A stretch of DNA of 64,000 nt. It comes from Commensalibacter nepenthis (GTDB taxonomy: Bacteria; Pseudomonadota; Alphaproteobacteria; Acetobacterales; Acetobacteraceae). The translations under genes were made by a program, and so were the position numbers. The DNA lies in contig NZ_JASBAN010000001.1 in NCBI RefSeq assembly GCF_029953305.1, positions 1,462,501-1,526,500 of the forward strand. Direction: 5' to 3'. The notes under the pieces are model-generated. The model was not told the origin of the DNA. It saw only the letters and a list, made by a program, of their open reading frames with translations, and did no database searches. Shown piece after piece: positions 1 through 64,000 of the stretch; position 1 is the first letter of the stretch, and the number at the start of each line of letters is the position of its first letter.

Positions 1-2565
<2,565 letters not shown>

Positions 2566-2657
2566 ATAAAACACACATACACTCATATCAGTCACTCTTA
2601 TAAAATAACCAATTCCAATTAACCAACCATACACTCACAATACCAACCAACACACAA

Positions 2658-2802
2658 GGGTATATTAGATGACCTGGTGGCAATGGCGGGGAGTGAACCA
2701 CCCGATCCCATCCCGAACTCGGCCGTGAAAACCCCCAGCGCCCATGATACTATGTCTTAAGGCATGGGAAAGTAGGTCGCCGCCAGGTCTTCTAATATAC
2801 CC
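2658..2802 (+). other. Inverted repeat bracketing the 5S gene (processing stem)
   Basis: GGGTATATTAGATGACCTGG before the 5S gene and CCAGGTCTTCTAATATACCC after it are complementary over about 20 bp with one mismatch. In the precursor they would extend the 5S terminal helix into a long stem. Such stems are normal substrates for the RNases that release 5S rRNA. No T-run follows the right arm, so it does not look like a terminator. Confidence 0.7.
2673..2787 (+). rRNA. rrf: 5S ribosomal RNA
   Basis: This 115-nt sequence has the 5S pattern: terminal helix CCTGGTGGC...GCCGCCAGG, the CCCGATCCCATCCCGAACTCGG core, and the closing GGGAAAGTAGGTCGCCGCCAGG segment. It lies about 107 nt after the 23S, in the standard 23S-5S order. 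The terminal helix continues outward into flanking DNA as a longer inverted repeat, listed separately. Confidence 0.96.
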
Positions 2803-2979
2803 CCCTCTAAATATAAAATAATCCCCATTAAACTAAACACTCAGTTTAAACTTTCTATTACTATTATAAATAAAATAGGATTATCATTTATACTCTGTCC
2901 AATATACCTCGCAGAGTAAGAAAATAACGATCTGAACTATCCTTCAAAATAAAGAACGATAACTCTCAGATCTAAAATT

Positions 2980-3013
2980 AACTGAGATTAACTCAATTCA
3001 TGTTAATTCAGTT
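2980..3013 (+). other. Hairpin between 5S rRNA and tRNA-fMet
   Basis: AACTGAGATTAAC at 2980-2992 pairs with GTTAATTCAGTT at 3002-3013 to form an imperfect stem of 11-12 bp with a short loop. There is no T-run, so a processing element or leftover structure in the rRNA-tRNA spacer is likelier than a terminator. The rest of 2803-3069 shows no gene. Confidence 0.35.
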
Positions 3014-3069
3014 CTCATATGCCAATAGGGAAATCATGCATCCCTCAACTACAAAGGCATATACACCCC

Positions 3070-3146
<77 letters not shown>

Positions 3147-3332
3147 ATCAAATACATGTATAATCTGTAAGAATTAATCGCGTCGTTTACAGTGATATGG
3201 AATATATTAAAAAACCTCACTATCACTATTATCCCAAAAAATAAAAAAATTAAGAAAAACACATACGTGAATAAAAATACTAAATATGGTGGTAAAAATA
3301 AGTAACTTTATTACTTATTAATAAAGATTATC

Positions 3333-3899
3333 TTATATATGACCTCGGTAACGGGATACTTTGTGACGATTACCACATACATCCATACTGCACCAACGAC
3401 GGCGATGTGACTTGCTTCTGTCATAAAACCATAATATACAATTCAAACCACAACAGCGCTTCAGTAAATTAACATCTAAATTAATTAGTAAATCAGCAGC
3501 GGCTTCCGCCAATGGTGATAAAACTTCAATAGTAGAGTCACTACGATATCGCCTTTGAAGCATAAAATTATTAGAGCTTTTAGTAATTGCTAAATAACTT
3601 GAAGCGCCACTCAAGAATAGAGATAACTTGGTAAAATCAAGATTACATCCAGCTTTTCGTTGTTCCACTAAAGTACGGATCACCTCTCTTAATTCTATTG
3701 CATCGTTAAACAACTCTTGATCACTGAATGATCTGGTAGGTGCGATATCAATACCAGCAATATTCACCAGCCAACGAATTACATTCTGAGAAGATCGCCA
3801 ATAATCAACAATACGACCATCTAAATAGGAAACAGTATTCAGCATGTCTAAGGCAATGTGATCGCCTATCGTAAGTGAGTATAAATTTTCATTAATCAT
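3333..3899 (-). CDS. CGNR zinc-finger (ABATE domain) regulator
   Basis: This 188-residue protein has an N-terminal region resembling the ABATE stress-regulator domain (early GDHIALDMLNTVSYLDGR stretch) and a C-terminal CGNR zinc finger: a C-x4-C pair near residue 150, then the RRRWCSM block and the CGNR motif near 170. These proteins are regarded as probable transcriptional regulators; the ligand is unknown. The ATG at 3899 has a GGAG Shine-Dalgarno about 10 bases upstream. It is divergent from the alpha/beta hydrolase at 4011 with a 111-bp shared intergenic region, so it probably controls that gene and itself; this is inferred from position only. The family call is good, the regulatory target a guess. 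Confidence 0.8.
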   Translation of the reverse strand: MINENLYSLTIGDHIALDMLNTVSYLDGRIVDYWRSSQNVIRWLVNIAGIDIAPTRSFSDQELFNDAIELREVIRTLVEQRKAGCNLDFTKLSLFLSGASSYLAITKSSNNFMLQRRYRSDSTIEVLSPLAEAAADLLINLDVNLLKRCCGLNCILWFYDRSKSHRRRWCSMDVCGNRHKVSRYRGHI

Positions 3900-4010
3900 A
3901 AATAATAAACTCCATTATAACCTGTAACCATGTAAAATAAAATTTACAGGTTACATATTAAGTGTTAGCATACTCTAAGTGTTACATTTTATAAATTATA
4001 CAAGGTTAAG

Positions 4011-4880
4011 ATGGAATATATTCATTATCCAGTTTATTATAACTATATAGAATTAAATAAGGTACGTGTTTTTTATAGAGAAGCAGGTAGGAAAAATTCT
4101 CCTACATTATTATTGTTACATGGATTCCCAAGCTCATCTCATCAATTTCGGGAATTGATTCCTTTATTGGCACAGCATTTTCATATTATTGCCCCTGATT
4201 TTCCTGGTTTTGGATTTACCGAAGTGGATTCTTCTCTTGATTATACATATAGTTTTGATTCTTTATCACAGACATTAATTGGTTTTGTGGATGCTTTGCA
4301 TATTGATCGTTATATAATGTATGTTTTTGATTATGGCGCACCAGTTGGGTTAAGAATGGTGCTTGGTCAACCAGATAGATTGCAAGGATTGATCTCTCAA
4401 AATGGGAATGCATATATAGAAGGATTAGGAAGTGCTTGGGATCCTATTCGTTTATATTGGGAGCAACCGACACTGCAAAATCGGCAGAATCTTAAAGATT
4501 CTTTGTTGAATTTAACAGCTACGCGTTGGCAATATACACATGGTGTAGAAAATATTGAGCAAATAGCGCCAGAGACCTATTTCTTAGACACGGCTTTGTT
4601 TCAAAGGGCAGGTAATAAAGAGATACAATTGGATCTGTTTTTAGATTATGTGAATAATTTAAAATTATACCCTCAATTCCAAGAGTATTTTAGAAAATAT
4701 CAACCCAAATCTTTGATTATCTGGGGCAAAAATGATCCTTTCTTTATACCAGATGGTGCTCATGCATTTAAGAGAGATAATCCAAATGCAATTGTTGAGT
4801 TATTGGATAGTGGACATTTTGCTTTGGAGACACATGTGGCTCATATTGCAAATGCTATTTGTGATATGTTTGTGGAATAA
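4011..4880 (+). CDS. Alpha/beta hydrolase (haloalkane dehalogenase / epoxide hydrolase-like)
   Basis: This 289-residue protein has the alpha/beta hydrolase layout: the oxyanion HGFPSSSHQFREL stretch near residue 37, the APDFPGFG strand-loop near 61, a nucleophile elbow reading VFDYGAPVGLR near 104, the late acid strand (WGKNDPFF near 238) and a catalytic His in DSGHFALETH near 267. The nucleophile position is Asp, as in haloalkane dehalogenases and epoxide hydrolases, rather than the Ser of esterases. There is no signal peptide, so it is probably cytoplasmic. It is divergent from a CGNR regulator, which suggests induction by a substrate or stress signal. The actual substrate cannot be read from the sequence. 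Confidence 0.82.
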   Translation: MEYIHYPVYYNYIELNKVRVFYREAGRKNSPTLLLLHGFPSSSHQFRELIPLLAQHFHIIAPDFPGFGFTEVDSSLDYTYSFDSLSQTLIGFVDALHIDRYIMYVFDYGAPVGLRMVLGQPDRLQGLISQNGNAYIEGLGSAWDPIRLYWEQPTLQNRQNLKDSLLNLTATRWQYTHGVENIEQIAPETYFLDTALFQRAGNKEIQLDLFLDYVNNLKLYPQFQEYFRKYQPKSLIIWGKNDPFFIPDGAHAFKRDNPNAIVELLDSGHFALETHVAHIANAICDMFVE

Positions 4881-4979
4881 AATATGATTTATTGAGTAAA
4901 CAAAGGTTATTCTTGAAATTTTCTGAAATAAGAGGGATATATTTTAATATATTCTTAATTTTTTAATAGGATTGGTTAA

Positions 4980-6815
4980 ATGCCCAAATATCGTTCACAT
5001 ACTTCTACTCAAGGTCGTAATATGGCAGGGGCTCGCGCATTGTGGCGGGCGACTGGAATGAAAGATGGGGATTTCAACAAGCCTATTATTGCTGTGGTGA
5101 ATTCTTTTACTCAGTTTGTGCCAGGCCATGTCCATTTAAAAGATTTAGGCGATGTTGTAGCGCGTGAGATTGAGGCAGCAGGTGGTGTTGCCAAAGAATT
5201 TAATACCATTGCTGTGGATGATGGAATTGCCATGGGTCATGATGGTATGTTGTATTCATTGCCTAGCCGAGAAATTATTGCTGACTCAGTTGAATATATG
5301 GTGAATGCACATTGTGCAGATGCTATGGTTTGTATTTCAAACTGCGATAAGATTACGCCAGGGATGTTGATGGCTGCGATGCGTTTGAATATTCCAGTGA
5401 TTTTTGTTTCTGGCGGTCCAATGGAAGCAGGAAAAAGCGCAGTTGCCAATCATAAACTTGATTTGGTTGATGCAATGGTGGTTGCAGGAAATAACAATAT
5501 TTCTGATGAAAATGTAGCTGAATATGAACGTTCTGCTTGTCCAACCTGTGGGTCTTGTTCTGGGATGTTTACTGCGAATTCGATGAACTGTCTAACCGAA
5601 GCTTTGGGGTTATCTTTTCCAGGTAATGGAACGATGTTAGCAACTCATAAAGATAGAGAGTTGTTGTTTAAACGGGCAGGGAGTCGCATTGTTGAATTAT
5701 GTAAACAATATTATGAGCAGGGTGATGATAGTGTTTTACCGCGCTCAATTGCACAAATTGCTTCCTTTGAAAATGCAATGACATTAGATATTGCAATGGG
5801 TGGATCAACAAATACGATTCTACATTTATTAGCGATTGCACAAGAGGGTGAAGTTCCATTTACTTTGGAAAATATTGATCGTTTATCTCGTAAAATTCCA
5901 CAACTTTGTAAGGTCGCTCCGAATACTCAGAAATATCATATGGAAGATGTGCATCGTGCAGGGGGTATTTTCTCTATTTTGGCTGAATTGGCCAAAGGTG
6001 GCTTGATTGATACCACTGTAAAAACGATTCATTTTGATGTATTGGGTGAGGCCTTACGTCACTGGGATATTACAAGCAGCAAAGAAGAGTCAGTTTTACA
6101 ATTTTTCAAAGCTGCACCTGGTGGCGTTCCAACACAACAAGCCTTTAGCCAAGATAAGCGTTGGGATAGTTTGGATACAGATCGCAAAGAGGGTTGTATT
6201 CGCAGTGTAGAACATGCGTATTCTCAAGATGGTGGGTTAGCAGTTTTATATGGTAATATCGCCGAAGCTGGGTGTGTGGTGAAAACAGCAGGCGTTGATA
6301 AATCCATTTTGACTTTTACAGGCACAGCCAAAGTATTCGAAAGTCAAGATGCGTCTGTTGAAGCAATTTTAGACGATCAAATTGAACCTGGTGATATTGT
6401 AGTAATTCGCTATGAAGGACCAAAAGGCGGACCTGGCATGCAAGAAATGTTATATCCAACCAGCTATTTGAAATCTAAGAATTTGGGTAAACTTTGTGCA
6501 TTGCTAACGGATGGTCGTTTTTCAGGAGGGACTTCTGGGCTTTCGATTGGTCATGTATCTCCAGAGGCAGCATCGGGTGGGGCTATTGGCTTGGTTCAGA
6601 ATGGCGATAAGATTATTATTGATATTCCTAATCGTTCTATTCAACTGGATGTCTCTGACGTAGAGTTACAAAAACGTCGCACAGAGCAAGATCAAAAAGG
6701 ATGGAAACCAGCAAAGCCACGTGCCAGAAAAGTGAGTCTTGCCTTGAAAGCATACGCCATGATGGCAACCAGTGCTGATAAAGGTGCAGTGAGGAATAAA
6801 GAGTTGTTTGAGTAA
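4980..6815 (+). CDS. ilvD: Dihydroxy-acid dehydratase
   Basis: IlvD dehydrates 2,3-dihydroxy-isovalerate and -methylvalerate to the 2-keto acids of valine and isoleucine synthesis. The 611-residue length is full for the family. Iron-sulfur ligands appear as Cys122 in NCDKITPGM and the [11 protein letters not shown] cluster at 187-193. The N-terminal [10 protein letters not shown] segment has no cysteine where [2Fe-2S]-type enzymes carry one, so this looks like the oxygen-sensitive [4Fe-4S] type of E. coli IlvD. That is notable for an obligately aerobic lineage. It stands alone, 99 bp after the hydrolase and 84 bp before a glycosyltransferase; no other ilv gene is in the window. Confidence 0.97.
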
Positions 6816-6899
6816 CAAGATAATAGCATAATTGTACGAAATATAAATATACCATGAAGCTCAAGCAGCAGATGTTTGCGTATAAGGGAACAGTGAATA

Positions 6900-8066
6900 A
6901 TGGTAGACGAAAATGCTTCTTTCCTACCAATTTTAGGTAGTTTTAATGGACCATTTGCTTTTGGTGGTCAGTGCTATGACATGAGTTATAGTCCAGAACG
7001 TTTGTTGTCGATGCCTATTGCAGCATATGATGCTCAACGATTCCAAGAGTTTGAATTGGGCTTAAAAGCTTATGATGTGAGAAGTTTTATAAGAAATACT
7101 GCTTGTGTAGATGGAAATGAGAATGGACAAGCCATTATGCCGGCTCGGACTTTAAAGATGTGCACCCTTGAGGATGCTTATCTTGTTATAGCTCCTGAAT
7201 TGTATGGCGTGATTGTGCAAAGTGATTACCGAATTGTTGGTCCTCCCTCTTGTTTTAGGAATCGTATAATTGATAGAGAGGGTTGCATTAAAAATATTCC
7301 ATTTAGAGATAAATTAGATGATGTTTTTGTAGGTTGCGATGCGGCATCTACCAATTATTATCATTGGTTATTATATGCAATTTCAAAAACACAATTTGCG
7401 AATTTTATATTGCCATCTGATACGCAGTTAGTTCTTCCATCAAGAAGTAGTCTGTTTGAAAATAGACAGCCTGCATATAGTTTATCAACTTATGAGCAAA
7501 CACTTGCGCTGAGTGGTTTAAAAGATCGTGTTACTTTATTGGATGTGGGTATTTATCCAGTCAAAAATTTATCTTATTGTTGGCATATTCCAGATTTTAA
7601 GCCCGAGTTGTATTTACTTTTTTCTGAAGTTTATTCTTTGTTTGATAAATTTGATGTGCCTAATATGCCTGAATTACCAAAACGCGTTTATATTAGCCGT
7701 GAAAAGGGACACGACAGTAGAGTTAATAGCGAAGAAAAAGAAATCATAGAGCGGGTTTTACAAGCTAAAAATATTCAAAAAATATATTTAGAAAATATGG
7801 ATTTTGTTACGCAAGTTGCTCTTTTTCGACAAGCAGAATTTGTAATGGCTCCTCATGGTGCGGGTTTAGCAAATATGGTTTTTGCTCGTCCAGGAACGCC
7901 TTTATTAGAGTTAAATCGTCAATTTGAACAGCCTTATTTAAGGAATTGTTTTTATCTAATCACGGCTATGAAACAGCAACCTTATTGTTTTTTCAATTTA
8001 TCAAAAGATCAATTAACAGAGGAACATCTACTGCAAGCAATTAACCGATTAAAGCCAAATTGGTGA
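6900..8066 (+). CDS. Glycosyltransferase family 61 protein
   Basis: This 388-residue protein shows the GT61 (DUF563) pattern: YYHWLLYAISK near residue 155, PKRVYISREKG near 259, and the C-terminal APHGAGLANMVFARPGTPLLEL block near 318-340, which is the most diagnostic part. Family members transfer sugars to glycans or glycoproteins; bacterial versions often sit in surface polysaccharide loci. No transmembrane segment or signal peptide is seen, so it is probably cytoplasmic. The ATG follows an AAGGGAACAG stretch. It is downstream of ilvD on the same strand with no functional link, and no other polysaccharide gene is next to it, so donor and acceptor are unknown. Confidence 0.85.
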   Translation: MVDENASFLPILGSFNGPFAFGGQCYDMSYSPERLLSMPIAAYDAQRFQEFELGLKAYDVRSFIRNTACVDGNENGQAIMPARTLKMCTLEDAYLVIAPELYGVIVQSDYRIVGPPSCFRNRIIDREGCIKNIPFRDKLDDVFVGCDAASTNYYHWLLYAISKTQFANFILPSDTQLVLPSRSSLFENRQPAYSLSTYEQTLALSGLKDRVTLLDVGIYPVKNLSYCWHIPDFKPELYLLFSEVYSLFDKFDVPNMPELPKRVYISREKGHDSRVNSEEKEIIERVLQAKNIQKIYLENMDFVTQVALFRQAEFVMAPHGAGLANMVFARPGTPLLELNRQFEQPYLRNCFYLITAMKQQPYCFFNLSKDQLTEEHLLQAINRLKPNW

Positions 8067-8175
8067 TTGGGAGATTATGAGCTTTCTAATTTAGAAATCT
8101 TGCTTTGGTATTGGCATCCCTAGGGATTTAGACCGTATTTCAGTCTTGCGTAACCAGCTGTTATTTTAAAGTGGT

Positions 8176-8197
8176 AACTGCTTAATTGCAGTTTATA
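8176..8197 (+). terminator. Weak hairpin after the GT61 gene
   Basis: AACTGC and GCAGTT pair around a TTAATT loop, followed by TTATATATT. The stem is only 6 bp and the T-tract is interrupted, so it is at best a weak terminator. The rest of 8067-8256 shows no gene. Confidence 0.3.
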
Positions 8198-8256
8198 TAT
8201 TAGGATTTAGGATTTGCATAATATTTCTTGATTATATGCAATCACTAAAGAATGAT

Positions 8257-8332
8257 TGGCGTCCCGTACGGGATTCGAACCCGTGTTGCCGCCGTGAAAG
8301 GGCGATGTCCTAGGCCTCTAGACGAACGGGAC
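8257..8332 (-). tRNA. tRNA-Glu (TTC), copy 2 in transcription order
   Basis: A 76-nt cloverleaf with encoded CCA. The acceptor GTCCCGT pairs with ACGGGAC and the anticodon loop CTTTCAC gives TTC (Glu). It is identical to the copy at 8405-8480, and the identity extends into both flanks. It lies downstream of recJ on the same strand. Confidence 0.96.
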
Positions 8333-8404
8333 AGAGGCAATATGTTCTTTTGAAATAGAAGAACGAACTATTTATATAAACACCAACAATCATTAAGGAA
8401 TGAT

Positions 8405-8480
8405 TGGCGTCCCGTACGGGATTCGAACCCGTGTTGCCGCCGTGAAAGGGCGATGTCCTAGGCCTCTAGACGAACGGGAC
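8405..8480 (-). tRNA. tRNA-Glu (TTC), copy 1 in transcription order
   Basis: This is a 76-nt tRNA-Glu, same sequence as 8257-8332, 52 bp after the recJ stop codon. The identical segment also covers the flanking AATGATTGGC and ACAGAGGCAAT, so the pair arose from a tandem duplication of roughly 90 bp. It may be transcribed by read-through from recJ or from its own promoter; neither can be settled here. Confidence 0.96.
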
Positions 8481-8532
8481 AGAGGCAATGAGGTTCTACT
8501 TACATGGCTATTTGGTTTTGGTCAAGGATAAT

Positions 8533-10356
8533 TTATACAAAAGCTGCATCTTTTATGAAAAAATCTGCATTTTCACGACCATTCCAGCTATTTGAACGCA
8601 ACCAGCCTGCTAAATGCATTGGGCGGCGGTTATTGTAGTCTTCTAAATATGACGTAATTGGATTCTGATCGGCTTTAAACATCAAGGCTTTGATACTGGC
8701 ACCATTTTCCCCTTGTAAAGTTAAACGTAATGTATTGCTGTCTTTGCCGATTCGATCAGAGCGCAGAATATGAACATGCGATAAGACAATTAAAGGTTCA
8801 TCATTCCCATTTCCAAAAGGGGTTAAACGTTCTATTTGTTTAGCTAATTCAACAGAAGCACCAGCAATAGTCGTCACACCTTCAATTTCTAGGTCAACCA
8901 CACTAGGGGCTTGGGCTGCTTTGGATAAATACTCATTAAGAAATTGATGCAAAGCCTCGGTTTGATTTTTGTGATAGCTATATCCAGCAGCCATAGCATG
9001 ACCACCACCATGCAGTAACAAGCCAGCTTGTTTGGCTGCGATAATTGCGGCACCTAAATCTAACCCAACAATAGAACGTCCAGACCCTTTGATCGTCCCA
9101 TCTGAAAGCTCTGCTCCAATCAAAGTAGGTCTGTTAATTTGTTCTTTGATTCGTCCTGCCACAATCCCAACAATGCCAGGATGCCAGTCACTATGATGTA
9201 ATAAAATAACAGGCGAGCCTTTTTCATGTTGCTCTAACGCTAAGCCCGTTGCTTGTTGTAATACGCCTTGTTCGATATTTTGGCGCTGTTTATTAATTGT
9301 GTCTAATCGTTCTGCGAGTTGATGGGCTTCAACAGGGTTGTGGCACGTTAATAATTTTAACCCTAAATCTGATTCTGAAATACGACCGCCAGCATTAATT
9401 CTGGGCCCTAAAGCAAAACCACAACTGAATGCATCGGGTGCTTTTTGAACGCCTGAGACTTCTAAAAGGGCAGCCAAACCAATGCGCTCTCTTTTTCCTA
9501 AAACCTTCAAACCTTGCGTGACGAGTGCACGGTTTAATCCTGTCAATGGCATAACGTCACAGATTGTCGAAAGAGCAACTAAATCTAATAGATTGAAAAG
9601 ATCTGGTTTTGGATGATTTTCAAAATAATGTTGCTGTTGTAAAGCCCGAGTGACTGCAATACAAGCAAGAAAACTGACACCACCAGCGCATAAATATCCT
9701 AGATTTGAATTACACTCTAATTGATTGGGGTTTACGCTGGCAAAAATAGAAGGTGCTGATTCGCATTTATGGTGATCTAAAACAATAATATCGGTTTTAT
9801 CTTGAGGAGTTGCATCAAAAACTTGATGTGACGCAGCGCCACAATCAACACAGATGATTAATGTCACGCCTTGATTGATTAGATTTTGTAGAGCAGGGGT
9901 ATTCGGTCCATAGCCTTCTTTAATTCGATCAGGAATATAAATAATTGGGGAGAGGTGAAGGTCATTAAAAAATTGCGTCAAAATTGCTGAAGAACATCCG
10001 CCGTCAACATCATAATCTCCAAAAATTGCGATTTTTTCTTGTTGAATGACAGCTTTGGCAATGCGATCAGCAGCTTTATCCATATCTTTTAAACAAGAGG
10101 GATTTGGCAGCAAGTTTTTTAACTTTGGATCAAGGAAATGCTCAACAGCCTGAGGGGATACCCCTCGCACAGCAATCATTCTGCCAACGATGTCGTATAG
10201 CGAGGCTTTTTGTGCAATATGTTGAGCATGACGATCCAGCGTGCCTGAATCGCAAAAGGATGGCATACGCCATAACCACCGCCGCCCAGACAGGCTTTGT
10301 TGTATATTCAGGACAAGCGGTGCTTCTATAGAAGGTTTTTTTAATAATTCAGACAC
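8533..10356 (-). CDS. recJ: Single-stranded-DNA-specific exonuclease RecJ
   Basis: RecJ is a 5'-3' single-strand DNA exonuclease of recombination and mismatch repair. The 607 residues contain the DHH-family motifs: FGDYDVDGGCSSA near 113-125, VLDHHKCESA near 192, and the DHHA1 motif LHGGGHAMAAGYS near 445, followed by an OB-like C-terminal region. These are the Mn-binding aspartates and histidines expected of an active enzyme. The start is GTG at 10356, with a weak Shine-Dalgarno, 16 bp after glpX. It is the last protein gene of the alaC-hom-glpX-recJ block; alternative start sites nearby cannot be excluded. Confidence 0.96.
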   Translation of the reverse strand: MSELLKKPSIEAPLVLNIQQSLSGRRWLWRMPSFCDSGTLDRHAQHIAQKASLYDIVGRMIAVRGVSPQAVEHFLDPKLKNLLPNPSCLKDMDKAADRIAKAVIQQEKIAIFGDYDVDGGCSSAILTQFFNDLHLSPIIYIPDRIKEGYGPNTPALQNLINQGVTLIICVDCGAASHQVFDATPQDKTDIIVLDHHKCESAPSIFASVNPNQLECNSNLGYLCAGGVSFLACIAVTRALQQQHYFENHPKPDLFNLLDLVALSTICDVMPLTGLNRALVTQGLKVLGKRERIGLAALLEVSGVQKAPDAFSCGFALGPRINAGGRISESDLGLKLLTCHNPVEAHQLAERLDTINKQRQNIEQGVLQQATGLALEQHEKGSPVILLHHSDWHPGIVGIVAGRIKEQINRPTLIGAELSDGTIKGSGRSIVGLDLGAAIIAAKQAGLLLHGGGHAMAAGYSYHKNQTEALHQFLNEYLSKAAQAPSVVDLEIEGVTTIAGASVELAKQIERLTPFGNGNDEPLIVLSHVHILRSDRIGKDSNTLRLTLQGENGASIKALMFKADQNPITSYLEDYNNRRPMHLAGWLRSNSWNGRENADFFIKDAAFV

Positions 10357-10372
10357 TAGATCACAGTTAAAT

Positions 10373-11371
10373 TTATTTAATATCCATCGGTTTTGCTAAG
10401 ATATTATGACGTGCATTCACAAAACGGACTGTTTTTGAACGAGAACGTGTTACCAAAGAATTCGTCCAAACGTAGTTGCCTCTCCATTGCACGCCTTTCA
10501 GAATATCGCCTGTGGTCACACCTGTTGCAGAGAATAATACGTTGCCACTGGCCATATCTTCTAAAAAGAGCTTTCTTTGAGGATCGCCTTCGCTCATTGT
10601 TTTGGCACGATCAATCTGAGATTGGTCTTCAAACAGTAAACGCCCTTGCATTTGCCCATCAAAGCATCGAAGTGCAGCTGCTGCTAATACCCCTTCGGGG
10701 GCACCACCAGAGCCAATAAATATATCGACATTGCTGTCAGGAATACAAGTGGCAATAATCCCAGCAACATCGCCATCTGAAAGCAATTTAACACGCACGC
10801 CAACTTCACGAGCTCTGGCGATCATTTCTTGATGGCGATCTCTGTCCAATGCGCTGAGTGTAATTTCAGACACATCAACTTTTTTTGCTTTGGCAAGATT
10901 GCGAAGATTGGTTTCAATGGAATTATCAATATCAATGATGCCTTCTGGATAATCAGGACCAATGGCAATTTTATCCATATAAATATCAGGCGCATGAAGA
11001 AATTTTCCTTCTTCAGCCAATGCAACTACTGTAATCGCGTTAGGAAGATTTTTGGCAGTTAGGTTAGTTCCTTCTAATGGATCAACAGCGATATCCATTT
11101 TCGGACCACCAGAACCAACTTTTTCACCAATATACAACATTGGTGCTTCGTCCATTTCACCTTCACCAATAACGACGGTTCCAGAAATGGCAACGGTATC
11201 AAAAGCGTGCCTCATCCCCTCTACGGCGGCGTTATCAGCTTCATTTTTTTTGCCACGTCCAATCCAGCTGAAAGATTGAATAGCAGCAGCTTCGGTGACT
11301 CTGACAAGTTCTAATGCAAGGTTGCGATCAGAAACAGTATAGGTTGAAGTCGTAGGAGAAGATAGAGGCAT
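10373..11371 (-). CDS. glpX: Class II fructose-1,6-bisphosphatase GlpX
   Basis: GlpX hydrolyses fructose-1,6-bisphosphate to fructose-6-phosphate, the committed step of gluconeogenesis. The 332 residues carry the class II signature: WIGRGKKNEAD near 37-47, the metal-binding GEGEMDEAPM near 73-82 and DPLEGT near 97-102, and the GSGGAPEG loop near 221. An AAGGA Shine-Dalgarno lies upstream of the ATG at 11371. It sits 27 bp after hom and 16 bp before recJ, so it is probably part of one operon. In acetic acid bacteria, which have limited glycolysis, the enzyme would supply hexose phosphate for cell-wall and pentose-phosphate needs; that is inference. Confidence 0.96.
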   Translation of the reverse strand: MPLSSPTTSTYTVSDRNLALELVRVTEAAAIQSFSWIGRGKKNEADNAAVEGMRHAFDTVAISGTVVIGEGEMDEAPMLYIGEKVGSGGPKMDIAVDPLEGTNLTAKNLPNAITVVALAEEGKFLHAPDIYMDKIAIGPDYPEGIIDIDNSIETNLRNLAKAKKVDVSEITLSALDRDRHQEMIARAREVGVRVKLLSDGDVAGIIATCIPDSNVDIFIGSGGAPEGVLAAAALRCFDGQMQGRLLFEDQSQIDRAKTMSEGDPQRKLFLEDMASGNVLFSATGVTTGDILKGVQWRGNYVWTNSLVTRSRSKTVRFVNARHNILAKPMDIK

Positions 11372-11398
11372 AGTAAATGATATCCTTAAAATAACTGC

Positions 11399-12721
11399 TT
11401 ATGCTTCTTCGATACGAAGCATAATATGTTTTTCTGTAATAACTGGAAGTTGTTGAATCGCTTGTAAAGCTTGTAACAATGATTCTTCTTTGGTTTTATG
11501 CGTTACTAAAATAATAGGCACTATGGGCGTATCATCAGTATCATTGGTTGCACCATGTTGTAATAAGCTGCGTAAAGAAACATTATGCTCTTTTAAAATA
11601 GTCGCAATATCAGCAACAACACCAGGTTTATCTTGAACCATTAACCGAATGTAATACGCTTTGTTAAACTCATTACGAGAGACAACGGTTGCTGGGGTTA
11701 ACTCTTTCCAATCTGTTCCCCACATGGGAATTGTTGAGCCTCTGGCAATATCAATAATATCAGCACTGACTGCGGTTGAAGTTGGTCCTTCTCCTGCGCC
11801 GGCACCTTCTAACATTAATCGACCAGAAAATTCGCCTTCGGTAAATACTGCATTTGTTACACCATCAACACGAGCCAACGGTGTATCACAAGGTAATAAC
11901 GCGGGATGAACCCGTAATTCTATACGCTCGTCATGGTGTTGTTGTGCAATGCCGATCAATTTGATGGTATATCCCAACTCTTTGGCATAGCGCAAATCAT
12001 CTGGATTAATGCCACGAATACCTTCAACAAAAACATCCTTAAAGTGAATCGTATGTCCAAAACCTAGGCTGGCTAGAATAGCCAATTTATGTGCTGCATC
12101 AAACCCATCAATGTCCATAGAAGGATCTGCTTCGGCATAGCCTAATTCTTGAGTTTCTTTGAGAATATCATTAAATGCACAGCCTGTCTTTGCCATTGCA
12201 GTCAAAATATAGTTACAAGTCCCATTGAGGATTCCACCAATGCGTTTTAAACGATCTGGGGTCAATGCTTCTTTGATGGTTTTAATAACAGGAATACCCC
12301 CTGCAACGGCGGCTTCAAATAAAAGGGGAACATTTTTTTCTTCAGCAAGTTTAGCCAATTCATTACCATGCAAAGCAATTAACGCTTTGTTAGCAGTAAC
12401 CACGCCTTTATGTGCTTTTAACGCTGCACAAACCAAGTCATAAGCAATCCCGCTGGCACCACCAATCAGTTCGACAATCACGTCAATATCTGGATGGGAA
12501 ACAAGATCCATGGGATTATCAACCCATTGAATGTGGGATAAATCAATTCCTCGATCTTTATTTTTGCTTTTGGCACTGATCGCTACGATTTCAATCGAAC
12601 GACCTGCTTTATGGGTGACGGCTTGGGCATTGGCTTGTAAAAGCCGAACAACGCCAGCCCCTACGGTGCCAAGACCAGCAATTCCCAGTTTTAATGGCTT
12701 GCTTATAGACGGGTTACTCAT
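11399..12721 (-). CDS. hom: Homoserine dehydrogenase
   Basis: Hom reduces aspartate semialdehyde to homoserine with NAD(P)H, leading to threonine and methionine. The 440 residues contain the Rossmann GLGTVGAGVVRLL motif near 16-28, the GILNGTCNYIL block near 183, the catalytic domain segment LGYAEADPSMDIDG near 208-221, and a C-terminal ACT domain starting around residue 355 with KPGVVADIATIL. The ACT domain is the usual site for threonine feedback. The ATG at 12721 has a GGAG Shine-Dalgarno 8 bases upstream. It lies 46 bp after alaC. The aspartate kinase feeding this pathway, lysC, is at 48708, outside the operon. Confidence 0.97.
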   Translation of the reverse strand: MSNPSISKPLKLGIAGLGTVGAGVVRLLQANAQAVTHKAGRSIEIVAISAKSKNKDRGIDLSHIQWVDNPMDLVSHPDIDVIVELIGGASGIAYDLVCAALKAHKGVVTANKALIALHGNELAKLAEEKNVPLLFEAAVAGGIPVIKTIKEALTPDRLKRIGGILNGTCNYILTAMAKTGCAFNDILKETQELGYAEADPSMDIDGFDAAHKLAILASLGFGHTIHFKDVFVEGIRGINPDDLRYAKELGYTIKLIGIAQQHHDERIELRVHPALLPCDTPLARVDGVTNAVFTEGEFSGRLMLEGAGAGEGPTSTAVSADIIDIARGSTIPMWGTDWKELTPATVVSRNEFNKAYYIRLMVQDKPGVVADIATILKEHNVSLRSLLQHGATNDTDDTPIVPIILVTHKTKEESLLQALQAIQQLPVITEKHIMLRIEEA

Positions 12722-12767
12722 AAAATGTTCTCCAGGTTACGATAATTATATAGGTATTCGTTTTACT

Positions 12768-13955
12768 TTATTCTTTTGAATAAGAATTCATGAAATTTTT
12801 AATAGAGCGACAAGCTTGCCGTAATCTTTGTGTATTTTCAACCAAACCAATGCGGACAAAATCATCCCCATATTCACCAAAGCCCAAGCCAGGTGCCACG
12901 GCAACTTGTGCTTCTTTCAGGAGTAATTTAGAAAATTCAACACTACCCAAATGTTTAAATGGTTCTGGAATAGGCGCCCAAGCAAACATGGATGCGGGTG
13001 GGGAGGGGACATCCCACCCCGCATTATGTAATCCTTTGATTAAGGTGTCTCGACGCTCTTTATAAAGATCACGCATGTCTTGAATATAATCTTGTGGACC
13101 ATTAAGTGCAGCAACAGCAGCGATTTGAATGGGCGTAAAAGCGCCATAGTCGAGGTAAGATTTAATACGTGTCAACGCAGCAATTAATTTAGGATTGCCC
13201 GCAGCAAAGCCAATACGCCACCCAGCCATCGAATATGTTTTTGACATAGAGGTAAATTCAACAGCAATGTCTTTTGCGCCAGGGACTTCTAGGATAGAAG
13301 GTGGAATTTGATCTCCGTAATAGAGTTCCGCATATGCAAGGTCTGACAGAATCCAAATAGATTCTTTTTTGGCAAAAGCAACTAGTTCACGATAGAAATC
13401 TAAACTTGCGACATAAGAGGTTGGATTGGAAGGGAAGTTCACAATCAATGCAGTCGGTTTTGGAATAGAATGATGAACCGCTCTATGTAATGCCTCGAGC
13501 ATATTCTCATCTGGTGTTGCAGGAATAGATCGAACCGCAGCCCCTGCAATAATAAATCCAAATTGATGAATAGGATATGAGGGGTTGGGGACAAGAATAG
13601 TATCCCCTGGGCTGGTGATAGCTGAAGCCAAATTAGCCAAGCCTTCTTTGGAGCCCAACGTAACAATGGCTTCGCTTTCTGGATCCAAATCAACATTAAA
13701 ACGGCGTTGATAGTAATTGACTAATGCTTTGCGTAATCCAGGAATACCACGGCTTACGGAATAGCCATGCACACGAGAGGAGGATGTTGCTTCAACCAAT
13801 TTTTGCACAACATGCTCTGGTGGGCGGCTGTCTGGATTACCCATGCCTAGATCGATAATGTCTTCACCGCGCGCACGTGCCGCTTTTTTCGCCGCGTTAA
13901 CTTCTGCAAAGACATAAGGAGGGAGGCGGCGTATGCGATGAAATTCTTCGGTCAT
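12768..13955 (-). CDS. alaC: Class I/II aminotransferase, AlaC-like
   Basis: This 395-residue PLP enzyme closely resembles E. coli AlaC, a glutamate-pyruvate aminotransferase: RRLPPYVFAEVN near the start, GYSVSRGIPGLR near 82, NPSYPIH near 132, NFPSNPTS near 175 and the PLP lysine in SMSKTYSMAGWR near 237. The same family is often labelled LL-diaminopimelate aminotransferase in alphaproteobacteria, so the true amino donor is uncertain. The position directly upstream of hom suggests a role in amino-acid synthesis. It is 40 bp after a lipoprotein gene on the same strand. Confidence 0.88.
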   Translation of the reverse strand: MTEEFHRIRRLPPYVFAEVNAAKKAARARGEDIIDLGMGNPDSRPPEHVVQKLVEATSSSRVHGYSVSRGIPGLRKALVNYYQRRFNVDLDPESEAIVTLGSKEGLANLASAITSPGDTILVPNPSYPIHQFGFIIAGAAVRSIPATPDENMLEALHRAVHHSIPKPTALIVNFPSNPTSYVASLDFYRELVAFAKKESIWILSDLAYAELYYGDQIPPSILEVPGAKDIAVEFTSMSKTYSMAGWRIGFAAGNPKLIAALTRIKSYLDYGAFTPIQIAAVAALNGPQDYIQDMRDLYKERRDTLIKGLHNAGWDVPSPPASMFAWAPIPEPFKHLGSVEFSKLLLKEAQVAVAPGLGFGEYGDDFVRIGLVENTQRLRQACRSIKNFMNSYSKE

Positions 13956-13995
13956 AGGATACTCAATTCTGTGAATATGTTAAAATGTAAAATAA

Positions 13996-15009
13996 TTATT
14001 CATCCATTCGAATACGTACGCCATGGCCGATAGCATGCGCACGAATTACAATAGATGATTCTGGTACATTATGAGCAATTAACATTTTTGCAACTGTTTT
14101 TGCACGCAATAATGCTAAAGATAATGCTTTTGATTGTGAATCTGGTGAAATGGAATAGGCATCCCCATATCCATGCACAAAAATTGTGCGTCCATGTCGT
14201 TGCCAAGCAATGGAATTGATTAACCCGTCTTGTTTAGGATTAGGTGTGTCAGAATCAATAGGAAAGGTGACTAAATCGCCTTTTGGTGCTTCCAACGGTA
14301 AAGCTGCGGGTTGAAATGCAGGGGGAAGATGTGCATCAGAAGGGATGTTAAAGCCAGGAAATTTCGAAGGTGCAGGGGGGTTCACAGGAATCTCAGGAAT
14401 AACAACAGATTGATTATCAATTTGTGTACGTAAGGCTGGCATGACCACAGGCACAGGAGCCGGAGGAGCCTCTTTTTTCGATTCTTTTGGTTTTTCTTCT
14501 GTTTTTTTTGCTTCTTCTTTGGGCGGTGGATTACTAGGGTGTTTTGGGTCAGGAGGTGTTGGGTCTTGTCCTACAGCATCAAAGGATGCAGAGGATCCCT
14601 GTGGATTTTGATTATTTTCTGTTGTTTTTGTTTTGTTTGCTTGTTTATTGTCCGTCGCAGGTTTGTTTTCTGTTACTTGTTGAGGGGGTGCTGGGATTTT
14701 AGGAATCTCAAGAGGGGTAACTGTATTTTGCCAATCTGATAAGGTTCTATCTTTCGTGAGTGAATCTGTAATTTCCCTTCTTAATGCAGGAGAAGGCAGC
14801 GCAGGGGCTTGAGTTGGCGTTAATCCAACATATGGATAAGATTGATCGTTTCCAGGTACAGGTAAGCGAGGTTGTGCGACGATCCCCCCTTCAAGACTGT
14901 GGTACCAGCCCACGGGTGTTTTTACAACAGGACTATTTGCACATCCTGTGAATCCTAAAAGACCTATGAATAAACTATATCGAACGAGCGGTTGACAGAT
15001 AAAGGACAC
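13996..15009 (-). CDS. Proline-rich OmpA-like lipoprotein
   Basis: The protein (337 residues, GTG start) begins with a lipoprotein signal: a hydrophobic segment ending in the lipobox LGFTGC, so Cys23 is the predicted lipidated residue. A long low-complexity region rich in Pro, Lys, Asn and Thr follows (about 85-250), suited to crossing the periplasm or cell wall. The last 90 residues (IFVHGYGDAYSISPDSQ...SKALSLALLRAKTVAKMLIAHNVPESSI) resemble the OmpA/MotB-like peptidoglycan-binding fold, with its characteristic RAK...A...L spacing. It is probably an outer-membrane lipoprotein tethered to peptidoglycan. It is the first gene of the minus-strand operon, divergent from the ClpP-like gene. Confidence 0.7.
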   Translation of the reverse strand: MSFICQPLVRYSLFIGLLGFTGCANSPVVKTPVGWYHSLEGGIVAQPRLPVPGNDQSYPYVGLTPTQAPALPSPALRREITDSLTKDRTLSDWQNTVTPLEIPKIPAPPQQVTENKPATDNKQANKTKTTENNQNPQGSSASFDAVGQDPTPPDPKHPSNPPPKEEAKKTEEKPKESKKEAPPAPVPVVMPALRTQIDNQSVVIPEIPVNPPAPSKFPGFNIPSDAHLPPAFQPAALPLEAPKGDLVTFPIDSDTPNPKQDGLINSIAWQRHGRTIFVHGYGDAYSISPDSQSKALSLALLRAKTVAKMLIAHNVPESSIVIRAHAIGHGVRIRMDE

Positions 15010-15282
15010 TCTTTTGAACCTTCAAATTAAAAACAGCATTAAATAATTTTAATAGTAATATAGGTTTTTTTATGAATGCGCTATTTTCCTTTTGCAACAC
15101 TTGGAAAATAATCATGAAAAATCATAGCTAAAAGGAAATATATTAAAAAAATAGCGGTTTTTATATAAAGACCACTAAAATATTTTCTATTCTGTTTGTT
15201 GAAGTGTATAAGGATTAGCAACAAATATATTTCTATGCAGTTAATATACTTTATTGACTGTATACTATGAAGGGAAAGATTG

Positions 15283-15942
15283 ATGAATTTTATGCAGGCT
15301 ATATCACATGATGCAATCATTTTAGATGATAATGATCCAGAAGAACCCGTAAATCCTTCAGAAAAAAATGACAAGGAAGAGGGCGCAGCATCCAGCTCTG
15401 TATTGGAAGGTAAACTTTTCAAAGAACGAAAAATTTTAATTTTTGGGGAAGTTCACGATAAATTAGCAAAAGAAGTGACCGCGCGTCTTCTGGCTTTGGC
15501 ATATGATTCTGATCGTCCAATTGATATTTACGTCAATTCTCCGGGTGGTCATGTCGAGAGTGGTGATACGATTCACGACATGATTCGTTTTGTTGACGGT
15601 CATGCCCCTGTGAACTTAATTGGCACAGGATGGGTGGCGTCTGCTGGTGCATTGATTTTTGCTGCGGGCCACAAAGAACGTCGTTTCTGTTTGCCAAATA
15701 CACGTTTTTTATTGCACCAACCCATGGGCGGGGTCAGAGGACCAGCAACAGATATCGATATTGAAGCAAGAGAAATTATTAAAATGCGTGAGCGTTTAAA
15801 TCATATTTTTGCTAAGGAAACAGGGCATTCTTTTGAAAAAATTGCGAAGGATACAGATCGTAATTATTGGATGTCTGCAAAAGAGGCTATTGAATATGGT
15901 TTAGTGAGTAAAATTATTCATACATGGTCTGACTTGAAATAA
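15283..15942 (+). CDS. clpP: ClpP-family serine protease
   Basis: ClpP subunits form the barrel protease fed by Clp ATPases. This 219-residue protein has the three catalytic positions: Ser in GWVASAGALIF near 123, His in FLLHQPMGG near 148 and Asp in DTDRNYWMS near 200. The active-site text ASAG differs from the ASMG usual in the housekeeping protein, and about 40 acidic, Ser-rich residues precede the fold, so it may be a ClpP paralogue. ATG at 15283 is preferred over the in-frame TTG at 15280 because AGGGAAAG lies just upstream. No clpX follows; the next gene is a ferritin-like protein. Which ATPase it serves is unknown. Confidence 0.85.
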   Translation: MNFMQAISHDAIILDDNDPEEPVNPSEKNDKEEGAASSSVLEGKLFKERKILIFGEVHDKLAKEVTARLLALAYDSDRPIDIYVNSPGGHVESGDTIHDMIRFVDGHAPVNLIGTGWVASAGALIFAAGHKERRFCLPNTRFLLHQPMGGVRGPATDIDIEAREIIKMRERLNHIFAKETGHSFEKIAKDTDRNYWMSAKEAIEYGLVSKIIHTWSDLK

Positions 15943-15966
15943 TTTAATTGATGGAGGTTTGGTTAA

Positions 15967-16956
15967 ATGTCTAGTTTAGAAGCGATTTATACACAGCTAC
16001 CTGAAAATTTACATGATTTGCCTCAGCCTAAATCTGATAAAGAATTAGAGGAAATGAATTATCGAGTTCGCCATTGGATGAGTGCCATTCCTGGATCGAT
16101 AAGAATCGGTAGTAAAGAGCATAAACAAGCTGTGTGTCAGATGTTCCGTGAGACATTTAACCCATACAGACCTACATTCATGAGTTGGCCAAAATTAAGC
16201 GAAGAAGAAATTAATCGTTTAAAAAGTTTGCCTATTTGGGATATTGCGGTTCATACTGAGGGGAAAGCACGCCTACGCATGGCAGCTTATGTCAAAGAGT
16301 TGCTTGACCCAGAGATGGCGGATGCGATCGCCAGAAATGCTTGGGAGGAAAATCGTCATAAAGAGGTTTTATCTGACTTAGTTAAATTTTATGGTATCCC
16401 ACTGGCTCAAGAACAACCTTATTTAGCACCTAAGGATGCTGAATGGGCTTATATGGTCACGGGTTTCAGCGAATGTTGGGACAGTTTTTTTGCTTTTGGT
16501 TTGTTTGCGGTTGCAGAAAAATCTGGTTTTTTTACCAAAGAGTTAATTGAAACCTTTGAACCGGTGATGCAAGAGGAATGCCGTCATATTTTGCTTTTTG
16601 CCAATTGGCTGGCCTGGCATCGTAAAAATATGTCTTTATTTAAAAGGATTAAATTCGAGGTTAAATTATGGGCTGTTCATGTGTTTTTGATTTATGAGCG
16701 TTTGGGGTTAATTAAAGATGTCGACGTTGATGGTCAAGAATATTACGAAGATAATAATTTTACTATTAATGGCGTGGCTGAGTTAGGCAAAGAAAAGACG
16801 ACGCTAAAAGATTTTTTAAAATTATGCCTTACTGAGAATGATCGTCGTTTTGCTGGATATGATCGTCGTCTGGTCAGACCTAAAACGGCACCATTTTTAA
16901 CAAAGCTTCTTTTGCGTATCTTGCCAGAAAAAATAAAAAACAAACAGATTGGTTAG
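15967..16956 (+). CDS. Ferritin-like diiron protein
   Basis: This 329-residue protein has two E-x-x-H motifs in the pattern of diiron ferritin-like proteins: AWEENRHKEVL near 125-132 and MQEECRHILLF near 203-212, with further acidic residues between them. Diiron proteins of this fold include oxidases, oxygenases and iron-storage proteins. The function is unknown; the C-terminal half is Lys/Arg-rich with a possible hydrophobic segment near 225-245 (KLWAVHVFLIYERLG), so membrane association is possible. It is 24 bp after the ClpP-like gene with an ATG start, so the two are probably cotranscribed. It ends at a strong bidirectional terminator. Confidence 0.72.
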   Translation: MSSLEAIYTQLPENLHDLPQPKSDKELEEMNYRVRHWMSAIPGSIRIGSKEHKQAVCQMFRETFNPYRPTFMSWPKLSEEEINRLKSLPIWDIAVHTEGKARLRMAAYVKELLDPEMADAIARNAWEENRHKEVLSDLVKFYGIPLAQEQPYLAPKDAEWAYMVTGFSECWDSFFAFGLFAVAEKSGFFTKELIETFEPVMQEECRHILLFANWLAWHRKNMSLFKRIKFEVKLWAVHVFLIYERLGLIKDVDVDGQEYYEDNNFTINGVAELGKEKTTLKDFLKLCLTENDRRFAGYDRRLVRPKTAPFLTKLLLRILPEKIKNKQIG

Positions 16957-16970
16957 CTGATTTTATTCTA

Positions 16971-17009
16971 AAACGATCCTCTTTCAAAGAGCTTGAAAGA
17001 GGATCGTTT
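16971..17009. terminator. Bidirectional terminator between convergent genes
   Basis: AAACGATCCTCTTTCAA and TTGAAAGAGGATCGTTT form a perfect 17-bp stem with a 5-base loop, flanked by A- and T-rich tails. It lies between the ends of the ferritin-like gene (plus) and the solute-binding protein (minus, stop codon adjacent), so it can serve both. Confidence 0.88.
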
Positions 17010-18056
17010 TTATGTCTTAATGGTTAGACAAAATTGTCTGGCTGCTCGGCTAGAATTTAGGTCATTTGGGACTTTTCCTAGCAGTTTGAATTCATCAATA
17101 TATTGAGCGATTTGCTCCCATAATTGGTTATTAATTGGGGCAATATTTTGATTTTCATTTTTGAGCATTTGTAGAATTTGTTGAGAATTTATGCCCTTCC
17201 ATTCGTCGGCAAGTAATATGCTGGTTTCTTGTAAATGTTGCGTTTGCCATTTAGAGGACTGTCGAATGCTTAATGCCAAAGGCGCGGCAATATCGGGGTT
17301 TTTCTCTAAGAATTGAGTGTTAATGCCAAGAATCCGATTGGCTCTGGAACTCCAACTGCCAGTTTGGCTGCCTGCTAATTCGAATATTTGTTTGTTCGCA
17401 TTGCTCAAGATTTCCCATATAAAGGGGTCATATCCAATAATCGCTTGAACTTGATTGGACAGTAATGCTGGTAATAATTCTTCCTTTTCCATTTCAACCC
17501 ATTTGATATTTTGTTCGGGGTTTAGTCCTTTACGTCTGAGCAAAATAGAAAAGAAAATACGTTCTTTTTCTGCATGGCGGCGTGTTGCGATTTTTAAATC
17601 TGCCAAGTCAACTAACCTATCGATTCGACTTTTTTTAGAAACTAAAAGACGGAAATTACCTCCACTGATACCCACCAATAAGCGAGCTTGTATGCCTGTG
17701 AACAGAGCAGGTAACCAATCTAAAGCAGACAAAACAGTTGCGTCGCACTGATTGTTTTTAAAGGCATCTAATGCTTGTAGGTGATTTTGAATATTGGGAA
17801 GGATTGTTACATTTAATCCATATTTTTGAAAAAAACCCTCGGTTTGGGCAATAGTTAATAGTGAATCGATTTCACCTTTAGGCCATGCAATACGAATAGA
17901 TTGGGGTTTATATTCACCAATCAAATGCTTTTTATGGGTAATATAGTGGTAAGAAGCGTATCCACCTCCACCGGCAAGGAAAAAGGTTCCTGCTAGACCA
18001 AAGAGTGTTTTTCTGCGCGTTATCAATGACTTTTTGGATTGATCTTGAGTATTCAT
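17010..18056 (-). CDS. ABC transporter substrate-binding protein, SsuA/TauA/NMT1-like
   Basis: This 348-residue protein has a twin-arginine-like signal (TRRKTLFGLAG, then a Gly/Ala-rich hydrophobic stretch at about 12-35) and a periplasmic-binding fold of the aliphatic sulfonate/nitrate/thiamine-precursor type: RIAWPKGEIDSLLTIAQTEGFF near 48, KYGLNVTILPN near 73, and DPFIWEILS near 205. Such proteins deliver sulfonates, taurine, nitrate or pyrimidine precursors to an ABC permease. No permease or ATPase gene is adjacent, so it is an orphan whose partner must lie elsewhere. The substrate is not readable. It runs convergent with the ferritin-like gene. Confidence 0.75.
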   Translation of the reverse strand: MNTQDQSKKSLITRRKTLFGLAGTFFLAGGGGYASYHYITHKKHLIGEYKPQSIRIAWPKGEIDSLLTIAQTEGFFQKYGLNVTILPNIQNHLQALDAFKNNQCDATVLSALDWLPALFTGIQARLLVGISGGNFRLLVSKKSRIDRLVDLADLKIATRRHAEKERIFFSILLRRKGLNPEQNIKWVEMEKEELLPALLSNQVQAIIGYDPFIWEILSNANKQIFELAGSQTGSWSSRANRILGINTQFLEKNPDIAAPLALSIRQSSKWQTQHLQETSILLADEWKGINSQQILQMLKNENQNIAPINNQLWEQIAQYIDEFKLLGKVPNDLNSSRAARQFCLTIKT

Positions 18057-18152
18057 AAGGGGTATTTACTAAAAATGAAAAAAAATTGCAAAAAATGAAA
18101 AAAAACACTTTACCATTAATATCAAATTAGGCTATAGAGTGTGCATGGCTGA

Positions 18153-18228
18153 TCCCGAATAGCTCAGTTGGTAGAGCTAGCGACTGTTAATCGCTCGGTC
18201 GTAGGTTCGAGTCCTACTTCGGGAGCCA
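18153..18228 (+). tRNA. tRNA-Asn (GTT)
   Basis: A 76-nt cloverleaf with encoded CCA. The acceptor TCCCGAA pairs with TTCGGGA and the anticodon loop CTGTTAA gives GTT (Asn). It stands alone between the solute-binding protein and the OprB gene. No integrase or repeated 3' fragment is seen, so nothing suggests use as an attachment site. Confidence 0.97.
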
Positions 18229-18532
18229 TATAATTTTTTTAAAATCACTTAAAAAAATTACCCATTTATATTTCTTCCCCATTCCTCATAAGTAAATGTT
18301 ATTGTAATTGAAACCATCCAAATATCTGGTTGTTTCTATTTTAACACTGTGTGCTTTTATTTTATTTTAACGGTCTGAGATTACATTAATTTTACTATGA
18401 CAGTTGACCAAACTATATTTATATAATGCCTAGCTTGCTCTAGGAAATAAAGCACCTGTGTAAAGAAAGATTGTCTTTATTGCTTTGTTATTCTGGTGGT
18501 TTCTTAACATCTAAACACGATAATAGGTAAAT
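18229..18532 (+). promoter_or_regulatory. Leader region of the OprB gene with a candidate promoter
   Basis: This stretch of about 300 bp holds no gene. A possible sigma70 promoter is ATGACA at 18397-18402 and TATAAT at 18422-18427, with a long 19-bp spacer; TTGACC at 18404 is too close to serve as the -35 of the same -10. A small CCTAG/CTAGG hairpin follows near 18430-18446. The reading is tentative. Confidence 0.3.
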
Positions 18533-20107
18533 ATGGCATTATTTTGGAATAAACCCAGCCTTTTGCGGAAAAAACAGTTTTCTTTTCTTTCTTGTTTTTT
18601 AGTTATGGGAGGAATGGTTCAATTTGACTCTGCGGCGAAAGCAGATGAGCATAAAAATAAACCATCAACCGAAGCGTTTACAGACGATAATTCACCCATG
18701 AATGGATTAACAGATTGGCACTTGGTGCCAGCAGGCGGGGGTGGAGACTGGAAAACAGCAATCGGTCGCGTCCAAAGTAATGCCAAAGATATTGAACGTT
18801 TAAAAGCAGAGGGTAATCCTTTGCTTCCTCAACCAGAGCATTTATTAGGTACATGGGGAGGGGTTAATCCTTGGTTATATAAACATGGGGTTAACTTGAA
18901 CTTTGATAACCAAAATGAATTTGCTGGAAATATCACTGGTGGTAAAAAAAAGGGAGCCACTAACGCAGGGGCTGTTGATGCGAATCTAGACGTTGATTGG
19001 AGTACTTTGGTTGGCAGAAACTGGCTGACGGATGGTTTGGTGTCTCATATGACAGTACTGGGTCGTTATGGTTCACCCGTTAGTAAGTTGGTTGGCGAGA
19101 ATATTACATCTGTACAAGAAATTTACGGTGCTGGTGGAAACGTTGTTGCTAAACTCGTAAACCTTTATAATGATAAATATTTTATGGATGGTAAGATCGT
19201 TACCTCTTTTGGGCGTACAAACGTCGGTGGGTTTTATGCGACCAGCCCTATTCATTGTTATTTTATGAATAATGGTATTTGCGGAAATCCTAAACCATTA
19301 ACGGGTCAAGCAGCGGGGTTTAATGCGTGGCCAGATTCGACGTGGGGAATTACCACGTTATTTAGACCAATTAAGCAATTTTATATTCGTATTGGGATGT
19401 TCGAAGTCAGTCGTGCTGCTTATGGCAATGCGTCAGGACATCGCGCTGGTTGGTCTTCATTAGTAAGAACGGGTAGCGATGCAGGGGGTGAATTCCCATT
19501 GGAAATGGGGTATGAACCACGCTGGGGTAAAAATGAGCTTGTTGGTCATTATAAAGTAGGGTTTGCTTATGATACATCTTCTTATCCTGTATGGGGCAGT
19601 GGGCTGAATGGTAAAAAAATTACGGCGATGAATGGTGCCGATCAACGTTGGAAACGTGGTCGAGATCAAGAATGGGTTTTATTGGATCAAATGATTCAAC
19701 GTAATGGTCCTGGGGATTTAAATGGATTGATTGGGTATGTTGGTTTTGTTCATACCAATCCCTTGACGTTCCAACGTCAAAATCAGGTGCTTGCTGGAAT
19801 TATTGATACTGGTTTTTGGAAAGCCAGACCAATGGATGCATTTGGTGTTTTATTTATTCATCAGATCATGAGTGGTAAAATGCGTGATGCGCAACGCTAT
19901 AATTTATCTCAAGGAGTTTCTTTGTTAAATATTGGTGGTGCAACAGGGATACAAACCTCTGAAACCAGTATAGAGGTTACCTATATTATTCATGTTTACA
20001 GAGGTATTCGTTTTCAACCTGATTTCCAATATGAAGTCCATCCAAATGCACAAAAAAATATTAAGGATGCCGCATTCTTAGGGTTTAAAAGTCGTGTAGA
20101 TTTCTAA
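18533..20107 (+). CDS. OprB-family carbohydrate-selective porin
   Basis: This 524-residue outer-membrane protein resembles OprB: LLGTWGGVNPWLYKHGVNL near 103-121 is the family's opening motif, followed by beta-rich segments and a C-terminal aromatic (FKSRVDF). The N-terminus has a Sec signal (charged start, hydrophobic segment near 18-33, then Ala-Lys-Ala-Asp cleavage region). OprB porins admit glucose and other sugars. Two GH3 beta-glucosidases follow, so the likely sequence is entry of oligosaccharides followed by periplasmic hydrolysis, or uptake of the glucose released. A strong terminator follows it, so it is probably transcribed separately from the GH3 genes. Confidence 0.88.
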   Translation: MALFWNKPSLLRKKQFSFLSCFLVMGGMVQFDSAAKADEHKNKPSTEAFTDDNSPMNGLTDWHLVPAGGGGDWKTAIGRVQSNAKDIERLKAEGNPLLPQPEHLLGTWGGVNPWLYKHGVNLNFDNQNEFAGNITGGKKKGATNAGAVDANLDVDWSTLVGRNWLTDGLVSHMTVLGRYGSPVSKLVGENITSVQEIYGAGGNVVAKLVNLYNDKYFMDGKIVTSFGRTNVGGFYATSPIHCYFMNNGICGNPKPLTGQAAGFNAWPDSTWGITTLFRPIKQFYIRIGMFEVSRAAYGNASGHRAGWSSLVRTGSDAGGEFPLEMGYEPRWGKNELVGHYKVGFAYDTSSYPVWGSGLNGKKITAMNGADQRWKRGRDQEWVLLDQMIQRNGPGDLNGLIGYVGFVHTNPLTFQRQNQVLAGIIDTGFWKARPMDAFGVLFIHQIMSGKMRDAQRYNLSQGVSLLNIGGATGIQTSETSIEVTYIIHVYRGIRFQPDFQYEVHPNAQKNIKDAAFLGFKSRVDF

Positions 20108-20136
20108 TTTATATTAGTTAGAATAAGTAATAAAAC

Positions 20137-20184
20137 AAAAGGCTTTGATAGTTATTTAAAATATAATTATCTAAGCCTTTTTTT
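20137..20184 (+). terminator. Terminator after the OprB gene
   Basis: AAAAGGCTT-TGATA pairs with TATCT-AAGCCTTTT around an A/T-rich loop, followed by a T-run. It ends the OprB transcript before the first GH3 gene. Confidence 0.8.
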
Positions 20185-20302
20185 ATTCATAACTTTTTTT
20201 TGAAAGGGAATTTTAATTGTTTTGTTGATTTTTTTAGTTGATTATTGAACTTTGAGGGTAGAGTATTTTAATATTGTAAATTATTTTATAAAGGCTGCTA
20301 TT

Positions 20303-22555
20303 ATGAAAATATCCCATATTTTCCTTATGTCTTCTATGCTTGTGGGCATGCCTAGCTTAGCATTTTCTGTTGAACCTGAGTGGAAAGATACGTCATTATC
20401 TTCAGAAACGCGTGCAAAAGCATTGGTCAAGGCGATGACACAAGACGAAAAGCTGCAATTAGTAGTTAGTCGCTATGGGGTAGGGGATGGTTCTGGTAAT
20501 CAATCTGTTCCTAAAGACGCATTGGGTTCTGCGGGATATGTGCCTGGAATTCCTCGTCTTGGTATCCCAGCGCAACAAATTACAGATGCTGGGCTAGGGG
20601 TAACAAATCCAAATAATGTAAGACCTGGGGATGCAGCGACTTCATTACCAAGTGGCCAGATTTTATCTGGAACTTTTGATCCAGATCTTGCTTATGAGGC
20701 AGGGAAGATGGTGGGTAAAGAGGCCTATCATAGAGGATTTAATGTGCTTCTTGGTGGTGGAGGAGCGGTATTGGTTCGCGAGCCCAGAAATGGTCGAAAC
20801 TTTGAATATTTAGGTGAGGATTCATTACTTTCTGGAAATATGGCAGCAGCTCAGATCCAAGGGGTGCAAAGTCAGCATGTGATCGCCACTGCAAAACAAT
20901 TTGCCTTTGGTGCGATTGAAACCAATCGTATGAAAGTTGACATGCGTATTGGTGAAAAAGAGGCGCGGGAATCAGATTTATTGGCTTTTGAAATTGCAAT
21001 AAAACAGGGAAAACCTGGTGCAATTATGTGTGCTTATAATAAAGTGAATGGCGATTATAGTTGTGAGAACAGCTATTTATTACAATTGCCAAAGAAAAAT
21101 TGGGCATATCGTGGGTATATTATAACAGATTGGGGTGCAACGCATAGCACGGTCAAATCTGCAAATGCAGGTTTAGATCAAGAATCTGGTGCTTCATTTG
21201 ATTCAAAAATATTTTTTGGCAAAGATCTAAAAAAAGCGATTGAGAAAGGTGAGGTTTCTCAGGGTCGTTTGGATAATATGGTTTATCGAATTGTATATAG
21301 TTTAATAGATGTTGGTGCATACGATCATCCAGCTTATAAATCCAATCAACCCGAAGACGTTGCTGCAAACGAAGCCGTTTCACAAAAAGTCGCAGAAAAC
21401 GGAATTGTTTTGTTAAAAAACGCACATCATATTTTACCTCTCTCTCCGCAGCTTAAAAATATTGCCATTATTGGCGGTAAAGCTGACCAAGGTGTTCTGT
21501 CTGGGGGTGGTTCCTCGCAAGTCACCGCCAGAGGGGGGAATATTATTGACCACACAAGAATTCAACGTTGGCCAGGGCCAGTTTCTTATTTTCCATCGTC
21601 TCCTATGAAAGCAATTCAAGCATTAGCGCCGAATACAAAAATTAATTTTGCGACGGGTGATAATATTAAAGAGGCCGTTGCTTTAGCAAGTCAGGCAGAT
21701 ATGGTGATTGTGTTTGCCACAAAATGGAGTGCTGAAGGGTTTGATACTGCGAATTTGTCATTGTTTGGAAATCAAAATGAACTAATTGACACTGTTGCAA
21801 AAACAGGAAAGCCAGTTGTCGTCGTTTTGGAAACGGGTAACCCTGTTGAAATGCCTTGGTTAAACAATGTGGATGCTGTCATAGAGGCATGGTATCCAGG
21901 GACGTCTGGTGGACCAGCAATTGCTAATATTTTATTTGGCAAGGTCAACCCTTCTGGACGTTTAACGACCACATGGCCCCAAGCGTTAAGTCAAGTTCCT
22001 TATCCTTATATTGCTGGAGCAGGAAATTTGCCGGCAACACAAAAACTCAATGTAAAGCAATATTCATCACATAACCAACTGGTTTCTTCGGTTAATTTGA
22101 ACGAGGATGGTGCAAATGTTGGATATCGTTGGTATGAACAAAAACATTTAACTCCCCTTTATCCTTTTGGATATGGTTTATCTTATACAAATTTTAAATA
22201 TAAGAAAATTAACGTCACTAAAGATTTTATAGCAGATCAACATTTAATAACGGCGAATGTAACGGTTGAAAATACAGGTAGTCGCGATGGTGCTGATGTT
22301 GTTCAGGTTTATGGAAAAATGCCTGATGGTACACCTAGCCGTTTACTTGGATTTAAAAAGGTTAATTTACAAGCAGGTGAAACGAAAACCGTTGAGGTGA
22401 CTTTATTCCCCGCTAGCTTGTCGCATTATTTTCCTGAAAAACATGATTGGGAAATTGCCCCAGGATCTTATGAAATTTTTGTCAGACCCAACGCATTGTC
22501 TACAGATGGACTAAAAACAACAATGCATTTGGATAAAATTAATTTGCCTGATTAA
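20303..22555 (+). CDS. Glycoside hydrolase family 3 beta-glucosidase, copy 1
   Basis: GH3 enzymes release terminal beta-linked glucose from oligosaccharides. ATG at 20303 is preferred over the upstream in-frame start at 20252 because it gives a clean Sec signal (MKISHIFLMSSMLVGMPSLAFS) and 750 residues. The catalytic nucleophile is Asp276 in IITDWGAT. The C-terminal GH3 domain is seen from GIVLLKNAHHILPL and the KADQGVLSGGGSSQVT block, and a fibronectin-III-like tail follows from about residue 640 (VTVENTGSRDGADVVQVYG). It is probably periplasmic or secreted. A paralogue lies directly downstream; this pair and OprB form one sugar-use block. Confidence 0.92.
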   Translation: MKISHIFLMSSMLVGMPSLAFSVEPEWKDTSLSSETRAKALVKAMTQDEKLQLVVSRYGVGDGSGNQSVPKDALGSAGYVPGIPRLGIPAQQITDAGLGVTNPNNVRPGDAATSLPSGQILSGTFDPDLAYEAGKMVGKEAYHRGFNVLLGGGGAVLVREPRNGRNFEYLGEDSLLSGNMAAAQIQGVQSQHVIATAKQFAFGAIETNRMKVDMRIGEKEARESDLLAFEIAIKQGKPGAIMCAYNKVNGDYSCENSYLLQLPKKNWAYRGYIITDWGATHSTVKSANAGLDQESGASFDSKIFFGKDLKKAIEKGEVSQGRLDNMVYRIVYSLIDVGAYDHPAYKSNQPEDVAANEAVSQKVAENGIVLLKNAHHILPLSPQLKNIAIIGGKADQGVLSGGGSSQVTARGGNIIDHTRIQRWPGPVSYFPSSPMKAIQALAPNTKINFATGDNIKEAVALASQADMVIVFATKWSAEGFDTANLSLFGNQNELIDTVAKTGKPVVVVLETGNPVEMPWLNNVDAVIEAWYPGTSGGPAIANILFGKVNPSGRLTTTWPQALSQVPYPYIAGAGNLPATQKLNVKQYSSHNQLVSSVNLNEDGANVGYRWYEQKHLTPLYPFGYGLSYTNFKYKKINVTKDFIADQHLITANVTVENTGSRDGADVVQVYGKMPDGTPSRLLGFKKVNLQAGETKTVEVTLFPASLSHYFPEKHDWEIAPGSYEIFVRPNALSTDGLKTTMHLDKINLPD

Positions 22556-22581
22556 TATCTTACATAATTTGGTATTCTTTT

Positions 22582-22619
22582 AAATAGCCACGGTATATTT
22601 AGCCGTGGCTATTTTTTTA
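22582..22619 (+). terminator. Terminator after GH3 copy 1
   Basis: AAATAGCCACGG and CCGTGGCTATTT form a 12-bp stem with a short loop and a T-run. A diverged version of the same hairpin follows the second GH3 gene, so it seems to have been duplicated with the gene. Confidence 0.88.
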
Positions 22620-22716
22620 TAACAGCATACTGTGTACGACCTTTAATCAATATTGACTATTCGTAATAAATATAAGCTAATGTTTGTATATATTTTGACT
22701 GGAAGAGGATATTTTT

Positions 22717-24966
22717 ATGAAATTGTCTCAGTTATTTTTACTTTCATCTATTTTGATTAGTGTGCCTTGTATTGGACATGCAGAAACAGCATTTTGGAAA
22801 AATACTTCTCTTTCTGCAGAGGCTCGCGCAAAGGCTCTGGTCAAGGTAATGACACAATATGAAAAATTGCAGTTGGTTGCCAGTCAGTATGCAGTGGATA
22901 ATGGTTCTAAACATCTCCCTATTCCAAAAGGTGCATTGGGTAGTGCGGCTTATGTTCCGGGTATTCCTCGTTTAAATATTCCAGCACAACAAATTACGGA
23001 TGCAGGATTGGGTGTGGTTAATCCTAATCATATTCGTCCAAACGATGCGGCGACTTCATTACCTAGTGGTCAAATTTTATCGGGAGCTTTTGATCGCAAT
23101 CTTGCTTATGAGGCGGGAAAGATGGTTGGTGCCGAAGCGTTTCATAGGGGGTTTAATGTTCTCTTAGGGGGTGGCGTTGTTTTATCTAGAGATCCAAGGG
23201 CGGGTCGTAATTTTGAATATCTAGGTGAAGACCCGATATTGGCAGGGAATATCGGTGCTGCTGAAATTAAAGGTGTGCAAAGTCAACATGTGGTTTCTAC
23301 GGTTAAACATTTTGCATTTAATAATATTGAAACCAATCGTAAAAAAATTGATATGAAAGTAGGGGAAAAAGAAGGGAGAGAATCTGATTTACTTGCTTTT
23401 GAAATTGCGATTAAAAAAGGGAACCCAAGTTCCATTATGTGTGCGTATAATAAGGTGAATGGTGATTATAGTTGTGAAAACAGTTATTTGCTACAGCTCC
23501 CTAAAAAAGACTGGGGCTATCAGGGATATATCATGACCGATTGGGGGGGCGGTCATAGTACAGTCAAAGCCGCCAAGGCCGGGTTAGATCAAGAATCCGC
23601 TGCAGACCAATTTGATAATAAAATATATTTTGGTAAAGCGTTAAAAGAAGCCATTGCCAAAGGAGAAGTTCCACAAAGTCGCCTTGATGATATGGCGTAT
23701 CGCGTTTTATATGGTCTTATTCAAGTGGGTGCGTATGACTATCCAGCAGTAAAGTCCACTCAAACAGAAGATATAGCTGGGCATGAGGCAATTTCACAAA
23801 AAATCGCAGAAAATGGCATTGTTTTACTGCAAAATAAACAGAATATTTTACCACTCGCAACATCAGTAAAGAAAATTGCTATTATTGGTGGAAAAGCAGA
23901 TCAAGGTGTCTTGTCTGGTGGTGGGTCTTCTCAAGTAACTGCTAGAGGAGGGAATATAAAGGATTCTACTGGTATACAAACATGGCCTGGTCCAATATCT
24001 TATTTTCCATCTTCACCAATGAAAGCAATTCAAGCCTTGGTACCCGAGGCTAAGGTGCAATTTGCTAAAGGAAATAATATTGTTGAAGCGGTTAAATTGG
24101 TCAGCCAATCTGACGTGGTGATTGTGTTTGCTACTAAATGGAGTGCAGAAAGTTTCGATAATGCGGATATGCGTTTGCCTGGCAATCAAAACCAGTTAAT
24201 TGAAGCTGTTGCAAAAACAGGTAAGCCAGTGGTGGTGGTTTTAGAAACAGGTAATCCTGTTGAAATGCCTTGGTTAAACAATGTTGATGCGGTGGTTGAA
24301 GCATGGTTCCCTGGGACTTCTGGTGGTTCTGCAATTGCGAATATTTTATTTGGTAAAGTCAATCCGTCTGGGCGATTGAGCATTTCATGGCCAAAATCTT
24401 TGGCACAAGTTCCATATCCTACAATTACCAATGTGGGGCAAAGATGGAATGAAGATGATCCTGTTAAAGAAGATAAGCCTGATTTATCGGGGATAACAAC
24501 GTTTAATTTGGATGTAGATAAAGCAAATGTTGGATATCGTTGGTATCAAGATAAAAAGATTATGCCACTTTATCCATTTGGATATGGATTATCTTATACA
24601 ACATTTAAATACACAAAAATTGCGTTGAATAATAATCTATCTGTAAAAAATCCCACTATGATAGCCGAAGTTACAGTTCAAAATACAGGGAAAAAAGACG
24701 GTGCAGACGCTGTGCAAGTATATGGCACTATGCCGAGTGACACAACCAGCCGTTTGCTTGGATTTGATAAAGTGGCTTTGAAAGCAGGGGAAACAAAGAC
24801 GGTTAGCATTCCTTTGGATTTACAAGCGGTCGCGAATTACGAACCCAAAGCTCATCATTGGGAATTATCAGCAGGGACTTATACTATTGTTGTGAAACCT
24901 GATGCGCTTTCTAATGAAGGAGTTAAAGCAGCGGTTCATTTGAACAAGATGAATCTGGCTGATTAA
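22717..24966 (+). CDS. Glycoside hydrolase family 3 beta-glucosidase, copy 2
   Basis: This 749-residue paralogue of the preceding enzyme has the same layout: Sec signal (MKLSQLFLLSSILISVPCIGHA), nucleophile Asp275 in IMTDWGGG, the KADQGVLSGGGSSQVT block in the second domain and a fibronectin-III-like C-terminal tail from about 640. By eye most of the catalytic domain is conserved, and the largest differences lie around residues 565-610 (an acidic insert here) and in the tail. That pattern suggests duplication followed by divergence in substrate range. It has its own upstream region and an AAGAGGA Shine-Dalgarno. It is probably periplasmic or secreted. Confidence 0.92.
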   Translation: MKLSQLFLLSSILISVPCIGHAETAFWKNTSLSAEARAKALVKVMTQYEKLQLVASQYAVDNGSKHLPIPKGALGSAAYVPGIPRLNIPAQQITDAGLGVVNPNHIRPNDAATSLPSGQILSGAFDRNLAYEAGKMVGAEAFHRGFNVLLGGGVVLSRDPRAGRNFEYLGEDPILAGNIGAAEIKGVQSQHVVSTVKHFAFNNIETNRKKIDMKVGEKEGRESDLLAFEIAIKKGNPSSIMCAYNKVNGDYSCENSYLLQLPKKDWGYQGYIMTDWGGGHSTVKAAKAGLDQESAADQFDNKIYFGKALKEAIAKGEVPQSRLDDMAYRVLYGLIQVGAYDYPAVKSTQTEDIAGHEAISQKIAENGIVLLQNKQNILPLATSVKKIAIIGGKADQGVLSGGGSSQVTARGGNIKDSTGIQTWPGPISYFPSSPMKAIQALVPEAKVQFAKGNNIVEAVKLVSQSDVVIVFATKWSAESFDNADMRLPGNQNQLIEAVAKTGKPVVVVLETGNPVEMPWLNNVDAVVEAWFPGTSGGSAIANILFGKVNPSGRLSISWPKSLAQVPYPTITNVGQRWNEDDPVKEDKPDLSGITTFNLDVDKANVGYRWYQDKKIMPLYPFGYGLSYTTFKYTKIALNNNLSVKNPTMIAEVTVQNTGKKDGADAVQVYGTMPSDTTSRLLGFDKVALKAGETKTVSIPLDLQAVANYEPKAHHWELSAGTYTIVVKPDALSNEGVKAAVHLNKMNLAD

Positions 24967-24993
24967 TTTGGTTGTTTGTTAAGTTGTTTTATA

Positions 24994-25025
24994 TTAGCCA
25001 CGGTTTAGCTTCCCGCGGTTTTTTG
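24994..25025 (+). terminator. Imperfect terminator after GH3 copy 2
   Basis: TTAGCCACGG and CCGCGGTT pair imperfectly (one A-C mismatch, one wobble) and a T-run follows. It looks like a decayed version of the hairpin at 22582-22619. Confidence 0.6.
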
Positions 25026-25379
25026 ATTGTGATGTTGATTGATTTGATCTATGCAGAGTTGTTTCAATAAAGGGTGGGATGGATAGTTTATAATCAATTT
25101 AAATTTCTAGAATTGTATAAATAACGTCACCAATAATATGTGAATATATTTGGCAAAATTTAATCAGATATTAATTTTTACTGAAAAACAGGGTAATGAG
25201 AGTTTTACAAATAATTAGTGAAGAGAGATAGGGTTGGTGAGATTAGCTTATATACCTTATATTTTGTGTGTTTAGGTAAATATTTATTTTTGCAACATGG
25301 CAAATAATGTTTAAAATACTCATCGATAGTGCTATAAAATCAGCAATTATTTGGATTTTTGTAAGAAAAGAGAAAAACG
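25026..25379 (+). promoter_or_regulatory. Intergenic region upstream of argG
   Basis: This A/T-rich stretch of about 350 bp has no convincing gene. It includes a very short ATG-started frame near 25197 that could be chance. A possible -35 TTGCAA near 25291, followed about 17 bp later by an AAAATA box, would be an acceptable argG promoter, but no known operator is recognised. No hairpin of terminator strength was found. Confidence 0.3.
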
Positions 25380-26609
25380 ATGGCAGAAAAAAAGGTAAAC
25401 AAAGTTGTTCTTGCCTATTCTGGTGGGTTGGATACTTCCGTAATTTTGCGTTGGTTGCAAAAGACCTATGAATGTGAAGTGGTAACTTTTACAGCGGATT
25501 TAGGGCAAGGAGAGGAATTAGGACCTGCACGTAAAAAAGCCGAAATGTTCGGTGTCAAAGAAATCTTTGTCGAAGATTTACGTGAAGAATTCGTTCGTGA
25601 CTATGTTTTTCCAATGTTTCGTGCCAATACGTTGTATGAAGGTCAATATTTACTTGGAACGTCGATTGCACGTCCATTGATCTCTAAACGTCAAATTGAA
25701 ATTGCTGAACAAGTCGGTGCCGATGCAGTGGCGCATGGGGCAACGGGGAAAGGGAACGATCAAGTTCGCTTTGAACTTGCTTATTATGCATTAAAACCTG
25801 ATGTCAAAGTGATTGCGCCTTGGCGTGAATGGGAGCTAACCTCTCGTACCCGTTTATTACAATTTGCTGAAGAAAATCAAATTCCGATTGCGCATGATAA
25901 ACGTGGCGAAGCCCCATTTTCTGTTGATGCGAATTTATTACATTCTTCTTCTGAAGGAAAATTGTTGGAAGATCCAGCAGAGGCACCAGATGAAATCGTG
26001 TTCCAACGCACCATTTCTCCTGAAGACGCGCCTGATAAAGCCACCGAAATTACCATTGATTTTAAATCTGGTGATCCAGTAGCGATTAATGGTGTGGCAA
26101 TGTCCCCTGCAACTTTACTTACTCGTTTAAATGAATTGGGTAAAGAAAATGGGATTGGGCGTCTAGATTTGGTTGAAAACCGTTTTGTGGGCATGAAATC
26201 TCGCGGTATTTATGAAACTCCAGGTGGAACCATTCTTTTGTTTGCACATAGAAATATGGAATCTATTACCTTAGACCGTGAGGCTGGGCATTTAAAAGAT
26301 AGTATCATGCCACGTTATGCTGAATTGATTTATAATGGTTTTTGGTTCTCTCCAGAACGTCGTATGCTGCAAGCATTAATCGATGAAAGTCAACATTCCG
26401 TTAATGGGCGCGTGCATTTAAAATTATATAAAGGAAATATGATCCTAATGGGTCGTGAAAGCCCCAATAGCCTATATGATATGCGTGTGGTAACCTTTGA
26501 AGATGATGAAGGTGCGTATAATCAAGTGGATGCACAAGGCTTTATTAAATTGAATGCATTACGTTTACGTTTGGGTGCGCAAGCCGGACGTCGTGGTGGC
26601 AGTTTATAA
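25380..26609 (+). CDS. argG: Argininosuccinate synthase
   Basis: ArgG joins citrulline and aspartate with ATP to form argininosuccinate, the second-last step of arginine synthesis. The 409-residue length fits the family. The PP-loop motif [10 protein letters not shown] at 13-22 binds [17 protein letters not shown] near 119-132 and the APWREWEL block near 150 belong to the citrulline and aspartate sites. It is cytoplasmic and forms a tetramer in known members. A FKBP-type lipoprotein starts 24 bp downstream, probably on the same transcript. argH is not in the window. Confidence 0.98.
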
Positions 26610-26633
26610 CTCAGCAAATAGGAATTAACGATC

Positions 26634-27119
26634 ATGAAAAAAATCTTTGCTTTGATAGCTCCTGCATTATTTTCCTTTTCTTTGACAGCCTGTGCTGGTG
26701 ATAAAGATGTTCAGTTAACTTCAGATCAATTCATGAAGAAAGTAACAGCTGAGTCTGGTGTGAAAACACTCCCCAGCGGTTTGGCTTATCGTGTGATAAA
26801 ATCTGGCGACCCAAAAGATGCTTCTCCTGCAAAAGGAGATTTGGTCTTGGTTGAATATGAAGGTCGCTTGCCAGATGGTGTGATTTTTGATGCTTCTGAT
26901 CGTCATGGCGGTGGGCTGATGCAAATGCCTGTTGATGGGCTTATTCCTGGTTGGATGGAGGCATTGCTAATGATGCGTCCTGGGGATACATGGCAATTAT
27001 TTGTTCCTGCAAATCTTGCATATGCGGATAAAACGATGGGAATTATTCCTGCAAATAGCCCGTTGGTCTTTAAAATCCATTTGGTTGGAGTGACTAAAGG
27101 CTCTGGTGGTAATAATTAA
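26634..27119 (+). CDS. FKBP-type peptidyl-prolyl isomerase lipoprotein
   Basis: This 161-residue protein starts with a lipoprotein signal ending in the lipobox LTAC (Cys20), so it should be anchored in the outer or inner membrane facing the periplasm. The FKBP fold follows: LPSGLAYRVIKSGD near 43, GDLVLVEYEGRLPDGVIFDAS near 65, and the C-terminal GWMEALLMMRPGDTWQLFVP and GIIPANSPLVFKIHLV strands. It probably helps fold envelope proteins. An AGGAA Shine-Dalgarno lies 9 bases before the ATG. It lies between argG and trpS with short gaps; a functional link is not evident. Confidence 0.88.
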   Translation: MKKIFALIAPALFSFSLTACAGDKDVQLTSDQFMKKVTAESGVKTLPSGLAYRVIKSGDPKDASPAKGDLVLVEYEGRLPDGVIFDASDRHGGGLMQMPVDGLIPGWMEALLMMRPGDTWQLFVPANLAYADKTMGIIPANSPLVFKIHLVGVTKGSGGNN

Positions 27120-27142
27120 TTTTAAGATAAAGGTGTTTTATT

Positions 27143-28153
27143 GTGTCTAAACCGTTAGGAAAAAGAGTTTTTTCAGGCATCCAACCAACAGGAATTCCTC
27201 ATTTAGGAAATTATCTGGGGGCAATTCGTCATTGGGTTGATATTCAAGAAGGGAATGAATGTATTTATTGCCTTGTTGATATGCATGCTTTAACGGTTTG
27301 GCAAGATCCTGTGCAATTAAGAAAGCAAGTGATTGAACAAACAGCAATTTTAGTTGCGGCAGGGATTGATCCACAAAAACAAATTTTGTTTAATCAATCA
27401 GCAGTATCTGCTCATGCGCGTCTTGCATGGATTTTTAATTGTGTGGCGCGTATTGGTTGGATGAACAGAATGACTCAATTTAAGGATAAAGCTGGAAAAA
27501 ATAGAGAGGCGCATTCTGCTGGGTTATATGTGTATCCTAATTTGATGGCGGCTGATATCTTGGCTTATAAGGCAACGTGCGTGCCTGTGGGTGAAGATCA
27601 ACGTCAACATTTAGAGTTGGCAAATGATATTGTGCAGAAATTCAATCATGATTATGAAACGGATTTTTTCCCTCAAGTGCAAGGTTATATTCCAACAACC
27701 AGTGCGCGTGTCATGAATTTGCGTGATGGCAGCAAGAAAATGTCTAAATCTGATCCTTCTGAACAAGGACGGATTGAATTAATGGATGAAGATGATGTGA
27801 TTGTCAATAAAATCAAACGTGCAAAAAGTGATTCAGAGCCTTTGCCATCGGAAAGAAAAGGGTTGGAAGGTCGTCTAGAGGCATTTAATCTGATTTCTAT
27901 ATATTCGGTGATGGAGAATAAAACGATTGACCAAGCATTGCAAGAGTTTGCAGGGCAAGGGTTCAGTACTGTTAAAACCGCATTGTCTGATGTGTTAATC
28001 CAACATATTGCGCCTATTCGTGAACAAACAAAAAAATTGCTTGCAGATCAGGCGTATATTCATACTATTTTAAAACAAGGTGCTGAAAAGGCATCGGCTA
28101 TTGCAGAGCCGATTGTCTCTGAGGCAGAAGCAATTGTGGGGTTTATTAAATAG
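27143..28153 (+). CDS. trpS: Tryptophanyl-tRNA synthetase
   Basis: TrpRS charges tRNA-Trp. The 336 residues contain both class I signatures: the HIGH-like PHLGNYLGA near 19-27 and KMSKS near 197-201, plus GEDQRQHLELAND near 152. The start is GTG at 27143 with an AAAGG Shine-Dalgarno about 10 bases upstream; no closer ATG would keep the N-terminal strand. The yjbQ-like gene begins 2 bp after the stop codon, so they are translationally close. Confidence 0.97.
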   Translation: MSKPLGKRVFSGIQPTGIPHLGNYLGAIRHWVDIQEGNECIYCLVDMHALTVWQDPVQLRKQVIEQTAILVAAGIDPQKQILFNQSAVSAHARLAWIFNCVARIGWMNRMTQFKDKAGKNREAHSAGLYVYPNLMAADILAYKATCVPVGEDQRQHLELANDIVQKFNHDYETDFFPQVQGYIPTTSARVMNLRDGSKKMSKSDPSEQGRIELMDEDDVIVNKIKRAKSDSEPLPSERKGLEGRLEAFNLISIYSVMENKTIDQALQEFAGQGFSTVKTALSDVLIQHIAPIREQTKKLLADQAYIHTILKQGAEKASAIAEPIVSEAEAIVGFIK

Positions 28154-28155
28154 TT

Positions 28156-28575
28156 ATGATAAAACAACAAACGAGTTTTTTGAAAATTCAGACGCATGGT
28201 CAAGGATTGACGATGTTGAATATGGAAATATCAAGCTGGATTTTACAAACTGGGATTGTGACGGGTCTGATTACTTTATGGTGTAAACATACATCTGCTT
28301 CTTTTATTGTACAGGAAAATGCAGATCCTGATGTGCGTCAAGATATTATGCATTATTTGAATGATTTGGTTCCTGAAAGTCGGGGTTATTTACATCATAG
28401 TGAGGGCGCAGACGATATGCCCGCACATATCAAAGCGGTCTTGACGCAAACACAGCTTTCAATTCCAGTGGTTGATCGGCAAATGGTTTTAGGAACGTGG
28501 CAGGGTATTTATTTGTTTGAACATCGAAGATATCCTCATGTGCGTGAAATTGCACTACATTTATTGGGTGAATGA
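28156..28575 (+). CDS. YjbQ-family (UPF0047) protein
   Basis: This 139-residue protein matches the YjbQ/UPF0047 family: WCKHTSASFIVQENADPDVRQD near 43-64, a His-rich middle (LHHSEGADDMPAHIKA) and the closing GTWQGIYLFEHR near 113-124. Conserved histidines suggest metal binding. Some members have secondary thiamine-phosphate synthase activity, but the physiological role is unsettled. It begins 2 bp after trpS and is followed 50 bp later by comF, so it is probably cotranscribed. Confidence 0.9.
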   Translation: MIKQQTSFLKIQTHGQGLTMLNMEISSWILQTGIVTGLITLWCKHTSASFIVQENADPDVRQDIMHYLNDLVPESRGYLHHSEGADDMPAHIKAVLTQTQLSIPVVDRQMVLGTWQGIYLFEHRRYPHVREIALHLLGE

Positions 28576-28625
28576 TTTTTATTTGCTGACTTTCTTTTAT
28601 GTAAATAAAACCGAAAGAAAGTATT

Positions 28626-29345
28626 GTGTTGTTCTTTGAACAATGTCTTAATTTTTTGATTCCACCGCGCTGTTTGATGTGTGACAAAATTGTTTTAGAC
28701 GCAGAGCGGGTATGTGCAGATTGTTTTAAGCAATTACATTTTATAGACAAACCTTATTGTTCCCAATGTAGCCGTCCATTTATGTCGAGTGTAGAAGCAG
28801 GGAGAGAGTCGATTTGTTCAGAATGCCAAGAATCCTCTGTTTTTTGGCAAAATTGCAGGGCAGCTTTTGTGTATAATGATGGGTTTAAAAGGCTGATTAT
28901 GCCTTTGAAATATAACGATCAATATAAAAGCCTTCGGTTTATATCAAATTTTATGTACCGCTCTGCTCAAGACTTAATCGATCAAGCAGATTATATCATC
29001 CCCGTGCCCTTACATAAAAAAAGGCTGAGATATCGTCAGTATAATCAATCTGCTTTACTTGCATGGCAATTACGACAAAGAGGTAATATTACGGTATTAC
29101 CAATGGCGTTATTACGGGTTAAAGAAACGATTATACTAGGGCATTTAAATAAAGCCGAACGACAGTTGGTGTTGCAAAATGCCTTTGTCTTTAATCCAAA
29201 ATATGAACAACGTTTAAAAAATAAAAGAGTCATATTAATCGATGATGTAATGACAACTGGCTCTACGATTAAGGAATGTGCATTAACGCTGCTTGGGGCA
29301 GGGGTAAAGCACATTGACGTTTTGGTGGCTGCAAGGGTTGCTTAA
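28626..29345 (+). CDS. comF: ComF-family phosphoribosyltransferase-like protein
   Basis: ComF proteins are linked to DNA uptake in competent bacteria and are also widely conserved in bacteria not known to be competent. This 239-residue protein has the typical Zn-ribbon start, with two CxxC pairs (CLMC near 17 and CADC near 30, then CSQC and CSEC near 47 and 66), and the C-terminal PRTase motif VILIDDVMTTGSTI near 202-215. The start is GTG at 28626. An inverted repeat (ACTTTCTTT at 28589 with AAAGAAAGT at 28614) overlaps the purine-rich ribosome-binding region and could hide it; this is only a structural observation. Confidence 0.88.
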   Translation: MLFFEQCLNFLIPPRCLMCDKIVLDAERVCADCFKQLHFIDKPYCSQCSRPFMSSVEAGRESICSECQESSVFWQNCRAAFVYNDGFKRLIMPLKYNDQYKSLRFISNFMYRSAQDLIDQADYIIPVPLHKKRLRYRQYNQSALLAWQLRQRGNITVLPMALLRVKETIILGHLNKAERQLVLQNAFVFNPKYEQRLKNKRVILIDDVMTTGSTIKECALTLLGAGVKHIDVLVAARVA

Positions 29346-29444
29346 AGAAATGAAATTTATTTTAAGGGTAATAGGTATCTTGTTTTATATGTATGAGTTG
29401 TTTATCATTTAAATAATTAGATATGTTTACGAAAGAATATAAAA

Positions 29445-29702
29445 ATGGCTAAAGTAGAAATATATACACAACCTGGATGTCCATATTGCCAAAAAGCATT
29501 AATGCTTTTAAAGGCAAAAGATGCAGATTTTCGTGAAATTAATGCCCCCAAAGGAACGCCAGAGCGTGAAGAAGCAATACAAAAATCTGGTGGAAAAACC
29601 ACAGTGCCTCAAATTTTTATTGATGGTAAAGCGATTGGTGGTTGTGATGATTTGATGGGGTTAAATCAATCAGGTGAGTTGCAGAAATTACTAGAATCTT
29701 GA
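29445..29702 (+). CDS. grxC: Glutaredoxin 3
   Basis: This 85-residue glutaredoxin has the dithiol active site CPYC at 12-15, the cis-Pro strand TTVPQIFIDGKAIGGCDDL near 52-71 that binds glutathione, and the family's usual length. It reduces disulfides using glutathione in the cytoplasm. It follows comF by 99 bp and precedes the DUF2147 gene by 59 bp. The comF-grxC order is frequent in alphaproteobacteria, which supports both calls. Confidence 0.95.
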   Translation: MAKVEIYTQPGCPYCQKALMLLKAKDADFREINAPKGTPEREEAIQKSGGKTTVPQIFIDGKAIGGCDDLMGLNQSGELQKLLES

Positions 29703-29761
29703 TTATTGTTTCTTGATCGTTTTATTTTATTAATTCGCTCAACAAAGGCGGTAAATTAGCC

Positions 29762-30247
29762 ATGTCAGTTATATCGCAGAAAATTGGTAGCTTAAATTTT
29801 ATTGCTGTTTTCATTTTCGTGCTTTTTGCGATTTTGGATAGTAATGTAACGACTAAGGCACAGTCATCTCAGACTATACCAGAAATTGGTCGGTGGGCTA
29901 CCAAAGAAAATGACGGCGTTTTTGACATTTATTTTTGTGGTCAAAAACTATGTGGTCGTTTCGTTGGGATGCAATATACAACGGATTTACCGCCAAATAC
30001 GAAATATGGAAGATCACAATGTAAATTTGTGATGTTACGTGACTTTGTCAAAGATAAATCTGGGAAATACTGGCGGGGCATAATTCTAGATCCAAGAAAT
30101 GAAAAATCCTATGATGCCAAGATATGGCTTGCGAACAAAGATGTGTTACGCTTGCGTGGATATTTGGGTATCAGCTTATTTGGTGAAACGCATGTTTGGC
30201 ATCGTTATACTGGTGATATATTACCAAACTGTAAATTGCCTCAATAG
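29762..30247 (+). CDS. DUF2147 domain protein, exported
   Basis: This 161-residue protein has an N-terminal hydrophobic segment (about 12-29, FIAVFIFVLFAILD) that could be a signal peptide or anchor, then a DUF2147-like domain: GRWATKENDGVFDIYFCGQKLCGRFVG near 42-68, and WRGIILDPRNEKSYDAKIWL near 100-119. DUF2147 proteins are periplasmic or outer-membrane-associated and have no assigned reaction. Two cysteines (56, 61) could form a disulfide. Its neighbours give no further hint. Confidence 0.78.
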   Translation: MSVISQKIGSLNFIAVFIFVLFAILDSNVTTKAQSSQTIPEIGRWATKENDGVFDIYFCGQKLCGRFVGMQYTTDLPPNTKYGRSQCKFVMLRDFVKDKSGKYWRGIILDPRNEKSYDAKIWLANKDVLRLRGYLGISLFGETHVWHRYTGDILPNCKLPQ

Positions 30248-30352
30248 AGTGATTAAGTGCAATATAATAATTATATTGACTTATGAAGGTGTTAATTGAT
30301 ACATTTCCCTTATGATTGAGTGTCCGTCTATTAATGTTGGTAAGGGGTCAGT

Positions 30353-30703
30353 ATGGCTTATGTTGTAACGCAGGTTTTTTCGCCCAAGGATAAGTGGAAT
30401 AAAATTACGAAGCCAATTAAAGAGCAAATTTTGCAGCGTATGATTGTAAATCTGTCTTCTTTAGCTGGGGAAAATAGAGTGCAGTTGATCGCAACAGGTC
30501 AAATTGACGGTAAGATTCCAAGGGTCGTAGATTATGAATTTTATGTGATCTGGTCTGTTGAAATCTATGAAATGAGTAAGCATATCACGCAGCATTTACG
30601 TGAAAGCGAGTGGAATGAGTATTTTGACGTCGTTAATATTGGTGGACGTGCGCTCAGTGTTCCTGAATTTGCTGATGTGGTTTTGGCAGATTTGAATAAA
30701 TAG
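30353..30703 (+). CDS. Small protein of unknown function
   Basis: I do not recognise this 116-residue protein with confidence. It has no signal peptide, is rich in aromatic residues, and its layout (a short strand, an amphipathic helix, paired strands around EFYVIWSVEIYEM) could fit a small alpha-beta barrel-like fold; that is a guess. It follows the DUF2147 gene by 105 bp and precedes the Hint-domain protein by 157 bp, where the tetranucleotide repeat lies. The ORF has a clean ATG at 30353 with AAGGGG upstream, so it is probably a real gene. Confidence 0.6.
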   Translation: MAYVVTQVFSPKDKWNKITKPIKEQILQRMIVNLSSLAGENRVQLIATGQIDGKIPRVVDYEFYVIWSVEIYEMSKHITQHLRESEWNEYFDVVNIGGRALSVPEFADVVLADLNK

Positions 30704-30753
30704 TTTTATTTGGTTAAGTAATTTTTTAAATTACGGTATCAATGACATTAATT

Positions 30754-30830
30754 AATAAAAATAAATAAATAAATAAATAAATTAAAATAAATAAATAAAT
30801 TAAAATAAATACAGAAATTAATTGATAAAT
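30754..30830 (+). repeat. AAAT tetranucleotide repeat upstream of the Hint surface-protein gene
   Basis: Three blocks of AAAT units (6, 4 and 2 copies) separated by TTA interruptions lie 31-107 bp before the ATG at 30861. Tetranucleotide tracts in promoters of surface genes are a known cause of length change by slipped-strand pairing, which can shift promoter spacing. The tract is in the likely promoter or leader, not in coding sequence. Whether it varies in this organism is unknown. Confidence 0.85.
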
Positions 30831-30860
30831 TGAATGGATAGTTAATTTTAGGGTATTTCG

Positions 30861-33800
30861 ATGTCTGAAGACAAAAATAATAATCAATCAAGTGTGGAGC
30901 AAACAGCCACGGTTGTGGTTGCTGCTAATGACGCTGTTTCCTCGTCATTAAGTGATGTGCTTTTAGGGAGTTCTGCTGGTGTTATTTCCAGTGGTGGTTC
31001 ATTAAGTAGTGATGGTTCGGCTTCTTTATCTGAGTTAGCATCTGCGGGTATTGTCGGATCTGATGCGGCTTCGCTTGCGTCTGCATACAGTGCTGGTGTT
31101 ATGTCGGTATTGGATGAAACATATTATGCGGGTGCATTAGGTCGTTCTTTACAAGCTGCTACGGTGCAAAATGCTGCCGTTTTAACGACAAGACCAAATG
31201 CGCCAACCCAGGGTATCGATACATATAAGATCGCTCAAAGCCAGGCTATGTGGCTTGCTACAGCGTCTAATATGGTCAAAGCGACCTCTGCAGGTTATGC
31301 TAATCTATATTACAATGTTGGCAGTAACACACTTTATGCTGGATTAAATGCAACTGTTGGTAGTGCTGGTGGCGGTAAGGGTGCTGTTATTTATAGCCAG
31401 GGCGGTAATCTGAATATTAATGCTAATGCTGGTCTAAACATAACGAGTGCTGGTCAGATTCTGGTTGGTGGAAATTTTGGCACGGATTTTACATTTAATA
31501 CCTCTCAGACGCTGAGGTTGGATAGTGGAACTTATTTAAGTGCTACAGGATACCTTGGAGGGATTGCGGATAAGTCACAAGCTGGTACATCTCTCGTTGG
31601 GAAGGAAAATTTGCGTACGGGCGGTGTTTCAACAGCAGATAGTGTTGTAATGGATGTTGGTACTGATGTTGGTGTGGTTGGGGATGTGGGCGGCTTTCCC
31701 ACGCAAACAATAATTGGAAATAATAATGTTATAAGAATGGGTGGGAATATCGGGGTATTTCTGAATGCCTCTATGACTGTTGGAAGTGATGTTCATATGT
31801 CGGTTGCTACTGCCACTGGTAGTGGTTTCTTTATCGGCTCAGGTGGTTATTATAGTGCGGCTGATTATGGCAATTATTATGTTCATGGAGGTATGGGGGC
31901 TGCATATCTAAATGGCACGTTAAATAGTGCTGCGCGTCTAATTTTAGGAAATAACACCACTGTTAAGTTGGATAATGCAAACTGGGGTAACTTTGCTGCT
32001 CAGGCGGGTGCTTCGGTTATTGTTGGTAAGGCATTTAATTTAAGTGCATTGGAAATTTCAGTTGGTTACGGGCAAAATCCTAATACGGGGGGTATTCTTG
32101 GTTCTCAAACTGCAAGCATGGTTATTGGTAGTGATGCAACCATCAGTTTGGGTCAAGCGGGATTGTTGGATAATGGTTCAAAATTCTATCTTGGCTCGAA
32201 CGGTGCGATTGTTGTTGATGGATTGGGTGGTGTACTAAATGTTGGTAATGGAGCTACCATAACAGCCAATACTATTTCTGTTGGTAACTATACCAAGGAT
32301 TATAGTGGCTTTAATCCCCAAGTTGGGTCAAATATGCAGTATTCTTGGTATAAAACGGGTTCCAATAATAGTGTAACTATTGGTTCTAATGCTGAAATCA
32401 ACCTTTCTGGTGGTATTGCGCTTGATGGTAATAATGGTAAAGTGCAGCTGGTTGGTGGTACTACATCGAGCATTTTAAATGCTGGTTTTATCAGCGCGGG
32501 TCGTTTTTACAGAGATTATCGTGTGGCGCTTGTAAATGGTAGTTCAACTGCTCCTGTTACGAAGTATAATTTTGTATATGATAATACTTCTGGTGCGACT
32601 GTTAATATTGGTGATAATTATATTATTACCTTGACTTCTGGGACAATTAATACAGGGTTTGCTAATGAGCCAACCATAAGTAATAACGGAAACGTTATGA
32701 ACAATATTAATGGTGGTGTGTTTACTTTTGGCAATAATGTTCAATTGAACGCCAACTCAGTTGTTGTGGGTGATTATTATCTTTCTACAGTCAATAAATA
32801 CACCCATAAACCTGTTATTTTTTCTGCATTAACATTAGCAGCATCTACGACTTATGGTAGTAATGCCCAGCTAAATCTTTCTGGTGCTGTTTTGTTAAAT
32901 GGTTCAGGAAATTTAATAAATTTTGGTGATGGATTGACTTTGAATGCATCAACAATGTCATTTGGTAGTGGTATCGGAGGCGGAACACAACTCAGTAATG
33001 TTTTCTCTGCTGGATCATTCGGAAGCATTACGTTAAGTAATGGATTAAGTAATACTCTGGGTGCTGGTAGGTTCCAACTGGGTAATAATGGTTATATTCA
33101 CCTTCTTTCTGGTGATTACGTTATGAATGGTTCGGGTCAAGTTGGAACTCTTGCCAATAATAATCAATTTATCCTAGGGGATAATAGCAAGTTATTGCTT
33201 GATGCGGGCTCCATTTTAGTCAGTGGTCAAAGGCAAAATTTTGCAATGGGGAACACCGGAATAGTCTCTGCTGATAATTTTAATATATCAGGTTCCGCTC
33301 AAACATTTACCTTTGGTAGTAATGCGGTTATTGATATTAAAAATAATTTATCGTATGTCGGATCTGTTACTTCGATGAGTTTTGGGAATAACTTAACTCT
33401 TAATGCGGGTTCTATGTCCCTCGGTGCGGTATCTGCAACAGGTATCATTGATGGAGGAAACATTTTCTCTGCGGGAGCTTCTGCAAGTATTACTCTAAGT
33501 ACTGGACTTACAAACAATATGGGTTCAGGAATATTCCAACTAGGTAATAATGGTTATATTCACCTTCTTTCTGGTGATTACGTTATGAATGGTTCGGGTC
33601 AAGCTGGAACTCTTGTCAATAATCGATTTATCCTAGGGGATAATAGCAAGTTATTACTTGATGCTGGTAACTTGGTGTTAAATGGTCAAAGGCAAACATT
33701 TACGGTTGGTAGTACTGGTACAATTGTTGCCAATACATTTAGTATGGGTGGAACATCTCAAACCTTTATCGTCAGTAATAATGCTACTGCTACGTTCAAT

Positions 33801-35885
33801 AGTGGTATCGTGGTTGACGGTGCAATATTAAATACAACATTTGGTAATAATGTCGGGTTGACGGTTGGTGCTAATGGTATAATATTTAACACCTCAACAC
33901 AGTTTGCTGTTGGCACGGGTGGATCTGTCAATGTTGCGGGTGATATTGTTTTTGGTTTGAATGCAGCTAATACGACGTTTAAAGTAGGTGCAAATCAAAC
34001 AACGTTTAAAGCCAATAATATTGTGGTGAATGCCGACAGTCCATCTCTGACATTTGGTGGTGGAATTGCTTATAATGTTGCTGGTTGGAACTTGAATGGT
34101 AAGGCGGATACAATTTTATTAGGTGATGGTGCGACGGGATCCATTGGCAATATTACTGTTGGTGGTAATGCAACTGGCGCTTCCTTTAATACCGGTAAAG
34201 CAAAAAGTTTAAGTTTTGGTAATGTAACTTTGATAAATGATGCTGCACTTACTTTAAATGGTAACGTTACTGGTCAATCGTTGAACTTGGCTGGTGTAAC
34301 AAAAGTGAATGTTGTTGCCGGTGCAACTGTGGATATCGGTAGTCTGTCGTTTGATGGAACACAGCAAGTTATTATTAATGTTGCCTCTGGTGCGACATTG
34401 AATATTGATTCAGTATCAACATTCAATGTTGGTTCTAGCAATATACCTAGGATTAATATCCAGGGTGGTACAGTTATTGTTGGTGGTCAAAAATTACGCT
34501 CTTTGAGTACAGATCAATATATGGTTGATTTTGGCACTACTGCGCAAAATGGTGTTTATAGATATGAGGGCACTATTCAAGAACAGAGTGGTAAAATAAC
34601 GTTGAATAACTTTGCGTTATCAGATCAGGCGGTTTTTGATATTGGCACTCAATATTTAGATCAAAATCGTTATCAGACGAGTGTCAAGGATGGCGTTTTA
34701 TATGTTGATTATATCACGGAAGCTGGGCAACGGGTTAATTTAGCGCAATTTAGCTATACTCCAGCAAGTGGAAGTCAAGCTGTTCCTAACGTTGTTATTA
34801 GTCAAGATGATACCAGTGGAACAGGTTGGACGATCACGTTGACAAAATGCTTTGTGACTGGGACGCATATTTTGACACCAAATGGTGAGGTCACTGTAGA
34901 GAGCTTAAATGTTGGCGACCAGGTTATTACGCTTCAGAATGGAGAACAGGTCAGCAAACGGATCGTTTGGGTTGGTCATATAGATGTGAGTGTGAACCAT
35001 TACGGACATAAAGATACTTTGTATCCTGTTCGTATTAGAGCACACGCATTTGGATTAAACCAACCTTGCCGTGATTTGTTGGTGACGCCAGAACATACAA
35101 TTTACGTCGATGGTGGTTTGATACCAGCACGTATGTTGGTCAATGGACGTTCTATTATCGTAGATACCGATATGGATAACTTTACAGTTTACCATGTTGA
35201 AACTGAAGATCATTCAATTCTGTTGTCAGAGAATTTAGCAACTGAATCTTACCTTAATACTGATGATCGTCATTTATTTAATGGTGATACGGTTAATCTG
35301 CATTTGGCCTTTAATGAGAATGCAGGGCATCAAATTTGGGAAAATGATGCGGCCGCACCATTGACTGTCGCAAGACATCAAGTAGAACCTATTTGGCAGC
35401 GTTTGGATTGTCTTGCAACGCAACAGGGTTATGCCTTTGTGAATAAACAAGAGACGACGAGAGATCCAGATCTTTGTTTAATTACACAAAAAGGGAGGAA
35501 ACTTCATCCTGTTGATGTCAGAGGCAATGTTTATAGCTTCTATGTACCTGCAAATGTGAGCGTTGTTGCAATGCATTCAAAAGCAGCGTTACCATCAGAA
35601 GTGGTTGGTCCATTCCTTGATGATCGACGGATGTTGGGTGTTCTGGTTGCAAAAATCAGCGTGTTTGGTGATAAATCCTTTGATATTCTTCCTTCTGATA
35701 TGACGGGTCTTTCAGGTTGGCATCCAGCTGAATTGAACCGAACAGATCGTTGGACAAAAGGATTGGCAACATTACCTGCAGTTGTTTCTGAGATGAGTGA
35801 TAAAGTTAAGTTGATTAAAATCGAATTAACCACCACGGCAGAATATTTTGTAGATATAATTGAGTTTGCCGAACATATTGCATAA
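30861..35885 (+). CDS. Large beta-helical surface protein with C-terminal Hint domain
   Basis: This 1674-residue protein has a Ser/Ala/Gly-rich N-terminus with no typical Sec signal, about 1200 residues of repeats with the recurring pattern of a Gly-Asn turn then an alternating strand (FGNN, LGNNGYIHL, LGDNSKLLLDAG), which looks like a beta-helix, and a Hint domain from about 1330. The Hint splice motifs are present: Cys1330 in TKCFVTGTHIL, the NGEVTVESLNVGDQV strand, and the TxxH motif T1409-P-E-H1412. A tail of about 200 residues follows. Hint_2-type proteins are common in acetic acid bacteria. There is no autotransporter barrel. Substrates for AAH/TibC enzymes are also repeat proteins, and such an enzyme lies at 46247. 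Export route and cleavage are unproven. Confidence 0.78.
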   Translation: MSEDKNNNQSSVEQTATVVVAANDAVSSSLSDVLLGSSAGVISSGGSLSSDGSASLSELASAGIVGSDAASLASAYSAGVMSVLDETYYAGALGRSLQAATVQNAAVLTTRPNAPTQGIDTYKIAQSQAMWLATASNMVKATSAGYANLYYNVGSNTLYAGLNATVGSAGGGKGAVIYSQGGNLNINANAGLNITSAGQILVGGNFGTDFTFNTSQTLRLDSGTYLSATGYLGGIADKSQAGTSLVGKENLRTGGVSTADSVVMDVGTDVGVVGDVGGFPTQTIIGNNNVIRMGGNIGVFLNASMTVGSDVHMSVATATGSGFFIGSGGYYSAADYGNYYVHGGMGAAYLNGTLNSAARLILGNNTTVKLDNANWGNFAAQAGASVIVGKAFNLSALEISVGYGQNPNTGGILGSQTASMVIGSDATISLGQAGLLDNGSKFYLGSNGAIVVDGLGGVLNVGNGATITANTISVGNYTKDYSGFNPQVGSNMQYSWYKTGSNNSVTIGSNAEINLSGGIALDGNNGKVQLVGGTTSSILNAGFISAGRFYRDYRVALVNGSSTAPVTKYNFVYDNTSGATVNIGDNYIITLTSGTINTGFANEPTISNNGNVMNNINGGVFTFGNNVQLNANSVVVGDYYLSTVNKYTHKPVIFSALTLAASTTYGSNAQLNLSGAVLLNGSGNLINFGDGLTLNASTMSFGSGIGGGTQLSNVFSAGSFGSITLSNGLSNTLGAGRFQLGNNGYIHLLSGDYVMNGSGQVGTLANNNQFILGDNSKLLLDAGSILVSGQRQNFAMGNTGIVSADNFNISGSAQTFTFGSNAVIDIKNNLSYVGSVTSMSFGNNLTLNAGSMSLGAVSATGIIDGGNIFSAGASASITLSTGLTNNMGSGIFQLGNNGYIHLLSGDYVMNGSGQAGTLVNNRFILGDNSKLLLDAGNLVLNGQRQTFTVGSTGTIVANTFSMGGTSQTFIVSNNATATFNSGIVVDGAILNTTFGNNVGLTVGANGIIFNTSTQFAVGTGGSVNVAGDIVFGLNAANTTFKVGANQTTFKANNIVVNADSPSLTFGGGIAYNVAGWNLNGKADTILLGDGATGSIGNITVGGNATGASFNTGKAKSLSFGNVTLINDAALTLNGNVTGQSLNLAGVTKVNVVAGATVDIGSLSFDGTQQVIINVASGATLNIDSVSTFNVGSSNIPRINIQGGTVIVGGQKLRSLSTDQYMVDFGTTAQNGVYRYEGTIQEQSGKITLNNFALSDQAVFDIGTQYLDQNRYQTSVKDGVLYVDYITEAGQRVNLAQFSYTPASGSQAVPNVVISQDDTSGTGWTITLTKCFVTGTHILTPNGEVTVESLNVGDQVITLQNGEQVSKRIVWVGHIDVSVNHYGHKDTLYPVRIRAHAFGLNQPCRDLLVTPEHTIYVDGGLIPARMLVNGRSIIVDTDMDNFTVYHVETEDHSILLSENLATESYLNTDDRHLFNGDTVNLHLAFNENAGHQIWENDAAAPLTVARHQVEPIWQRLDCLATQQGYAFVNKQETTRDPDLCLITQKGRKLHPVDVRGNVYSFYVPANVSVVAMHSKAALPSEVVGPFLDDRRMLGVLVAKISVFGDKSFDILPSDMTGLSGWHPAELNRTDRWTKGLATLPAVVSEMSDKVKLIKIELTTTAEYFVDIIEFAEHIA
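33072..33237 (+). repeat. Internal direct repeat in the surface-protein gene, copy 1
   Basis: This 166-bp segment is nearly identical to 33534-33696; the difference includes a 3-bp length change that keeps the reading frame. It encodes the FQLGNNGYIHLLSGDYVMNG stretch through to GQRQ. Similarity at the nucleotide level, not only protein, points to a recent duplication or gene conversion. Confidence 0.92.
33534..33696 (+). repeat. Internal direct repeat in the surface-protein gene, copy 2
   Basis: This is the second copy of the repeat at 33072-33237, offset by 462 bp (154 codons). The DNA between and beyond the copies is much less similar, so the conserved block is limited to about 55 codons. 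Confidence 0.92.
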
Positions 35886-35923
35886 ATTAAACTTGATGAA
35901 AAATAATGTGATTTTATGAATGT

Positions 35924-35968
35924 AAAACTTTCCTTTTCTGTAATTTAAGAAGAGGAAAGTTTTTCTTA
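35924..35968 (+). terminator. Terminator after the Hint surface-protein gene
   Basis: AAAACTTTCCTTTTCT and AGAAGAGGAAAGTTTT form a stem of about 16 bp (one wobble) with an 8-base loop, followed by TTCTTATTTT. It should separate the surface-protein transcript from the ANL-PKS genes, leaving a promoter for the latter in the short remaining gap or by read-through. Confidence 0.82.
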
Positions 35969-35988
35969 TTTTATGGTGGAGTTTTTTT

Positions 35989-37467
35989 ATGTATGACCGT
36001 TTTATAGAACATGTTTCAAGAATATCACCAAATAAAGAGGCAATGTTATCATTTGATGGTTCGGTTACGTTTGCCAAAATGGATGCCGATATTAATCGTT
36101 TAGCAGCAGCATTGCTTGAAAAATTGACACCATTGCCCAAGGTTGTTGCGGTTTCTTATCAGCAAATGCATCCTCATTGGATGTTTTTAATGGCACTTAG
36201 CCGTATTGGTGTTGCGACAGCGTCTGTCGCTGATGATAGTTTGATTGCTGCAAAAGAAATAGCAGTTCTTAAACCTGATTTGATTATTAGTGATGCTTTC
36301 TTTGATGTGGAAACTCAAGCTAAAGTTGTAGTTCTAGATTTAGATTGGTATTCCCAAATCGTAAGTGGACCAGAGGTTCAACCTTTGCGTTTTGCTCTGG
36401 ATCGTGATCGTGTGGTACGTGTTGCGATTGCTGGGGGGACATCGGATAAAAAACGTCGTATTGATTTTACAGCATCTATGATTGAGGCAGCTGTTATTCG
36501 TTTGGCTCATCAAGAATATCTTGAATGGGCTGAAATACAAGATGCTGCACGATATCATCGTTTGTTACCGACTTTAGGATTGGGTAGTGTTCATGGGTTT
36601 TTGTCTGCTTTAAGTATATGGTATGTGTGCGGTTCTGTGATTATGGCGGATAGAGAACAGTATCCTGCAGCTATTGCTATGTTAAAACCGTCGCTTATGA
36701 TTATTTCACCATCTCAGTTACAAGATATTTTGAATCATTTGCCTGCTGATGTGCCTTCTGTTACTGGATTAAGATTGGTTGTTTCGGCGGGGTATTTCTC
36801 CTCGGCGTTACAAGAAACAGTTCGTAGCAAGTTAACACAACATATGCGTGTATTATATGTAACCAGTGAAGCTGGTCTGATTGCTGGTGCGCGTGTTGAA
36901 CAAATGACGCATGATGATATGGCAGGGTGGTTGTTGCCTTCGGTTGATTTGCAAATTGTTGATGATGAAGGTCAAATATTACCTGTGGGTGAAATTGGCA
37001 ACATCCGGATTAAAAGTGCTGAGCTTGTTGATGGTTTTTATGAAGATGAAGAGGCTACAAATCGTCAATTTAAGGATGGTTGGTTTTACCCTGGTGATTT
37101 AGGAATATTGGATGTTCGTGGGGGATTGCGTATTTTTGGTCGTGCAGACGAATTATATAATTTTGGTGGTGATAAATTTCCAGCACAAACGATTGATCGT
37201 ATCGTACAATCATTGCCTGGTGTTAAAGACGCAGCTTTATTTTCTATGCCAAATGAGCAAGGTATTCCTGAACCATGGTTGGCGATCGTTAAAGATGTTG
37301 ATTTCGATGTAGAAAAGGTTAGTGAGGCTTTGGAAAGTGAATTTCACAATTTACCGAATGTCAGAGCCATGTGGGTTGATGTGATTCCAAGAGATGTGGT
37401 TGACCGTGTATTGAGATATCAATTAAGTATGGTGGCAAGCCAGCAATATGCCAAAATGCACAAATGA
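35989..37467 (+). CDS. ANL-superfamily adenylate-forming protein with eroded motifs
   Basis: This 492-residue protein has the ANL fold (acyl-CoA/adenylate ligase): a large N-terminal domain, the DGWFYPGDLGIL hinge motif near 363-374 and the GRADELYNFGGDKF block near 384-397. Two catalytic motifs are altered. The P-loop normally reads SGTTG-x-PKG; here it is IAGGTSDKKRR near 146-156. The C-terminal lysine motif (usually TxSGKxLR) is RDVVDRVLR near 468, with Arg in the lysine position. It may be inactive, a binding partner, or an enzyme with altered chemistry. It lies 58 bp before a type I PKS, and a normal adenylating partner follows the PKS, so the degenerate copy probably has a structural or chaperone role; that is inference. 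Confidence 0.72.
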   Translation: MYDRFIEHVSRISPNKEAMLSFDGSVTFAKMDADINRLAAALLEKLTPLPKVVAVSYQQMHPHWMFLMALSRIGVATASVADDSLIAAKEIAVLKPDLIISDAFFDVETQAKVVVLDLDWYSQIVSGPEVQPLRFALDRDRVVRVAIAGGTSDKKRRIDFTASMIEAAVIRLAHQEYLEWAEIQDAARYHRLLPTLGLGSVHGFLSALSIWYVCGSVIMADREQYPAAIAMLKPSLMIISPSQLQDILNHLPADVPSVTGLRLVVSAGYFSSALQETVRSKLTQHMRVLYVTSEAGLIAGARVEQMTHDDMAGWLLPSVDLQIVDDEGQILPVGEIGNIRIKSAELVDGFYEDEEATNRQFKDGWFYPGDLGILDVRGGLRIFGRADELYNFGGDKFPAQTIDRIVQSLPGVKDAALFSMPNEQGIPEPWLAIVKDVDFDVEKVSEALESEFHNLPNVRAMWVDVIPRDVVDRVLRYQLSMVASQQYAKMHK

Positions 37468-37525
37468 AGAATCTATTGATGTTCATACAATTACATCAAA
37501 TTAAAAACTATATAGTATAAAAGTC

Positions 37526-40500
37526 GTGAAAGTTGAAAGTAGAATACCCATGAAAGTATTAGGTGATAAGCAATATTCTGGTGAAATAGCTATCATTGGT
37601 ATTGGTTGTCGATTTCCAGGTGGAATTGTTGATTTATCCAGTTTTTGGGAAGCTGTCTGTGGTAAAAAAGAAACCGTTAGTGAAATCTTGCCTTCTCGTT
37701 GGAACTGGAAAGGGGCTTACGATAAAGATAATACAATGATTGCAAAGAGCTTCTTTAAAAACGGAAGCTTTTTGACACAGCCAATTGATGAATTTGAACC
37801 ACTATTCTTCGGTATGTCTCCAAAAGAAGCTGTACAGTGTGACCCTCAACAGCGTGTGTTGCTAGAAGTTGCTTGGGAAGCAATGGAAGAGGGAGGGCTC
37901 GTTGCTTCTCATTATGCGGGTAAAAAAGTTGGTGTTTTTGTTGGTATCTTTGCGACCGATTGGCTGATTATGCAATCCAGTCATTATGCAAGTGAAGGCA
38001 ATGTGGAAACCAACTTCCTGGCGACAACAGCGTCAACGACAATGATTTCTGCCCGTCTATCTTATTTCTTTGATTTTTGTGGTCCTTCTTTGGCTTTGGA
38101 TACGGCGTGTTCTTCTTCGTTGACGGCTATTCATTTAGCATGTCAAAGCTTGAGGGATGGTGACAGTGATATGGCTATGGCTGGGGGGATCAATATTATG
38201 TTAACCCCACAATCTGGTGCATTGGTAGCTAAAGCCCGTTTCATGGCTGAAGATGGTAAAAGTAAAAGTTTCGATGCAGCAGCAGATGGTTATGGACGTG
38301 GTGAAGGATGTGGTGTTGTTATTCTTAAAAGGCTAGAAGATTCGATTGAGGATGGCGACAAGATTCATACGGTTATCAGTGGTATTGGCATTAATCAAGA
38401 TGGTCATAATGAAGGTATTACGGTTCCAAGTGCAGTAGCACAAGAAAAATTAATTCGCACCGTCGCAGAACAAGCTAAAATCAACTTAAAAGACATTGTT
38501 TATGTAGAGGCTCATGGAACGGGAACCCCTGTTGGTGATCCGCTTGAAGCACAAGCAATTTCGAACACGATTGGTAAAAGTCGCCCGAAGGAAAGTCCTG
38601 TCATTATTGGATCTGTCAAAGCCAATATTGGACATTTGGAAGCGGCAGCAGGGGTGGCTGGTTTGATTAAGGCTTGTTTATGCCTTGAACATAAAGCAGT
38701 GCCCCCTCAGGCAAATTTAACAGAACCAAATCCGAACATTGCCTTTGAAGATATGAATTTGCGATTGGTGCAAGATGAAGTTGTGCCATTAACAACCACT
38801 GCAAAAGATTTATACGCAGCGGTGAATTCATTTGGGTATGGTGGTTCTAACGCAAATGCGATTATTCGTTTGCCTCGTAAAGAAGAAATTGTACCCCGAA
38901 TAAATTCTGAAGACGCGCATTTGCCTTCTGATAGTTATATTTTGTCTTTGTCAACAAAGCAGCAACCTTCATTAAAATTAACAGCCGAGGCTTATGCTGC
39001 GTTCTTAAGAGCGGATAATAGCCCATCTATCGAAGATATTACTTATTCTGTTGGCAAGCATCGTTCTTTTTTCCAAAGGCATTTGGTGACTTTTGGCAAA
39101 ACAAAAGAAGAAATTGCCCAAAAATTAGAAGATTTCGCTCAAGACAAACCTAATCCAGATGTAATTGTTGGTCAGCAACAAATTAAAACCCAAACGCAAC
39201 CTGCTTTTGTCTTTTCAGGGATGGGGCCACAATGGTGGGGTATGGGGCAATGGTTGTTGAAAAACGGACCTGCTGAATGTCTGGATATTGCCAAAGAAAT
39301 TGATGGGTATTTCCAAGAGCTTTCCGGGTGGTCTATTCTTGCTGAGTTGCAAAAGACCGAAGAAGAATCTCGTATTCATGAGACAGCTGTTGCACAACCA
39401 GGTATTTTCACAATACAAGTATGTCTTGCTGAGACATTAAAGATTTATGGTATTCGTCCTGCTGCGATTGTTGGTCACAGTGTGGGTGAGGCTGCTGCTG
39501 CATATGTTGCGGGCGCATTGAGCTTGAAAGATGCAGCAACAGTTATTTATCATCGTAGTCGTCTGCAACAGACATTTGCTGGTCGTGGTTCAATGTTGGC
39601 TGTTGGGATGCCACCATCAACATCTGCCGAATTAATTAAGGACTATGAAGGGGATGTTGCGGTTGCTGCAATTAACAGCCCTCGTTCTTTTACGTTATCA
39701 GGTAGCCAAGAAAACCTTGCAAAGATTGCTGCTGAACTAGAAAAACGTTCTGAATTTAATCGCTTTTTGAAAGTCGAATTGGCTTATCATAATCCAATTA
39801 TGGCTGATATTCGCGATGAATTCGAAGACGCTGTTGAAAGGATTCAACCTAAAGTTCCAACTATTCCTTTATATTCAACAGTTACAGGGCATATTTGTGA
39901 CGATACGTTTTTTCATGATGCAAGCTATTGGTATCGTAATTTAAGGCAAACGGTTCTATTCGCCGAAGCGATTACGACGATGATCCATGATTCTTATTCT
40001 TTATTTTTAGAAATAGGACCTCATCCTGTTTTATCTGCTTCTATTAAAGAATGTGCTGCGACTTTAAATTCCTCTGTTGGTACTGCGTATACATTCCATC
40101 GTTCTGAACCAGAAGAGAAATCTATTGTTAAATCTTTAGCAAGCTTGTCTGCTGTGGGTTTAGAGTTGGATTGGGATAAAATTGTTTCTGGTAAGAGAGT
40201 AGATTTGCCATTCTATTGCTGGGCAAAAGAAGTTTACTTAAATGAAAGTAAACAGCTGCGTGCACGTCGTATGGCAGAGCGTGTCAATCCAGTTCTAGGG
40301 AATATCGATTGGTCAGGCTCTCGTGGATGGTTGTCTGAGCTTAATATTAATTTTATGCCATGGATTGTCGATCATCAACTTGAAGGGATGAAGATATTTC
40401 CAGGAGCAGCCTACGTCGAAGCTGCGATTGCTGCGCATGCTCAATTAGCCGCTGATGCACCAAAAGAAATGCAAGAGCCAGCAATTGTTGAAGATATCCA

Positions 40501-43500
40501 ATTTAAAAAAGCAATGTTGATTGATGGAAAATTTTATCCATACATCACATGGTCTGTAGATGAGCTGACTGGACGGCTTTTGGCTTATGGTCGCACGGAA
40601 AATGATTCCCCGAATTGGGAGTTATATTCAACGGCGTTGTTACGTCGCACCGTGCCGTGGAATGGTGATGTTATTGAGGATATTGAGGCACTAAAAGCAA
40701 AAATCACTGAAGAAGTTGATGTTTCTTTTTATTACGGTAAAATGCATGAATATGGCATGCAGTATGGTCCAGCTTTCCAAACCATTCAAAAACTTTATCG
40801 TGGTCATGGTGTTGCTTTTGCACATTTAAAAATTGCAGAATCTGAAAAAGAGACTATCCAGGATTATTATATTCATCCAACATTGCTTGATGGTGCATTT
40901 CAGTTATTTGGATTATTAGGGGCAGAAAAACAGGTTTCTGAGACGACGTTTGTGCCTGTTTCGATTGAGCGTGTGATGTATTTCGGTCGTCATGAAGGCG
41001 AGCTTTATGCCTATGGTGGCAATATCAGACGAGATGACGAATTCTTAATCGGTGATATTTACATTTATACACCAAAGGGTGAACCTGTTGCGAAAATTAC
41101 AGGCTTAACCGTTAAGGAGTTGGCGACAGAAAAACAAAAAGAGGCCAAACGTGCGCGTTGGTTATATCGTTATGAATGGAAAGATGCAGAAGTTACGCCA
41201 TTATTGGGCGAAATAGCACGCATTGCGTTTATTACTGATAATGATGTAATTGCTGACCCGTTAATTGCCGAACTTGAATCTCAAGGGCTGACTGTTTTGC
41301 AAGGAAGGCTTGGGGAAAGGTCAGGTTTAGAAGCAGAAAATATCTTTAACATTCGTTATGGGAGTGAAGAGGATTATAAAGCATTTTACTCTTTTGTAGA
41401 TATTCAGAAATGTCGTGCTTTAGTATATCTGCGTAAAGATAATATTCTTAATGATGATGCTATTGGATTATCTTTGGTACAAGAACTTTTATGTGTTGCC
41501 AAGAGTTTACCAGCGTTAGAAGATAAAGATGTTACTGATAATCTACGTTGTGTAATTATCACGAATGGTGCTGAAAAAGTTCTAGAAGATGAAAATATCG
41601 TTAATCTTGGACAATCCTCTTTACGTGGATTTATGCGTGTATTTTTACTAGAGCGTCCTGAAGTGCAACCTAAAATGGTTGATATTGATGGGGATATGAA
41701 TGCTGTTCAAATTCCTGTTTTAGCAGCAGAAATTTTATCCGATGATGTGGAAGATGATGTTGCATTAAGAAAGGATAAACGATTTATTTCACGTTTGGTT
41801 CCTTATAAACGTCAAGAAAATATCACACCAATTCCATTTACCGATGTAAAAGATAAAAATCTTGGTTTCCGTTTAGTTCCTGGTCGTGCGGGGATGTTGG
41901 ATCAAATACACTTTGATTTATTCGAACGTCAAAAGCCACCTCCGATGCATATTGAGGTAGAGGTAATGACTTCTTCCTTGAACTTTAAAGACCTTTTAAA
42001 GGTGATGGGGTTACTCCCTCGTGCAGTTGGGAAAGGTACTTTCCACCAGGATGGTTTGGGAATGGAAGCGGCCACCCACATCATCGCTGTCGGTGAAGGT
42101 GCGGAAGAAGCAGGATATTATGTTGGGGATCGTGTTGTTATTTCTACTCAAAACTGTCTAGCTTCTCACGTAACCCTTTCTGTTGAGAATTCTTACGCAA
42201 TGCAGTTGGATAAGAACTCTACAATTAGGGAAAGGCATCGCTATAATCTAAGCGACAACGAGATTGAACGGCTTCATAAGGAATTGGATTTTGAGATTCC
42301 AGATGCTGAAGCTTCAACGATGCCGACTGTATACGCCACAGCTTATCATATATTACTTGATGTTGCGAATATTCAAGAAGGTCAAACAATTCTGGTGCAT
42401 TCGGGTTCTGGCGGTCTAGGGCTAGCAGTGATTTCGATTGCAAAAATGAGAAAAGCTAGAATTTTTGCGACCGCTGGTAATGAAGAAAAACGTCAATATT
42501 TACGTGACCACGGTTGTGAACATGTTTGGAATTCTCGGAACCTTGAATTCGTTGATGGTGTAAAAGAGGTGACGAATGGTAAAGGGGTAGATATTGTTGT
42601 TAACTCTTTATCAGGTGAAGCCTTACAACATAGTTTAAGTCTGGTTGCACCTTATGGATACTTTTTCGAAGTTGGAAAAAGGGATATTGTTGAAGGCAAA
42701 TGGCTACCGATGCATGCCTTTAATGAAAATATTACTTTCCGTTCAATGGATTTGGATCGGATGTTGGCTCAACGTCCAGACGAAATTCTCCGGATGTTAT
42801 CTGCTTGTACACGTCACATCATGAATAGGGAAATCGTGATGCCGCCTTGTACTGTTATGCCAGCAGCTAAGGCAACCGATGCGTTTAGGTTATTAGCATC
42901 AGCTCAACACATTGGTAAAGTTGTGTTGGATTTTGCTGATAAAACTGATTTAATGGTTAATCCTCTTCCTAAAGAAATCCCAACAGTTCGAGATGACGCC
43001 GTGTATTTGGTGACGGGTGCTTATGGTGGAATGGGATTACAATTAATACAATGGTTGGTATCTATGGGTGCTAAACATCTTGTATTGGTTGGGCGTTCGT
43101 TAAAAATAGAAAACGAGGCTATTCAAAAAGCGTTGGATATCTTGGTAGCACATGGTATCAGCATTCATCAGATGCAGGCAGATATTGTTGATTATAACAG
43201 TATTAAATCTGTTATAGAACAAGCGAATCAATTGGATATGCCTTTAAAAGGTATCTTTCATTGCGCAGCAGTGATTGATGATGGTGTTATTACTAATCTT
43301 GATAATGAACGTTTAGCTAAGGTTATTTTGCCAAAAGCGCAAGGCGCATGGAATCTACATGAATTAACCAAAGATATGGAATTAGATCATTTTGTTCTAT
43401 TTTCTTCTGCAACGAATTTGCTTGGAAATATTGGACAGGCTGCTTATGTTTCTGCGAATTTCTTCTTGGATGCTTTGGCGAAATATCGTAAGCAAAACGG

Positions 43501-44155
43501 ATTGCCAGCTCTTGCGATTGAGTGGGGTGCCATTGATGGTGGTAGCATGTATCAAAAAGATAGTCGTGCTGCGAAAAACTTTGAAACTATTGGGGTAACT
43601 CCTATTCCGATCAAAGAAGCACTAGCAACGATCTCCTTGCTTTGGAAAGCCGATCAGCCCTGTGTTGGTGTATTAGATATTGATTGGTCTAAATGGTTTG
43701 GCGTATTTCCGATGACACGTACAGTTGGGCGCTATCAAGAGTTATTGACACTTGGGAATTCTTCCTATGAACAAACCGAGGTATTACGTCAATTAAACGC
43801 ATTACCAATGGAGGAACGTTTACCGTTTGTTGTAAAGAATTTAATTGATATTCTGACCAAAACGTTGCAAATTCCACCAGATAGTATTGATGGTAATACG
43901 CGTCTGACAGAACTTGGTATTGACTCTCTTGTTGGTGTTGAGCTGCAGATTGCGATTAGTAATACGTTGGGATGTGAAATTTCATTATTACAATTAATGA
44001 AAGAAGAAAACCTTCAAGATGTGGGGAAAGTGTTATTGAGAAAGCTGAAAATATCATTTGAAAGTAATGAATCCTTGATACTTGATTCTGATGCTGAATC
44101 CTCGGAAGGTAAGGGAACAATGATCGAAGATTCTTCTAGTAAAGAAGTGGAATAA
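37526..44155 (+). CDS. Type I polyketide synthase, fully reducing single module
   Basis: This 2209-residue megasynthase shows KS, AT, DH, ER, KR and ACP in order, so one module can take an extender unit to a fully reduced methylene. KS: Cys195 in DTACSSS, His330 in EAHGTGT, His370 in NIGHLEAA. AT: Ser652 in GHSVGEA and His755 in AYHNP. DH: His950 in DHQLEG and Asp1122 in LDGAFQ. ER: SGSGGLGL near 1626. KR: TGAYGGMG near 1830 and Tyr1974. ACP: Ser2134 in GIDSLVG. No methyltransferase or thioesterase domain is seen, so release needs another protein. The start is GTG at 37526; ATG at 37550 is an equal alternative. The AT motif does not clearly tell malonyl from methylmalonyl specificity. Neighbours are an ANL protein and a fatty-acyl-AMP ligase 9 bp downstream. 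Confidence 0.93.
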   Translation: MKVESRIPMKVLGDKQYSGEIAIIGIGCRFPGGIVDLSSFWEAVCGKKETVSEILPSRWNWKGAYDKDNTMIAKSFFKNGSFLTQPIDEFEPLFFGMSPKEAVQCDPQQRVLLEVAWEAMEEGGLVASHYAGKKVGVFVGIFATDWLIMQSSHYASEGNVETNFLATTASTTMISARLSYFFDFCGPSLALDTACSSSLTAIHLACQSLRDGDSDMAMAGGINIMLTPQSGALVAKARFMAEDGKSKSFDAAADGYGRGEGCGVVILKRLEDSIEDGDKIHTVISGIGINQDGHNEGITVPSAVAQEKLIRTVAEQAKINLKDIVYVEAHGTGTPVGDPLEAQAISNTIGKSRPKESPVIIGSVKANIGHLEAAAGVAGLIKACLCLEHKAVPPQANLTEPNPNIAFEDMNLRLVQDEVVPLTTTAKDLYAAVNSFGYGGSNANAIIRLPRKEEIVPRINSEDAHLPSDSYILSLSTKQQPSLKLTAEAYAAFLRADNSPSIEDITYSVGKHRSFFQRHLVTFGKTKEEIAQKLEDFAQDKPNPDVIVGQQQIKTQTQPAFVFSGMGPQWWGMGQWLLKNGPAECLDIAKEIDGYFQELSGWSILAELQKTEEESRIHETAVAQPGIFTIQVCLAETLKIYGIRPAAIVGHSVGEAAAAYVAGALSLKDAATVIYHRSRLQQTFAGRGSMLAVGMPPSTSAELIKDYEGDVAVAAINSPRSFTLSGSQENLAKIAAELEKRSEFNRFLKVELAYHNPIMADIRDEFEDAVERIQPKVPTIPLYSTVTGHICDDTFFHDASYWYRNLRQTVLFAEAITTMIHDSYSLFLEIGPHPVLSASIKECAATLNSSVGTAYTFHRSEPEEKSIVKSLASLSAVGLELDWDKIVSGKRVDLPFYCWAKEVYLNESKQLRARRMAERVNPVLGNIDWSGSRGWLSELNINFMPWIVDHQLEGMKIFPGAAYVEAAIAAHAQLAADAPKEMQEPAIVEDIQFKKAMLIDGKFYPYITWSVDELTGRLLAYGRTENDSPNWELYSTALLRRTVPWNGDVIEDIEALKAKITEEVDVSFYYGKMHEYGMQYGPAFQTIQKLYRGHGVAFAHLKIAESEKETIQDYYIHPTLLDGAFQLFGLLGAEKQVSETTFVPVSIERVMYFGRHEGELYAYGGNIRRDDEFLIGDIYIYTPKGEPVAKITGLTVKELATEKQKEAKRARWLYRYEWKDAEVTPLLGEIARIAFITDNDVIADPLIAELESQGLTVLQGRLGERSGLEAENIFNIRYGSEEDYKAFYSFVDIQKCRALVYLRKDNILNDDAIGLSLVQELLCVAKSLPALEDKDVTDNLRCVIITNGAEKVLEDENIVNLGQSSLRGFMRVFLLERPEVQPKMVDIDGDMNAVQIPVLAAEILSDDVEDDVALRKDKRFISRLVPYKRQENITPIPFTDVKDKNLGFRLVPGRAGMLDQIHFDLFERQKPPPMHIEVEVMTSSLNFKDLLKVMGLLPRAVGKGTFHQDGLGMEAATHIIAVGEGAEEAGYYVGDRVVISTQNCLASHVTLSVENSYAMQLDKNSTIRERHRYNLSDNEIERLHKELDFEIPDAEASTMPTVYATAYHILLDVANIQEGQTILVHSGSGGLGLAVISIAKMRKARIFATAGNEEKRQYLRDHGCEHVWNSRNLEFVDGVKEVTNGKGVDIVVNSLSGEALQHSLSLVAPYGYFFEVGKRDIVEGKWLPMHAFNENITFRSMDLDRMLAQRPDEILRMLSACTRHIMNREIVMPPCTVMPAAKATDAFRLLASAQHIGKVVLDFADKTDLMVNPLPKEIPTVRDDAVYLVTGAYGGMGLQLIQWLVSMGAKHLVLVGRSLKIENEAIQKALDILVAHGISIHQMQADIVDYNSIKSVIEQANQLDMPLKGIFHCAAVIDDGVITNLDNERLAKVILPKAQGAWNLHELTKDMELDHFVLFSSATNLLGNIGQAAYVSANFFLDALAKYRKQNGLPALAIEWGAIDGGSMYQKDSRAAKNFETIGVTPIPIKEALATISLLWKADQPCVGVLDIDWSKWFGVFPMTRTVGRYQELLTLGNSSYEQTEVLRQLNALPMEERLPFVVKNLIDILTKTLQIPPDSIDGNTRLTELGIDSLVGVELQIAISNTLGCEISLLQLMKEENLQDVGKVLLRKLKISFESNESLILDSDAESSEGKGTMIEDSSSKEVE

Positions 44156-44164
44156 ACATACAGT

Positions 44165-46210
44165 ATGGCTCTTATTATTCCTGATGTTACTGAGGAAGAT
44201 TGGGCGTGCAAAATATATGGCATTGTTGATTGGCATACCGCGACCCTGGTTGATATGTTACAACATCGTGCCAAAATTTCCCCATCTATGGTTTTATACT
44301 CCTTATTAGATGGGGATTGTAATATTATTGATCATTTAACGAGTTTTCAGTTAGATGATCGTGCTGCCACAATTGCTGCTGGGTTACATCATTTTGGTCA
44401 GGAGGGGGATCGCGTCCTCCTCCTATGTGACAATGATTTGAATTATATTTCTGCATTTTTTGGGTGTATTTATGCTGGCATGATTCCTGCGTCTGGTATT
44501 CATATTGATGTCATGCGCAGTGATGAACGTTTCGAGATGGTCGCTAATGATGTGCAGCCCAGGCTCATTATTGGACCACGTAAAATTTTGGTCGATTATA
44601 AAGCTAGCCATAAGGAATTAAATTGTAAGCCAGTATGGGTACCTTTGGAGGTTTTATTTAACGCTAAAAATAAAATCGCAATTAAAGGTAATAATCTTGA
44701 TGTTGCTTTTATTCAATATACTTCTGGGACAACCAGGAATACAAGGGGGATAGAGCTAACGCATCGTAACTTGATCTTTAATCTTCGCCATCAAGCCAAA
44801 AGTTATGAATATTTAGATGAGAAATATAGTGGTCTGACTTGGTTACCTTTGGCGCATGATATGGGATTGATTGGTTGTGTTTTGCTGGCGATAGGATGCG
44901 GGGGGGAATGTATGTTGTTGCCACCCAAATATTTTATTGAAAAACCGGCTCGTTGGCTACAAGCTTTGTCACGATATAAAGTAAGCATGTCTGGAGGTCC
45001 TACATTTGCATATAATCTATGTACAAAAGAGGTCACGGATGAGGAAGTGCAACAGCTCGATTTATCTGCTTGGGAATTAGCGTTAAACGGCGCAGATACG
45101 GCGCAAGCGGATATTATGAAGCGTTTTTGTAAGAAATTTTCTGGGGTTGGGTTTAAAGCACGTCATTTAGTTTTTGGATATGGTTTAGCAGAAGCCACTT
45201 TAACAGCCACTAGGACTCAACGACGTGTTTTGCCCAAGTTTAGAAGCTTTTCAAGAAGTGCATTAATGGCTGGTTTTGCATGGCCAAGTATTAATAAATT
45301 TGATCGAAGAGAGCTGATTTCCTGTGGAACGTCTTTAGAGGATCAAAAGGTTATGATTGTTGATCCAGAGACAAATATGCCACTTAGGAACGGTCGTGTT
45401 GGAGAAATATGGATCACGGGTCCAAGTGTTGCCAAAGGATATTTAAATAGACCAGAAGAGACCGAAGAAATTTTTCATGCAAAAATTATCGGGCAAAGTG
45501 AAACTTATTTACGTACTGGTGATTTAGGTTTCATATTAAACGACAATTTGTTCTTTTCTGGACGGATTAGTAATGTGATTACATTGAGAGGAAAAACATA
45601 CGATCCAGATGATGTCAGCGGTGTTTTAGAAGCGGCATGTTCTGATATCCGACCCAATGCAACCGCCTTTTTCCTAGCTGATTTAGAAGATCCTGTATCC
45701 ATTACTGTGATTATAGAATTGGTTAAAAAACCATTCAATTCATATGATGCGATTGCTCAGATAGCCTATGAAATTATAACCAAAACTTATGATATTTGGC
45801 CTAAAACGATTGTGTTGACACGACCCGGAGGGGTCTTAAAGACTCCAAGTGGCAAGGCACAAATTGCCAGAACGCGTAAAGCCTTGAAAGAAAACGCTTT
45901 GCCTGTTATTAAACGATTTGATTATGAGGTCCCTGATCTTCCTCCACCTTTGACATATGAGCAGGCTCTGGTTGAAGTCAAAAAATGGATTGAAGAGGCA
46001 ACAAAAGAGTGGGATGAGAATGTAAAAGAGTTAACGCGTGAAAAACTAGTGAACAGAAAAATAGATTCAGAATTGTTATTAAATTTACGACGTGATTTTG
46101 AGGCATATTTTCATATTCAGATTGATCCATCTGAATTTATGGTGGCATGTCAAAATTATAACGATTTATGTAATTTACTAGCTAATCAGATCAGCGTAAT
46201 CATATCATAG
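44165..46210 (+). CDS. Fatty-acyl-AMP ligase (FAAL)
   Basis: FAALs activate fatty acids as acyl-adenylates and hand them to a carrier protein, typically a PKS. The 681 residues include the AMP-binding loop YTSGTTRNTRG near 185 and the FAAL-like WLPLAHDMGLIG near 220, with the Gly-rich hinge (LRTGDLG near 440) and an intact C-terminal lysine motif TPSGKAQ near 567. The loop lacks the PK of CoA ligases, as in mycobacterial FAALs. The last 80 residues resemble a carrier domain, with Asp-Ser at 634-635 inside IDSELLLNLRRDFE, but Glu follows the Ser, so phosphopantetheine attachment is doubtful. The gene is 9 bp after the PKS, which makes it the probable starter loader. Confidence 0.88.
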   Translation: MALIIPDVTEEDWACKIYGIVDWHTATLVDMLQHRAKISPSMVLYSLLDGDCNIIDHLTSFQLDDRAATIAAGLHHFGQEGDRVLLLCDNDLNYISAFFGCIYAGMIPASGIHIDVMRSDERFEMVANDVQPRLIIGPRKILVDYKASHKELNCKPVWVPLEVLFNAKNKIAIKGNNLDVAFIQYTSGTTRNTRGIELTHRNLIFNLRHQAKSYEYLDEKYSGLTWLPLAHDMGLIGCVLLAIGCGGECMLLPPKYFIEKPARWLQALSRYKVSMSGGPTFAYNLCTKEVTDEEVQQLDLSAWELALNGADTAQADIMKRFCKKFSGVGFKARHLVFGYGLAEATLTATRTQRRVLPKFRSFSRSALMAGFAWPSINKFDRRELISCGTSLEDQKVMIVDPETNMPLRNGRVGEIWITGPSVAKGYLNRPEETEEIFHAKIIGQSETYLRTGDLGFILNDNLFFSGRISNVITLRGKTYDPDDVSGVLEAACSDIRPNATAFFLADLEDPVSITVIIELVKKPFNSYDAIAQIAYEIITKTYDIWPKTIVLTRPGGVLKTPSGKAQIARTRKALKENALPVIKRFDYEVPDLPPPLTYEQALVEVKKWIEEATKEWDENVKELTREKLVNRKIDSELLLNLRRDFEAYFHIQIDPSEFMVACQNYNDLCNLLANQISVIIS

Positions 46211-46246
46211 CTTTACATAATCGTAAAAATTAAAAGGAAATAGAGA

Positions 46247-47716
46247 ATGAGTGAAGATCCTAAAGTTAAAGTTGAGGGTTTTGAACGTATTAAATTAAAA
46301 ACACGTGAAGAACAGGACGCAAGCAATTCAAATCAACAATCTAATTTAGAACAGAAAAATGAAAGTGCAATAAATCAACCAATCATTGATGAGTTGGCAA
46401 AAAAATTCTCTCCAGCAATAGGTGGGGATAATAGTCCTTCAAACCAACAAAATGCAGATAATGCTTCGAATGGGGCTCAACAGTCATCTCAATCTGAAAA
46501 CAGCTTAATTCAGCCGCCAGCAATTCCAACTCAAGATGCGGGTCAAGGAATTGCTTTTGACTTTAATTTTGCGATGCGTGTTTCTGTACCAAAACCAGCA
46601 GAAGGTGAAGGATGGCGTATTCAACTATATGATCAAGATGCAGAGGTTGCTTTACTGGATCAACCTTGTTTTGATACAGGACACGCCGCATCAGCGAAGC
46701 ATCATTATTTAAATGGAAAAATCACGGTTTACAAAATTAAAAAGGATGGGCAGCAAGAAGAAGTATTTTCTCATCAATATAATGCAGTAGGTAAGGATGT
46801 GTTGATTGTATTCCCCGTAGGATCTTTAGGGGATTCTTTGGGATGGATGCCTTATGCTGAGAAGTTTAGAGAAAAACATTGTTGTAATTTGACGCTTGCG
46901 ATTGCTCAGCCATTAATTGAATTGTTTGAGAAGTCTTATCCAGAAATTAGGTTTGTGAATGCGTTGGAATACGCCAAGAAAGAACCAAAAGATTCTTATT
47001 ACGCTTCTTATTACATAGGATTATTCTTTCAAGACGATGATAATCATTGGCAACCTGAGGATTTCAGACAAGTAGGGTTGCATCGTACTGCTGGCTATAT
47101 TTTAGGCGTTGATCCTACAGAAGAACCCCCTAAGTTAACATATAGTGATGATACAAGACCGATAGAGGAGCCGTATGTTGTTATTGCAACGCAAGCTTCT
47201 ACACAATGTAAGTATTGGAACAATCCCTTTGGATGGCATCAAGTGATTAAGTTCTTAAAATCAGTTGGATATCGTGTCATTTGTATCGATAAAGAAGTTG
47301 CTTTTGGTCGTGATTTGGTTTGGAACCATATTCCAAATGGTGCAGAAGATCAAACAGGAAATCGTTCTTTAACGGAAAGAGCACGTTGGTTAAAACATGC
47401 TGAATTCTTTGTTGGTTTATCTTCTGGTCTGGCATGGTTGGCATGGGGCGCGGGTATACCTGTTGTCATTATTTCTGGATTTACGCATCCATCAACTGAA
47501 TTTGACACACCTTATCGTGTCTTTAGCACGCATGTTTGTAACGGTTGTTGGAATGATGTTCGGTATCAATTTGATCATAGTAATTTTCTATATTGTCCCA
47601 AACATGAAAAAACACCGCGTCAGTTTGAATGCACAAAAGGGATTTCACATCAACATGTGATTAAAACAATTTTGCAAATTCCAGGATGCCGATCAGAAGT
47701 AATTAATAACGCCTAA
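46247..47716 (+). CDS. Strand-loop-strand O-heptosyltransferase, TibC/AAH-like
   Basis: TibC and AAH transfer heptose to Ser residues in the repeats of autotransporters such as TibA and AIDA-I. This 489-residue protein matches the family: GSLGDSLGWMPYAEKFR near 191-207, the NPFGWHQVIKFLKSVGYRVICID strand-helix block near 325-347, the GLSSGLAWLAWGAGIPVVIISG block near 386-407, and a four-Cys metal motif (Cys431, Cys434, Cys450, Cys462), which in TibC binds iron. The first 100 residues are low-complexity, rich in Asn, Gln, Ser and Glu, and open with MSED, as the Hint protein does. The likely substrate is the Hint surface protein at 30861, or another repeat protein. It follows the FAAL by 36 bp and ends at a terminator. 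Confidence 0.87.
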   Translation: MSEDPKVKVEGFERIKLKTREEQDASNSNQQSNLEQKNESAINQPIIDELAKKFSPAIGGDNSPSNQQNADNASNGAQQSSQSENSLIQPPAIPTQDAGQGIAFDFNFAMRVSVPKPAEGEGWRIQLYDQDAEVALLDQPCFDTGHAASAKHHYLNGKITVYKIKKDGQQEEVFSHQYNAVGKDVLIVFPVGSLGDSLGWMPYAEKFREKHCCNLTLAIAQPLIELFEKSYPEIRFVNALEYAKKEPKDSYYASYYIGLFFQDDDNHWQPEDFRQVGLHRTAGYILGVDPTEEPPKLTYSDDTRPIEEPYVVIATQASTQCKYWNNPFGWHQVIKFLKSVGYRVICIDKEVAFGRDLVWNHIPNGAEDQTGNRSLTERARWLKHAEFFVGLSSGLAWLAWGAGIPVVIISGFTHPSTEFDTPYRVFSTHVCNGCWNDVRYQFDHSNFLYCPKHEKTPRQFECTKGISHQHVIKTILQIPGCRSEVINNA

Positions 47717-47725
47717 CGATAAATA

Positions 47726-47757
47726 AAGCATTCGGGTTTAAAAACTCGAATGCTTTT
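47726..47757. terminator. Bidirectional terminator after the heptosyltransferase
   Basis: AAAGCATTCGGGTTT and AAACTCGAATGCTTT form a 14-15-bp stem (one wobble/mismatch) with a tiny loop and T-run on the plus side and A-run on the minus side. It marks the end of the ANL-PKS-FAAL-heptosyltransferase genes and also follows ubiG on the minus strand. Confidence 0.88.
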
Positions 47758-47770
47758 TGTTTGTTAAGTT

Positions 47771-48520
47771 CTATATTTTAGACAAGCAAACCATATAATT
47801 AATTTTTACGTCTTGCGATATTTTCCAGCCATTAGGTCTCATGGTTAAACCTGCTATATCGATAACTCGCAGTCCTGCATGATGTGCCATTTTTCCAAGT
47901 TCAGCGGGTGTGATGAATTGTTTCCAACTATGCGTGCCAATCGGCAATTTGCGTGTTAAATATTCGGCTCCGACTTTGGCGAATAGGAAAGAGGGAATAT
48001 TACGGTTAATTGTGGATAGAAAAGCCATTCCTTGATCGGTCAAAAGTTCAGCAATATTATGAACGAATTGTTGCGGATCATTGACATGTTCTAAAAGCTC
48101 TAACGCCGTGATAATTTGAAATTGTTTTTTTTCCTCTACAAGTTCTTCAATGGTTCCCACGCGATAGGTGATATGACCACTTTTGGGAGGTAATGGAATG
48201 GTATCAAGATGATTTTGTGCGGCTTGAATGACATCTCTCCCGGCATCAACGCCCAATATATTATATCCCAAAGAGGCAAGACCTTCACTGGCTATACCAA
48301 CGCCGCACCCAATATCGAGAATAGGTTGGTTGGTATCAAGAGGATAGGTTTTTAAAAAATGTTGAATCCATTCGATACGTAGTGCATTCATTTCGTGGAG
48401 CGGGCTCATTGGACCAGTTTGATTCCACCATTCACTGGCAATGGCATTAAAACGATTAATTTCATCTTCTTTTACAGAATTCTTTTGATTGTCTGGATTA
48501 TGTGGTGTAACGGTGGACAT
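47771..48520 (-). CDS. ubiG: UbiG methyltransferase
   Basis: UbiG carries out both O-methylations of ubiquinone synthesis. The class I SAM-binding motif LDIGCGVGIASEGLASLGYN is at about 70-89, followed by GVDAGRDVI and the QIITALELLEHV segment; FNAIASEWWNQTGPMSPLHEMN near 26-47 is the family's N-terminal signature. ATG at 48520 is preferred over the GTG at 48535 because AAAGG lies 8 bases upstream. It is convergent with the heptosyltransferase and divergent from lysC, a ubiG-lysC neighbourhood that is common in alphaproteobacteria. Confidence 0.95.
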   Translation of the reverse strand: MSTVTPHNPDNQKNSVKEDEINRFNAIASEWWNQTGPMSPLHEMNALRIEWIQHFLKTYPLDTNQPILDIGCGVGIASEGLASLGYNILGVDAGRDVIQAAQNHLDTIPLPPKSGHITYRVGTIEELVEEKKQFQIITALELLEHVNDPQQFVHNIAELLTDQGMAFLSTINRNIPSFLFAKVGAEYLTRKLPIGTHSWKQFITPAELGKMAHHAGLRVIDIAGLTMRPNGWKISQDVKINYMVCLSKI

Positions 48521-48707
48521 GGTCTGGCCTTTCACAGGGTCGTCAAGTAAAATTAATCAAATTATAAACAAAAAAATAAGTCAATAGTTTGATTATCAAT
48601 TATAACTAGGTTAAGTATTCATTTAACGATATTTTCAATACATAAAGTTTATATTTTCATTATGTAAAGAGTAATAATGAAAATAATGATTACGGAGTTT
48701 GCTTTTT

Positions 48708-49961
48708 ATGCCTCTTAGTGCCCCTAGAATAGTAATGAAGTTTGGTGGAACCTCTGTTGCCGATCTGGATCGAATTCGTAATGTTGCGAAAACGGTCAAG
48801 AAACAGGTGGATGCAGGGTGTGAAGTAACGGTTGTTGTTTCTGCAATGTCTGGTGTAACCAATCAGTTGGTGGGTTATTGTGAATTATTGAACCCTTTGT
48901 ATGATCCTTGTGAGTATGATTCAATTGTTGCGACAGGTGAACAAGTAACAAGTGGATTATTAGCGATTGCTTTACAAAATCTTGGTGTTCAATCACGTTC
49001 TTGGGCAGGGTGGCAAATCCCGATCTTGACCGATGATGCGCATAGCAAAGCGAGAATTAAATCGATTGATTCTGCGAAATTGATTGAATGTATGCAATCT
49101 GGTGTTGTTCCAGTGATTGCTGGGTTCCAAGGGGTTGATGAAAATGGGCGTGTTGCGACTCTGGGTCGTGGTGGTTCAGATACATCGGCGGTTGCGTTAG
49201 CAGCCAGTATGCAAGCAACACGTTGTGATATTTACACGGATGTTGATGGGATTTATACAACAGACCCAAGAATAGTTAAAAAAGCAAAACGTATTTCTGC
49301 TATTGCGTATGAAGAAATGTTAGAGTTAGCTTCAGTTGGGGCAAAAGTATTACAGACACGTAGTGTCGAATTGGCGATGAAAGAACAAGTTCGGGTTCAA
49401 GTATTATCGAGTTTTGAGGATAATCCAGCGCCAATGGAAAATTCGTTACCTGGATCTTTGGTTGTAAGTGAGGATGAAATTATGGAAAAAGAACAAATTA
49501 CTGGTATTGCATATTCTTTAAATGAAGCTAAAGTTGTTATCAAAGATATTCCCGATCATCCTGGAATTGCCGCATCCGTTTTTGCCCCTTTGGCACGTGA
49601 AAATGTAAATGTTGACATGATTGTTCAAAGCAGTGGCAGTAATCAAAAAACAGATATGACGTTTACTGTTCCAAAAACTGATTTATTAAATGTTCAACAG
49701 ATTTTAGAACGTGAGAAAGAAAAAATTGGTTTTGCAGAAATGTTAACCGATGATGATGTCGTAAAAATCAGCGTTGTTGGTATTGGGATGCGCTCTCATA
49801 CTGGGGTTGCAAATACGATGTTTAAAACATTGGCAGAACGTTCAATTAATGTGCAAGTGATCTCTACCAGTGAAATAAAAGTTTCTGTGTTGGTTGCAGC
49901 TGAATATGTTGAATTAGCAGTCCGTGCTTTACATACTGCTTATGGATTGGATGCTCAATAA
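48708..49961 (+). CDS. lysC: Aspartate kinase
   Basis: LysC phosphorylates aspartate, the first step to lysine, threonine and methionine. The 417 residues contain KFGGTSVAD near 12-20, the kinase core (GRGGSDTSAVALAASM near 155) and two ACT regulatory domains from about 265 onward (KVVIKDIPDHPGIAASVF, then VVKISVVGIGMRSHTGVA). The ATG at 48708 is chosen over an in-frame TTG at 48699, since ACGGAG lies 10 bases before the ATG. Its stop overlaps the start of the next gene by one base (TAATG), implying translational coupling. Confidence 0.97.
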   Translation: MPLSAPRIVMKFGGTSVADLDRIRNVAKTVKKQVDAGCEVTVVVSAMSGVTNQLVGYCELLNPLYDPCEYDSIVATGEQVTSGLLAIALQNLGVQSRSWAGWQIPILTDDAHSKARIKSIDSAKLIECMQSGVVPVIAGFQGVDENGRVATLGRGGSDTSAVALAASMQATRCDIYTDVDGIYTTDPRIVKKAKRISAIAYEEMLELASVGAKVLQTRSVELAMKEQVRVQVLSSFEDNPAPMENSLPGSLVVSEDEIMEKEQITGIAYSLNEAKVVIKDIPDHPGIAASVFAPLARENVNVDMIVQSSGSNQKTDMTFTVPKTDLLNVQQILEREKEKIGFAEMLTDDDVVKISVVGIGMRSHTGVANTMFKTLAERSINVQVISTSEIKVSVLVAAEYVELAVRALHTAYGLDAQ

Positions 49962-51028
49962 TGCAACATACGACTGTTGATATGACGGGCTTGGATAAAG
50001 ATGCACTTAATGAACTGACTTCTTTATGGAGCAGAGGTGCTGAGTTTTTAGGCAGCGAAATTGCCATTTTAGGCGGTGCCATGTCTTGGGTCAGTGAACG
50101 CAATCTTGTTTCTGCGATTTCTAGTGCGGGTGGTTTTGGGGTGATTGCTTGTGGAGCGATGGATCCTGCTTTGTTAGAAGCGGAAATTATCGGAACGCAA
50201 TCCATAACCACCAAGCCTTTTGGTGTCAATTTAATAACAATGCATCCTCAGTTAAACGAATTGATTGAAGTTTGTTTAAAATTAAATGTGAAGCATATTG
50301 TCTTGGCAGGCGGGGTTCCCTCTGGTGCTGCGATAAAGAAAATTAAAGATGGTGGGGCTCAAGTCATTGCTTTTGCACCTGCTTTGGTTTTGGCAAAACG
50401 TTTAATTAAAATGGGCGTTGATGCAATTGTTATCGAAGGTGCAGAAGCAGGCGGGCATGTAGGACCTGTCTCTTTGACCGTATTGGCTCAGGAAATATTG
50501 CCCGTTATTCGTGAAGTGCCAGTTTTTGTTGCTGGTGGGATTGGGCGTGGAGATGCGATTTTATCCTATCTTGAAATGGGGGCATCTGGGGCTCAATTAG
50601 GTACGGTTTTTGCAGCATCTGTTGAAAGTCAAGCGCACGAAAATTTCAAAAAGGCTTTTGTCAGGGCTGCGGCGCGTGATGCAATTACGACGGTACAAAT
50701 TGATGATTCTTTTCCAGTAATTCCTGTTCGTGCCTTGGCAAATCAGGGCACCAAAGAATTTATGAAACATCAAGCTGCGGTTATTCAAAAATACCAACGT
50801 CAAGAAGTGGGCAAAGAAGAAGCTCAATTAGACATTGAACATTTTTGGGCGGGTGCTTTGCGTCGTGCAGTAAAGGATGGTGATATTGAAAATGGTTCTG
50901 TGATGGCAGGTCAGTCTGTCGGCATGGTCAAAGAAATATTGCCAGTTCAAAATATTATCCATAATTTGGTTCAACAAGCTGTCGATGCATTGGTTGCCCG
51001 ACGGAAACGGATTCATATTCATCAATAA
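49961..51028 (+). CDS. Nitronate monooxygenase family flavoprotein
   Basis: This 355-residue TIM-barrel FMN protein resembles nitronate monooxygenase and FabK-like enoyl reductases: GGAMSWVSERNLVSAISSAG near 37, GVNLIT near 87, the VIEGAEAGGHVGP phosphate/His block near 157, the VFVAGGIGRGDA motif near 188 and GAQLGTVFAAS near 210. The His of AGGH is the catalytic base in nitronate monooxygenases. Related proteins beside lysC occur in acetic acid bacteria and other alphaproteobacteria, with no clear role. It overlaps lysC by one base, so expression is coupled. Detoxification of nitronates is the family function; the real substrate is unknown. Confidence 0.82.
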   Translation: MQHTTVDMTGLDKDALNELTSLWSRGAEFLGSEIAILGGAMSWVSERNLVSAISSAGGFGVIACGAMDPALLEAEIIGTQSITTKPFGVNLITMHPQLNELIEVCLKLNVKHIVLAGGVPSGAAIKKIKDGGAQVIAFAPALVLAKRLIKMGVDAIVIEGAEAGGHVGPVSLTVLAQEILPVIREVPVFVAGGIGRGDAILSYLEMGASGAQLGTVFAASVESQAHENFKKAFVRAAARDAITTVQIDDSFPVIPVRALANQGTKEFMKHQAAVIQKYQRQEVGKEEAQLDIEHFWAGALRRAVKDGDIENGSVMAGQSVGMVKEILPVQNIIHNLVQQAVDALVARRKRIHIHQ

Positions 51029-51045
51029 ACTAGGTTGAAAGCAGC

Positions 51046-52179
51046 ATGAGCGACTTAAATCAACTGAATTCCGATCAGAATATACATTCAATTGGGAATG
51101 TAATCAAAAAACGCAGAGAAGAACTTGGGATTAGTCTTGATGAGGCTTCTCAACGATTGCGTATTCGTTGGGTTTTTTTGAAGGCATTAGAGGACGGGCG
51201 TATCGATCAATTGCCTGGAGTTGCTTATGCTTCTGGTTTTTTGCGTGCTTATGCTGAATTGTTAAATCTTGACAGCGACGCGTTGGTAAAACAATTTCGA
51301 CAGGAAAATAAAGTTAATTCTGAAAAACAACAGTTGATGTTTCCTGCGCCCGTTCCACAAAGTGGTATTCCAGCAGCGGTTATCGTACTGGTTAGCCTTA
51401 TCATTATGGTTGGTGCTTATATTGGTTGGTACAAAATATCTGATCATCATCAAGCTCCTCCAGAAGTCATTCCACCACCGCCAATGCAGATTGATAAGAA
51501 TGCTGGGGTGTCTCAGCAAATTTCCCCGCAAATAGCTTCGATTATGCCGACCGATCATCCAACCCCGTTGGCTCAGGATGGTCAGCAGGATAACCAACCT
51601 GTTGATGTGAAAGCAGCACCTGATATGTCTGTAACTAACCAACAGCCTGTTGCAATATCGTCTCAGCCATCACAGCCTTCACAACCAGCAGAATTACCAT
51701 CATTACCAGCGCCAGCTCCTGAGACTCAAACCGCAGCTGCTGTTGAAGTTAAACAGCCAGAGCAGCCTTTAGTGATTAAAGCCATTGCGCCAAGTTGGGT
51801 ACAAGTCAAAGATAAAGAAGGGCACGTTTTATATCAAAAACTGTTAAAAACTGATGAAACTTGGCAAATCCCTAGTGATAAAGATGAAGTGATTATGACA
51901 ATTGGGAATCCAGGTGTTATTGTCTTGCAAAAAGGTGAAATACAATCCTTACCGTTGGGGAAAAAAGGCAAAACGTTACGTCGATTTGTATTAAATGCTT
52001 CTAAGGCAGATCAGTTGTTGCATCCTTCAGACCAAGAGACAAATCAAGGGACAGAAAGTAAACCATCATCTGATGGGATTACAACTAGAGTTAAAAAATC
52101 TGTTGTTTCAAAACCTGTTTCTCGTTCTAAACATGATGTATCTGCTGATGATTTGAATGCAAAGCAGCTTAATCGGTAA
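51046..52179 (+). CDS. RodZ-like HTH membrane protein
   Basis: This 377-residue protein has an N-terminal helix-turn-helix domain (IGNVIKKRREELGISLDEASQRLRI near 16-40), a single membrane segment (about 107-128, IPAAVIVLVSLIIMVGAYIGW), a Pro/Gln-rich periplasmic linker and a DUF4115-type domain near 230-310 (APSWVQVKDKEGHVLYQK). This is the layout of RodZ, which links the MreB cytoskeleton to wall synthesis. The rodZ-ispG-hisS order supports the call. The C-terminal 60 residues are Lys/Ser-rich. It is 17 bp after the flavoprotein gene and 134 bp before ispG. Confidence 0.85.
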   Translation: MSDLNQLNSDQNIHSIGNVIKKRREELGISLDEASQRLRIRWVFLKALEDGRIDQLPGVAYASGFLRAYAELLNLDSDALVKQFRQENKVNSEKQQLMFPAPVPQSGIPAAVIVLVSLIIMVGAYIGWYKISDHHQAPPEVIPPPPMQIDKNAGVSQQISPQIASIMPTDHPTPLAQDGQQDNQPVDVKAAPDMSVTNQQPVAISSQPSQPSQPAELPSLPAPAPETQTAAAVEVKQPEQPLVIKAIAPSWVQVKDKEGHVLYQKLLKTDETWQIPSDKDEVIMTIGNPGVIVLQKGEIQSLPLGKKGKTLRRFVLNASKADQLLHPSDQETNQGTESKPSSDGITTRVKKSVVSKPVSRSKHDVSADDLNAKQLNR

Positions 52180-52313
52180 GTTTTAATGTCAGGAAGAATT
52201 GTGGTTTTGATAAGGGATGCTTAAATAAATAAACGAGTGAACAAGAGTATATAGTGATTTTTTTGGATTATTTGATATATATGTATAAAGATTATTTCGG
52301 AGATTAAAAGTAA

Positions 52314-53444
52314 ATGAGCTTACGCCCATATCAACATATTGAACGCAATAAAACTCGTCAGATTCATGTTGGATCAGTGCCTGTTGGTGGCGGTGCACCT
52401 ATCAGTGTACAAACGATGACAAATACGTTGACCAGTGATGCCAAAGCAACCATTGCACAAATCAAACGTGCAGAAAAAGTGGGCGTGGATATTGTTCGTG
52501 TTTCTTGTCCTGATGAAGCCAGTACGGCCGCATTAAAAGAAATCGTCCAAAACGTAAATGTGCCGATTGTTGCTGATATTCATTTCCATTACAAAAGAGC
52601 AATTGAAGCAGCTCAAGCTGGTGCGGCGTGTTTGCGGATTAATCCAGGTAATATTGGCAGCGCAGAGCGTGTTCGTGAAGTGATTAAAGCTGCCAAGGAT
52701 TATAATTGCTCTATTCGTATTGGAGTGAATGCGGGTTCTTTGGAAAAGCATTTGTTGGAAAAATATGGTGAGCCTAATCCCGATGCGTTGGTAGAAAGCG
52801 CACTAGAACATGCGAAGATTTTAGAAGATAATGACTTTCGTGAATTTAAAATCAGTGTAAAGGCATCGGATGTGTTCTTGGCAGTGGAATCTTATCGTCA
52901 ATTATCCGAAGCTTGTGATTATCCACTTCATATCGGTATTACCGAAGCAGGTGGTAAACGTGCTGGAACCGTGAAATCTTCAATTGGTTTGGGTTCTTTG
53001 TTATGGGCAGGGATTGGGGATACGATGCGTGTTTCTTTATCCGCTGAACCAGAAGAAGAAGTCGCTGTTGGTTGGGATATTTTAAAGAGCCTTGGGTTAC
53101 GTCATCGTGGGGTACATGTGGTTTCTTGCCCATCTTGCGCGCGTCAAGGGTTCCAAGTGATTCCAACCGTTGCAAAGCTTGAAGAACGTTTGGCACATAT
53201 TGAAACGCCATTGACTTTGTCTGTGATTGGGTGTGTGGTGAATGGTCCTGGTGAAGCAACCATGACGGATGTTGGTGTAACTGGTGGTGGTTCTGGTCGT
53301 CACATGGTGTATATGGCTGGTAAGCAAGATCACACGGTACCTGCTGAAGAAATGATTGACCATATCGTTGAGTTAGTAGAGAAAAAAGCAGCAGCGATTG
53401 AAGCAGAAAAAGCAGCAGCCAAAGCTAAAGAAGCATCTAAATAA
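52314..53444 (+). CDS. ispG: 4-hydroxy-3-methylbut-2-enyl diphosphate synthase (IspG)
   Basis: IspG converts methylerythritol cyclodiphosphate to HMBPP in the MEP isoprenoid pathway, using a [4Fe-4S] cluster. The 376 residues carry the cluster cysteines in the C-terminal part: [10 protein letters not shown] near 266-275 and [10 protein letters not shown] near 302-311. The TIM-barrel part opens with [25 protein letters not shown]-type sequence at about 10-34. A Lys/Ala-rich helix extends the C-terminus. It lies in the conserved rodZ-ispG-hisS order with a GGAG Shine-Dalgarno about 12 bases upstream. Confidence 0.97.
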
Positions 53445-53474
53445 TTTAATTTAATACAAGACAGGATAAAAAGC

Positions 53475-54725
53475 GTGAGTGTGGTAAAGCCCGTTCGTGG
53501 AACACATGATTTAATTGGTGAAGACTCTAGACGCCATCAACATGTTATTCAAGTTGCAAAAAAAGTAACCTCTCTTTATGGGTTCGAAGAATGGACTACT
53601 CCCGTTTTTGAAGAAACAACGGTATTTGCACGCTCTCTAGGGGAAACTTCGGATGTGGTTTCTAAAGAAATGTATTGTTTTGAAGATCGCGGTGGGGATT
53701 CCTTGACCTTACGTCCAGAAGGAACTGCTGGGATTTGTCGTGCATTGGTGACGAATGGATTGACTCAATCTTTGCCACAAAAGGCTTTTTACGCGGGTCC
53801 GATGTTTCGTTATGAGCGTCCTCAAAAAGGGCGTTACCGTCAGTTTCATCAAATTGGTGCTGAATTATTAGGAACGTCTACACCATTTGCAGATGCAGAA
53901 ATGATCGCAATGGGCTATCATATTTTGCGTGAGCTGGGCATTGCCGATGATGTGGTGTTAGAGTTGAATACATTGGGTGATGTTGCAAGTCGTAAAGCGT
54001 GGAGAGAGGCGTTAATCTCTTATTTTCAAGCATTTCAATCCAAGTTATCCGAAGATAGCCGTAATCGTTTAGAAAAAAATCCTTTACGTATTTTAGATAG
54101 CAAAGCACCTGAGGATCGTGCTTTATTAGCGAATGCCCCAGCTTTGAAAGATCATATGACTCCTGAAGCACAAAATTTTTGGGATCAATTAAGAGTGGCG
54201 TTGGATCAATTTAATATTCCGTTCAAAGAAAATCCTTATATTGTGCGTGGATTAGATTATTACAGTCATACAGTATTTGAATTTGTTACAACAAAGCTTG
54301 GTGCGCAAGGTACTGTTTTAGCTGGTGGACGTTATGAAGGTCTTGTTGAAGAAATGGGCGGTCCGTCTGTCCCATCGATTGGTTGGGCAGCAGGGGTGGA
54401 ACGTTTGGCTTTGTTGCTAGAGGAAAGCCCAAAGGTTTCAGCACCAGTCGTTATTATTCCACTTTCTGATGATGTGCATCAGGTTGCGTTTTCTGCATTA
54501 CAAGCATTGCGTTATGATAACATTTATGCCGAAGTTGCGTATAAAGGAAATTTGCGTAAACAAATGGAACGTGCGAATAAACAAAATGCACCATTGGCGT
54601 TGTTAATTGGTGAGGACGAAGCACAAAAACAAGTTGTGCAAGTAAAAGACTTAATCTCTGGCGAGCAAGCTGAAGTTGCATTAGCGGATCTTGTGGCGCA
54701 TTGTAAAATGAAATTGGCGAAATAA
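53475..54725 (+). CDS. hisS: Histidyl-tRNA synthetase
   Basis: HisRS charges tRNA-His. The 416 residues include class II motif 2 ([21 protein letters not shown] near 114-134), the histidine-binding [12 protein letters not shown] near 78, the HisA motif [12 protein letters not shown] near 257 and motif 3 ([17 protein letters not shown] near 301-317), followed by an anticodon-binding domain. The start is GTG at 53475, 30 bp after ispG. prfA starts 3 bp after its stop, so the two are closely coupled. Confidence 0.97.
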
Positions 54726-54728
54726 TCG

Positions 54729-55811
54729 ATGTCTTCTGAAGAATTTTCTGTAAGTTTTAATGATCGTTTGGATAAAATTGTTGCTCGTTCAGAAGAGCTG
54801 CAACATATTTTATCAACTGAGATTTCAGGCGACGAATTTATGGAGGCATCTCGTGAGTATGCTGACTTAAATCGGATTGTTGAGTTGGTTCATGCATTGC
54901 GTAATGCCGAGGAAGAAACCAAAGCTGCTGAAGATATGTTGCAAGATCCTGAAATGAAGGATTTGGCAGAAGCTGAGTTAGAAGTATTAAATGAAAAAGT
55001 TCCACAATTAAGACATGATATTCGTTTGGCGATGCTTCCCAAAGACAAAGCTGATGAAGGGAATGCTATTTTAGAAATCCGTCCTGCCGCAGGTGGGGAT
55101 GAGGCTGGGATATTCGCAGCAGAGCTATTTGGTGCTTATCAACGGTATTCAGATATGAATGGTTGGCGTTTCGAAGTTATGGAGTATGATGATACAGGCG
55201 TTGGTGGGATCAAAGGCGCGATGGCTTCAATTTCGGGCAACAACGTGTTTGCTCGTTTAAAATATGAATCAGGTGTTCATCGTGTGCAACGTGTTCCTGC
55301 AACGGAAAGTCAAGGGCGTATTCATACATCAACCGTGACGGTGGCTGTATTGCCTGAGGCTGAAGAAGTTGACGTGGATATTGATGAAAAAGATCTGCGT
55401 ATTGACGTATATCGTGCTTCTGGTGCGGGTGGTCAGCACGTTAATAAAACAGAAAGTGCGGTGCGTATTACCCATATGCCTTCGGGTGTCGTGGTGGCGA
55501 TGCAAGAGGAAAAAAGTCAGCATAAAAACAAAGCCAAGGCAATGAAAATCTTGCGGGCGCGTTTATATGAACAACAGCGTGCTTCATTGCATGCGGATCG
55601 TGCTGCGGATCGTCGTTCTCAGGTGGGGACGGGGGATCGTTCTGAACGTATTCGTACGTATAACTTTCCACAAGGGCGTGTGACGGATCATCGTATTAAC
55701 CTTACCCTTCATAAAATCGATCGTATTATGTTGGGAGAGTTAGATGAAGTTGTGGATAGCTTAGCTCAGGAAGAACAATCAAGATTATTAGCAGCTGAAG
55801 AAGCGATGTAA
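54729..55811 (+). CDS. prfA: Peptide chain release factor 1
   Basis: RF1 ends translation at UAA and UAG. The 360 residues contain the peptidyl-hydrolysis GGQ motif in GAGGQHVNKTESAVR near 230-244, the region of the anticodon-like PxT motif in ATESQGRIHTSTV near 190, and the LEIRPAAGGDEAGIFAAELF opening of domain 2. It is followed by a terminator and a decayed gene; its methyltransferase prmC is downstream at 56337, in the usual order. Confidence 0.97.
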   Translation: MSSEEFSVSFNDRLDKIVARSEELQHILSTEISGDEFMEASREYADLNRIVELVHALRNAEEETKAAEDMLQDPEMKDLAEAELEVLNEKVPQLRHDIRLAMLPKDKADEGNAILEIRPAAGGDEAGIFAAELFGAYQRYSDMNGWRFEVMEYDDTGVGGIKGAMASISGNNVFARLKYESGVHRVQRVPATESQGRIHTSTVTVAVLPEAEEVDVDIDEKDLRIDVYRASGAGGQHVNKTESAVRITHMPSGVVVAMQEEKSQHKNKAKAMKILRARLYEQQRASLHADRAADRRSQVGTGDRSERIRTYNFPQGRVTDHRINLTLHKIDRIMLGELDEVVDSLAQEEQSRLLAAEEAM

Positions 55812-55817
55812 GTTTTT

Positions 55818-55861
55818 AATATCTCATATTGGGTTGATATGCCTAGTATGAGGTATTTTGT
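55818..55861 (+). terminator. Terminator after prfA
   Basis: AATATCTCATA and TATGAGGTATT form an 11-bp stem with one wobble, followed by TTGTTT. It probably ends the lysC-to-prfA transcripts and separates them from the pseudogene region. Confidence 0.68.
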
Positions 55862-56227
55862 TTAGGTTTCTTTATTTTTTATAGATTCTTCAATTTTCCG
55901 AATTATTTGTTCTAATATTGAAATAGGTTGCTGATATGTATCGTCTGCTGCGACTTTATTTGCTTCTTTTTCTTTTTGTAAATCTTTTCTGAATTTATAC
56001 CAGAACGATAATTCTGACTTTATCGCGTTTATGTTTCTTAAATTATCATAACGTTTGATAAGGATTCTATTAAAGTTTGTTAATTCTTCTTTTGAACATC
56101 TGGGAAGATTTTCTTTCAAATGAATATAATTCCCTTGTTATCAAAGATTGACCGTTGTCCAAATTGATTATTCTCACATAAAAGTGCTTCTAAATTATCA
56201 AAATATTTTATTTGAGGTTTCTGTCAT
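55862..56227 (-). pseudogene. Frameshifted hypothetical gene (two compensating shifts)
   Basis: An 85-codon frame (55862-56119) has a weak TTG start and continues upstream as protein-like sequence in two frames. Read from ATG at 56227, the frame goes MTETSNKIF, shifts at a TTTT run (plus-strand AAAA at 56200-56203) to DNLEALLCENNQFGQRSIFDN, then shifts back at a GGG run (56132-56134) to NYIHLKENLPRCSKEELTNF and onward to the stop. With both shifts corrected it would be about 122 residues, Lys/Glu/Asn-rich and probably helical. The family is not recognised. A pseudogene or two base-calling errors in homopolymers would explain it equally well. Confidence 0.55.
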
Positions 56228-56336
56228 TATTTAATCTATGATATCGTTCGTGGATCATAGAGTGATTTCATCATATTTTCGAAATAATTTGACTATTATT
56301 AATTGATTTTATTTAAAATTTTTAAAGTTTATCATT

Positions 56337-57197
56337 ATGCAAGATGCACAAATCTCTTTGGGATTGTTAATAGAAGAAGGTGAGAGAATCTTAAAGGTTG
56401 CAGAGGTAGAAGATCCTCGGCGAGAGGCTCAGCTATTAATCGCAGCAGCTCTACAAAAAACTATGTCCGAGATTTTTATGATGGATAAAAATACGCTGAT
56501 TGATCCAGTGCTTATTCGTCAATTTTTTGCACGGCGTGCGAAAAGAGAACCTTTTGCATATATTGTCAAAGAGCAAGGGTTTTGGAGTTTAGATTTGGCA
56601 GTTTCTCCAGCAACGTTAATTCCAAGGGCAGATACAGAAACGCTGATTGAAGTATTGCTTAAATTACTCCCCGATCGTCAGAAGCTGTATAATTTCCTTG
56701 ATTTAGGAACAGGCACAGGATGTTTATTGTTATCGGCACTATCAGAATATCCCAATGCGTTTGGCATTGGTGTTGATAAGATAGAAGCAGCAGCGTTGCT
56801 TGCGAGCAGAAACGCCAAATATTGTCAGTTAGAAAAGAGAGCTGCATTTATGACAGGCAATTGGGCAGATGGATTGCAAGGCTCTTTTGATGTGATTTTG
56901 TCTAACCCCCCTTATATTCGTAAAAAAGAATTATTGGAATTAATGCCCGAAGTCAAAGAGTATGAACCTATGTCAGCACTTGATGGTGGAGAGGATGGAT
57001 TAGATGCCTATCGATATATTTGTAATCAGGCGGTTGATTTATTATCAAATCAGGGTATATTAGTGTTGGAGCTTGGTATAAAGCAGGACGAGGAAGTTTC
57101 TGATATTGCTTTATCTAGGGGATTATATGTTGTTCAAAAACAACAAGATCTAAATGATTGCACCAGAGCCCTTGTTTTATCTCGACAGACATTATAA
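56337..57197 (+). CDS. prmC: Release factor glutamine N5-methyltransferase PrmC
   Basis: PrmC methylates the Gln of the GGQ motif in RF1 and RF2. The 286 residues contain the SAM-binding FLDLGTGTGCLLLSAL near 121-136 and the NPPY catalytic motif in ILSNPPYIRKKELL near 190-203, which positions the Gln side chain. An N-terminal helical domain (about 1-75) binds release factors. It follows prfA at 526 bp, separated by the pseudogene and an A/T-rich stretch; elsewhere the two are often adjacent, so an insertion or gene decay occurred between them. Confidence 0.95.
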   Translation: MQDAQISLGLLIEEGERILKVAEVEDPRREAQLLIAAALQKTMSEIFMMDKNTLIDPVLIRQFFARRAKREPFAYIVKEQGFWSLDLAVSPATLIPRADTETLIEVLLKLLPDRQKLYNFLDLGTGTGCLLLSALSEYPNAFGIGVDKIEAAALLASRNAKYCQLEKRAAFMTGNWADGLQGSFDVILSNPPYIRKKELLELMPEVKEYEPMSALDGGEDGLDAYRYICNQAVDLLSNQGILVLELGIKQDEEVSDIALSRGLYVVQKQQDLNDCTRALVLSRQTL

Positions 57198-57423
57198 AAG
57201 AATGTTGCAATTATTAAATTAGATTGCGTAGGTAAAACTAAAGACAATAGATATTACCTAATAGAGTTAAGTGAATTAATTGTTTCTATAGTGAACACGA
57301 AAATAAAGATCAATTAATATACTGAAAGATTCATATTTTTATTATGATATTTAAATAGTGACTTTTCAGAACTTAGTTCCTGAATTTAAAGCTATTGCGA
57401 ATAGGAAAGCACAGCGACAACTT

Positions 57424-57966
57424 ATGAATACAAAACGTATGCGAAGCCGTTACCATCGCCCTGGTAATGGGGGTAATCGTCATCAAAACGGACAGACCTC
57501 ATTTAATCGGAATCATGTTTTCGATAGTAATGGGCCAGATACACGTATCCGTGGGACTGCTCAACAGCTTCACGAAAAATATCTTCAGCATGGTCGCGAT
57601 GCGTTAAGTTCTGGAGATCGTGTCGCTGCAGAAAGTTTTTTTCAGTATGCAGAGCATTATTCTCGTATTTTAATTATGATGAATCAGTCTGCACAACAGC
57701 GTCAACAACAACGCCCGCAACATCATAATAATAACGCTGGGTATTCTGAAAATTCTGATGAAAATACGCCTGTAGCTGCATTAGTTGAGGACGCACCACA
57801 ACCCGAAGTTGTTGAGGAAACAGTGGAAGTGGTTGTAGAGCAACCCGCCGAAACTCCATCTGTGGCTGAAGAAAATGCTGAGCCAGCGCCAGTTCGTCCA
57901 GCCCGTCGTGGTAGACCAGCGCGCTCTGTTGCTGCTAAAAAGAAATTGCAGGAGGAAAGCAATTAA
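57424..57966 (+). CDS. DUF4167 domain protein
   Basis: DUF4167 proteins are found mainly in alphaproteobacteria and have no known function. This one begins KRMRSRYHRPGNGGNRHQNG, then the diagnostic DSNGPDTRIRGTAQQLHEKYLQHGRDALSSGDRVAAESFFQYAEHYSRIL core, then an acidic, Pro/Val/Glu-rich tail ending in a basic RPARRGRPARS patch that could bind nucleic acid (inference). ATG at 57424 matches the family's usual start; an in-frame GTG at 57358 would add 22 residues and cannot be excluded, as neither has a clear Shine-Dalgarno. It follows prmC, a frequent pairing in alphaproteobacteria. Confidence 0.85.
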   Translation: MNTKRMRSRYHRPGNGGNRHQNGQTSFNRNHVFDSNGPDTRIRGTAQQLHEKYLQHGRDALSSGDRVAAESFFQYAEHYSRILIMMNQSAQQRQQQRPQHHNNNAGYSENSDENTPVAALVEDAPQPEVVEETVEVVVEQPAETPSVAEENAEPAPVRPARRGRPARSVAAKKKLQEESN

Positions 57967-58048
57967 AAATAATTTTAAAGACGAGCGAAAAAGACTTGAC
58001 TTTCTGTATGAAATAAGAGTAATTAGACCTCGTCTTTAGATTACATAA

Positions 58049-58123
58049 GGCGGCGTAGCTCAGTGGTAGAGCAGGGGAATCATAATCCCTTGGTCGGTGG
58101 TTCAAATCCGCCCGTCGCTACCA
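58049..58123 (+). tRNA. tRNA-Met (elongator, CAT anticodon)
   Basis: A 75-nt cloverleaf with encoded CCA. The acceptor GGCGGCG pairs with CGTCGCT, including two G-T pairs, and the anticodon loop ATCATAA gives CAT. Position 1-72 is paired and GGAATCATAATCC resembles elongator tRNA-Met in other alphaproteobacteria, so it is elongator Met rather than initiator or tRNA-Ile2. It stands alone after the DUF4167 gene. Confidence 0.93.
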
Positions 58124-58254
58124 TAATTTAATATATTAGTGAGATATTAAATTATTTATTCATTAGAAAATTTTATATTGCATGTTTTAATTAACAGAAA
58201 TAATCCGCAAATTATAACTTAGTTTCGTTCATACGTAATTTTGTAAAAGCTGAA

Positions 58255-58356
58255 TTACTTTTCGTATTGATTACTTAAAATAATTATTATTAAATCAGAA
58301 ATAATAAAGCCGACACATCCCCATAAAATCAACTTCGTTTCGATAAATATACTCAT
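58255..58356 (-). CDS. Possible 33-residue single-pass membrane protein
   Basis: A short frame encodes MSIFIETKLILWGCVGFIIS followed by DLIIIILSNQYEK. Almost all of residues 9-27 is hydrophobic, so it looks like a single membrane helix with a Lys-containing tail. AGAGGA lies 8 bases before the ATG, good support for translation. It is in an otherwise gene-poor 750-bp region after tRNA-Met. Nothing is known of its function; chance cannot be excluded for such a short frame. Confidence 0.45.
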   Translation of the reverse strand: MSIFIETKLILWGCVGFIISDLIIIILSNQYEK

Positions 58357-58401
58357 AGTGATTCCTCTTATTGATCATAGAAAAATATCCTGTGCATATA
58401 A

Positions 58402-58666
58402 TTAGGTATCACTTTTATTATAATGTATTTGCTCTTTAATCTTTTGCCAAAAAATGTTGTTTGGAATTTTTAAAGTTTGATTTAAGGATTCGTAGAGCAT
58501 GATTATTTGCTTAAAATACGCTTCTGATTGTTCGTTAAGCTCTAACCCATTGGTACGGAGTAATATATTGAGAATATTTTTCGGATATCATTTGTTCAAA
58601 AAAATCGTAAAACTGTTCTAGTTTGTATCCAAAATACTGCAATTTTTTTATGTTTGCGTGGATTTT
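58402..58666 (-). pseudogene. Decayed protein-coding remnant
   Basis: Two overlapping minus-strand frames look protein-like but are out of phase. The upstream frame (58666 to a stop at 58535) reads about KIHANIKKLQYFGYKLEQFY and onward; the downstream frame (58587 to a stop at 58402) reads RTNGLELNEQSEAYFKQIIM onward to KSDT. Amphipathic, aromatic, Lys/Gln-rich content spans the join, suggesting one gene split by a shift around 58540-58580. No start codon with a ribosome site is seen and no family is recognised. It may be a remnant or a chance pattern. Confidence 0.35.
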
Positions 58667-58732
58667 TCAGAGTGACTTTTTTGCTTATAATAAAATATGG
58701 ATAGGTTTAAAGGGTAAGCGTAATTCGATAGA

Positions 58733-58790
58733 TAAAAAGATTAGGCACCTGATCTATACTTTCCTAAGAGGATATAGAATCAGGTGTCTA
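58733..58790 (-). terminator. Terminator of the phosphate-porin gene
   Basis: On the minus strand AGACACCTGAT-TCTATA pairs with TATAG-ATCAGGTGCCT to form an imperfect stem of about 16 bp, followed by AATCTTTTTATC. It lies about 90 bp after the porin stop codon at 58881 and probably ends that transcript. Confidence 0.7.
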
Positions 58791-58880
58791 TGGAGTATTA
58801 TATCAATGTAACAACAAGGCTTCAAAAGAATGAGTAAAGAGATTATATGTCTTTCTGATATTCATTGTTACAAGTTGGTT

Positions 58881-60590
58881 TTAGAAAGCAGCTTGGAATC
58901 TTGCGGCTACAACATCCATATTTCTGCCTCTGATATTCAAAGAATTATTCGGAGTAGAGCTTGTCATTACGTGGTCATAATTCAAAGAAACTCTGAAATG
59001 TGGATTTGGATACCAGTTGACACCACCGGTCCAGACGGTCTGTTTACCACCTTGCACACCGTCAGAAGAGTTTTTATGACTATTTAGATCTAGGACACTC
59101 CAACGGCCGCTGACCTCCAAAGCACCCCAATGATTTTGTTTGGGATCAAAATTATATTCCACTGCGGGCGCACGGAATGCCGCAGAACGAATATCGTAAG
59201 CTCTTGGTTTTCCTAAGATAGTATATGTTAAAGATGTATAATATCCATCGAAATTCAGGCTTCTTTCCCCGCCTGAACGATTAATCCCATATTGAATATA
59301 TTCACCTTTGGCTAGGAATCGATTCCAACGGAATGCCAGTTCGGGACCTGCTTCCCAAACATTGCTTACCTTATCCAAAACGCCTGTTTTGATTAATGTT
59401 TCTTGGGTTAACCTGAAGCCAGGAGAGCCAGAAAAATTATATTGCTTACCCTTGTTGGTTTGTGCAACGTTGAAAGCACTCGATGCAGATAAACCTAAAT
59501 GTAAATCCATATCTTTGCTGGCATAGGGGCGTCCTGCAACGCGTAACATGCCACCTGTTTGGTCTTTGATAATATCGGGATTATCTTTGGTTGCAGTGTA
59601 AGTATGCCCTGTGAAATAACTGCCGACATACCAGCGTTTTCCATAAGTCACACCACCAATACTAAAGCGAGAATCCCCCGCCGCGATACCACGGGCAAGT
59701 TCGACCGCAGCAGGGCGTTCCATTAATGCGCCTTCGTTTGAGCTTTCGGAGCCTTCTAAGGTCACGCGAGGTTCAAAGAAACCGAAAGTTAGGATTGTAT
59801 TTTTTAAGCCACCATATTGCATGTTGCCTTCATACAATCCAGCACTTCCGCCACCAAAATCGGGTGTAATATTGACTGCGAAATCCGTATATCGGAAAGT
59901 GAGCGGAATACGAGCACGGCGTAAAGTTTCTCTAAACTGAGAGAATCGCCCTTTTGCTTCACCTCTTCTGGTACCAGAATTAATATAACTGCCAATATCT
60001 TCTTGTAATGCAAGACCAATAGAGAAGCTATATCGACCATCGTCTGTGGCGATTGTTGGTCTTCCACTTGGGAAGCCGATACGAATACCACCCACATATA
60101 CGGTTTCATCATGCTTAGTGGCTGAGGAAAATAAAGGCATATTTGGTGACCAGAAAGAAGCACCACGATCGGGTGGGGGTAAACCATCATTATGTAATAA
60201 TTCAATGACTGATTTTTCATTGCGACGTTCATCGTCAGATTGGTCTGCAACGTTGATCATTTTAGGATCTGGTTGTCCGGATGGTGTCGTTGTATGAGAA
60301 ATTAGGGGGGTAGGCTCTGTTTCAGGAGCACGTTGGGCAACCATTCTTTTGCTTTTTGTGCTACGGCTAGCTGTTTGGCTTGCTTTTAGACTTTTTTGTT
60401 GAGAACGTAAGGTAACGACCTCTTTCTTAAGTGCCATGATCTGTTTATTCATTTCGATCATTTGTTTATTCATAGCTTTTAAAGTTGCTTCTTGACTTGT
60501 ATCAGCATGTGCGGAAAAAGATGGGATTAATGCTGTACTGACAATCGTTGTCAGCAAAAGCGTAAGCTGCAATGGAGTATAGATAGCCAT
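58881..60590 (-). CDS. Phosphate-selective porin (OprO/OprP type)
   Basis: OprO/OprP porins carry phosphate or polyphosphate across the outer membrane. This 569-residue protein has a Sec signal (hydrophobic segment near 9-26, ending SFSAHA), a coiled coil of about 35 residues (LKAMNKQMIEMNKQIMALKKE), a Thr/Pro-rich linker, and a beta-barrel domain with the family's IRIGFPSGRPTIATDDGRYSFSIG opening near 172, ending in a typical aromatic (RFQAAF). It is divergent from the pst operon, which strongly suggests phosphate regulation. A candidate Pho box lies upstream. Substrate selectivity within the family is not certain. Confidence 0.87.
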   Translation of the reverse strand: MAIYTPLQLTLLLTTIVSTALIPSFSAHADTSQEATLKAMNKQMIEMNKQIMALKKEVVTLRSQQKSLKASQTASRSTKSKRMVAQRAPETEPTPLISHTTTPSGQPDPKMINVADQSDDERRNEKSVIELLHNDGLPPPDRGASFWSPNMPLFSSATKHDETVYVGGIRIGFPSGRPTIATDDGRYSFSIGLALQEDIGSYINSGTRRGEAKGRFSQFRETLRRARIPLTFRYTDFAVNITPDFGGGSAGLYEGNMQYGGLKNTILTFGFFEPRVTLEGSESSNEGALMERPAAVELARGIAAGDSRFSIGGVTYGKRWYVGSYFTGHTYTATKDNPDIIKDQTGGMLRVAGRPYASKDMDLHLGLSASSAFNVAQTNKGKQYNFSGSPGFRLTQETLIKTGVLDKVSNVWEAGPELAFRWNRFLAKGEYIQYGINRSGGERSLNFDGYYTSLTYTILGKPRAYDIRSAAFRAPAVEYNFDPKQNHWGALEVSGRWSVLDLNSHKNSSDGVQGGKQTVWTGGVNWYPNPHFRVSLNYDHVMTSSTPNNSLNIRGRNMDVVAARFQAAF

Positions 60591-60670
60591 ATTGAAACCC
60601 TAATTCATAAAGATATTTTAAGGGTTTTTTAAATGATTTGTATTGAATATGGGTTTCATTTTCATAATAG

Positions 60671-60693
60671 TTTTATGAACTTTATATGACAAA
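60671..60693 (-). promoter_or_regulatory. Candidate Pho box facing the porin gene
   Basis: On the minus strand TTGTCATATAA is followed in phase by AGTTCATAAAA, i.e. two 11-bp units similar to the PhoB-binding consensus CTGTCATAAAT repeated. The first unit fits well, the second is weak. It lies about 81 bp before the porin ATG. Confidence 0.45.
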
Positions 60694-60713
60694 TTTTAAC
60701 GGTTATGATTTAA

Positions 60714-60732
60714 TTTTCATAAAATATTCACA
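60714..60732 (+). promoter_or_regulatory. Candidate Pho box facing pstS
   Basis: TTTTCATAAAA is followed in phase by TATTCACA, resembling two 11-bp PhoB units (consensus CTGTCATAAAT, then CTGTCACA). A TATGTA box near 60750 could be the -10. It lies about 65 bp before the pstS ATG. The match is partial. Confidence 0.42.
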
Positions 60733-60796
60733 CGTTTTTTGGGTTTTTTTATGTAAAGTTTTTGACAGGATAATTTATGTAACTAAGGAAATATTA

Positions 60797-61858
60797 ATGT
60801 CTTTTTTCCAAAATAAAAATCTTCGTGTTGTTTCTGTTCTTGGGCTTTCTTTTGCTTTTTTTGCTGCAGTCTTACCAAATGTTAAAGCGCAAGATGTCGT
60901 AACCATAACAGGTGTAGGTTCCAGCTTTGCAGCACCTTTATATCAAAATTGGGCAGCAAGTGCTGTAAAAGATATTAACATTAAAGTTAATTATCAACCT
61001 TTGGGGTCGAGCGCAGGGAAGAATCAGATTATTGCAAAGACCGTTAATTTTGGTGCTTTGGATATGCCAACATCGATTGAACAATTAACACAGGAAAATT
61101 TAGTGCAATTTCCAACGGCAATCGGTGGTGTGGCTGTTGTTGTCAATGTACCTGGTGTGAAAGAAGGTCAATTACGTTTGACTGGGGATATTATCGCTGA
61201 TATTTATGCTGGTAAAATCACCAAATGGAACGATCCCCGTATTGTTGCGATTAATAGTGGGGTTACTCTGCCGGCTACGGGTATTGCGGCTGTGTATCGT
61301 GCTGATGGTTCTGGAACAACACAAGTCTTTACGTCTTATTTATCAAAAGAATCCGCAAATTGGAAAAAGGCTTATGGATCCAATACCTCTATTGCTTGGG
61401 CTGTTGGTATGGGTGGACGCGGCAATGGAGCGGTTGCTTCTATGGTGAAGAATATTCAAGGTGGGATTGGCTATGTTGAATATGCTTATGCGTTACAGAA
61501 TCATTTAAATACAGCTCAGTTAAAAAATGTTGCGGGTAATTTCGTAGCAATCAGCGAAGATTCCATTAAAGCTGCTGCAAAAGCTGCAGATTGGATTCAT
61601 GCAAAAAATTATAGTGTTGATTTGATTGACACCAAAGGTGCAGATTCTTGGCCGATTGTTTCCACAACTTATGTATTGGTTCATGCGGAAAATAAAACTT
61701 CTCAAGAAGTTACAAAATTCTTTAGATGGGGATTCGAGCACGGGGATGCGATTGCGACCCAGCTGCATTATATTCCTTTGCCTGTTGTTGTTAAAGAAAA
61801 AATCGAAAAAACTTGGGAATATGCTGGTGTTGCTGGGAAAGAAGCAAAGGCAAAATAA
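60797..61858 (+). CDS. pstS: Phosphate ABC transporter substrate-binding protein
   Basis: PstS binds phosphate in the periplasm and gives it to PstCA. The 353 residues begin with a Sec signal (hydrophobic segment VVSVLGLSFAFFAAVLP, then KAQD), followed by the family's TGVGSSFAAPLYQNWA near 38, SSAGKNQI near 73 and the phosphate-loop RADGSGTTQVFTSYL near 171-185. ATG at 60797 is preferred over the upstream in-frame start at 60686 because AAGGAA lies 7 bases upstream and it gives the clean signal peptide. Its TAA overlaps the pstC ATG by one base. Confidence 0.96.
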   Translation: MSFFQNKNLRVVSVLGLSFAFFAAVLPNVKAQDVVTITGVGSSFAAPLYQNWAASAVKDINIKVNYQPLGSSAGKNQIIAKTVNFGALDMPTSIEQLTQENLVQFPTAIGGVAVVVNVPGVKEGQLRLTGDIIADIYAGKITKWNDPRIVAINSGVTLPATGIAAVYRADGSGTTQVFTSYLSKESANWKKAYGSNTSIAWAVGMGGRGNGAVASMVKNIQGGIGYVEYAYALQNHLNTAQLKNVAGNFVAISEDSIKAAAKAADWIHAKNYSVDLIDTKGADSWPIVSTTYVLVHAENKTSQEVTKFFRWGFEHGDAIATQLHYIPLPVVVKEKIEKTWEYAGVAGKEAKAK

Positions 61859-62808
61859 TGTTGCTGAAACAATCAGGATATAGAAAAGATAAAAAAATCA
61901 TACCCTTTCTGTTTACGTCATCGATGTGGTGTGGGGGTGCGTTGATTTTTTTGATTTTTCTTGGTTTGATTTTTGAATTATTTTGGCAAGGGAAACAGGC
62001 GTTTTCTGTATTTGGTTTTCATTTTATAACCTCTACAGATTGGAATCCTGGGGAACAGCAATTCAGTGCTGGGGCTGCTTTGATTGGAACGTTGGTGAGT
62101 TCCTGTATCGGGGTTGTTCTGGCGCTACCCTTATCCTTTGGTTGTGCATATTGTCTAAATGAGTTAATGCCACAACGGTTTTCTAAATATATCACAGCAA
62201 CCATACAATTATTGGCTGCTATTCCTTCGATTATTTTAGGAATGTGGGGATTTTTTATTTTAGTTCCATTGATGTCTCAATATGTTCAACCTTTTTTACA
62301 AAATCTTTTTGGTAATGTGCCTTATATAGAGCTTCTTTTTTCAGGGGGAACTTATGGTATTGGTATTTTAACAGCTGGATTAATTTTGGCTATTATGATT
62401 ACGCCGTTTATTACCGCAATTATGCAAGAATCTTTTTCTAATACCCCTGTGATGCTTAAGGAAAGTGCCTATAGTTTAGGTGCGACAAGATGGGAAGTGA
62501 TGCATCAAGTGATTGTGCCATGGGTACAAAAAGGTGTTGTCGGTGGGGTCGTTCTGGGATGGGGACGGGCTTTGGGGGAAACAATGGCGGTTACTTTTGT
62601 GATTGGAAATGCCCATCATGCCAGTTGGTCTTTGTTTATGCCAAGCAATACGATTGCATCTTTGATCGCATTGGAATTTTCGGAAAGTGCCGTAGGCAGC
62701 CTAAAGATGTCCTCTTTGATGGCATTAGGTGCGGTATTGATGGTGATTTCCTTTGTTGTTTTGTTTTGTTCTCAGCTCTTGTTAAAGCAAGTCTTAAAAT
62801 CTCGATAG
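61858..62808 (+). CDS. pstC: Phosphate ABC transporter permease PstC
   Basis: PstC is one half of the inner-membrane channel. The 316 residues contain six hydrophobic segments. The EAA loop lies near 202-225 (KESAYSLGATRWEVMHQVIVPW), just before VGGVVLGWGRALGETMAVTFVIG. ATG at 61858 overlaps the pstS stop (TAATG) and gives a normal N-terminus; an upstream frame start at 61813 would add residues read from inside pstS and is rejected. It lies between pstS and pstA in the standard order. Confidence 0.95.
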   Translation: MLLKQSGYRKDKKIIPFLFTSSMWCGGALIFLIFLGLIFELFWQGKQAFSVFGFHFITSTDWNPGEQQFSAGAALIGTLVSSCIGVVLALPLSFGCAYCLNELMPQRFSKYITATIQLLAAIPSIILGMWGFFILVPLMSQYVQPFLQNLFGNVPYIELLFSGGTYGIGILTAGLILAIMITPFITAIMQESFSNTPVMLKESAYSLGATRWEVMHQVIVPWVQKGVVGGVVLGWGRALGETMAVTFVIGNAHHASWSLFMPSNTIASLIALEFSESAVGSLKMSSLMALGAVLMVISFVVLFCSQLLLKQVLKSR

Positions 62809-62820
62809 GATTGAGTGAAA

Positions 62821-63693
62821 ATGGCACAAGATGTCAAAAAACTACAAGGGCGTAAAAATAATTTAATTACGTGGCGGTTTATAAAGAATCGTTTAATGAC
62901 GGTTTTTGCTTTTGGCACGATTCTGGTTATGCTTTGTATTTTAATTTCAGTTTTAATTACATTATTTGTTAATGGCTTATCCGGTTTATCTTTTTTTACA
63001 TTGACGCATATGACGGCACCTCAGGGTTTGCCTGGGGGGTTATTAAATCCTATTTTAGGCAGTATAATTCAAGTCGGAATTGCCATTATTATTGTTGTTC
63101 CAACAGGAATATTAGGGGGTATTTTTCTGGCTGAATGTAGCAATAAAAAGTTGAGTACGATCATCCGCTTTATTGCAGATATTATGATGTCAGTTCCGTC
63201 GATTTTAATTGGTTTATTTGTATATATTCTGTTGGTGATGACCATGGGATATTCAGCATTAGCAGGCTCTGTGGCGTTGGCATTATTGGCGTTGCCGGTG
63301 ATTGCGCGTACGACTGAAGAATCATTGAATATGGTTCCGTCTGCTATCCATGAAGCCGGTTTTGCGCTGGGTGCACCGAAGTGGAAAGTGATTTTGTTTA
63401 TCTGTTTGCCTGCTGCCAAAGGGGGTATTATTACAGGTATATTACTTTCTATATCAAGAATGGCTGGCGAAACGGCGCCGTTACTTTTTACCTCTTTAGG
63501 CAACTCGGATTGGAGTTGGAATATCTTAAAACCGATGGCAAGCCTGCCGTTAACAATTTATCAATATGCAGATTCTGCAGATGACACATGGATTAAACTT
63601 GCATGGACAGCGGCATTATTAATTACTCTTTTTGTCTTATGTTTAAATCTAATTGCACGAATATATGTGGATAGGCATCGGAAAAAGGATTAA
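62821..63693 (+). CDS. pstA: Phosphate ABC transporter permease PstA
   Basis: PstA is the other half of the channel. The 290 residues have six membrane segments and a coupling EAA loop near 178-200 (IHEAGFALGAPKWKVILFICLP), followed by GILLSISRMAGETAPLLFTSLG. ATG at 62821 is chosen over the GTG at 62815 because AGGA at 62807 is 10 bases before it. The gap from pstC is 12 bp and it is followed within 6 bp by pstB, so the four pst genes form one operon. Confidence 0.94.
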   Translation: MAQDVKKLQGRKNNLITWRFIKNRLMTVFAFGTILVMLCILISVLITLFVNGLSGLSFFTLTHMTAPQGLPGGLLNPILGSIIQVGIAIIIVVPTGILGGIFLAECSNKKLSTIIRFIADIMMSVPSILIGLFVYILLVMTMGYSALAGSVALALLALPVIARTTEESLNMVPSAIHEAGFALGAPKWKVILFICLPAAKGGIITGILLSISRMAGETAPLLFTSLGNSDWSWNILKPMASLPLTIYQYADSADDTWIKLAWTAALLITLFVLCLNLIARIYVDRHRKKD

Positions 63694-63699
63694 TTTGGA

Positions 63700-64000
63700 A
63701 TGATAAGTAATATGGATAATATGGATAGCAATGTTGCTATTTCAATTCAAAAGGTGAATTTTTATTATGGTGCATATCATGCACTAAGAGATATTAACTT
63801 TGATATTGCCGCGAAAAAAGTCACAGCGATGATTGGACCTTCTGGCTGTGGGAAATCAACATTGTTAAGAATGTTGAACAGGATGTATGATTTATATCCA
63901 AACCAATATGCCAAAGGGGATATTTTGTTTGATGGTGTGAATATTTTGGACAAAGACATTGATTTGAATGTTTTGAGATCGCGCATTGGAATGGTTTTTC
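63700..64000 (+). CDS. pstB: Phosphate ABC transporter ATPase PstB (3' end missing)
   Basis: PstB hydrolyses ATP to drive phosphate import. Only about 100 residues are inside the window: [17 protein letters not shown] near 20-36 (A-loop Tyr), then the Walker A motif GPSGCGKST near 46-54 and [11 protein letters not shown], typical of PstB. The ATG at 63700 follows the pstA stop by 6 bases; in-frame ATGs at 63712 and 63721 are alternatives. The Walker B and signature motifs would lie beyond the window, so the gene is incomplete here, not truncated biologically. Confidence 0.93.

Follow-up and report, generated by a model that had tools for sequence, protein, structure and literature searches.

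What could bring together, in one tight group of genes, a large protein ending in a Hedgehog/intein-type domain, a polyketide synthase and a heptosyltransferase? The question is raised by five plus-strand ORFs occupying positions 30861-47716 of the window (the whole stretch of 64,000 nucleotides analysed here) in the 2.5-Mb genome of Commensalibacter, an acetic acid bacterium of bee-gut type. It touches upon a wider issue: the type I polyketide synthases (T1PKS) of bee-associated acetic acid bacteria are suggested producers of an antifungal by which honey bee brood is protected. The answer that we favour, with a probability of roughly 0.6, is that the five genes constitute one conserved functional unit building a modified surface protein together with a companion envelope lipid, a reading that builds upon gene content, motifs, linkage and purifying selection, all of which can be observed directly.

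The five genes and their proteins

The genes follow each other on the plus strand exactly where the initial annotation had placed them, with intergenic gaps of 103, 58, 9 and 36 bp. Upstream lie genes for argininosuccinate synthase, an FKBP protein, a class I (W/Y) tRNA synthetase and small conserved proteins, while downstream the convergent ubiG (47771-48535, minus strand) is followed by the gene of an ACT-domain amino acid kinase resembling aspartokinase. A strong 14-pair terminator hairpin (47725-47756, plus strand, z-score -6.95) closes the unit before ubiG. When compared with C. communis LMG 31819, the closest named relative found, all measured genes are under purifying selection, the enzymes and the Hint part of the first protein having dN/dS values of 0.04-0.11.

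This first protein (30861-35885) has 1674 residues and combines a beta-solenoid passenger with a C-terminal Hint domain and a further conserved domain at its very end. Both features for which it had been singled out have held: the Hedgehog/intein-type domain is matched by Hint_2 (Pfam PF13403) at residues 1330-1467 (34848-35261), and its description as beta-helical finds support in AlphaFold2, which models residues 640-1300 (32778-34760) with confidence and almost entirely as beta strands (mean pLDDT 79.8, pTM 0.80). In a Foldseek search with the solenoid model Antigen 43 ranks first, with an E value of 0.014 that is not significant and serves as a pointer only; Antigen 43 is a substrate of Aah-type enzymes. 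No Sec signal peptide is obvious by eye in the 1674-residue protein, nor does the window protein have a C-terminal autotransporter beta barrel, Hint_2 being its sole Pfam match. The passenger has diverged from its C. communis counterpart (62% identity, dN/dS 0.26), which the Hint and C-terminal domains have not (86% identity, dN/dS 0.09).

The AlphaFold2 model of the latter two domains, built from too few sequences, reached a pLDDT of 32 and was not used; their properties are read from an alignment of 27 Hint proteins. Cys1 and the TxxH motif (TPEH here) are conserved in all 27, and the motifs TxEH and HxExxxHS nearly or fully so. Directly after Hint, 25 of the 27 carry the same C-terminal domain (here HCT, 35262-35882), which has no Pfam match, is characterized by the motifs DDRR-LGVLV and GW-RWT-G-A, and is common to most Hint proteins of acetic acid bacteria that we examined. 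Hedgehog and bacterial intein-like proteins show the same arrangement, in which a C-terminal Hint bearing Cys1 and TxxH precedes a conserved domain. In contrast to Hedgehog, the residue before Cys1 is not Gly (it is Lys here and variable in relatives), and in contrast to inteins and A-type bacterial intein-like (BIL) domains, the C-terminal His-Asn is absent from all 27 proteins. As predicted from sequence, this pattern would permit an N-S acyl shift and N-terminal cleavage, not splicing.

The remaining genes encode enzymes or former enzymes, and their initial identification has likewise been borne out. The ANL-superfamily protein (35989-37467) gives a weak AMP-binding match and is indeed eroded: in all its PKS-linked homologues the A3 P-loop is altered and the A10 lysine absent, features in which they depart from adenylating enzymes, whereas the PKS-less homologues of genus g64 (in G139 and G064) keep both. 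The ANL tree, which is midpoint-rooted only, is compatible with a single or a repeated loss of catalysis. We considered whether the gene might be a decaying pseudogene and rejected the idea, given that every PKS-linked relative has undergone the same losses and that a dN/dS of 0.07-0.10 shows the protein to be maintained. The PKS (37526-44155) is a single-module, fully reducing type I enzyme with KS, AT, DH, ER, KR and ACP domains, in which all the active-site motifs that were checked are intact and no thioesterase domain was found. Because homologues align from ATG 37550, this codon may be the start of translation in place of GTG 37526. In the AT domain the motif belongs to the (A/P)(Y/F)H type and is taken by us to be malonyl-like. 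The fatty acyl-AMP ligase (FAAL, 44165-46210) finds its best structure matches among FAALs, retains the A10 lysine and an intact TPSGK motif, and aligns in sequence with FAAL structures without a large gap, an observation that bears on the FAAL-specific insertion. The last gene (46247-47716) encodes a TibC/Aah-type O-heptosyltransferase, scoring 571 bits against TIGR04414 (cut-off 200).

Linkage of the genes across Acetobacteraceae

Is the grouping peculiar to this genome? In a sample of 200 Acetobacteraceae genomes (numbered G for genomes and g for genera, and matched to Bombella, Asaia and others by gene content only), PKS scores split sharply, with at least 1000 bits in 14 genomes, a recognisable variant in two g30 genomes and no more than 600 bits elsewhere. 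The cluster-type PKS is thus present in 16 of the 200 genomes, distributed over 7 genera, and all nine Commensalibacter genomes carry it. Each of the 16 also has a TIGR04414 gene above cut-off within about 13 kb of the PKS, the family occurring in 55 of the 200 genomes overall; the hypergeometric P for this co-occurrence is about 2e-10, a figure that ignores the relatedness of the genomes. An ANL gene adjoins the PKS in all genera except g30, where one Hint gene intervenes, and a FAAL gene lies near it in all 7. In 12 of the 16 genomes, belonging to five genera, ANL has a Hint gene beside it; the other four, of g33 and g101, have none there and carry Hint genes elsewhere.

The order of the genes varies (GT, heptosyltransferase): Hint-ANL-PKS-FAAL-GT in g1, Hint-ANL-PKS-FAAL with two GTs in g61, ANL-PKS-FAAL-GT-GT in g33 and g101, Hint-ANL-Hint-PKS-FAAL-GT-GT in g30, and FAAL-GT-GT divergent from Hint-Hint-ANL-PKS in g85 and g9. 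Eight genomes combine TIGR04414 with other PKSs, and the two are linked in none of these; PKSs of other families that score 966-1244 bits over the whole protein have no Hint, cluster-type ANL or heptosyltransferase gene beside them. Two of these control PKSs have a weak FAAL-like neighbour. Outside the family, the five-gene cluster was not found at the six loci that were looked at. The check proposed at the outset, to look for gene order and co-occurrence in other Acetobacteraceae, has thus returned genes that stay together in seven genera under rearranged orders, with negative controls, and the five-gene grouping is not due to chance. The outcome named at the outset as refuting, genes lying apart and showing no co-occurrence, did not arise.

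A different view of the same facts would be that two unrelated modules, an adhesin with its heptosyltransferase and a pathway of lipid synthesis, are adjacent by vertical inheritance alone. It might draw upon a hairpin that parts the Hint gene from the other four (35924-35963, plus strand, 16 pairs with a T tail, z-score -6.8), which has the form of a terminator or attenuator, as well as upon the fact that most genomes bearing the heptosyltransferase lack the cluster-type PKS. However, the genes persist as a set through changes of order and orientation, as in the divergent arrangement of g85 and g9 or the Hint genes flanking ANL in g30; moreover, in most genera the heptosyltransferase gene is found on the far side of the lipid genes, with the same orientation, and not beside the Hint gene. 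We consequently regard mere adjacency as quite improbable. Hairpins of the same kind are present in all four other Commensalibacter lineages compared, with paired substitutions noted by eye, and we read the structure as a candidate attenuator by which the structural gene would be transcribed more than the enzyme genes.

Clusters of this type are already known, and the initial impression that their parts are rarely described together does not stand. A survey of 2021 reported, from Acetobacter, Gluconobacter, Asaia and Bombella, T1PKS clusters of a beta group that contain acyl ligases and an O-heptosyltransferase as well as, in Asaia, Hint proteins, and placed them under the heading of specialised-metabolite loci (PMC8776678). 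These clusters share with ours the single-module KS-AT-DH-ER-KR-ACP enzyme flanked by acyl ligase genes, the consistent presence of the O-heptosyltransferase, and the lack of a thioesterase and of a PLP aminotransferase. They differ in that Commensalibacter is not among the PKS-bearing genera named in the survey, while here five genera have the Hint gene as a recurrent member, the catalytic motifs of the first ligase are eroded, the FAAL is extended by a tail, and surface assembly takes the place of specialised metabolism in the interpretation. Our searches of the literature on Hint and polyketides, or on Commensalibacter and heptosyltransferases, found nothing closer than this survey. What is new is the surface-protein reading, the controls, the eroded ANL protein that remains under selection, the hairpin and the Commensalibacter form of the cluster. 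The T1PKS of Bombella apis, whose cluster has two putative adenylation domains besides KS, AT, ACP, DH, ER and KR (PMC8262860), is apparently related to the PKS of the Commensalibacter cluster.

The heptosyltransferase and its likely substrate

The enzyme at 46247 is the single TIGR04414 heptosyltransferase of the genome, which also encodes HldE. Its residues D196, K322, R378 and W397 align with D110, K230, R286 and W305 of TibC, and four cysteines with C339, C342, C358 and C370 of the iron finger, positions belonging to the catalytic, sugar-binding and iron-finger residues described for TibC (PMC4358343). The residue equivalent to TibC T226 is Ser, and Ser (S392) also occupies the stereoselectivity position, as in Aah.

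Which protein would it modify? The initial annotation had the enzyme glycosylating the repeats of the surface protein, a proposal that survives in part: genomic context lends good support to the Hint protein as the target, but the window protein has no recognisable match to SLS repeats (TIGR04415). These repeats occur in three ORFs of the genome, all of them encoding Hint proteins and none being that of the cluster, while the cluster Hint proteins of g61, g85, g9 and g30 show at least weak SLS matches. The case of G173 is instructive. Its sole Hint protein is that of the cluster, and no SLS repeat passes 1e-5, yet one TIGR04414 gene is kept, which indicates the cluster Hint protein itself as the substrate. 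Of the heptosyltransferase genes that we examined away from PKS clusters, slightly fewer than half adjoin a Hint gene, usually an SLS-bearing one, and the second heptosyltransferase of G122 likewise adjoins a Hint gene. Considering that the only such enzyme of the genome lies in the cluster, that SLS repeats are confined to Hint proteins, and the situation in G173, we infer that the heptosyltransferase glycosylates the cluster Hint protein. The system would then resemble TibC and Aah with their substrates TibA and AIDA-I in the enzyme family and its residues and in having a beta-solenoid protein in the unit, while differing from them in that Hint and the C-terminal domain replace the autotransporter barrel, the window protein lacks SLS matches, and PKS and FAAL genes are partners. 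It also suggests that, in Acetobacteraceae, many substrates of TibC-type heptosyltransferases are proteins ending in Hint and not classical autotransporters.

These results bear directly on the view that the PKS, FAAL and ANL proteins serve to produce a specialised metabolite that is secreted, such as an antifungal, with the heptosyltransferase either glycosylating this metabolite or being a passenger, and the Hint gene being incidental. Related clusters have been catalogued in that sense (PMC8776678), and the T1PKS cluster of Bombella apis has been put forward as an antifungal candidate (PMC8262860). Against this, TIGR04414 is a protein-modifying family whose catalytic and iron-finger residues are conserved here, the repeat targets of the enzyme in the genome are Hint proteins, and in g64 genomes the neighbour of ANL is an SLS-Hint gene, the examined region containing no PKS. 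Furthermore, the window unit contains no transporter or resistance gene, the link of the PKS with antifungal activity is itself a proposal, and the wide distribution of the PKS argues against a bee-specific role (PMC9147383). A metabolite of this kind is therefore an unlikely explanation, even if one with a basis in earlier work. Since the gene set is kept together across several genera, the cell surface may be where the polyketide proposed as an antifungal in fact belongs. If this type of PKS goes with a glycosylated surface protein, one would expect it to make an envelope lipid with a part in adhesion or in the structure of the envelope, and the brood-protecting antifungal should be sought elsewhere.

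A possible route to the modified surface protein

Under our preferred interpretation of one functional unit, the Hint protein would be made as a long beta-solenoid, to which the heptosyltransferase would add heptoses on Ser/Thr residues in the cytoplasm, drawing ADP-heptose from the HldE pathway of the genome; the heptosylated protein would then be exported, by a route that was not found in the cluster. Cys1 of Hint would form a thioester, and the passenger could be freed from the C-terminal domain by hydrolysis or by transfer to an external nucleophile. Meanwhile, a fatty acid activated by the FAAL would be elongated iteratively by the PKS into a long, saturated acyl chain. The ANL protein, its adenylation lost, may help to hand over this chain rather than activate an acid, and the chain would end in an envelope lipid working with the glycoprotein. 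The pairing of a FAAL with a fully reducing PKS, which would lengthen a fatty acid, is reminiscent of the mycobacterial FadD-Pks lipids; the differences are the AT motif, here read as malonyl-like, the lack of a Pap acyltransferase and of MmpL, and the glycoprotein partner. No acyltransferase, thioesterase, other recognised offloading enzyme or exporter was found in the cluster. The lack of an acyltransferase and an exporter speaks against our preferred interpretation, as do the missing SLS match of the window protein and the four genomes of g33 and g101 in which ANL has no Hint neighbour; so does the frequency of Hint_2, which occurs in 156 of the 200 genomes and is far commoner than this PKS, from which it follows that most Hint proteins function without it.

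The lipid of the PKS and FAAL might conceivably also anchor or decorate the Hint protein, as initially imagined, and the boldest form of this idea would follow Hedgehog: Hint would move the passenger from the Cys1 thioester to a PKS-derived lipid anchor, the C-terminal domain serving to recognise the adduct. The locus would then be a bacterial counterpart of Hedgehog maturation, in which a heptosylated beta-solenoid is ligated by Hint to a PKS lipid and held at the surface as a glycosylated, lipid-anchored protein. The invariant Cys1 and TxxH without C-terminal His-Asn are compatible with this scenario, the domain after Hint recalls the sterol recognition region of Hedgehog (PMC9163320), and lipid genes adjoin Hint genes in five genera. 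However, the variable residue in front of Cys1 does not fit, and Hint with its C-terminal domain is also found where there is no cluster-type PKS. The chemistry, too, is awkward, because the PKS delivers an acyl thioester, which is electrophilic just as the thioester at Hint is, and the cluster has no reductase or aminotransferase to yield the alcohol or amine that direct ligation needs. We give such a maturation only a very slim chance. For the role of Hint_2 on bacterial proteins, the cluster nonetheless constitutes a compact and testable system in culturable bacteria.

The tail of about 80 residues at the end of the FAAL is restricted to Commensalibacter and looks like an ACP by eye; as a working ACP it was rejected, the serine of the DS motif being absent in three of the seven lineages compared. 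Just 5' of the Hint gene lies an AT-rich tandem repeat array of AAATAAAT-type units (30750-30830), which is not evident in the other lineages shown and is present in L037 in a shorter, diverged form.

Acyltransferase region and flanking genes of the PKS cluster

In genus g30, the cluster-type PKS of both loci compared (L058 and L059) is missing the AT active-site region, and would therefore need an AT from another source. The cluster of genus g33 is adjoined by a gene for a DsbD-like thiol:disulfide interchange protein and a GT4-like glycosyltransferase gene (L050, 3479-6852); for the clusters of Bombella, a thioredoxin and a glycosyltransferase are recorded in a survey of Acetobacteraceae T1PKS clusters (PMC8776678).

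Hint proteins and their surroundings

Directly upstream of the Hint gene of the window lies an AT-rich tandem repeat array (30750-30830), whose counterpart in the locus L037 is shorter and diverged; changes in its repeat number could vary the expression of the gene. A further Hint protein, a frame of 591 aa, is found with divergent neighbors in L104 (G000:C1:1093000-1112500; 9107-15191). By eye, these neighbors comprise a small GG-leader-like gene, a HlyD-like gene, and a peptidase-type ABC transporter gene, possibly an export partner of this protein.

SLS repeats and heptosyltransferases

About 20 SLS repeats are combined with a Hint domain in a 1458-aa frame of L101 (G000:C2:60000-79900), which is carried by an 85-kb contig with copies of a transposase-like ORF close by. 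The long SLS-repeat ORFs that adjoin heptosyltransferase genes in L080 and L084 (1920 and 2542 aa, respectively) have no Hint match. Genome G136 possesses two heptosyltransferase copies, one of which is broken into two frames (L046, 1923-3097).

Follow-up and report, generated by a model that had tools for sequence, protein, structure and literature searches.

A beta group of type-1 polyketide synthases (PKSs) from the Acetobacteraceae has been published, reportedly by Guzman and Vilcinskas. The passages of PMC8776678 devoted to this group describe an uncharacterised class with the architecture KS-AT-DH-ER-KR-PP, and already point out the missing thioesterase, the flanking acyl ligase genes, an O-heptosyltransferase and, in Asaia, Hint proteins; section 16 of that paper mentions neither Commensalibacter, nor an upstream ligase without its lysine, nor heptosylation repeats in Hint proteins, nor a link to adhesin biogenesis. 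The TibC/Aah heptosyltransferases belong to systems with adhesins such as AIDA-I and Ag43, which possess an autotransporter barrel. PKSs of the mycocerosic acid synthase (MAS) and Pks2 type have FadD partners, which are fatty acyl-adenylate ligases (FAALs). MAS itself is a fully reducing, iterative enzyme of six domains, whose product is transferred by PapA5 (as summarised in a passage of PMC12370991). Hog domains of the Hedgehog type are composed of a Hint domain and a C-terminal part that recognises the adduct (according to a passage of PMC2362128).

The DNA analysed here (the window) is a stretch of 64,000 nucleotides from Commensalibacter nepenthis (contig NZ_JASBAN010000001.1). Commensalibacter is a gut-symbiont bacterium, and its genome encodes in this window (positions 30861-47716) a cluster of five genes:

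30861..35885, + strand: Hint-domain adhesin-like protein, 1674 aa (Pfam Hint_2, 127.9 bits), made up of a repetitive N-terminal region, Hint_2 (aa 1330-1467) and a C-terminal extension (aa 1468-1674)
34848..35261, + strand: its Hint_2 domain, with Cys1330 and the TPEH box intact and no C-terminal His-Asn
35989..37467, + strand: LIG1, an acyl-ligase-like protein of the ANL fold that lacks the A10 lysine and a normal P-loop (Pfam AMP-binding, alignment)
37526..44155, + strand: PKS, a single-module fully reducing type I enzyme, KS-AT-DH-ER-KR-ACP, without a thioesterase (Pfam)
37583..38719, + strand: KS, aa 20-398, with Cys195, His330 and His370 (Pfam, alignment)
39206..40060, + strand: AT, aa 561-845, with Ser652 and the substrate motif LAYH (Pfam, alignment)
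40322..41137, + strand: DH, aa 933-1204, with His950 and Asp1122 (Pfam, alignment)
41912..42928, + strand: ER region, about aa 1463-1801 (Pfam, NCBIfam)
42998..43537, + strand: KR, aa 1825-2004, with Ser1961, Tyr1974 and Asn1978 (Pfam, alignment)
43841..44026, + strand: ACP, aa 2106-2167, with Ser2134 in GIDSL (Pfam, alignment)
44165..46210, + strand: FAAL, 681 aa, A10 motif TPSGK intact (Pfam, NCBIfam, alignment, PDB sequences)
45935..46207, + strand: C-terminal tail of the FAAL, aa 591-681, with a predicted ACP-like fold (alignment, AlphaFold, Foldseek)
46247..47716, + strand: TibC/Aah-type autotransporter strand-loop-strand O-heptosyltransferase, 489 aa (TIGR04414, 571.1 bits against the equivalog cut-off of 200)

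A previous reading of this DNA from the sequence only had singled out the interval 37526-46210 as a PKS paired with a FAAL; both genes are there, but the interval is too narrow, as three further genes travel with them. This small gene set probably builds a long fatty chain beside a sugar-coated surface adhesin. We tentatively interpret the five genes as one surface-adhesin biogenesis locus, in which the PKS would serve the adhesin rather than the production of a soluble antifungal. To the published description of the class our analysis adds the gene content of 39 loci, the loss of the LIG1 lysine, heptosylation-type repeats in linked Hint proteins, and the serine and distribution of the FAAL tail. 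In the open-licence PMC literature we found no proposal tying this PKS class to adhesin biogenesis and nothing that pairs a Hint domain with a heptosyltransferase; the match for Hint domains in acetic acid bacteria concerns cellulose, judging from the passage retrieved, and the term "strand-loop-strand" is absent among the matches listed for strand-loop-strand, heptosyltransferase and Hint.

The PKS reading frame comprises 2209 aa from a GTG start, with a possible alternative start at 37550, since the corresponding frames in loci L006 and L007 open at the residue matching Met9. The sequence-only reading of a single fully reducing module without a release domain was borne out by the Pfam domain order, which contains no thioesterase, and by the catalytic residues of KS, AT, DH, KR and ACP listed above, all invariant in the 36 beta-group PKSs aligned (36 of 39 loci, three with fragmented PKSs being excluded). 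For the ER, the one glycine of the nucleotide-binding loop that was examined is kept in 36/36, and the AT motif [LVI][PA][YF]H is found in 35 of the 36, the remaining one having a gap. The likeness to MAS and Pks2 lies in the six-domain fully reducing module and the FAAL partner; nonetheless, no NCBIfam family exceeded its cut-off among the best 25 of 84 matched, where Pks2 came first (1213.2 bits, cut-off 2400), the KS scored higher with CurL (372.5 bits) than with MAS (314.6 bits), and profile searches of the genome gave no match to PF00668 (condensation/PapA-type) or PF01642 (methylmalonyl-CoA mutase). PUFA synthases of the PfaA type have tandem ACPs; our PKS has a single PP-binding stretch and reaches 344.9 bits with PfaA, under the cut-off of 1010.1. 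A genome search with PF00975 gave no match to this thioesterase family, whereas PF07993 (thioester reductase family) does not discriminate, matching in 14 of 14 controls. The single module, the lack of a thioesterase domain and the absence of PF00975 and PF00668 matches fit a PKS that is loaded by the FAAL, may iterate and has no evident enzyme for release; from one fully reducing module and malonyl units, its product would be a plain saturated acyl chain. The genome also encodes one MBOAT protein, about 214 kb away from the PKS.

In the KS tree, which omits the six loci added last and HglE, the 33 beta-group KSs form a clade of their own (support 100/97), eight control PKSs form a separate one (100/99), and five cyanobacterial plasmid KSs fall outside the beta clade. 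By this tree and the NCBIfam scores among the best 25 families, the KS is not placed in a known soluble-product family, a placement that the earlier reading had named as speaking against its interpretation. Together with the flanking acyl ligase genes, the O-heptosyltransferase and the missing thioesterase, this separate clade identifies the PKS as a member of the Acetobacteraceae beta group; our clade was equated with the published group, and the controls with its other groups, by shared gene content and not by accessions. A 562-bit KS match to PDB 7zma might suggest close kinship, but this score adds up the matches to two KS domains, of 265 and 294 bits, and was dismissed. A search across the order yielded 40 matches in 299 genomes, all from the same family, to which the match-less genomes shown also belong, so it does not inform on spread beyond that family.

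Among 39 beta-group loci from nine genera, which show several gene orders, LIG1 is present in 39, the FAAL in 38, the heptosyltransferase in 38 and a Hint gene in 25. The FAAL is missing only in G342, whose locus sits at a contig end. On one strand of G029, LIG1, the PKS, the FAAL and two heptosyltransferases are interspersed with three Hint genes. The 39 loci exclude eight equally strong matches (G399, G402, G403, G404, G405, G409, G414 and G443) and G116, which is from the same genus as G029. G258 was considered and left out: its KS falls together with one from Planktothrix, and its stretch, although it includes a FAAL, shows none of LIG1, Hint and heptosyltransferase above threshold. None of the eight control loci has LIG1, FAAL, heptosyltransferase or Hint above thresholds (two control stretches, G141c with 26 kb and G292c with 20 kb, are shorter than the others, and G216c was excluded because its stretch contains no PKS); two ANL reading frames in G292c reach about 105 bits with LIG1, far under the threshold. 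A physical association of Hint genes with the PKS is supported, in 25/39 loci and 7 of 9 genera. Co-occurrence at the genome level is uninformative, because 301 of the 397 family genomes contain Hint_2; the baseline for TIGR04414 above its cut-off is 117 of 397. Hint proteins are common without the PKS, which implies that it is dispensable for them. Where TibC-type genes occur without the PKS, 6 of 15 chosen stretches have a Hint neighbour (two of the six being weak matches), so Hint and heptosyltransferase seem to form a unit that has gained the PKS genes.

Strand-loop-strand repeats, the target type of the TIGR04414 family, exceed the cut-off in 6 of the 14 PKS-linked Hint proteins scanned, from five genera, and stay below it in eight; the window's own protein has no match, the six positives being among its 13 scanned relatives. 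Since one of the two Hint proteins scanned that lack linkage to a PKS exceeds the cut-off as well, the repeats do not set PKS-linked copies apart. The repeats, and a weak similarity of linked Hint proteins to AIDA-I and Ag43, resemble the TibC/Aah systems; in place of their autotransporter barrel, the window adhesin ends in Hint and an extension, and the PKS, FAAL and LIG1 are added. In an alignment of 29 Hint regions (the six loci added last are omitted), the first Cys and the T-x-E-H box are conserved in 29/29 and the C-terminal His-Asn is absent. This agrees with Hog autoprocessing (Cys, TxxH, no C-terminal Asn), as does the extension behind Hint, yet the pattern also fits bacterial intein-like domains. 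Pfam Hint (PF01079) is not matched by the window copy and, among eight relatives scanned, by only one, below the cut-off. The AlphaFold model of Hint with the C-terminus is poor (pLDDT 44.7). A Hint thioester would activate the adhesin's own C-terminus, not the acyl chain of a PKS. The suggestion that the Hint protein releases the PKS chain was accordingly abandoned in that form: it places the chain on the wrong side of the thioester, and the same module, C-terminal extension included, is carried by five proteins encoded in the genome without linkage to a PKS (33-39% identity), apart from the abundance of Hint_2 in the family.

The A10 lysine of LIG1 is found in 0 of 39 relatives, while A5 Glu, A7 Asp and A8 Gly-Arg-x-Asp are kept in 39/39; in the A3 P-loop, G-T is retained in 38/39 and the next four residues read vary. 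Since LIG1 departs from acyl-CoA/AMP ligases in both A10 and the P-loop even though the AMP-site residues persist, it is probably not a ligase. In the mechanism that we envisage for the adhesin locus, the FAAL would convert a cellular fatty acid to acyl-AMP and load it onto the PKS, which, iterating like MAS, would add malonyl-derived units, each fully reduced, up to a long saturated chain on the ACP. With no thioesterase involved, the chain would then be passed either to the Hint adhesin, in its heptosylated form, or to the membrane anchor of that adhesin. Within the cluster, LIG1 would be the strongest candidate for this hand-over, as an acyl-AMP/thioester acyltransferase, because the AMP-ribose-binding residues are kept and the adenylation lysine is lost; this role is a guess from residues. 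If active, it would be an ANL-fold acyltransferase unable to adenylate, and a possible answer to chain release in synthases that lack a thioesterase. That the heptosylated adhesin is covalently acylated with a polyketide-type chain from a dedicated PKS primed by the FAAL, by such an adenylation-dead acyltransferase or by Hedgehog-like thioester capture at its C-terminus, is doubtful.

The adhesin-locus reading draws on gene linkage, and linkage is not chemistry. Against it are the 13 loci without a Hint gene in the stretch read (11 of genus g33 and two of g101, with Hint genes elsewhere in their genomes), the frequency of Hint proteins without a PKS, the eight linked Hint proteins with repeats below the cut-off, the window's own among them, the repeats in an unlinked copy, and G286b, whose cluster has no heptosyltransferase. 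Genus g33, probably Bombella, combines in all 11 loci the PKS, LIG1, the FAAL and two heptosyltransferases with a Hint-less stretch, as expected if the product were a soluble secreted polyketide and Hint and heptosyltransferase were passengers or acted on that product. According to a passage of PMC8262860, spent medium of Bombella apis has an antifungal activity that resists heat and proteases, and a conserved T1PKS is one of three clusters put forward as candidates for it. Passages of PMC9147383 report the cluster from every Bombella genome and from further acetic acid bacteria, describe it as not tied to the bee symbiosis, and suggest primary metabolism as a possible cause of the effect. A secreted polyketide is made unlikely by these remarks, by the plain saturated chain expected as the product, by the lack of a thioesterase in the PKS (Pfam) or genome (PF00975), and by a protein-glycosylation gene in 38/39 loci. 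The latter coupling and the spread of linked Hint genes point to the cell surface and not to an antifungal; a kind of cluster suspected elsewhere of secreting one may instead help to build the surface, in a PKS class widespread among acetic acid bacteria, honeybee symbionts included.

A surface role would also fit a PKS that provides the very long acyl chain of an envelope lipid, whether lipid A, phospholipid or free glycolipid, with the heptosyltransferase acting on that lipid or on an unrelated adhesin. In the KS tree, the KSs of two PKSs from Burkholderiaceae come out as sister to those of the controls (100/99). These two PKSs lie beside LTA-synthase, deacetylase and aminotransferase genes, one of them also beside capsule genes, so PKSs adjoining surface-lipid genes do exist nearby in sequence space. 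However, the aminotransferase gene that the other groups carry is missing from the beta group, according to the passages on these groups in PMC8776678, and TIGR04414 is by name a protein O-heptosyltransferase, with target-type repeats in linked Hint proteins; we regard an envelope lipid as rather unlikely. A bacterial analogue of Hedgehog, in which the PKS product, or its glycolipid, provides a nucleophile that attacks the Hint thioester and leaves a lipid on the new C-terminus of the adhesin, would account for the intact Cys and T-x-E-H, the missing His-Asn and the Hog-like extension (cf. the passage of PMC2362128). It is very improbable, as it requires a nucleophile, none being obvious on an ACP-bound acyl chain, and the same extension is found in the five Hint proteins without a PKS.

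The FAAL begins 9 bp past the PKS stop, as had been noted from the sequence. Of its 15 nearest PDB sequences (1e-40), seven bear a FAAL name (FadD23, FadD28, FadD32 or fatty acyl-adenylate ligase), and we take the other eight to be FAALs as well; with the A10 lysine present, in a TPSGK motif kept in 32/32 readable beta-group rows, this assigns the protein to the FAALs, although no NCBIfam family exceeded its cut-off among the best 25 of 79. Its alignment with the best FAAL structure is nearly gapless in the presumed region of the FAAL-specific insertion. The tail is absent from 23/23 complete beta-group FAALs aligned from other genera and is seen only in Commensalibacter. The sequence-only reading described it as carrier-like; Asp634-Ser635 is located as it said and an ACP-like fold is predicted, but a working phosphopantetheine carrier is not supported, given the non-conserved serine, which is kept in five of nine Commensalibacter and replaced by Ala in one, Tyr in two and Pro in one. 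The AlphaFold model of the tail, confident with a mean pLDDT of 88.0, is a bundle of helices. Among the 50 Foldseek matches listed, most are by title carrier proteins or complexes containing one, and the top ones are ACPs with TMq of about 0.5-0.6 (best E-value 0.15, none at 0.001).

The PKS and FAAL lie in a row of five genes on one strand, which encode a Hint-domain protein, LIG1 (an acyl-ligase homologue with the ANL fold, Pfam match AMP-binding), the PKS, the FAAL and a TibC/Aah-type heptosyltransferase, separated by 103, 58, 9 and 36 bp. The locus is real, conserved and intact.

37526-44155, same strand as the other four genes: PKS, domain order KS, AT, DH, ER, KR, ACP
44165-46210, same strand: FAAL

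The ten upstream genes scanned encode a porin, two family 3 glycosidases, basic-metabolism enzymes and small uncharacterised proteins, and the ORF downstream of the cluster is on the opposite strand. An OprB-type porin gene followed by a tandem pair of family 3 glycosidases occupies window positions 18533-24966.

The sequence-only reading of a single-module PKS with KS, AT, DH, ER, KR and ACP, accompanied by a FAAL, is borne out, and so is its statement that the PKS has no thioesterase, as we found no such domain. Catalytic residues of KS, AT, DH, KR and ACP are unchanged in 36/36 aligned PKS relatives (the alignment excludes three fragmented PKSs from the 39 loci), and the AT substrate motif [LVI][PA][YF]H is found in 35 of them, the remaining one having a gap. 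This motif resembles the malonyl pattern HAFH more than YASH, and the simplest product would be a straight, fully reduced acyl chain. Searches of the 2.52 Mb genome with PF00975, PF00668 and PF01642 returned zero matches; thus there is no sign of the usual type of PKS thioesterase, of transfer by a PapA-type enzyme or of a mutase route to methylmalonyl-CoA. The genome has a single match to the ACPS-family phosphopantetheinyl transferases (L171), and fatty acid synthesis and the PKS ACP may therefore both depend on this one enzyme.

PKS matches (E up to 1e-100) were detected in 172 of 397 genomes of the family. The window's PKS shares 93% identity with its counterpart in Commensalibacter communis LMG 31819. 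The KSs most like the window's, which we take for the published beta group, form one clade (100/97; 33 rows tested), and the closest row outside it, a long-branched KS, comes from Nocardia farcinica (100/98). Eight control PKSs from the same family form a separate clade (100/99) that groups with two Burkholderiaceae PKSs. The type I PKS genes of Paraburkholderia dioscoreae pII (L151) and Caballeronia insecticola p2 (L155), whose KSs are sister to the Acetobacteraceae controls (100/99), are flanked by LTA-synthase, deacetylase and aminotransferase genes, the former also by capsule genes, which suggests a related surface-lipid pathway.

Among 39 beta-group loci from nine genera, LIG1 is present in all, the FAAL in 38 (missing from G342, at a contig end), the heptosyltransferase, often in two copies, in 38 (missing from G286b), and Hint genes in 25, including a fragment truncated at a contig end in G299. 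Hint genes are missing from 11 loci of genus g33, two of g101, and G246, whose contig starts just before LIG1. None of the four was found above thresholds within the stretches read around the eight control PKSs; two ANL ORFs near control G292c, scoring about 105 bits against LIG1, were taken for ordinary ligases. In two genera, g85 and g9, an inverted FAAL-heptosyltransferase half precedes the Hint genes, and in genome G029 (L159 997-13064) three Hint genes are interleaved with biosynthetic genes including LIG1 and the PKS, the most telling arrangement seen; the gene set has thus been reshuffled but kept together. One TibC copy in G136 (L095 9502-10661) is apparently split into ORFs of 220 and 166 aa.

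LIG1 lacks the A10 lysine in 39/39 copies (His in 13, Arg in 12, Gln in 7, others in the rest), whereas the FAAL retains it in all 32 readable beta-group rows. Other LIG1 residues retained are the A10 Pro in 39/39 and Arg in 37/39, A3 G-T in 38/39 with variable residues following, and the A5 Glu, A7 Asp and A8 Gly-Arg-x-Asp each in 39/39. The copies, 482-561 aa long, have open frames, although the C-terminal end in G286 is apparently out of frame (by eye). The lysine loss is a specific change rather than a sign of general decay. In other ANL enzymes, according to PMC11255334, mutants of the A10-type lysine can no longer adenylate, yet most of the second half-reaction is retained.

The window's Hint protein matches Hint_2 at 127.9 bits. 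All 29 Hint regions from PKS stretches retain the first Cys and the T-x-E-H box and lack the C-terminal His-Asn, a pattern expected of a Hint domain that forms an N-terminal thioester without splicing. The earlier proposal that this protein releases the PKS chain does not hold. Of the 14 Hint proteins from PKS loci that were scanned, six score above the TIGR04415 cut-off (strand-loop-strand repeats, named as O-heptosylation targets) and eight, including the window's, do not. No signal peptide was evident by eye in 19 linked proteins with mechanically chosen starts. We give somewhat less than even odds to a role of the locus at the cell surface that is tied to this adhesin-like protein and has LIG1 for its hand-over enzyme.

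FAAL residues 591-681 are predicted to form an ACP-like bundle, for which the best Foldseek E is 0.15, so the match concerns fold type only. A functional carrier role for this tail did not survive comparison: position 635 is Ser in 5 of nine Commensalibacter, Tyr in two, Ala in one and Pro in one, and the tail is absent from 23 complete FAALs of other genera. Our reading is of a former carrier domain, now without the site for its prosthetic group, that may have a docking role.

Earlier papers already describe the beta group, including its lack of a thioesterase, its acyl ligases and heptosyltransferases and the Hint proteins of Asaia (PMC8776678), propose the Bombella cluster as one of three antifungal candidates (PMC8262860), and call the cluster widespread while doubting its tie to bee symbiosis (PMC9147383); the individual parts of the locus are therefore not new. 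As far as our searches of open-licence papers show, the LIG1 lysine loss, the finding that some linked Hint proteins carry heptosylation repeats, the linkage counts and the rejection of the FAAL carrier tail are.

Hint genes also adjoin TibC genes without a PKS in 6 of 15 chosen stretches (for one stretch, gene calling missed the TibC gene). Two unlinked Hint proteins were scanned, and one exceeds the TIGR04415 cut-off. Commensalibacter G122 has a second Hint and TibC pair (L143 8817-12344), with no PKS gene in the 18 kb examined around it. In the window's genome, three of the five unlinked Hint genes have, no more than about 6 kb away, 249-aa ORFs with near-identical first 35 residues (L127 828-1577, L128 10968-11717, L128 15935-16684 and L131 14257-15006), transposase-like by their repetition only.
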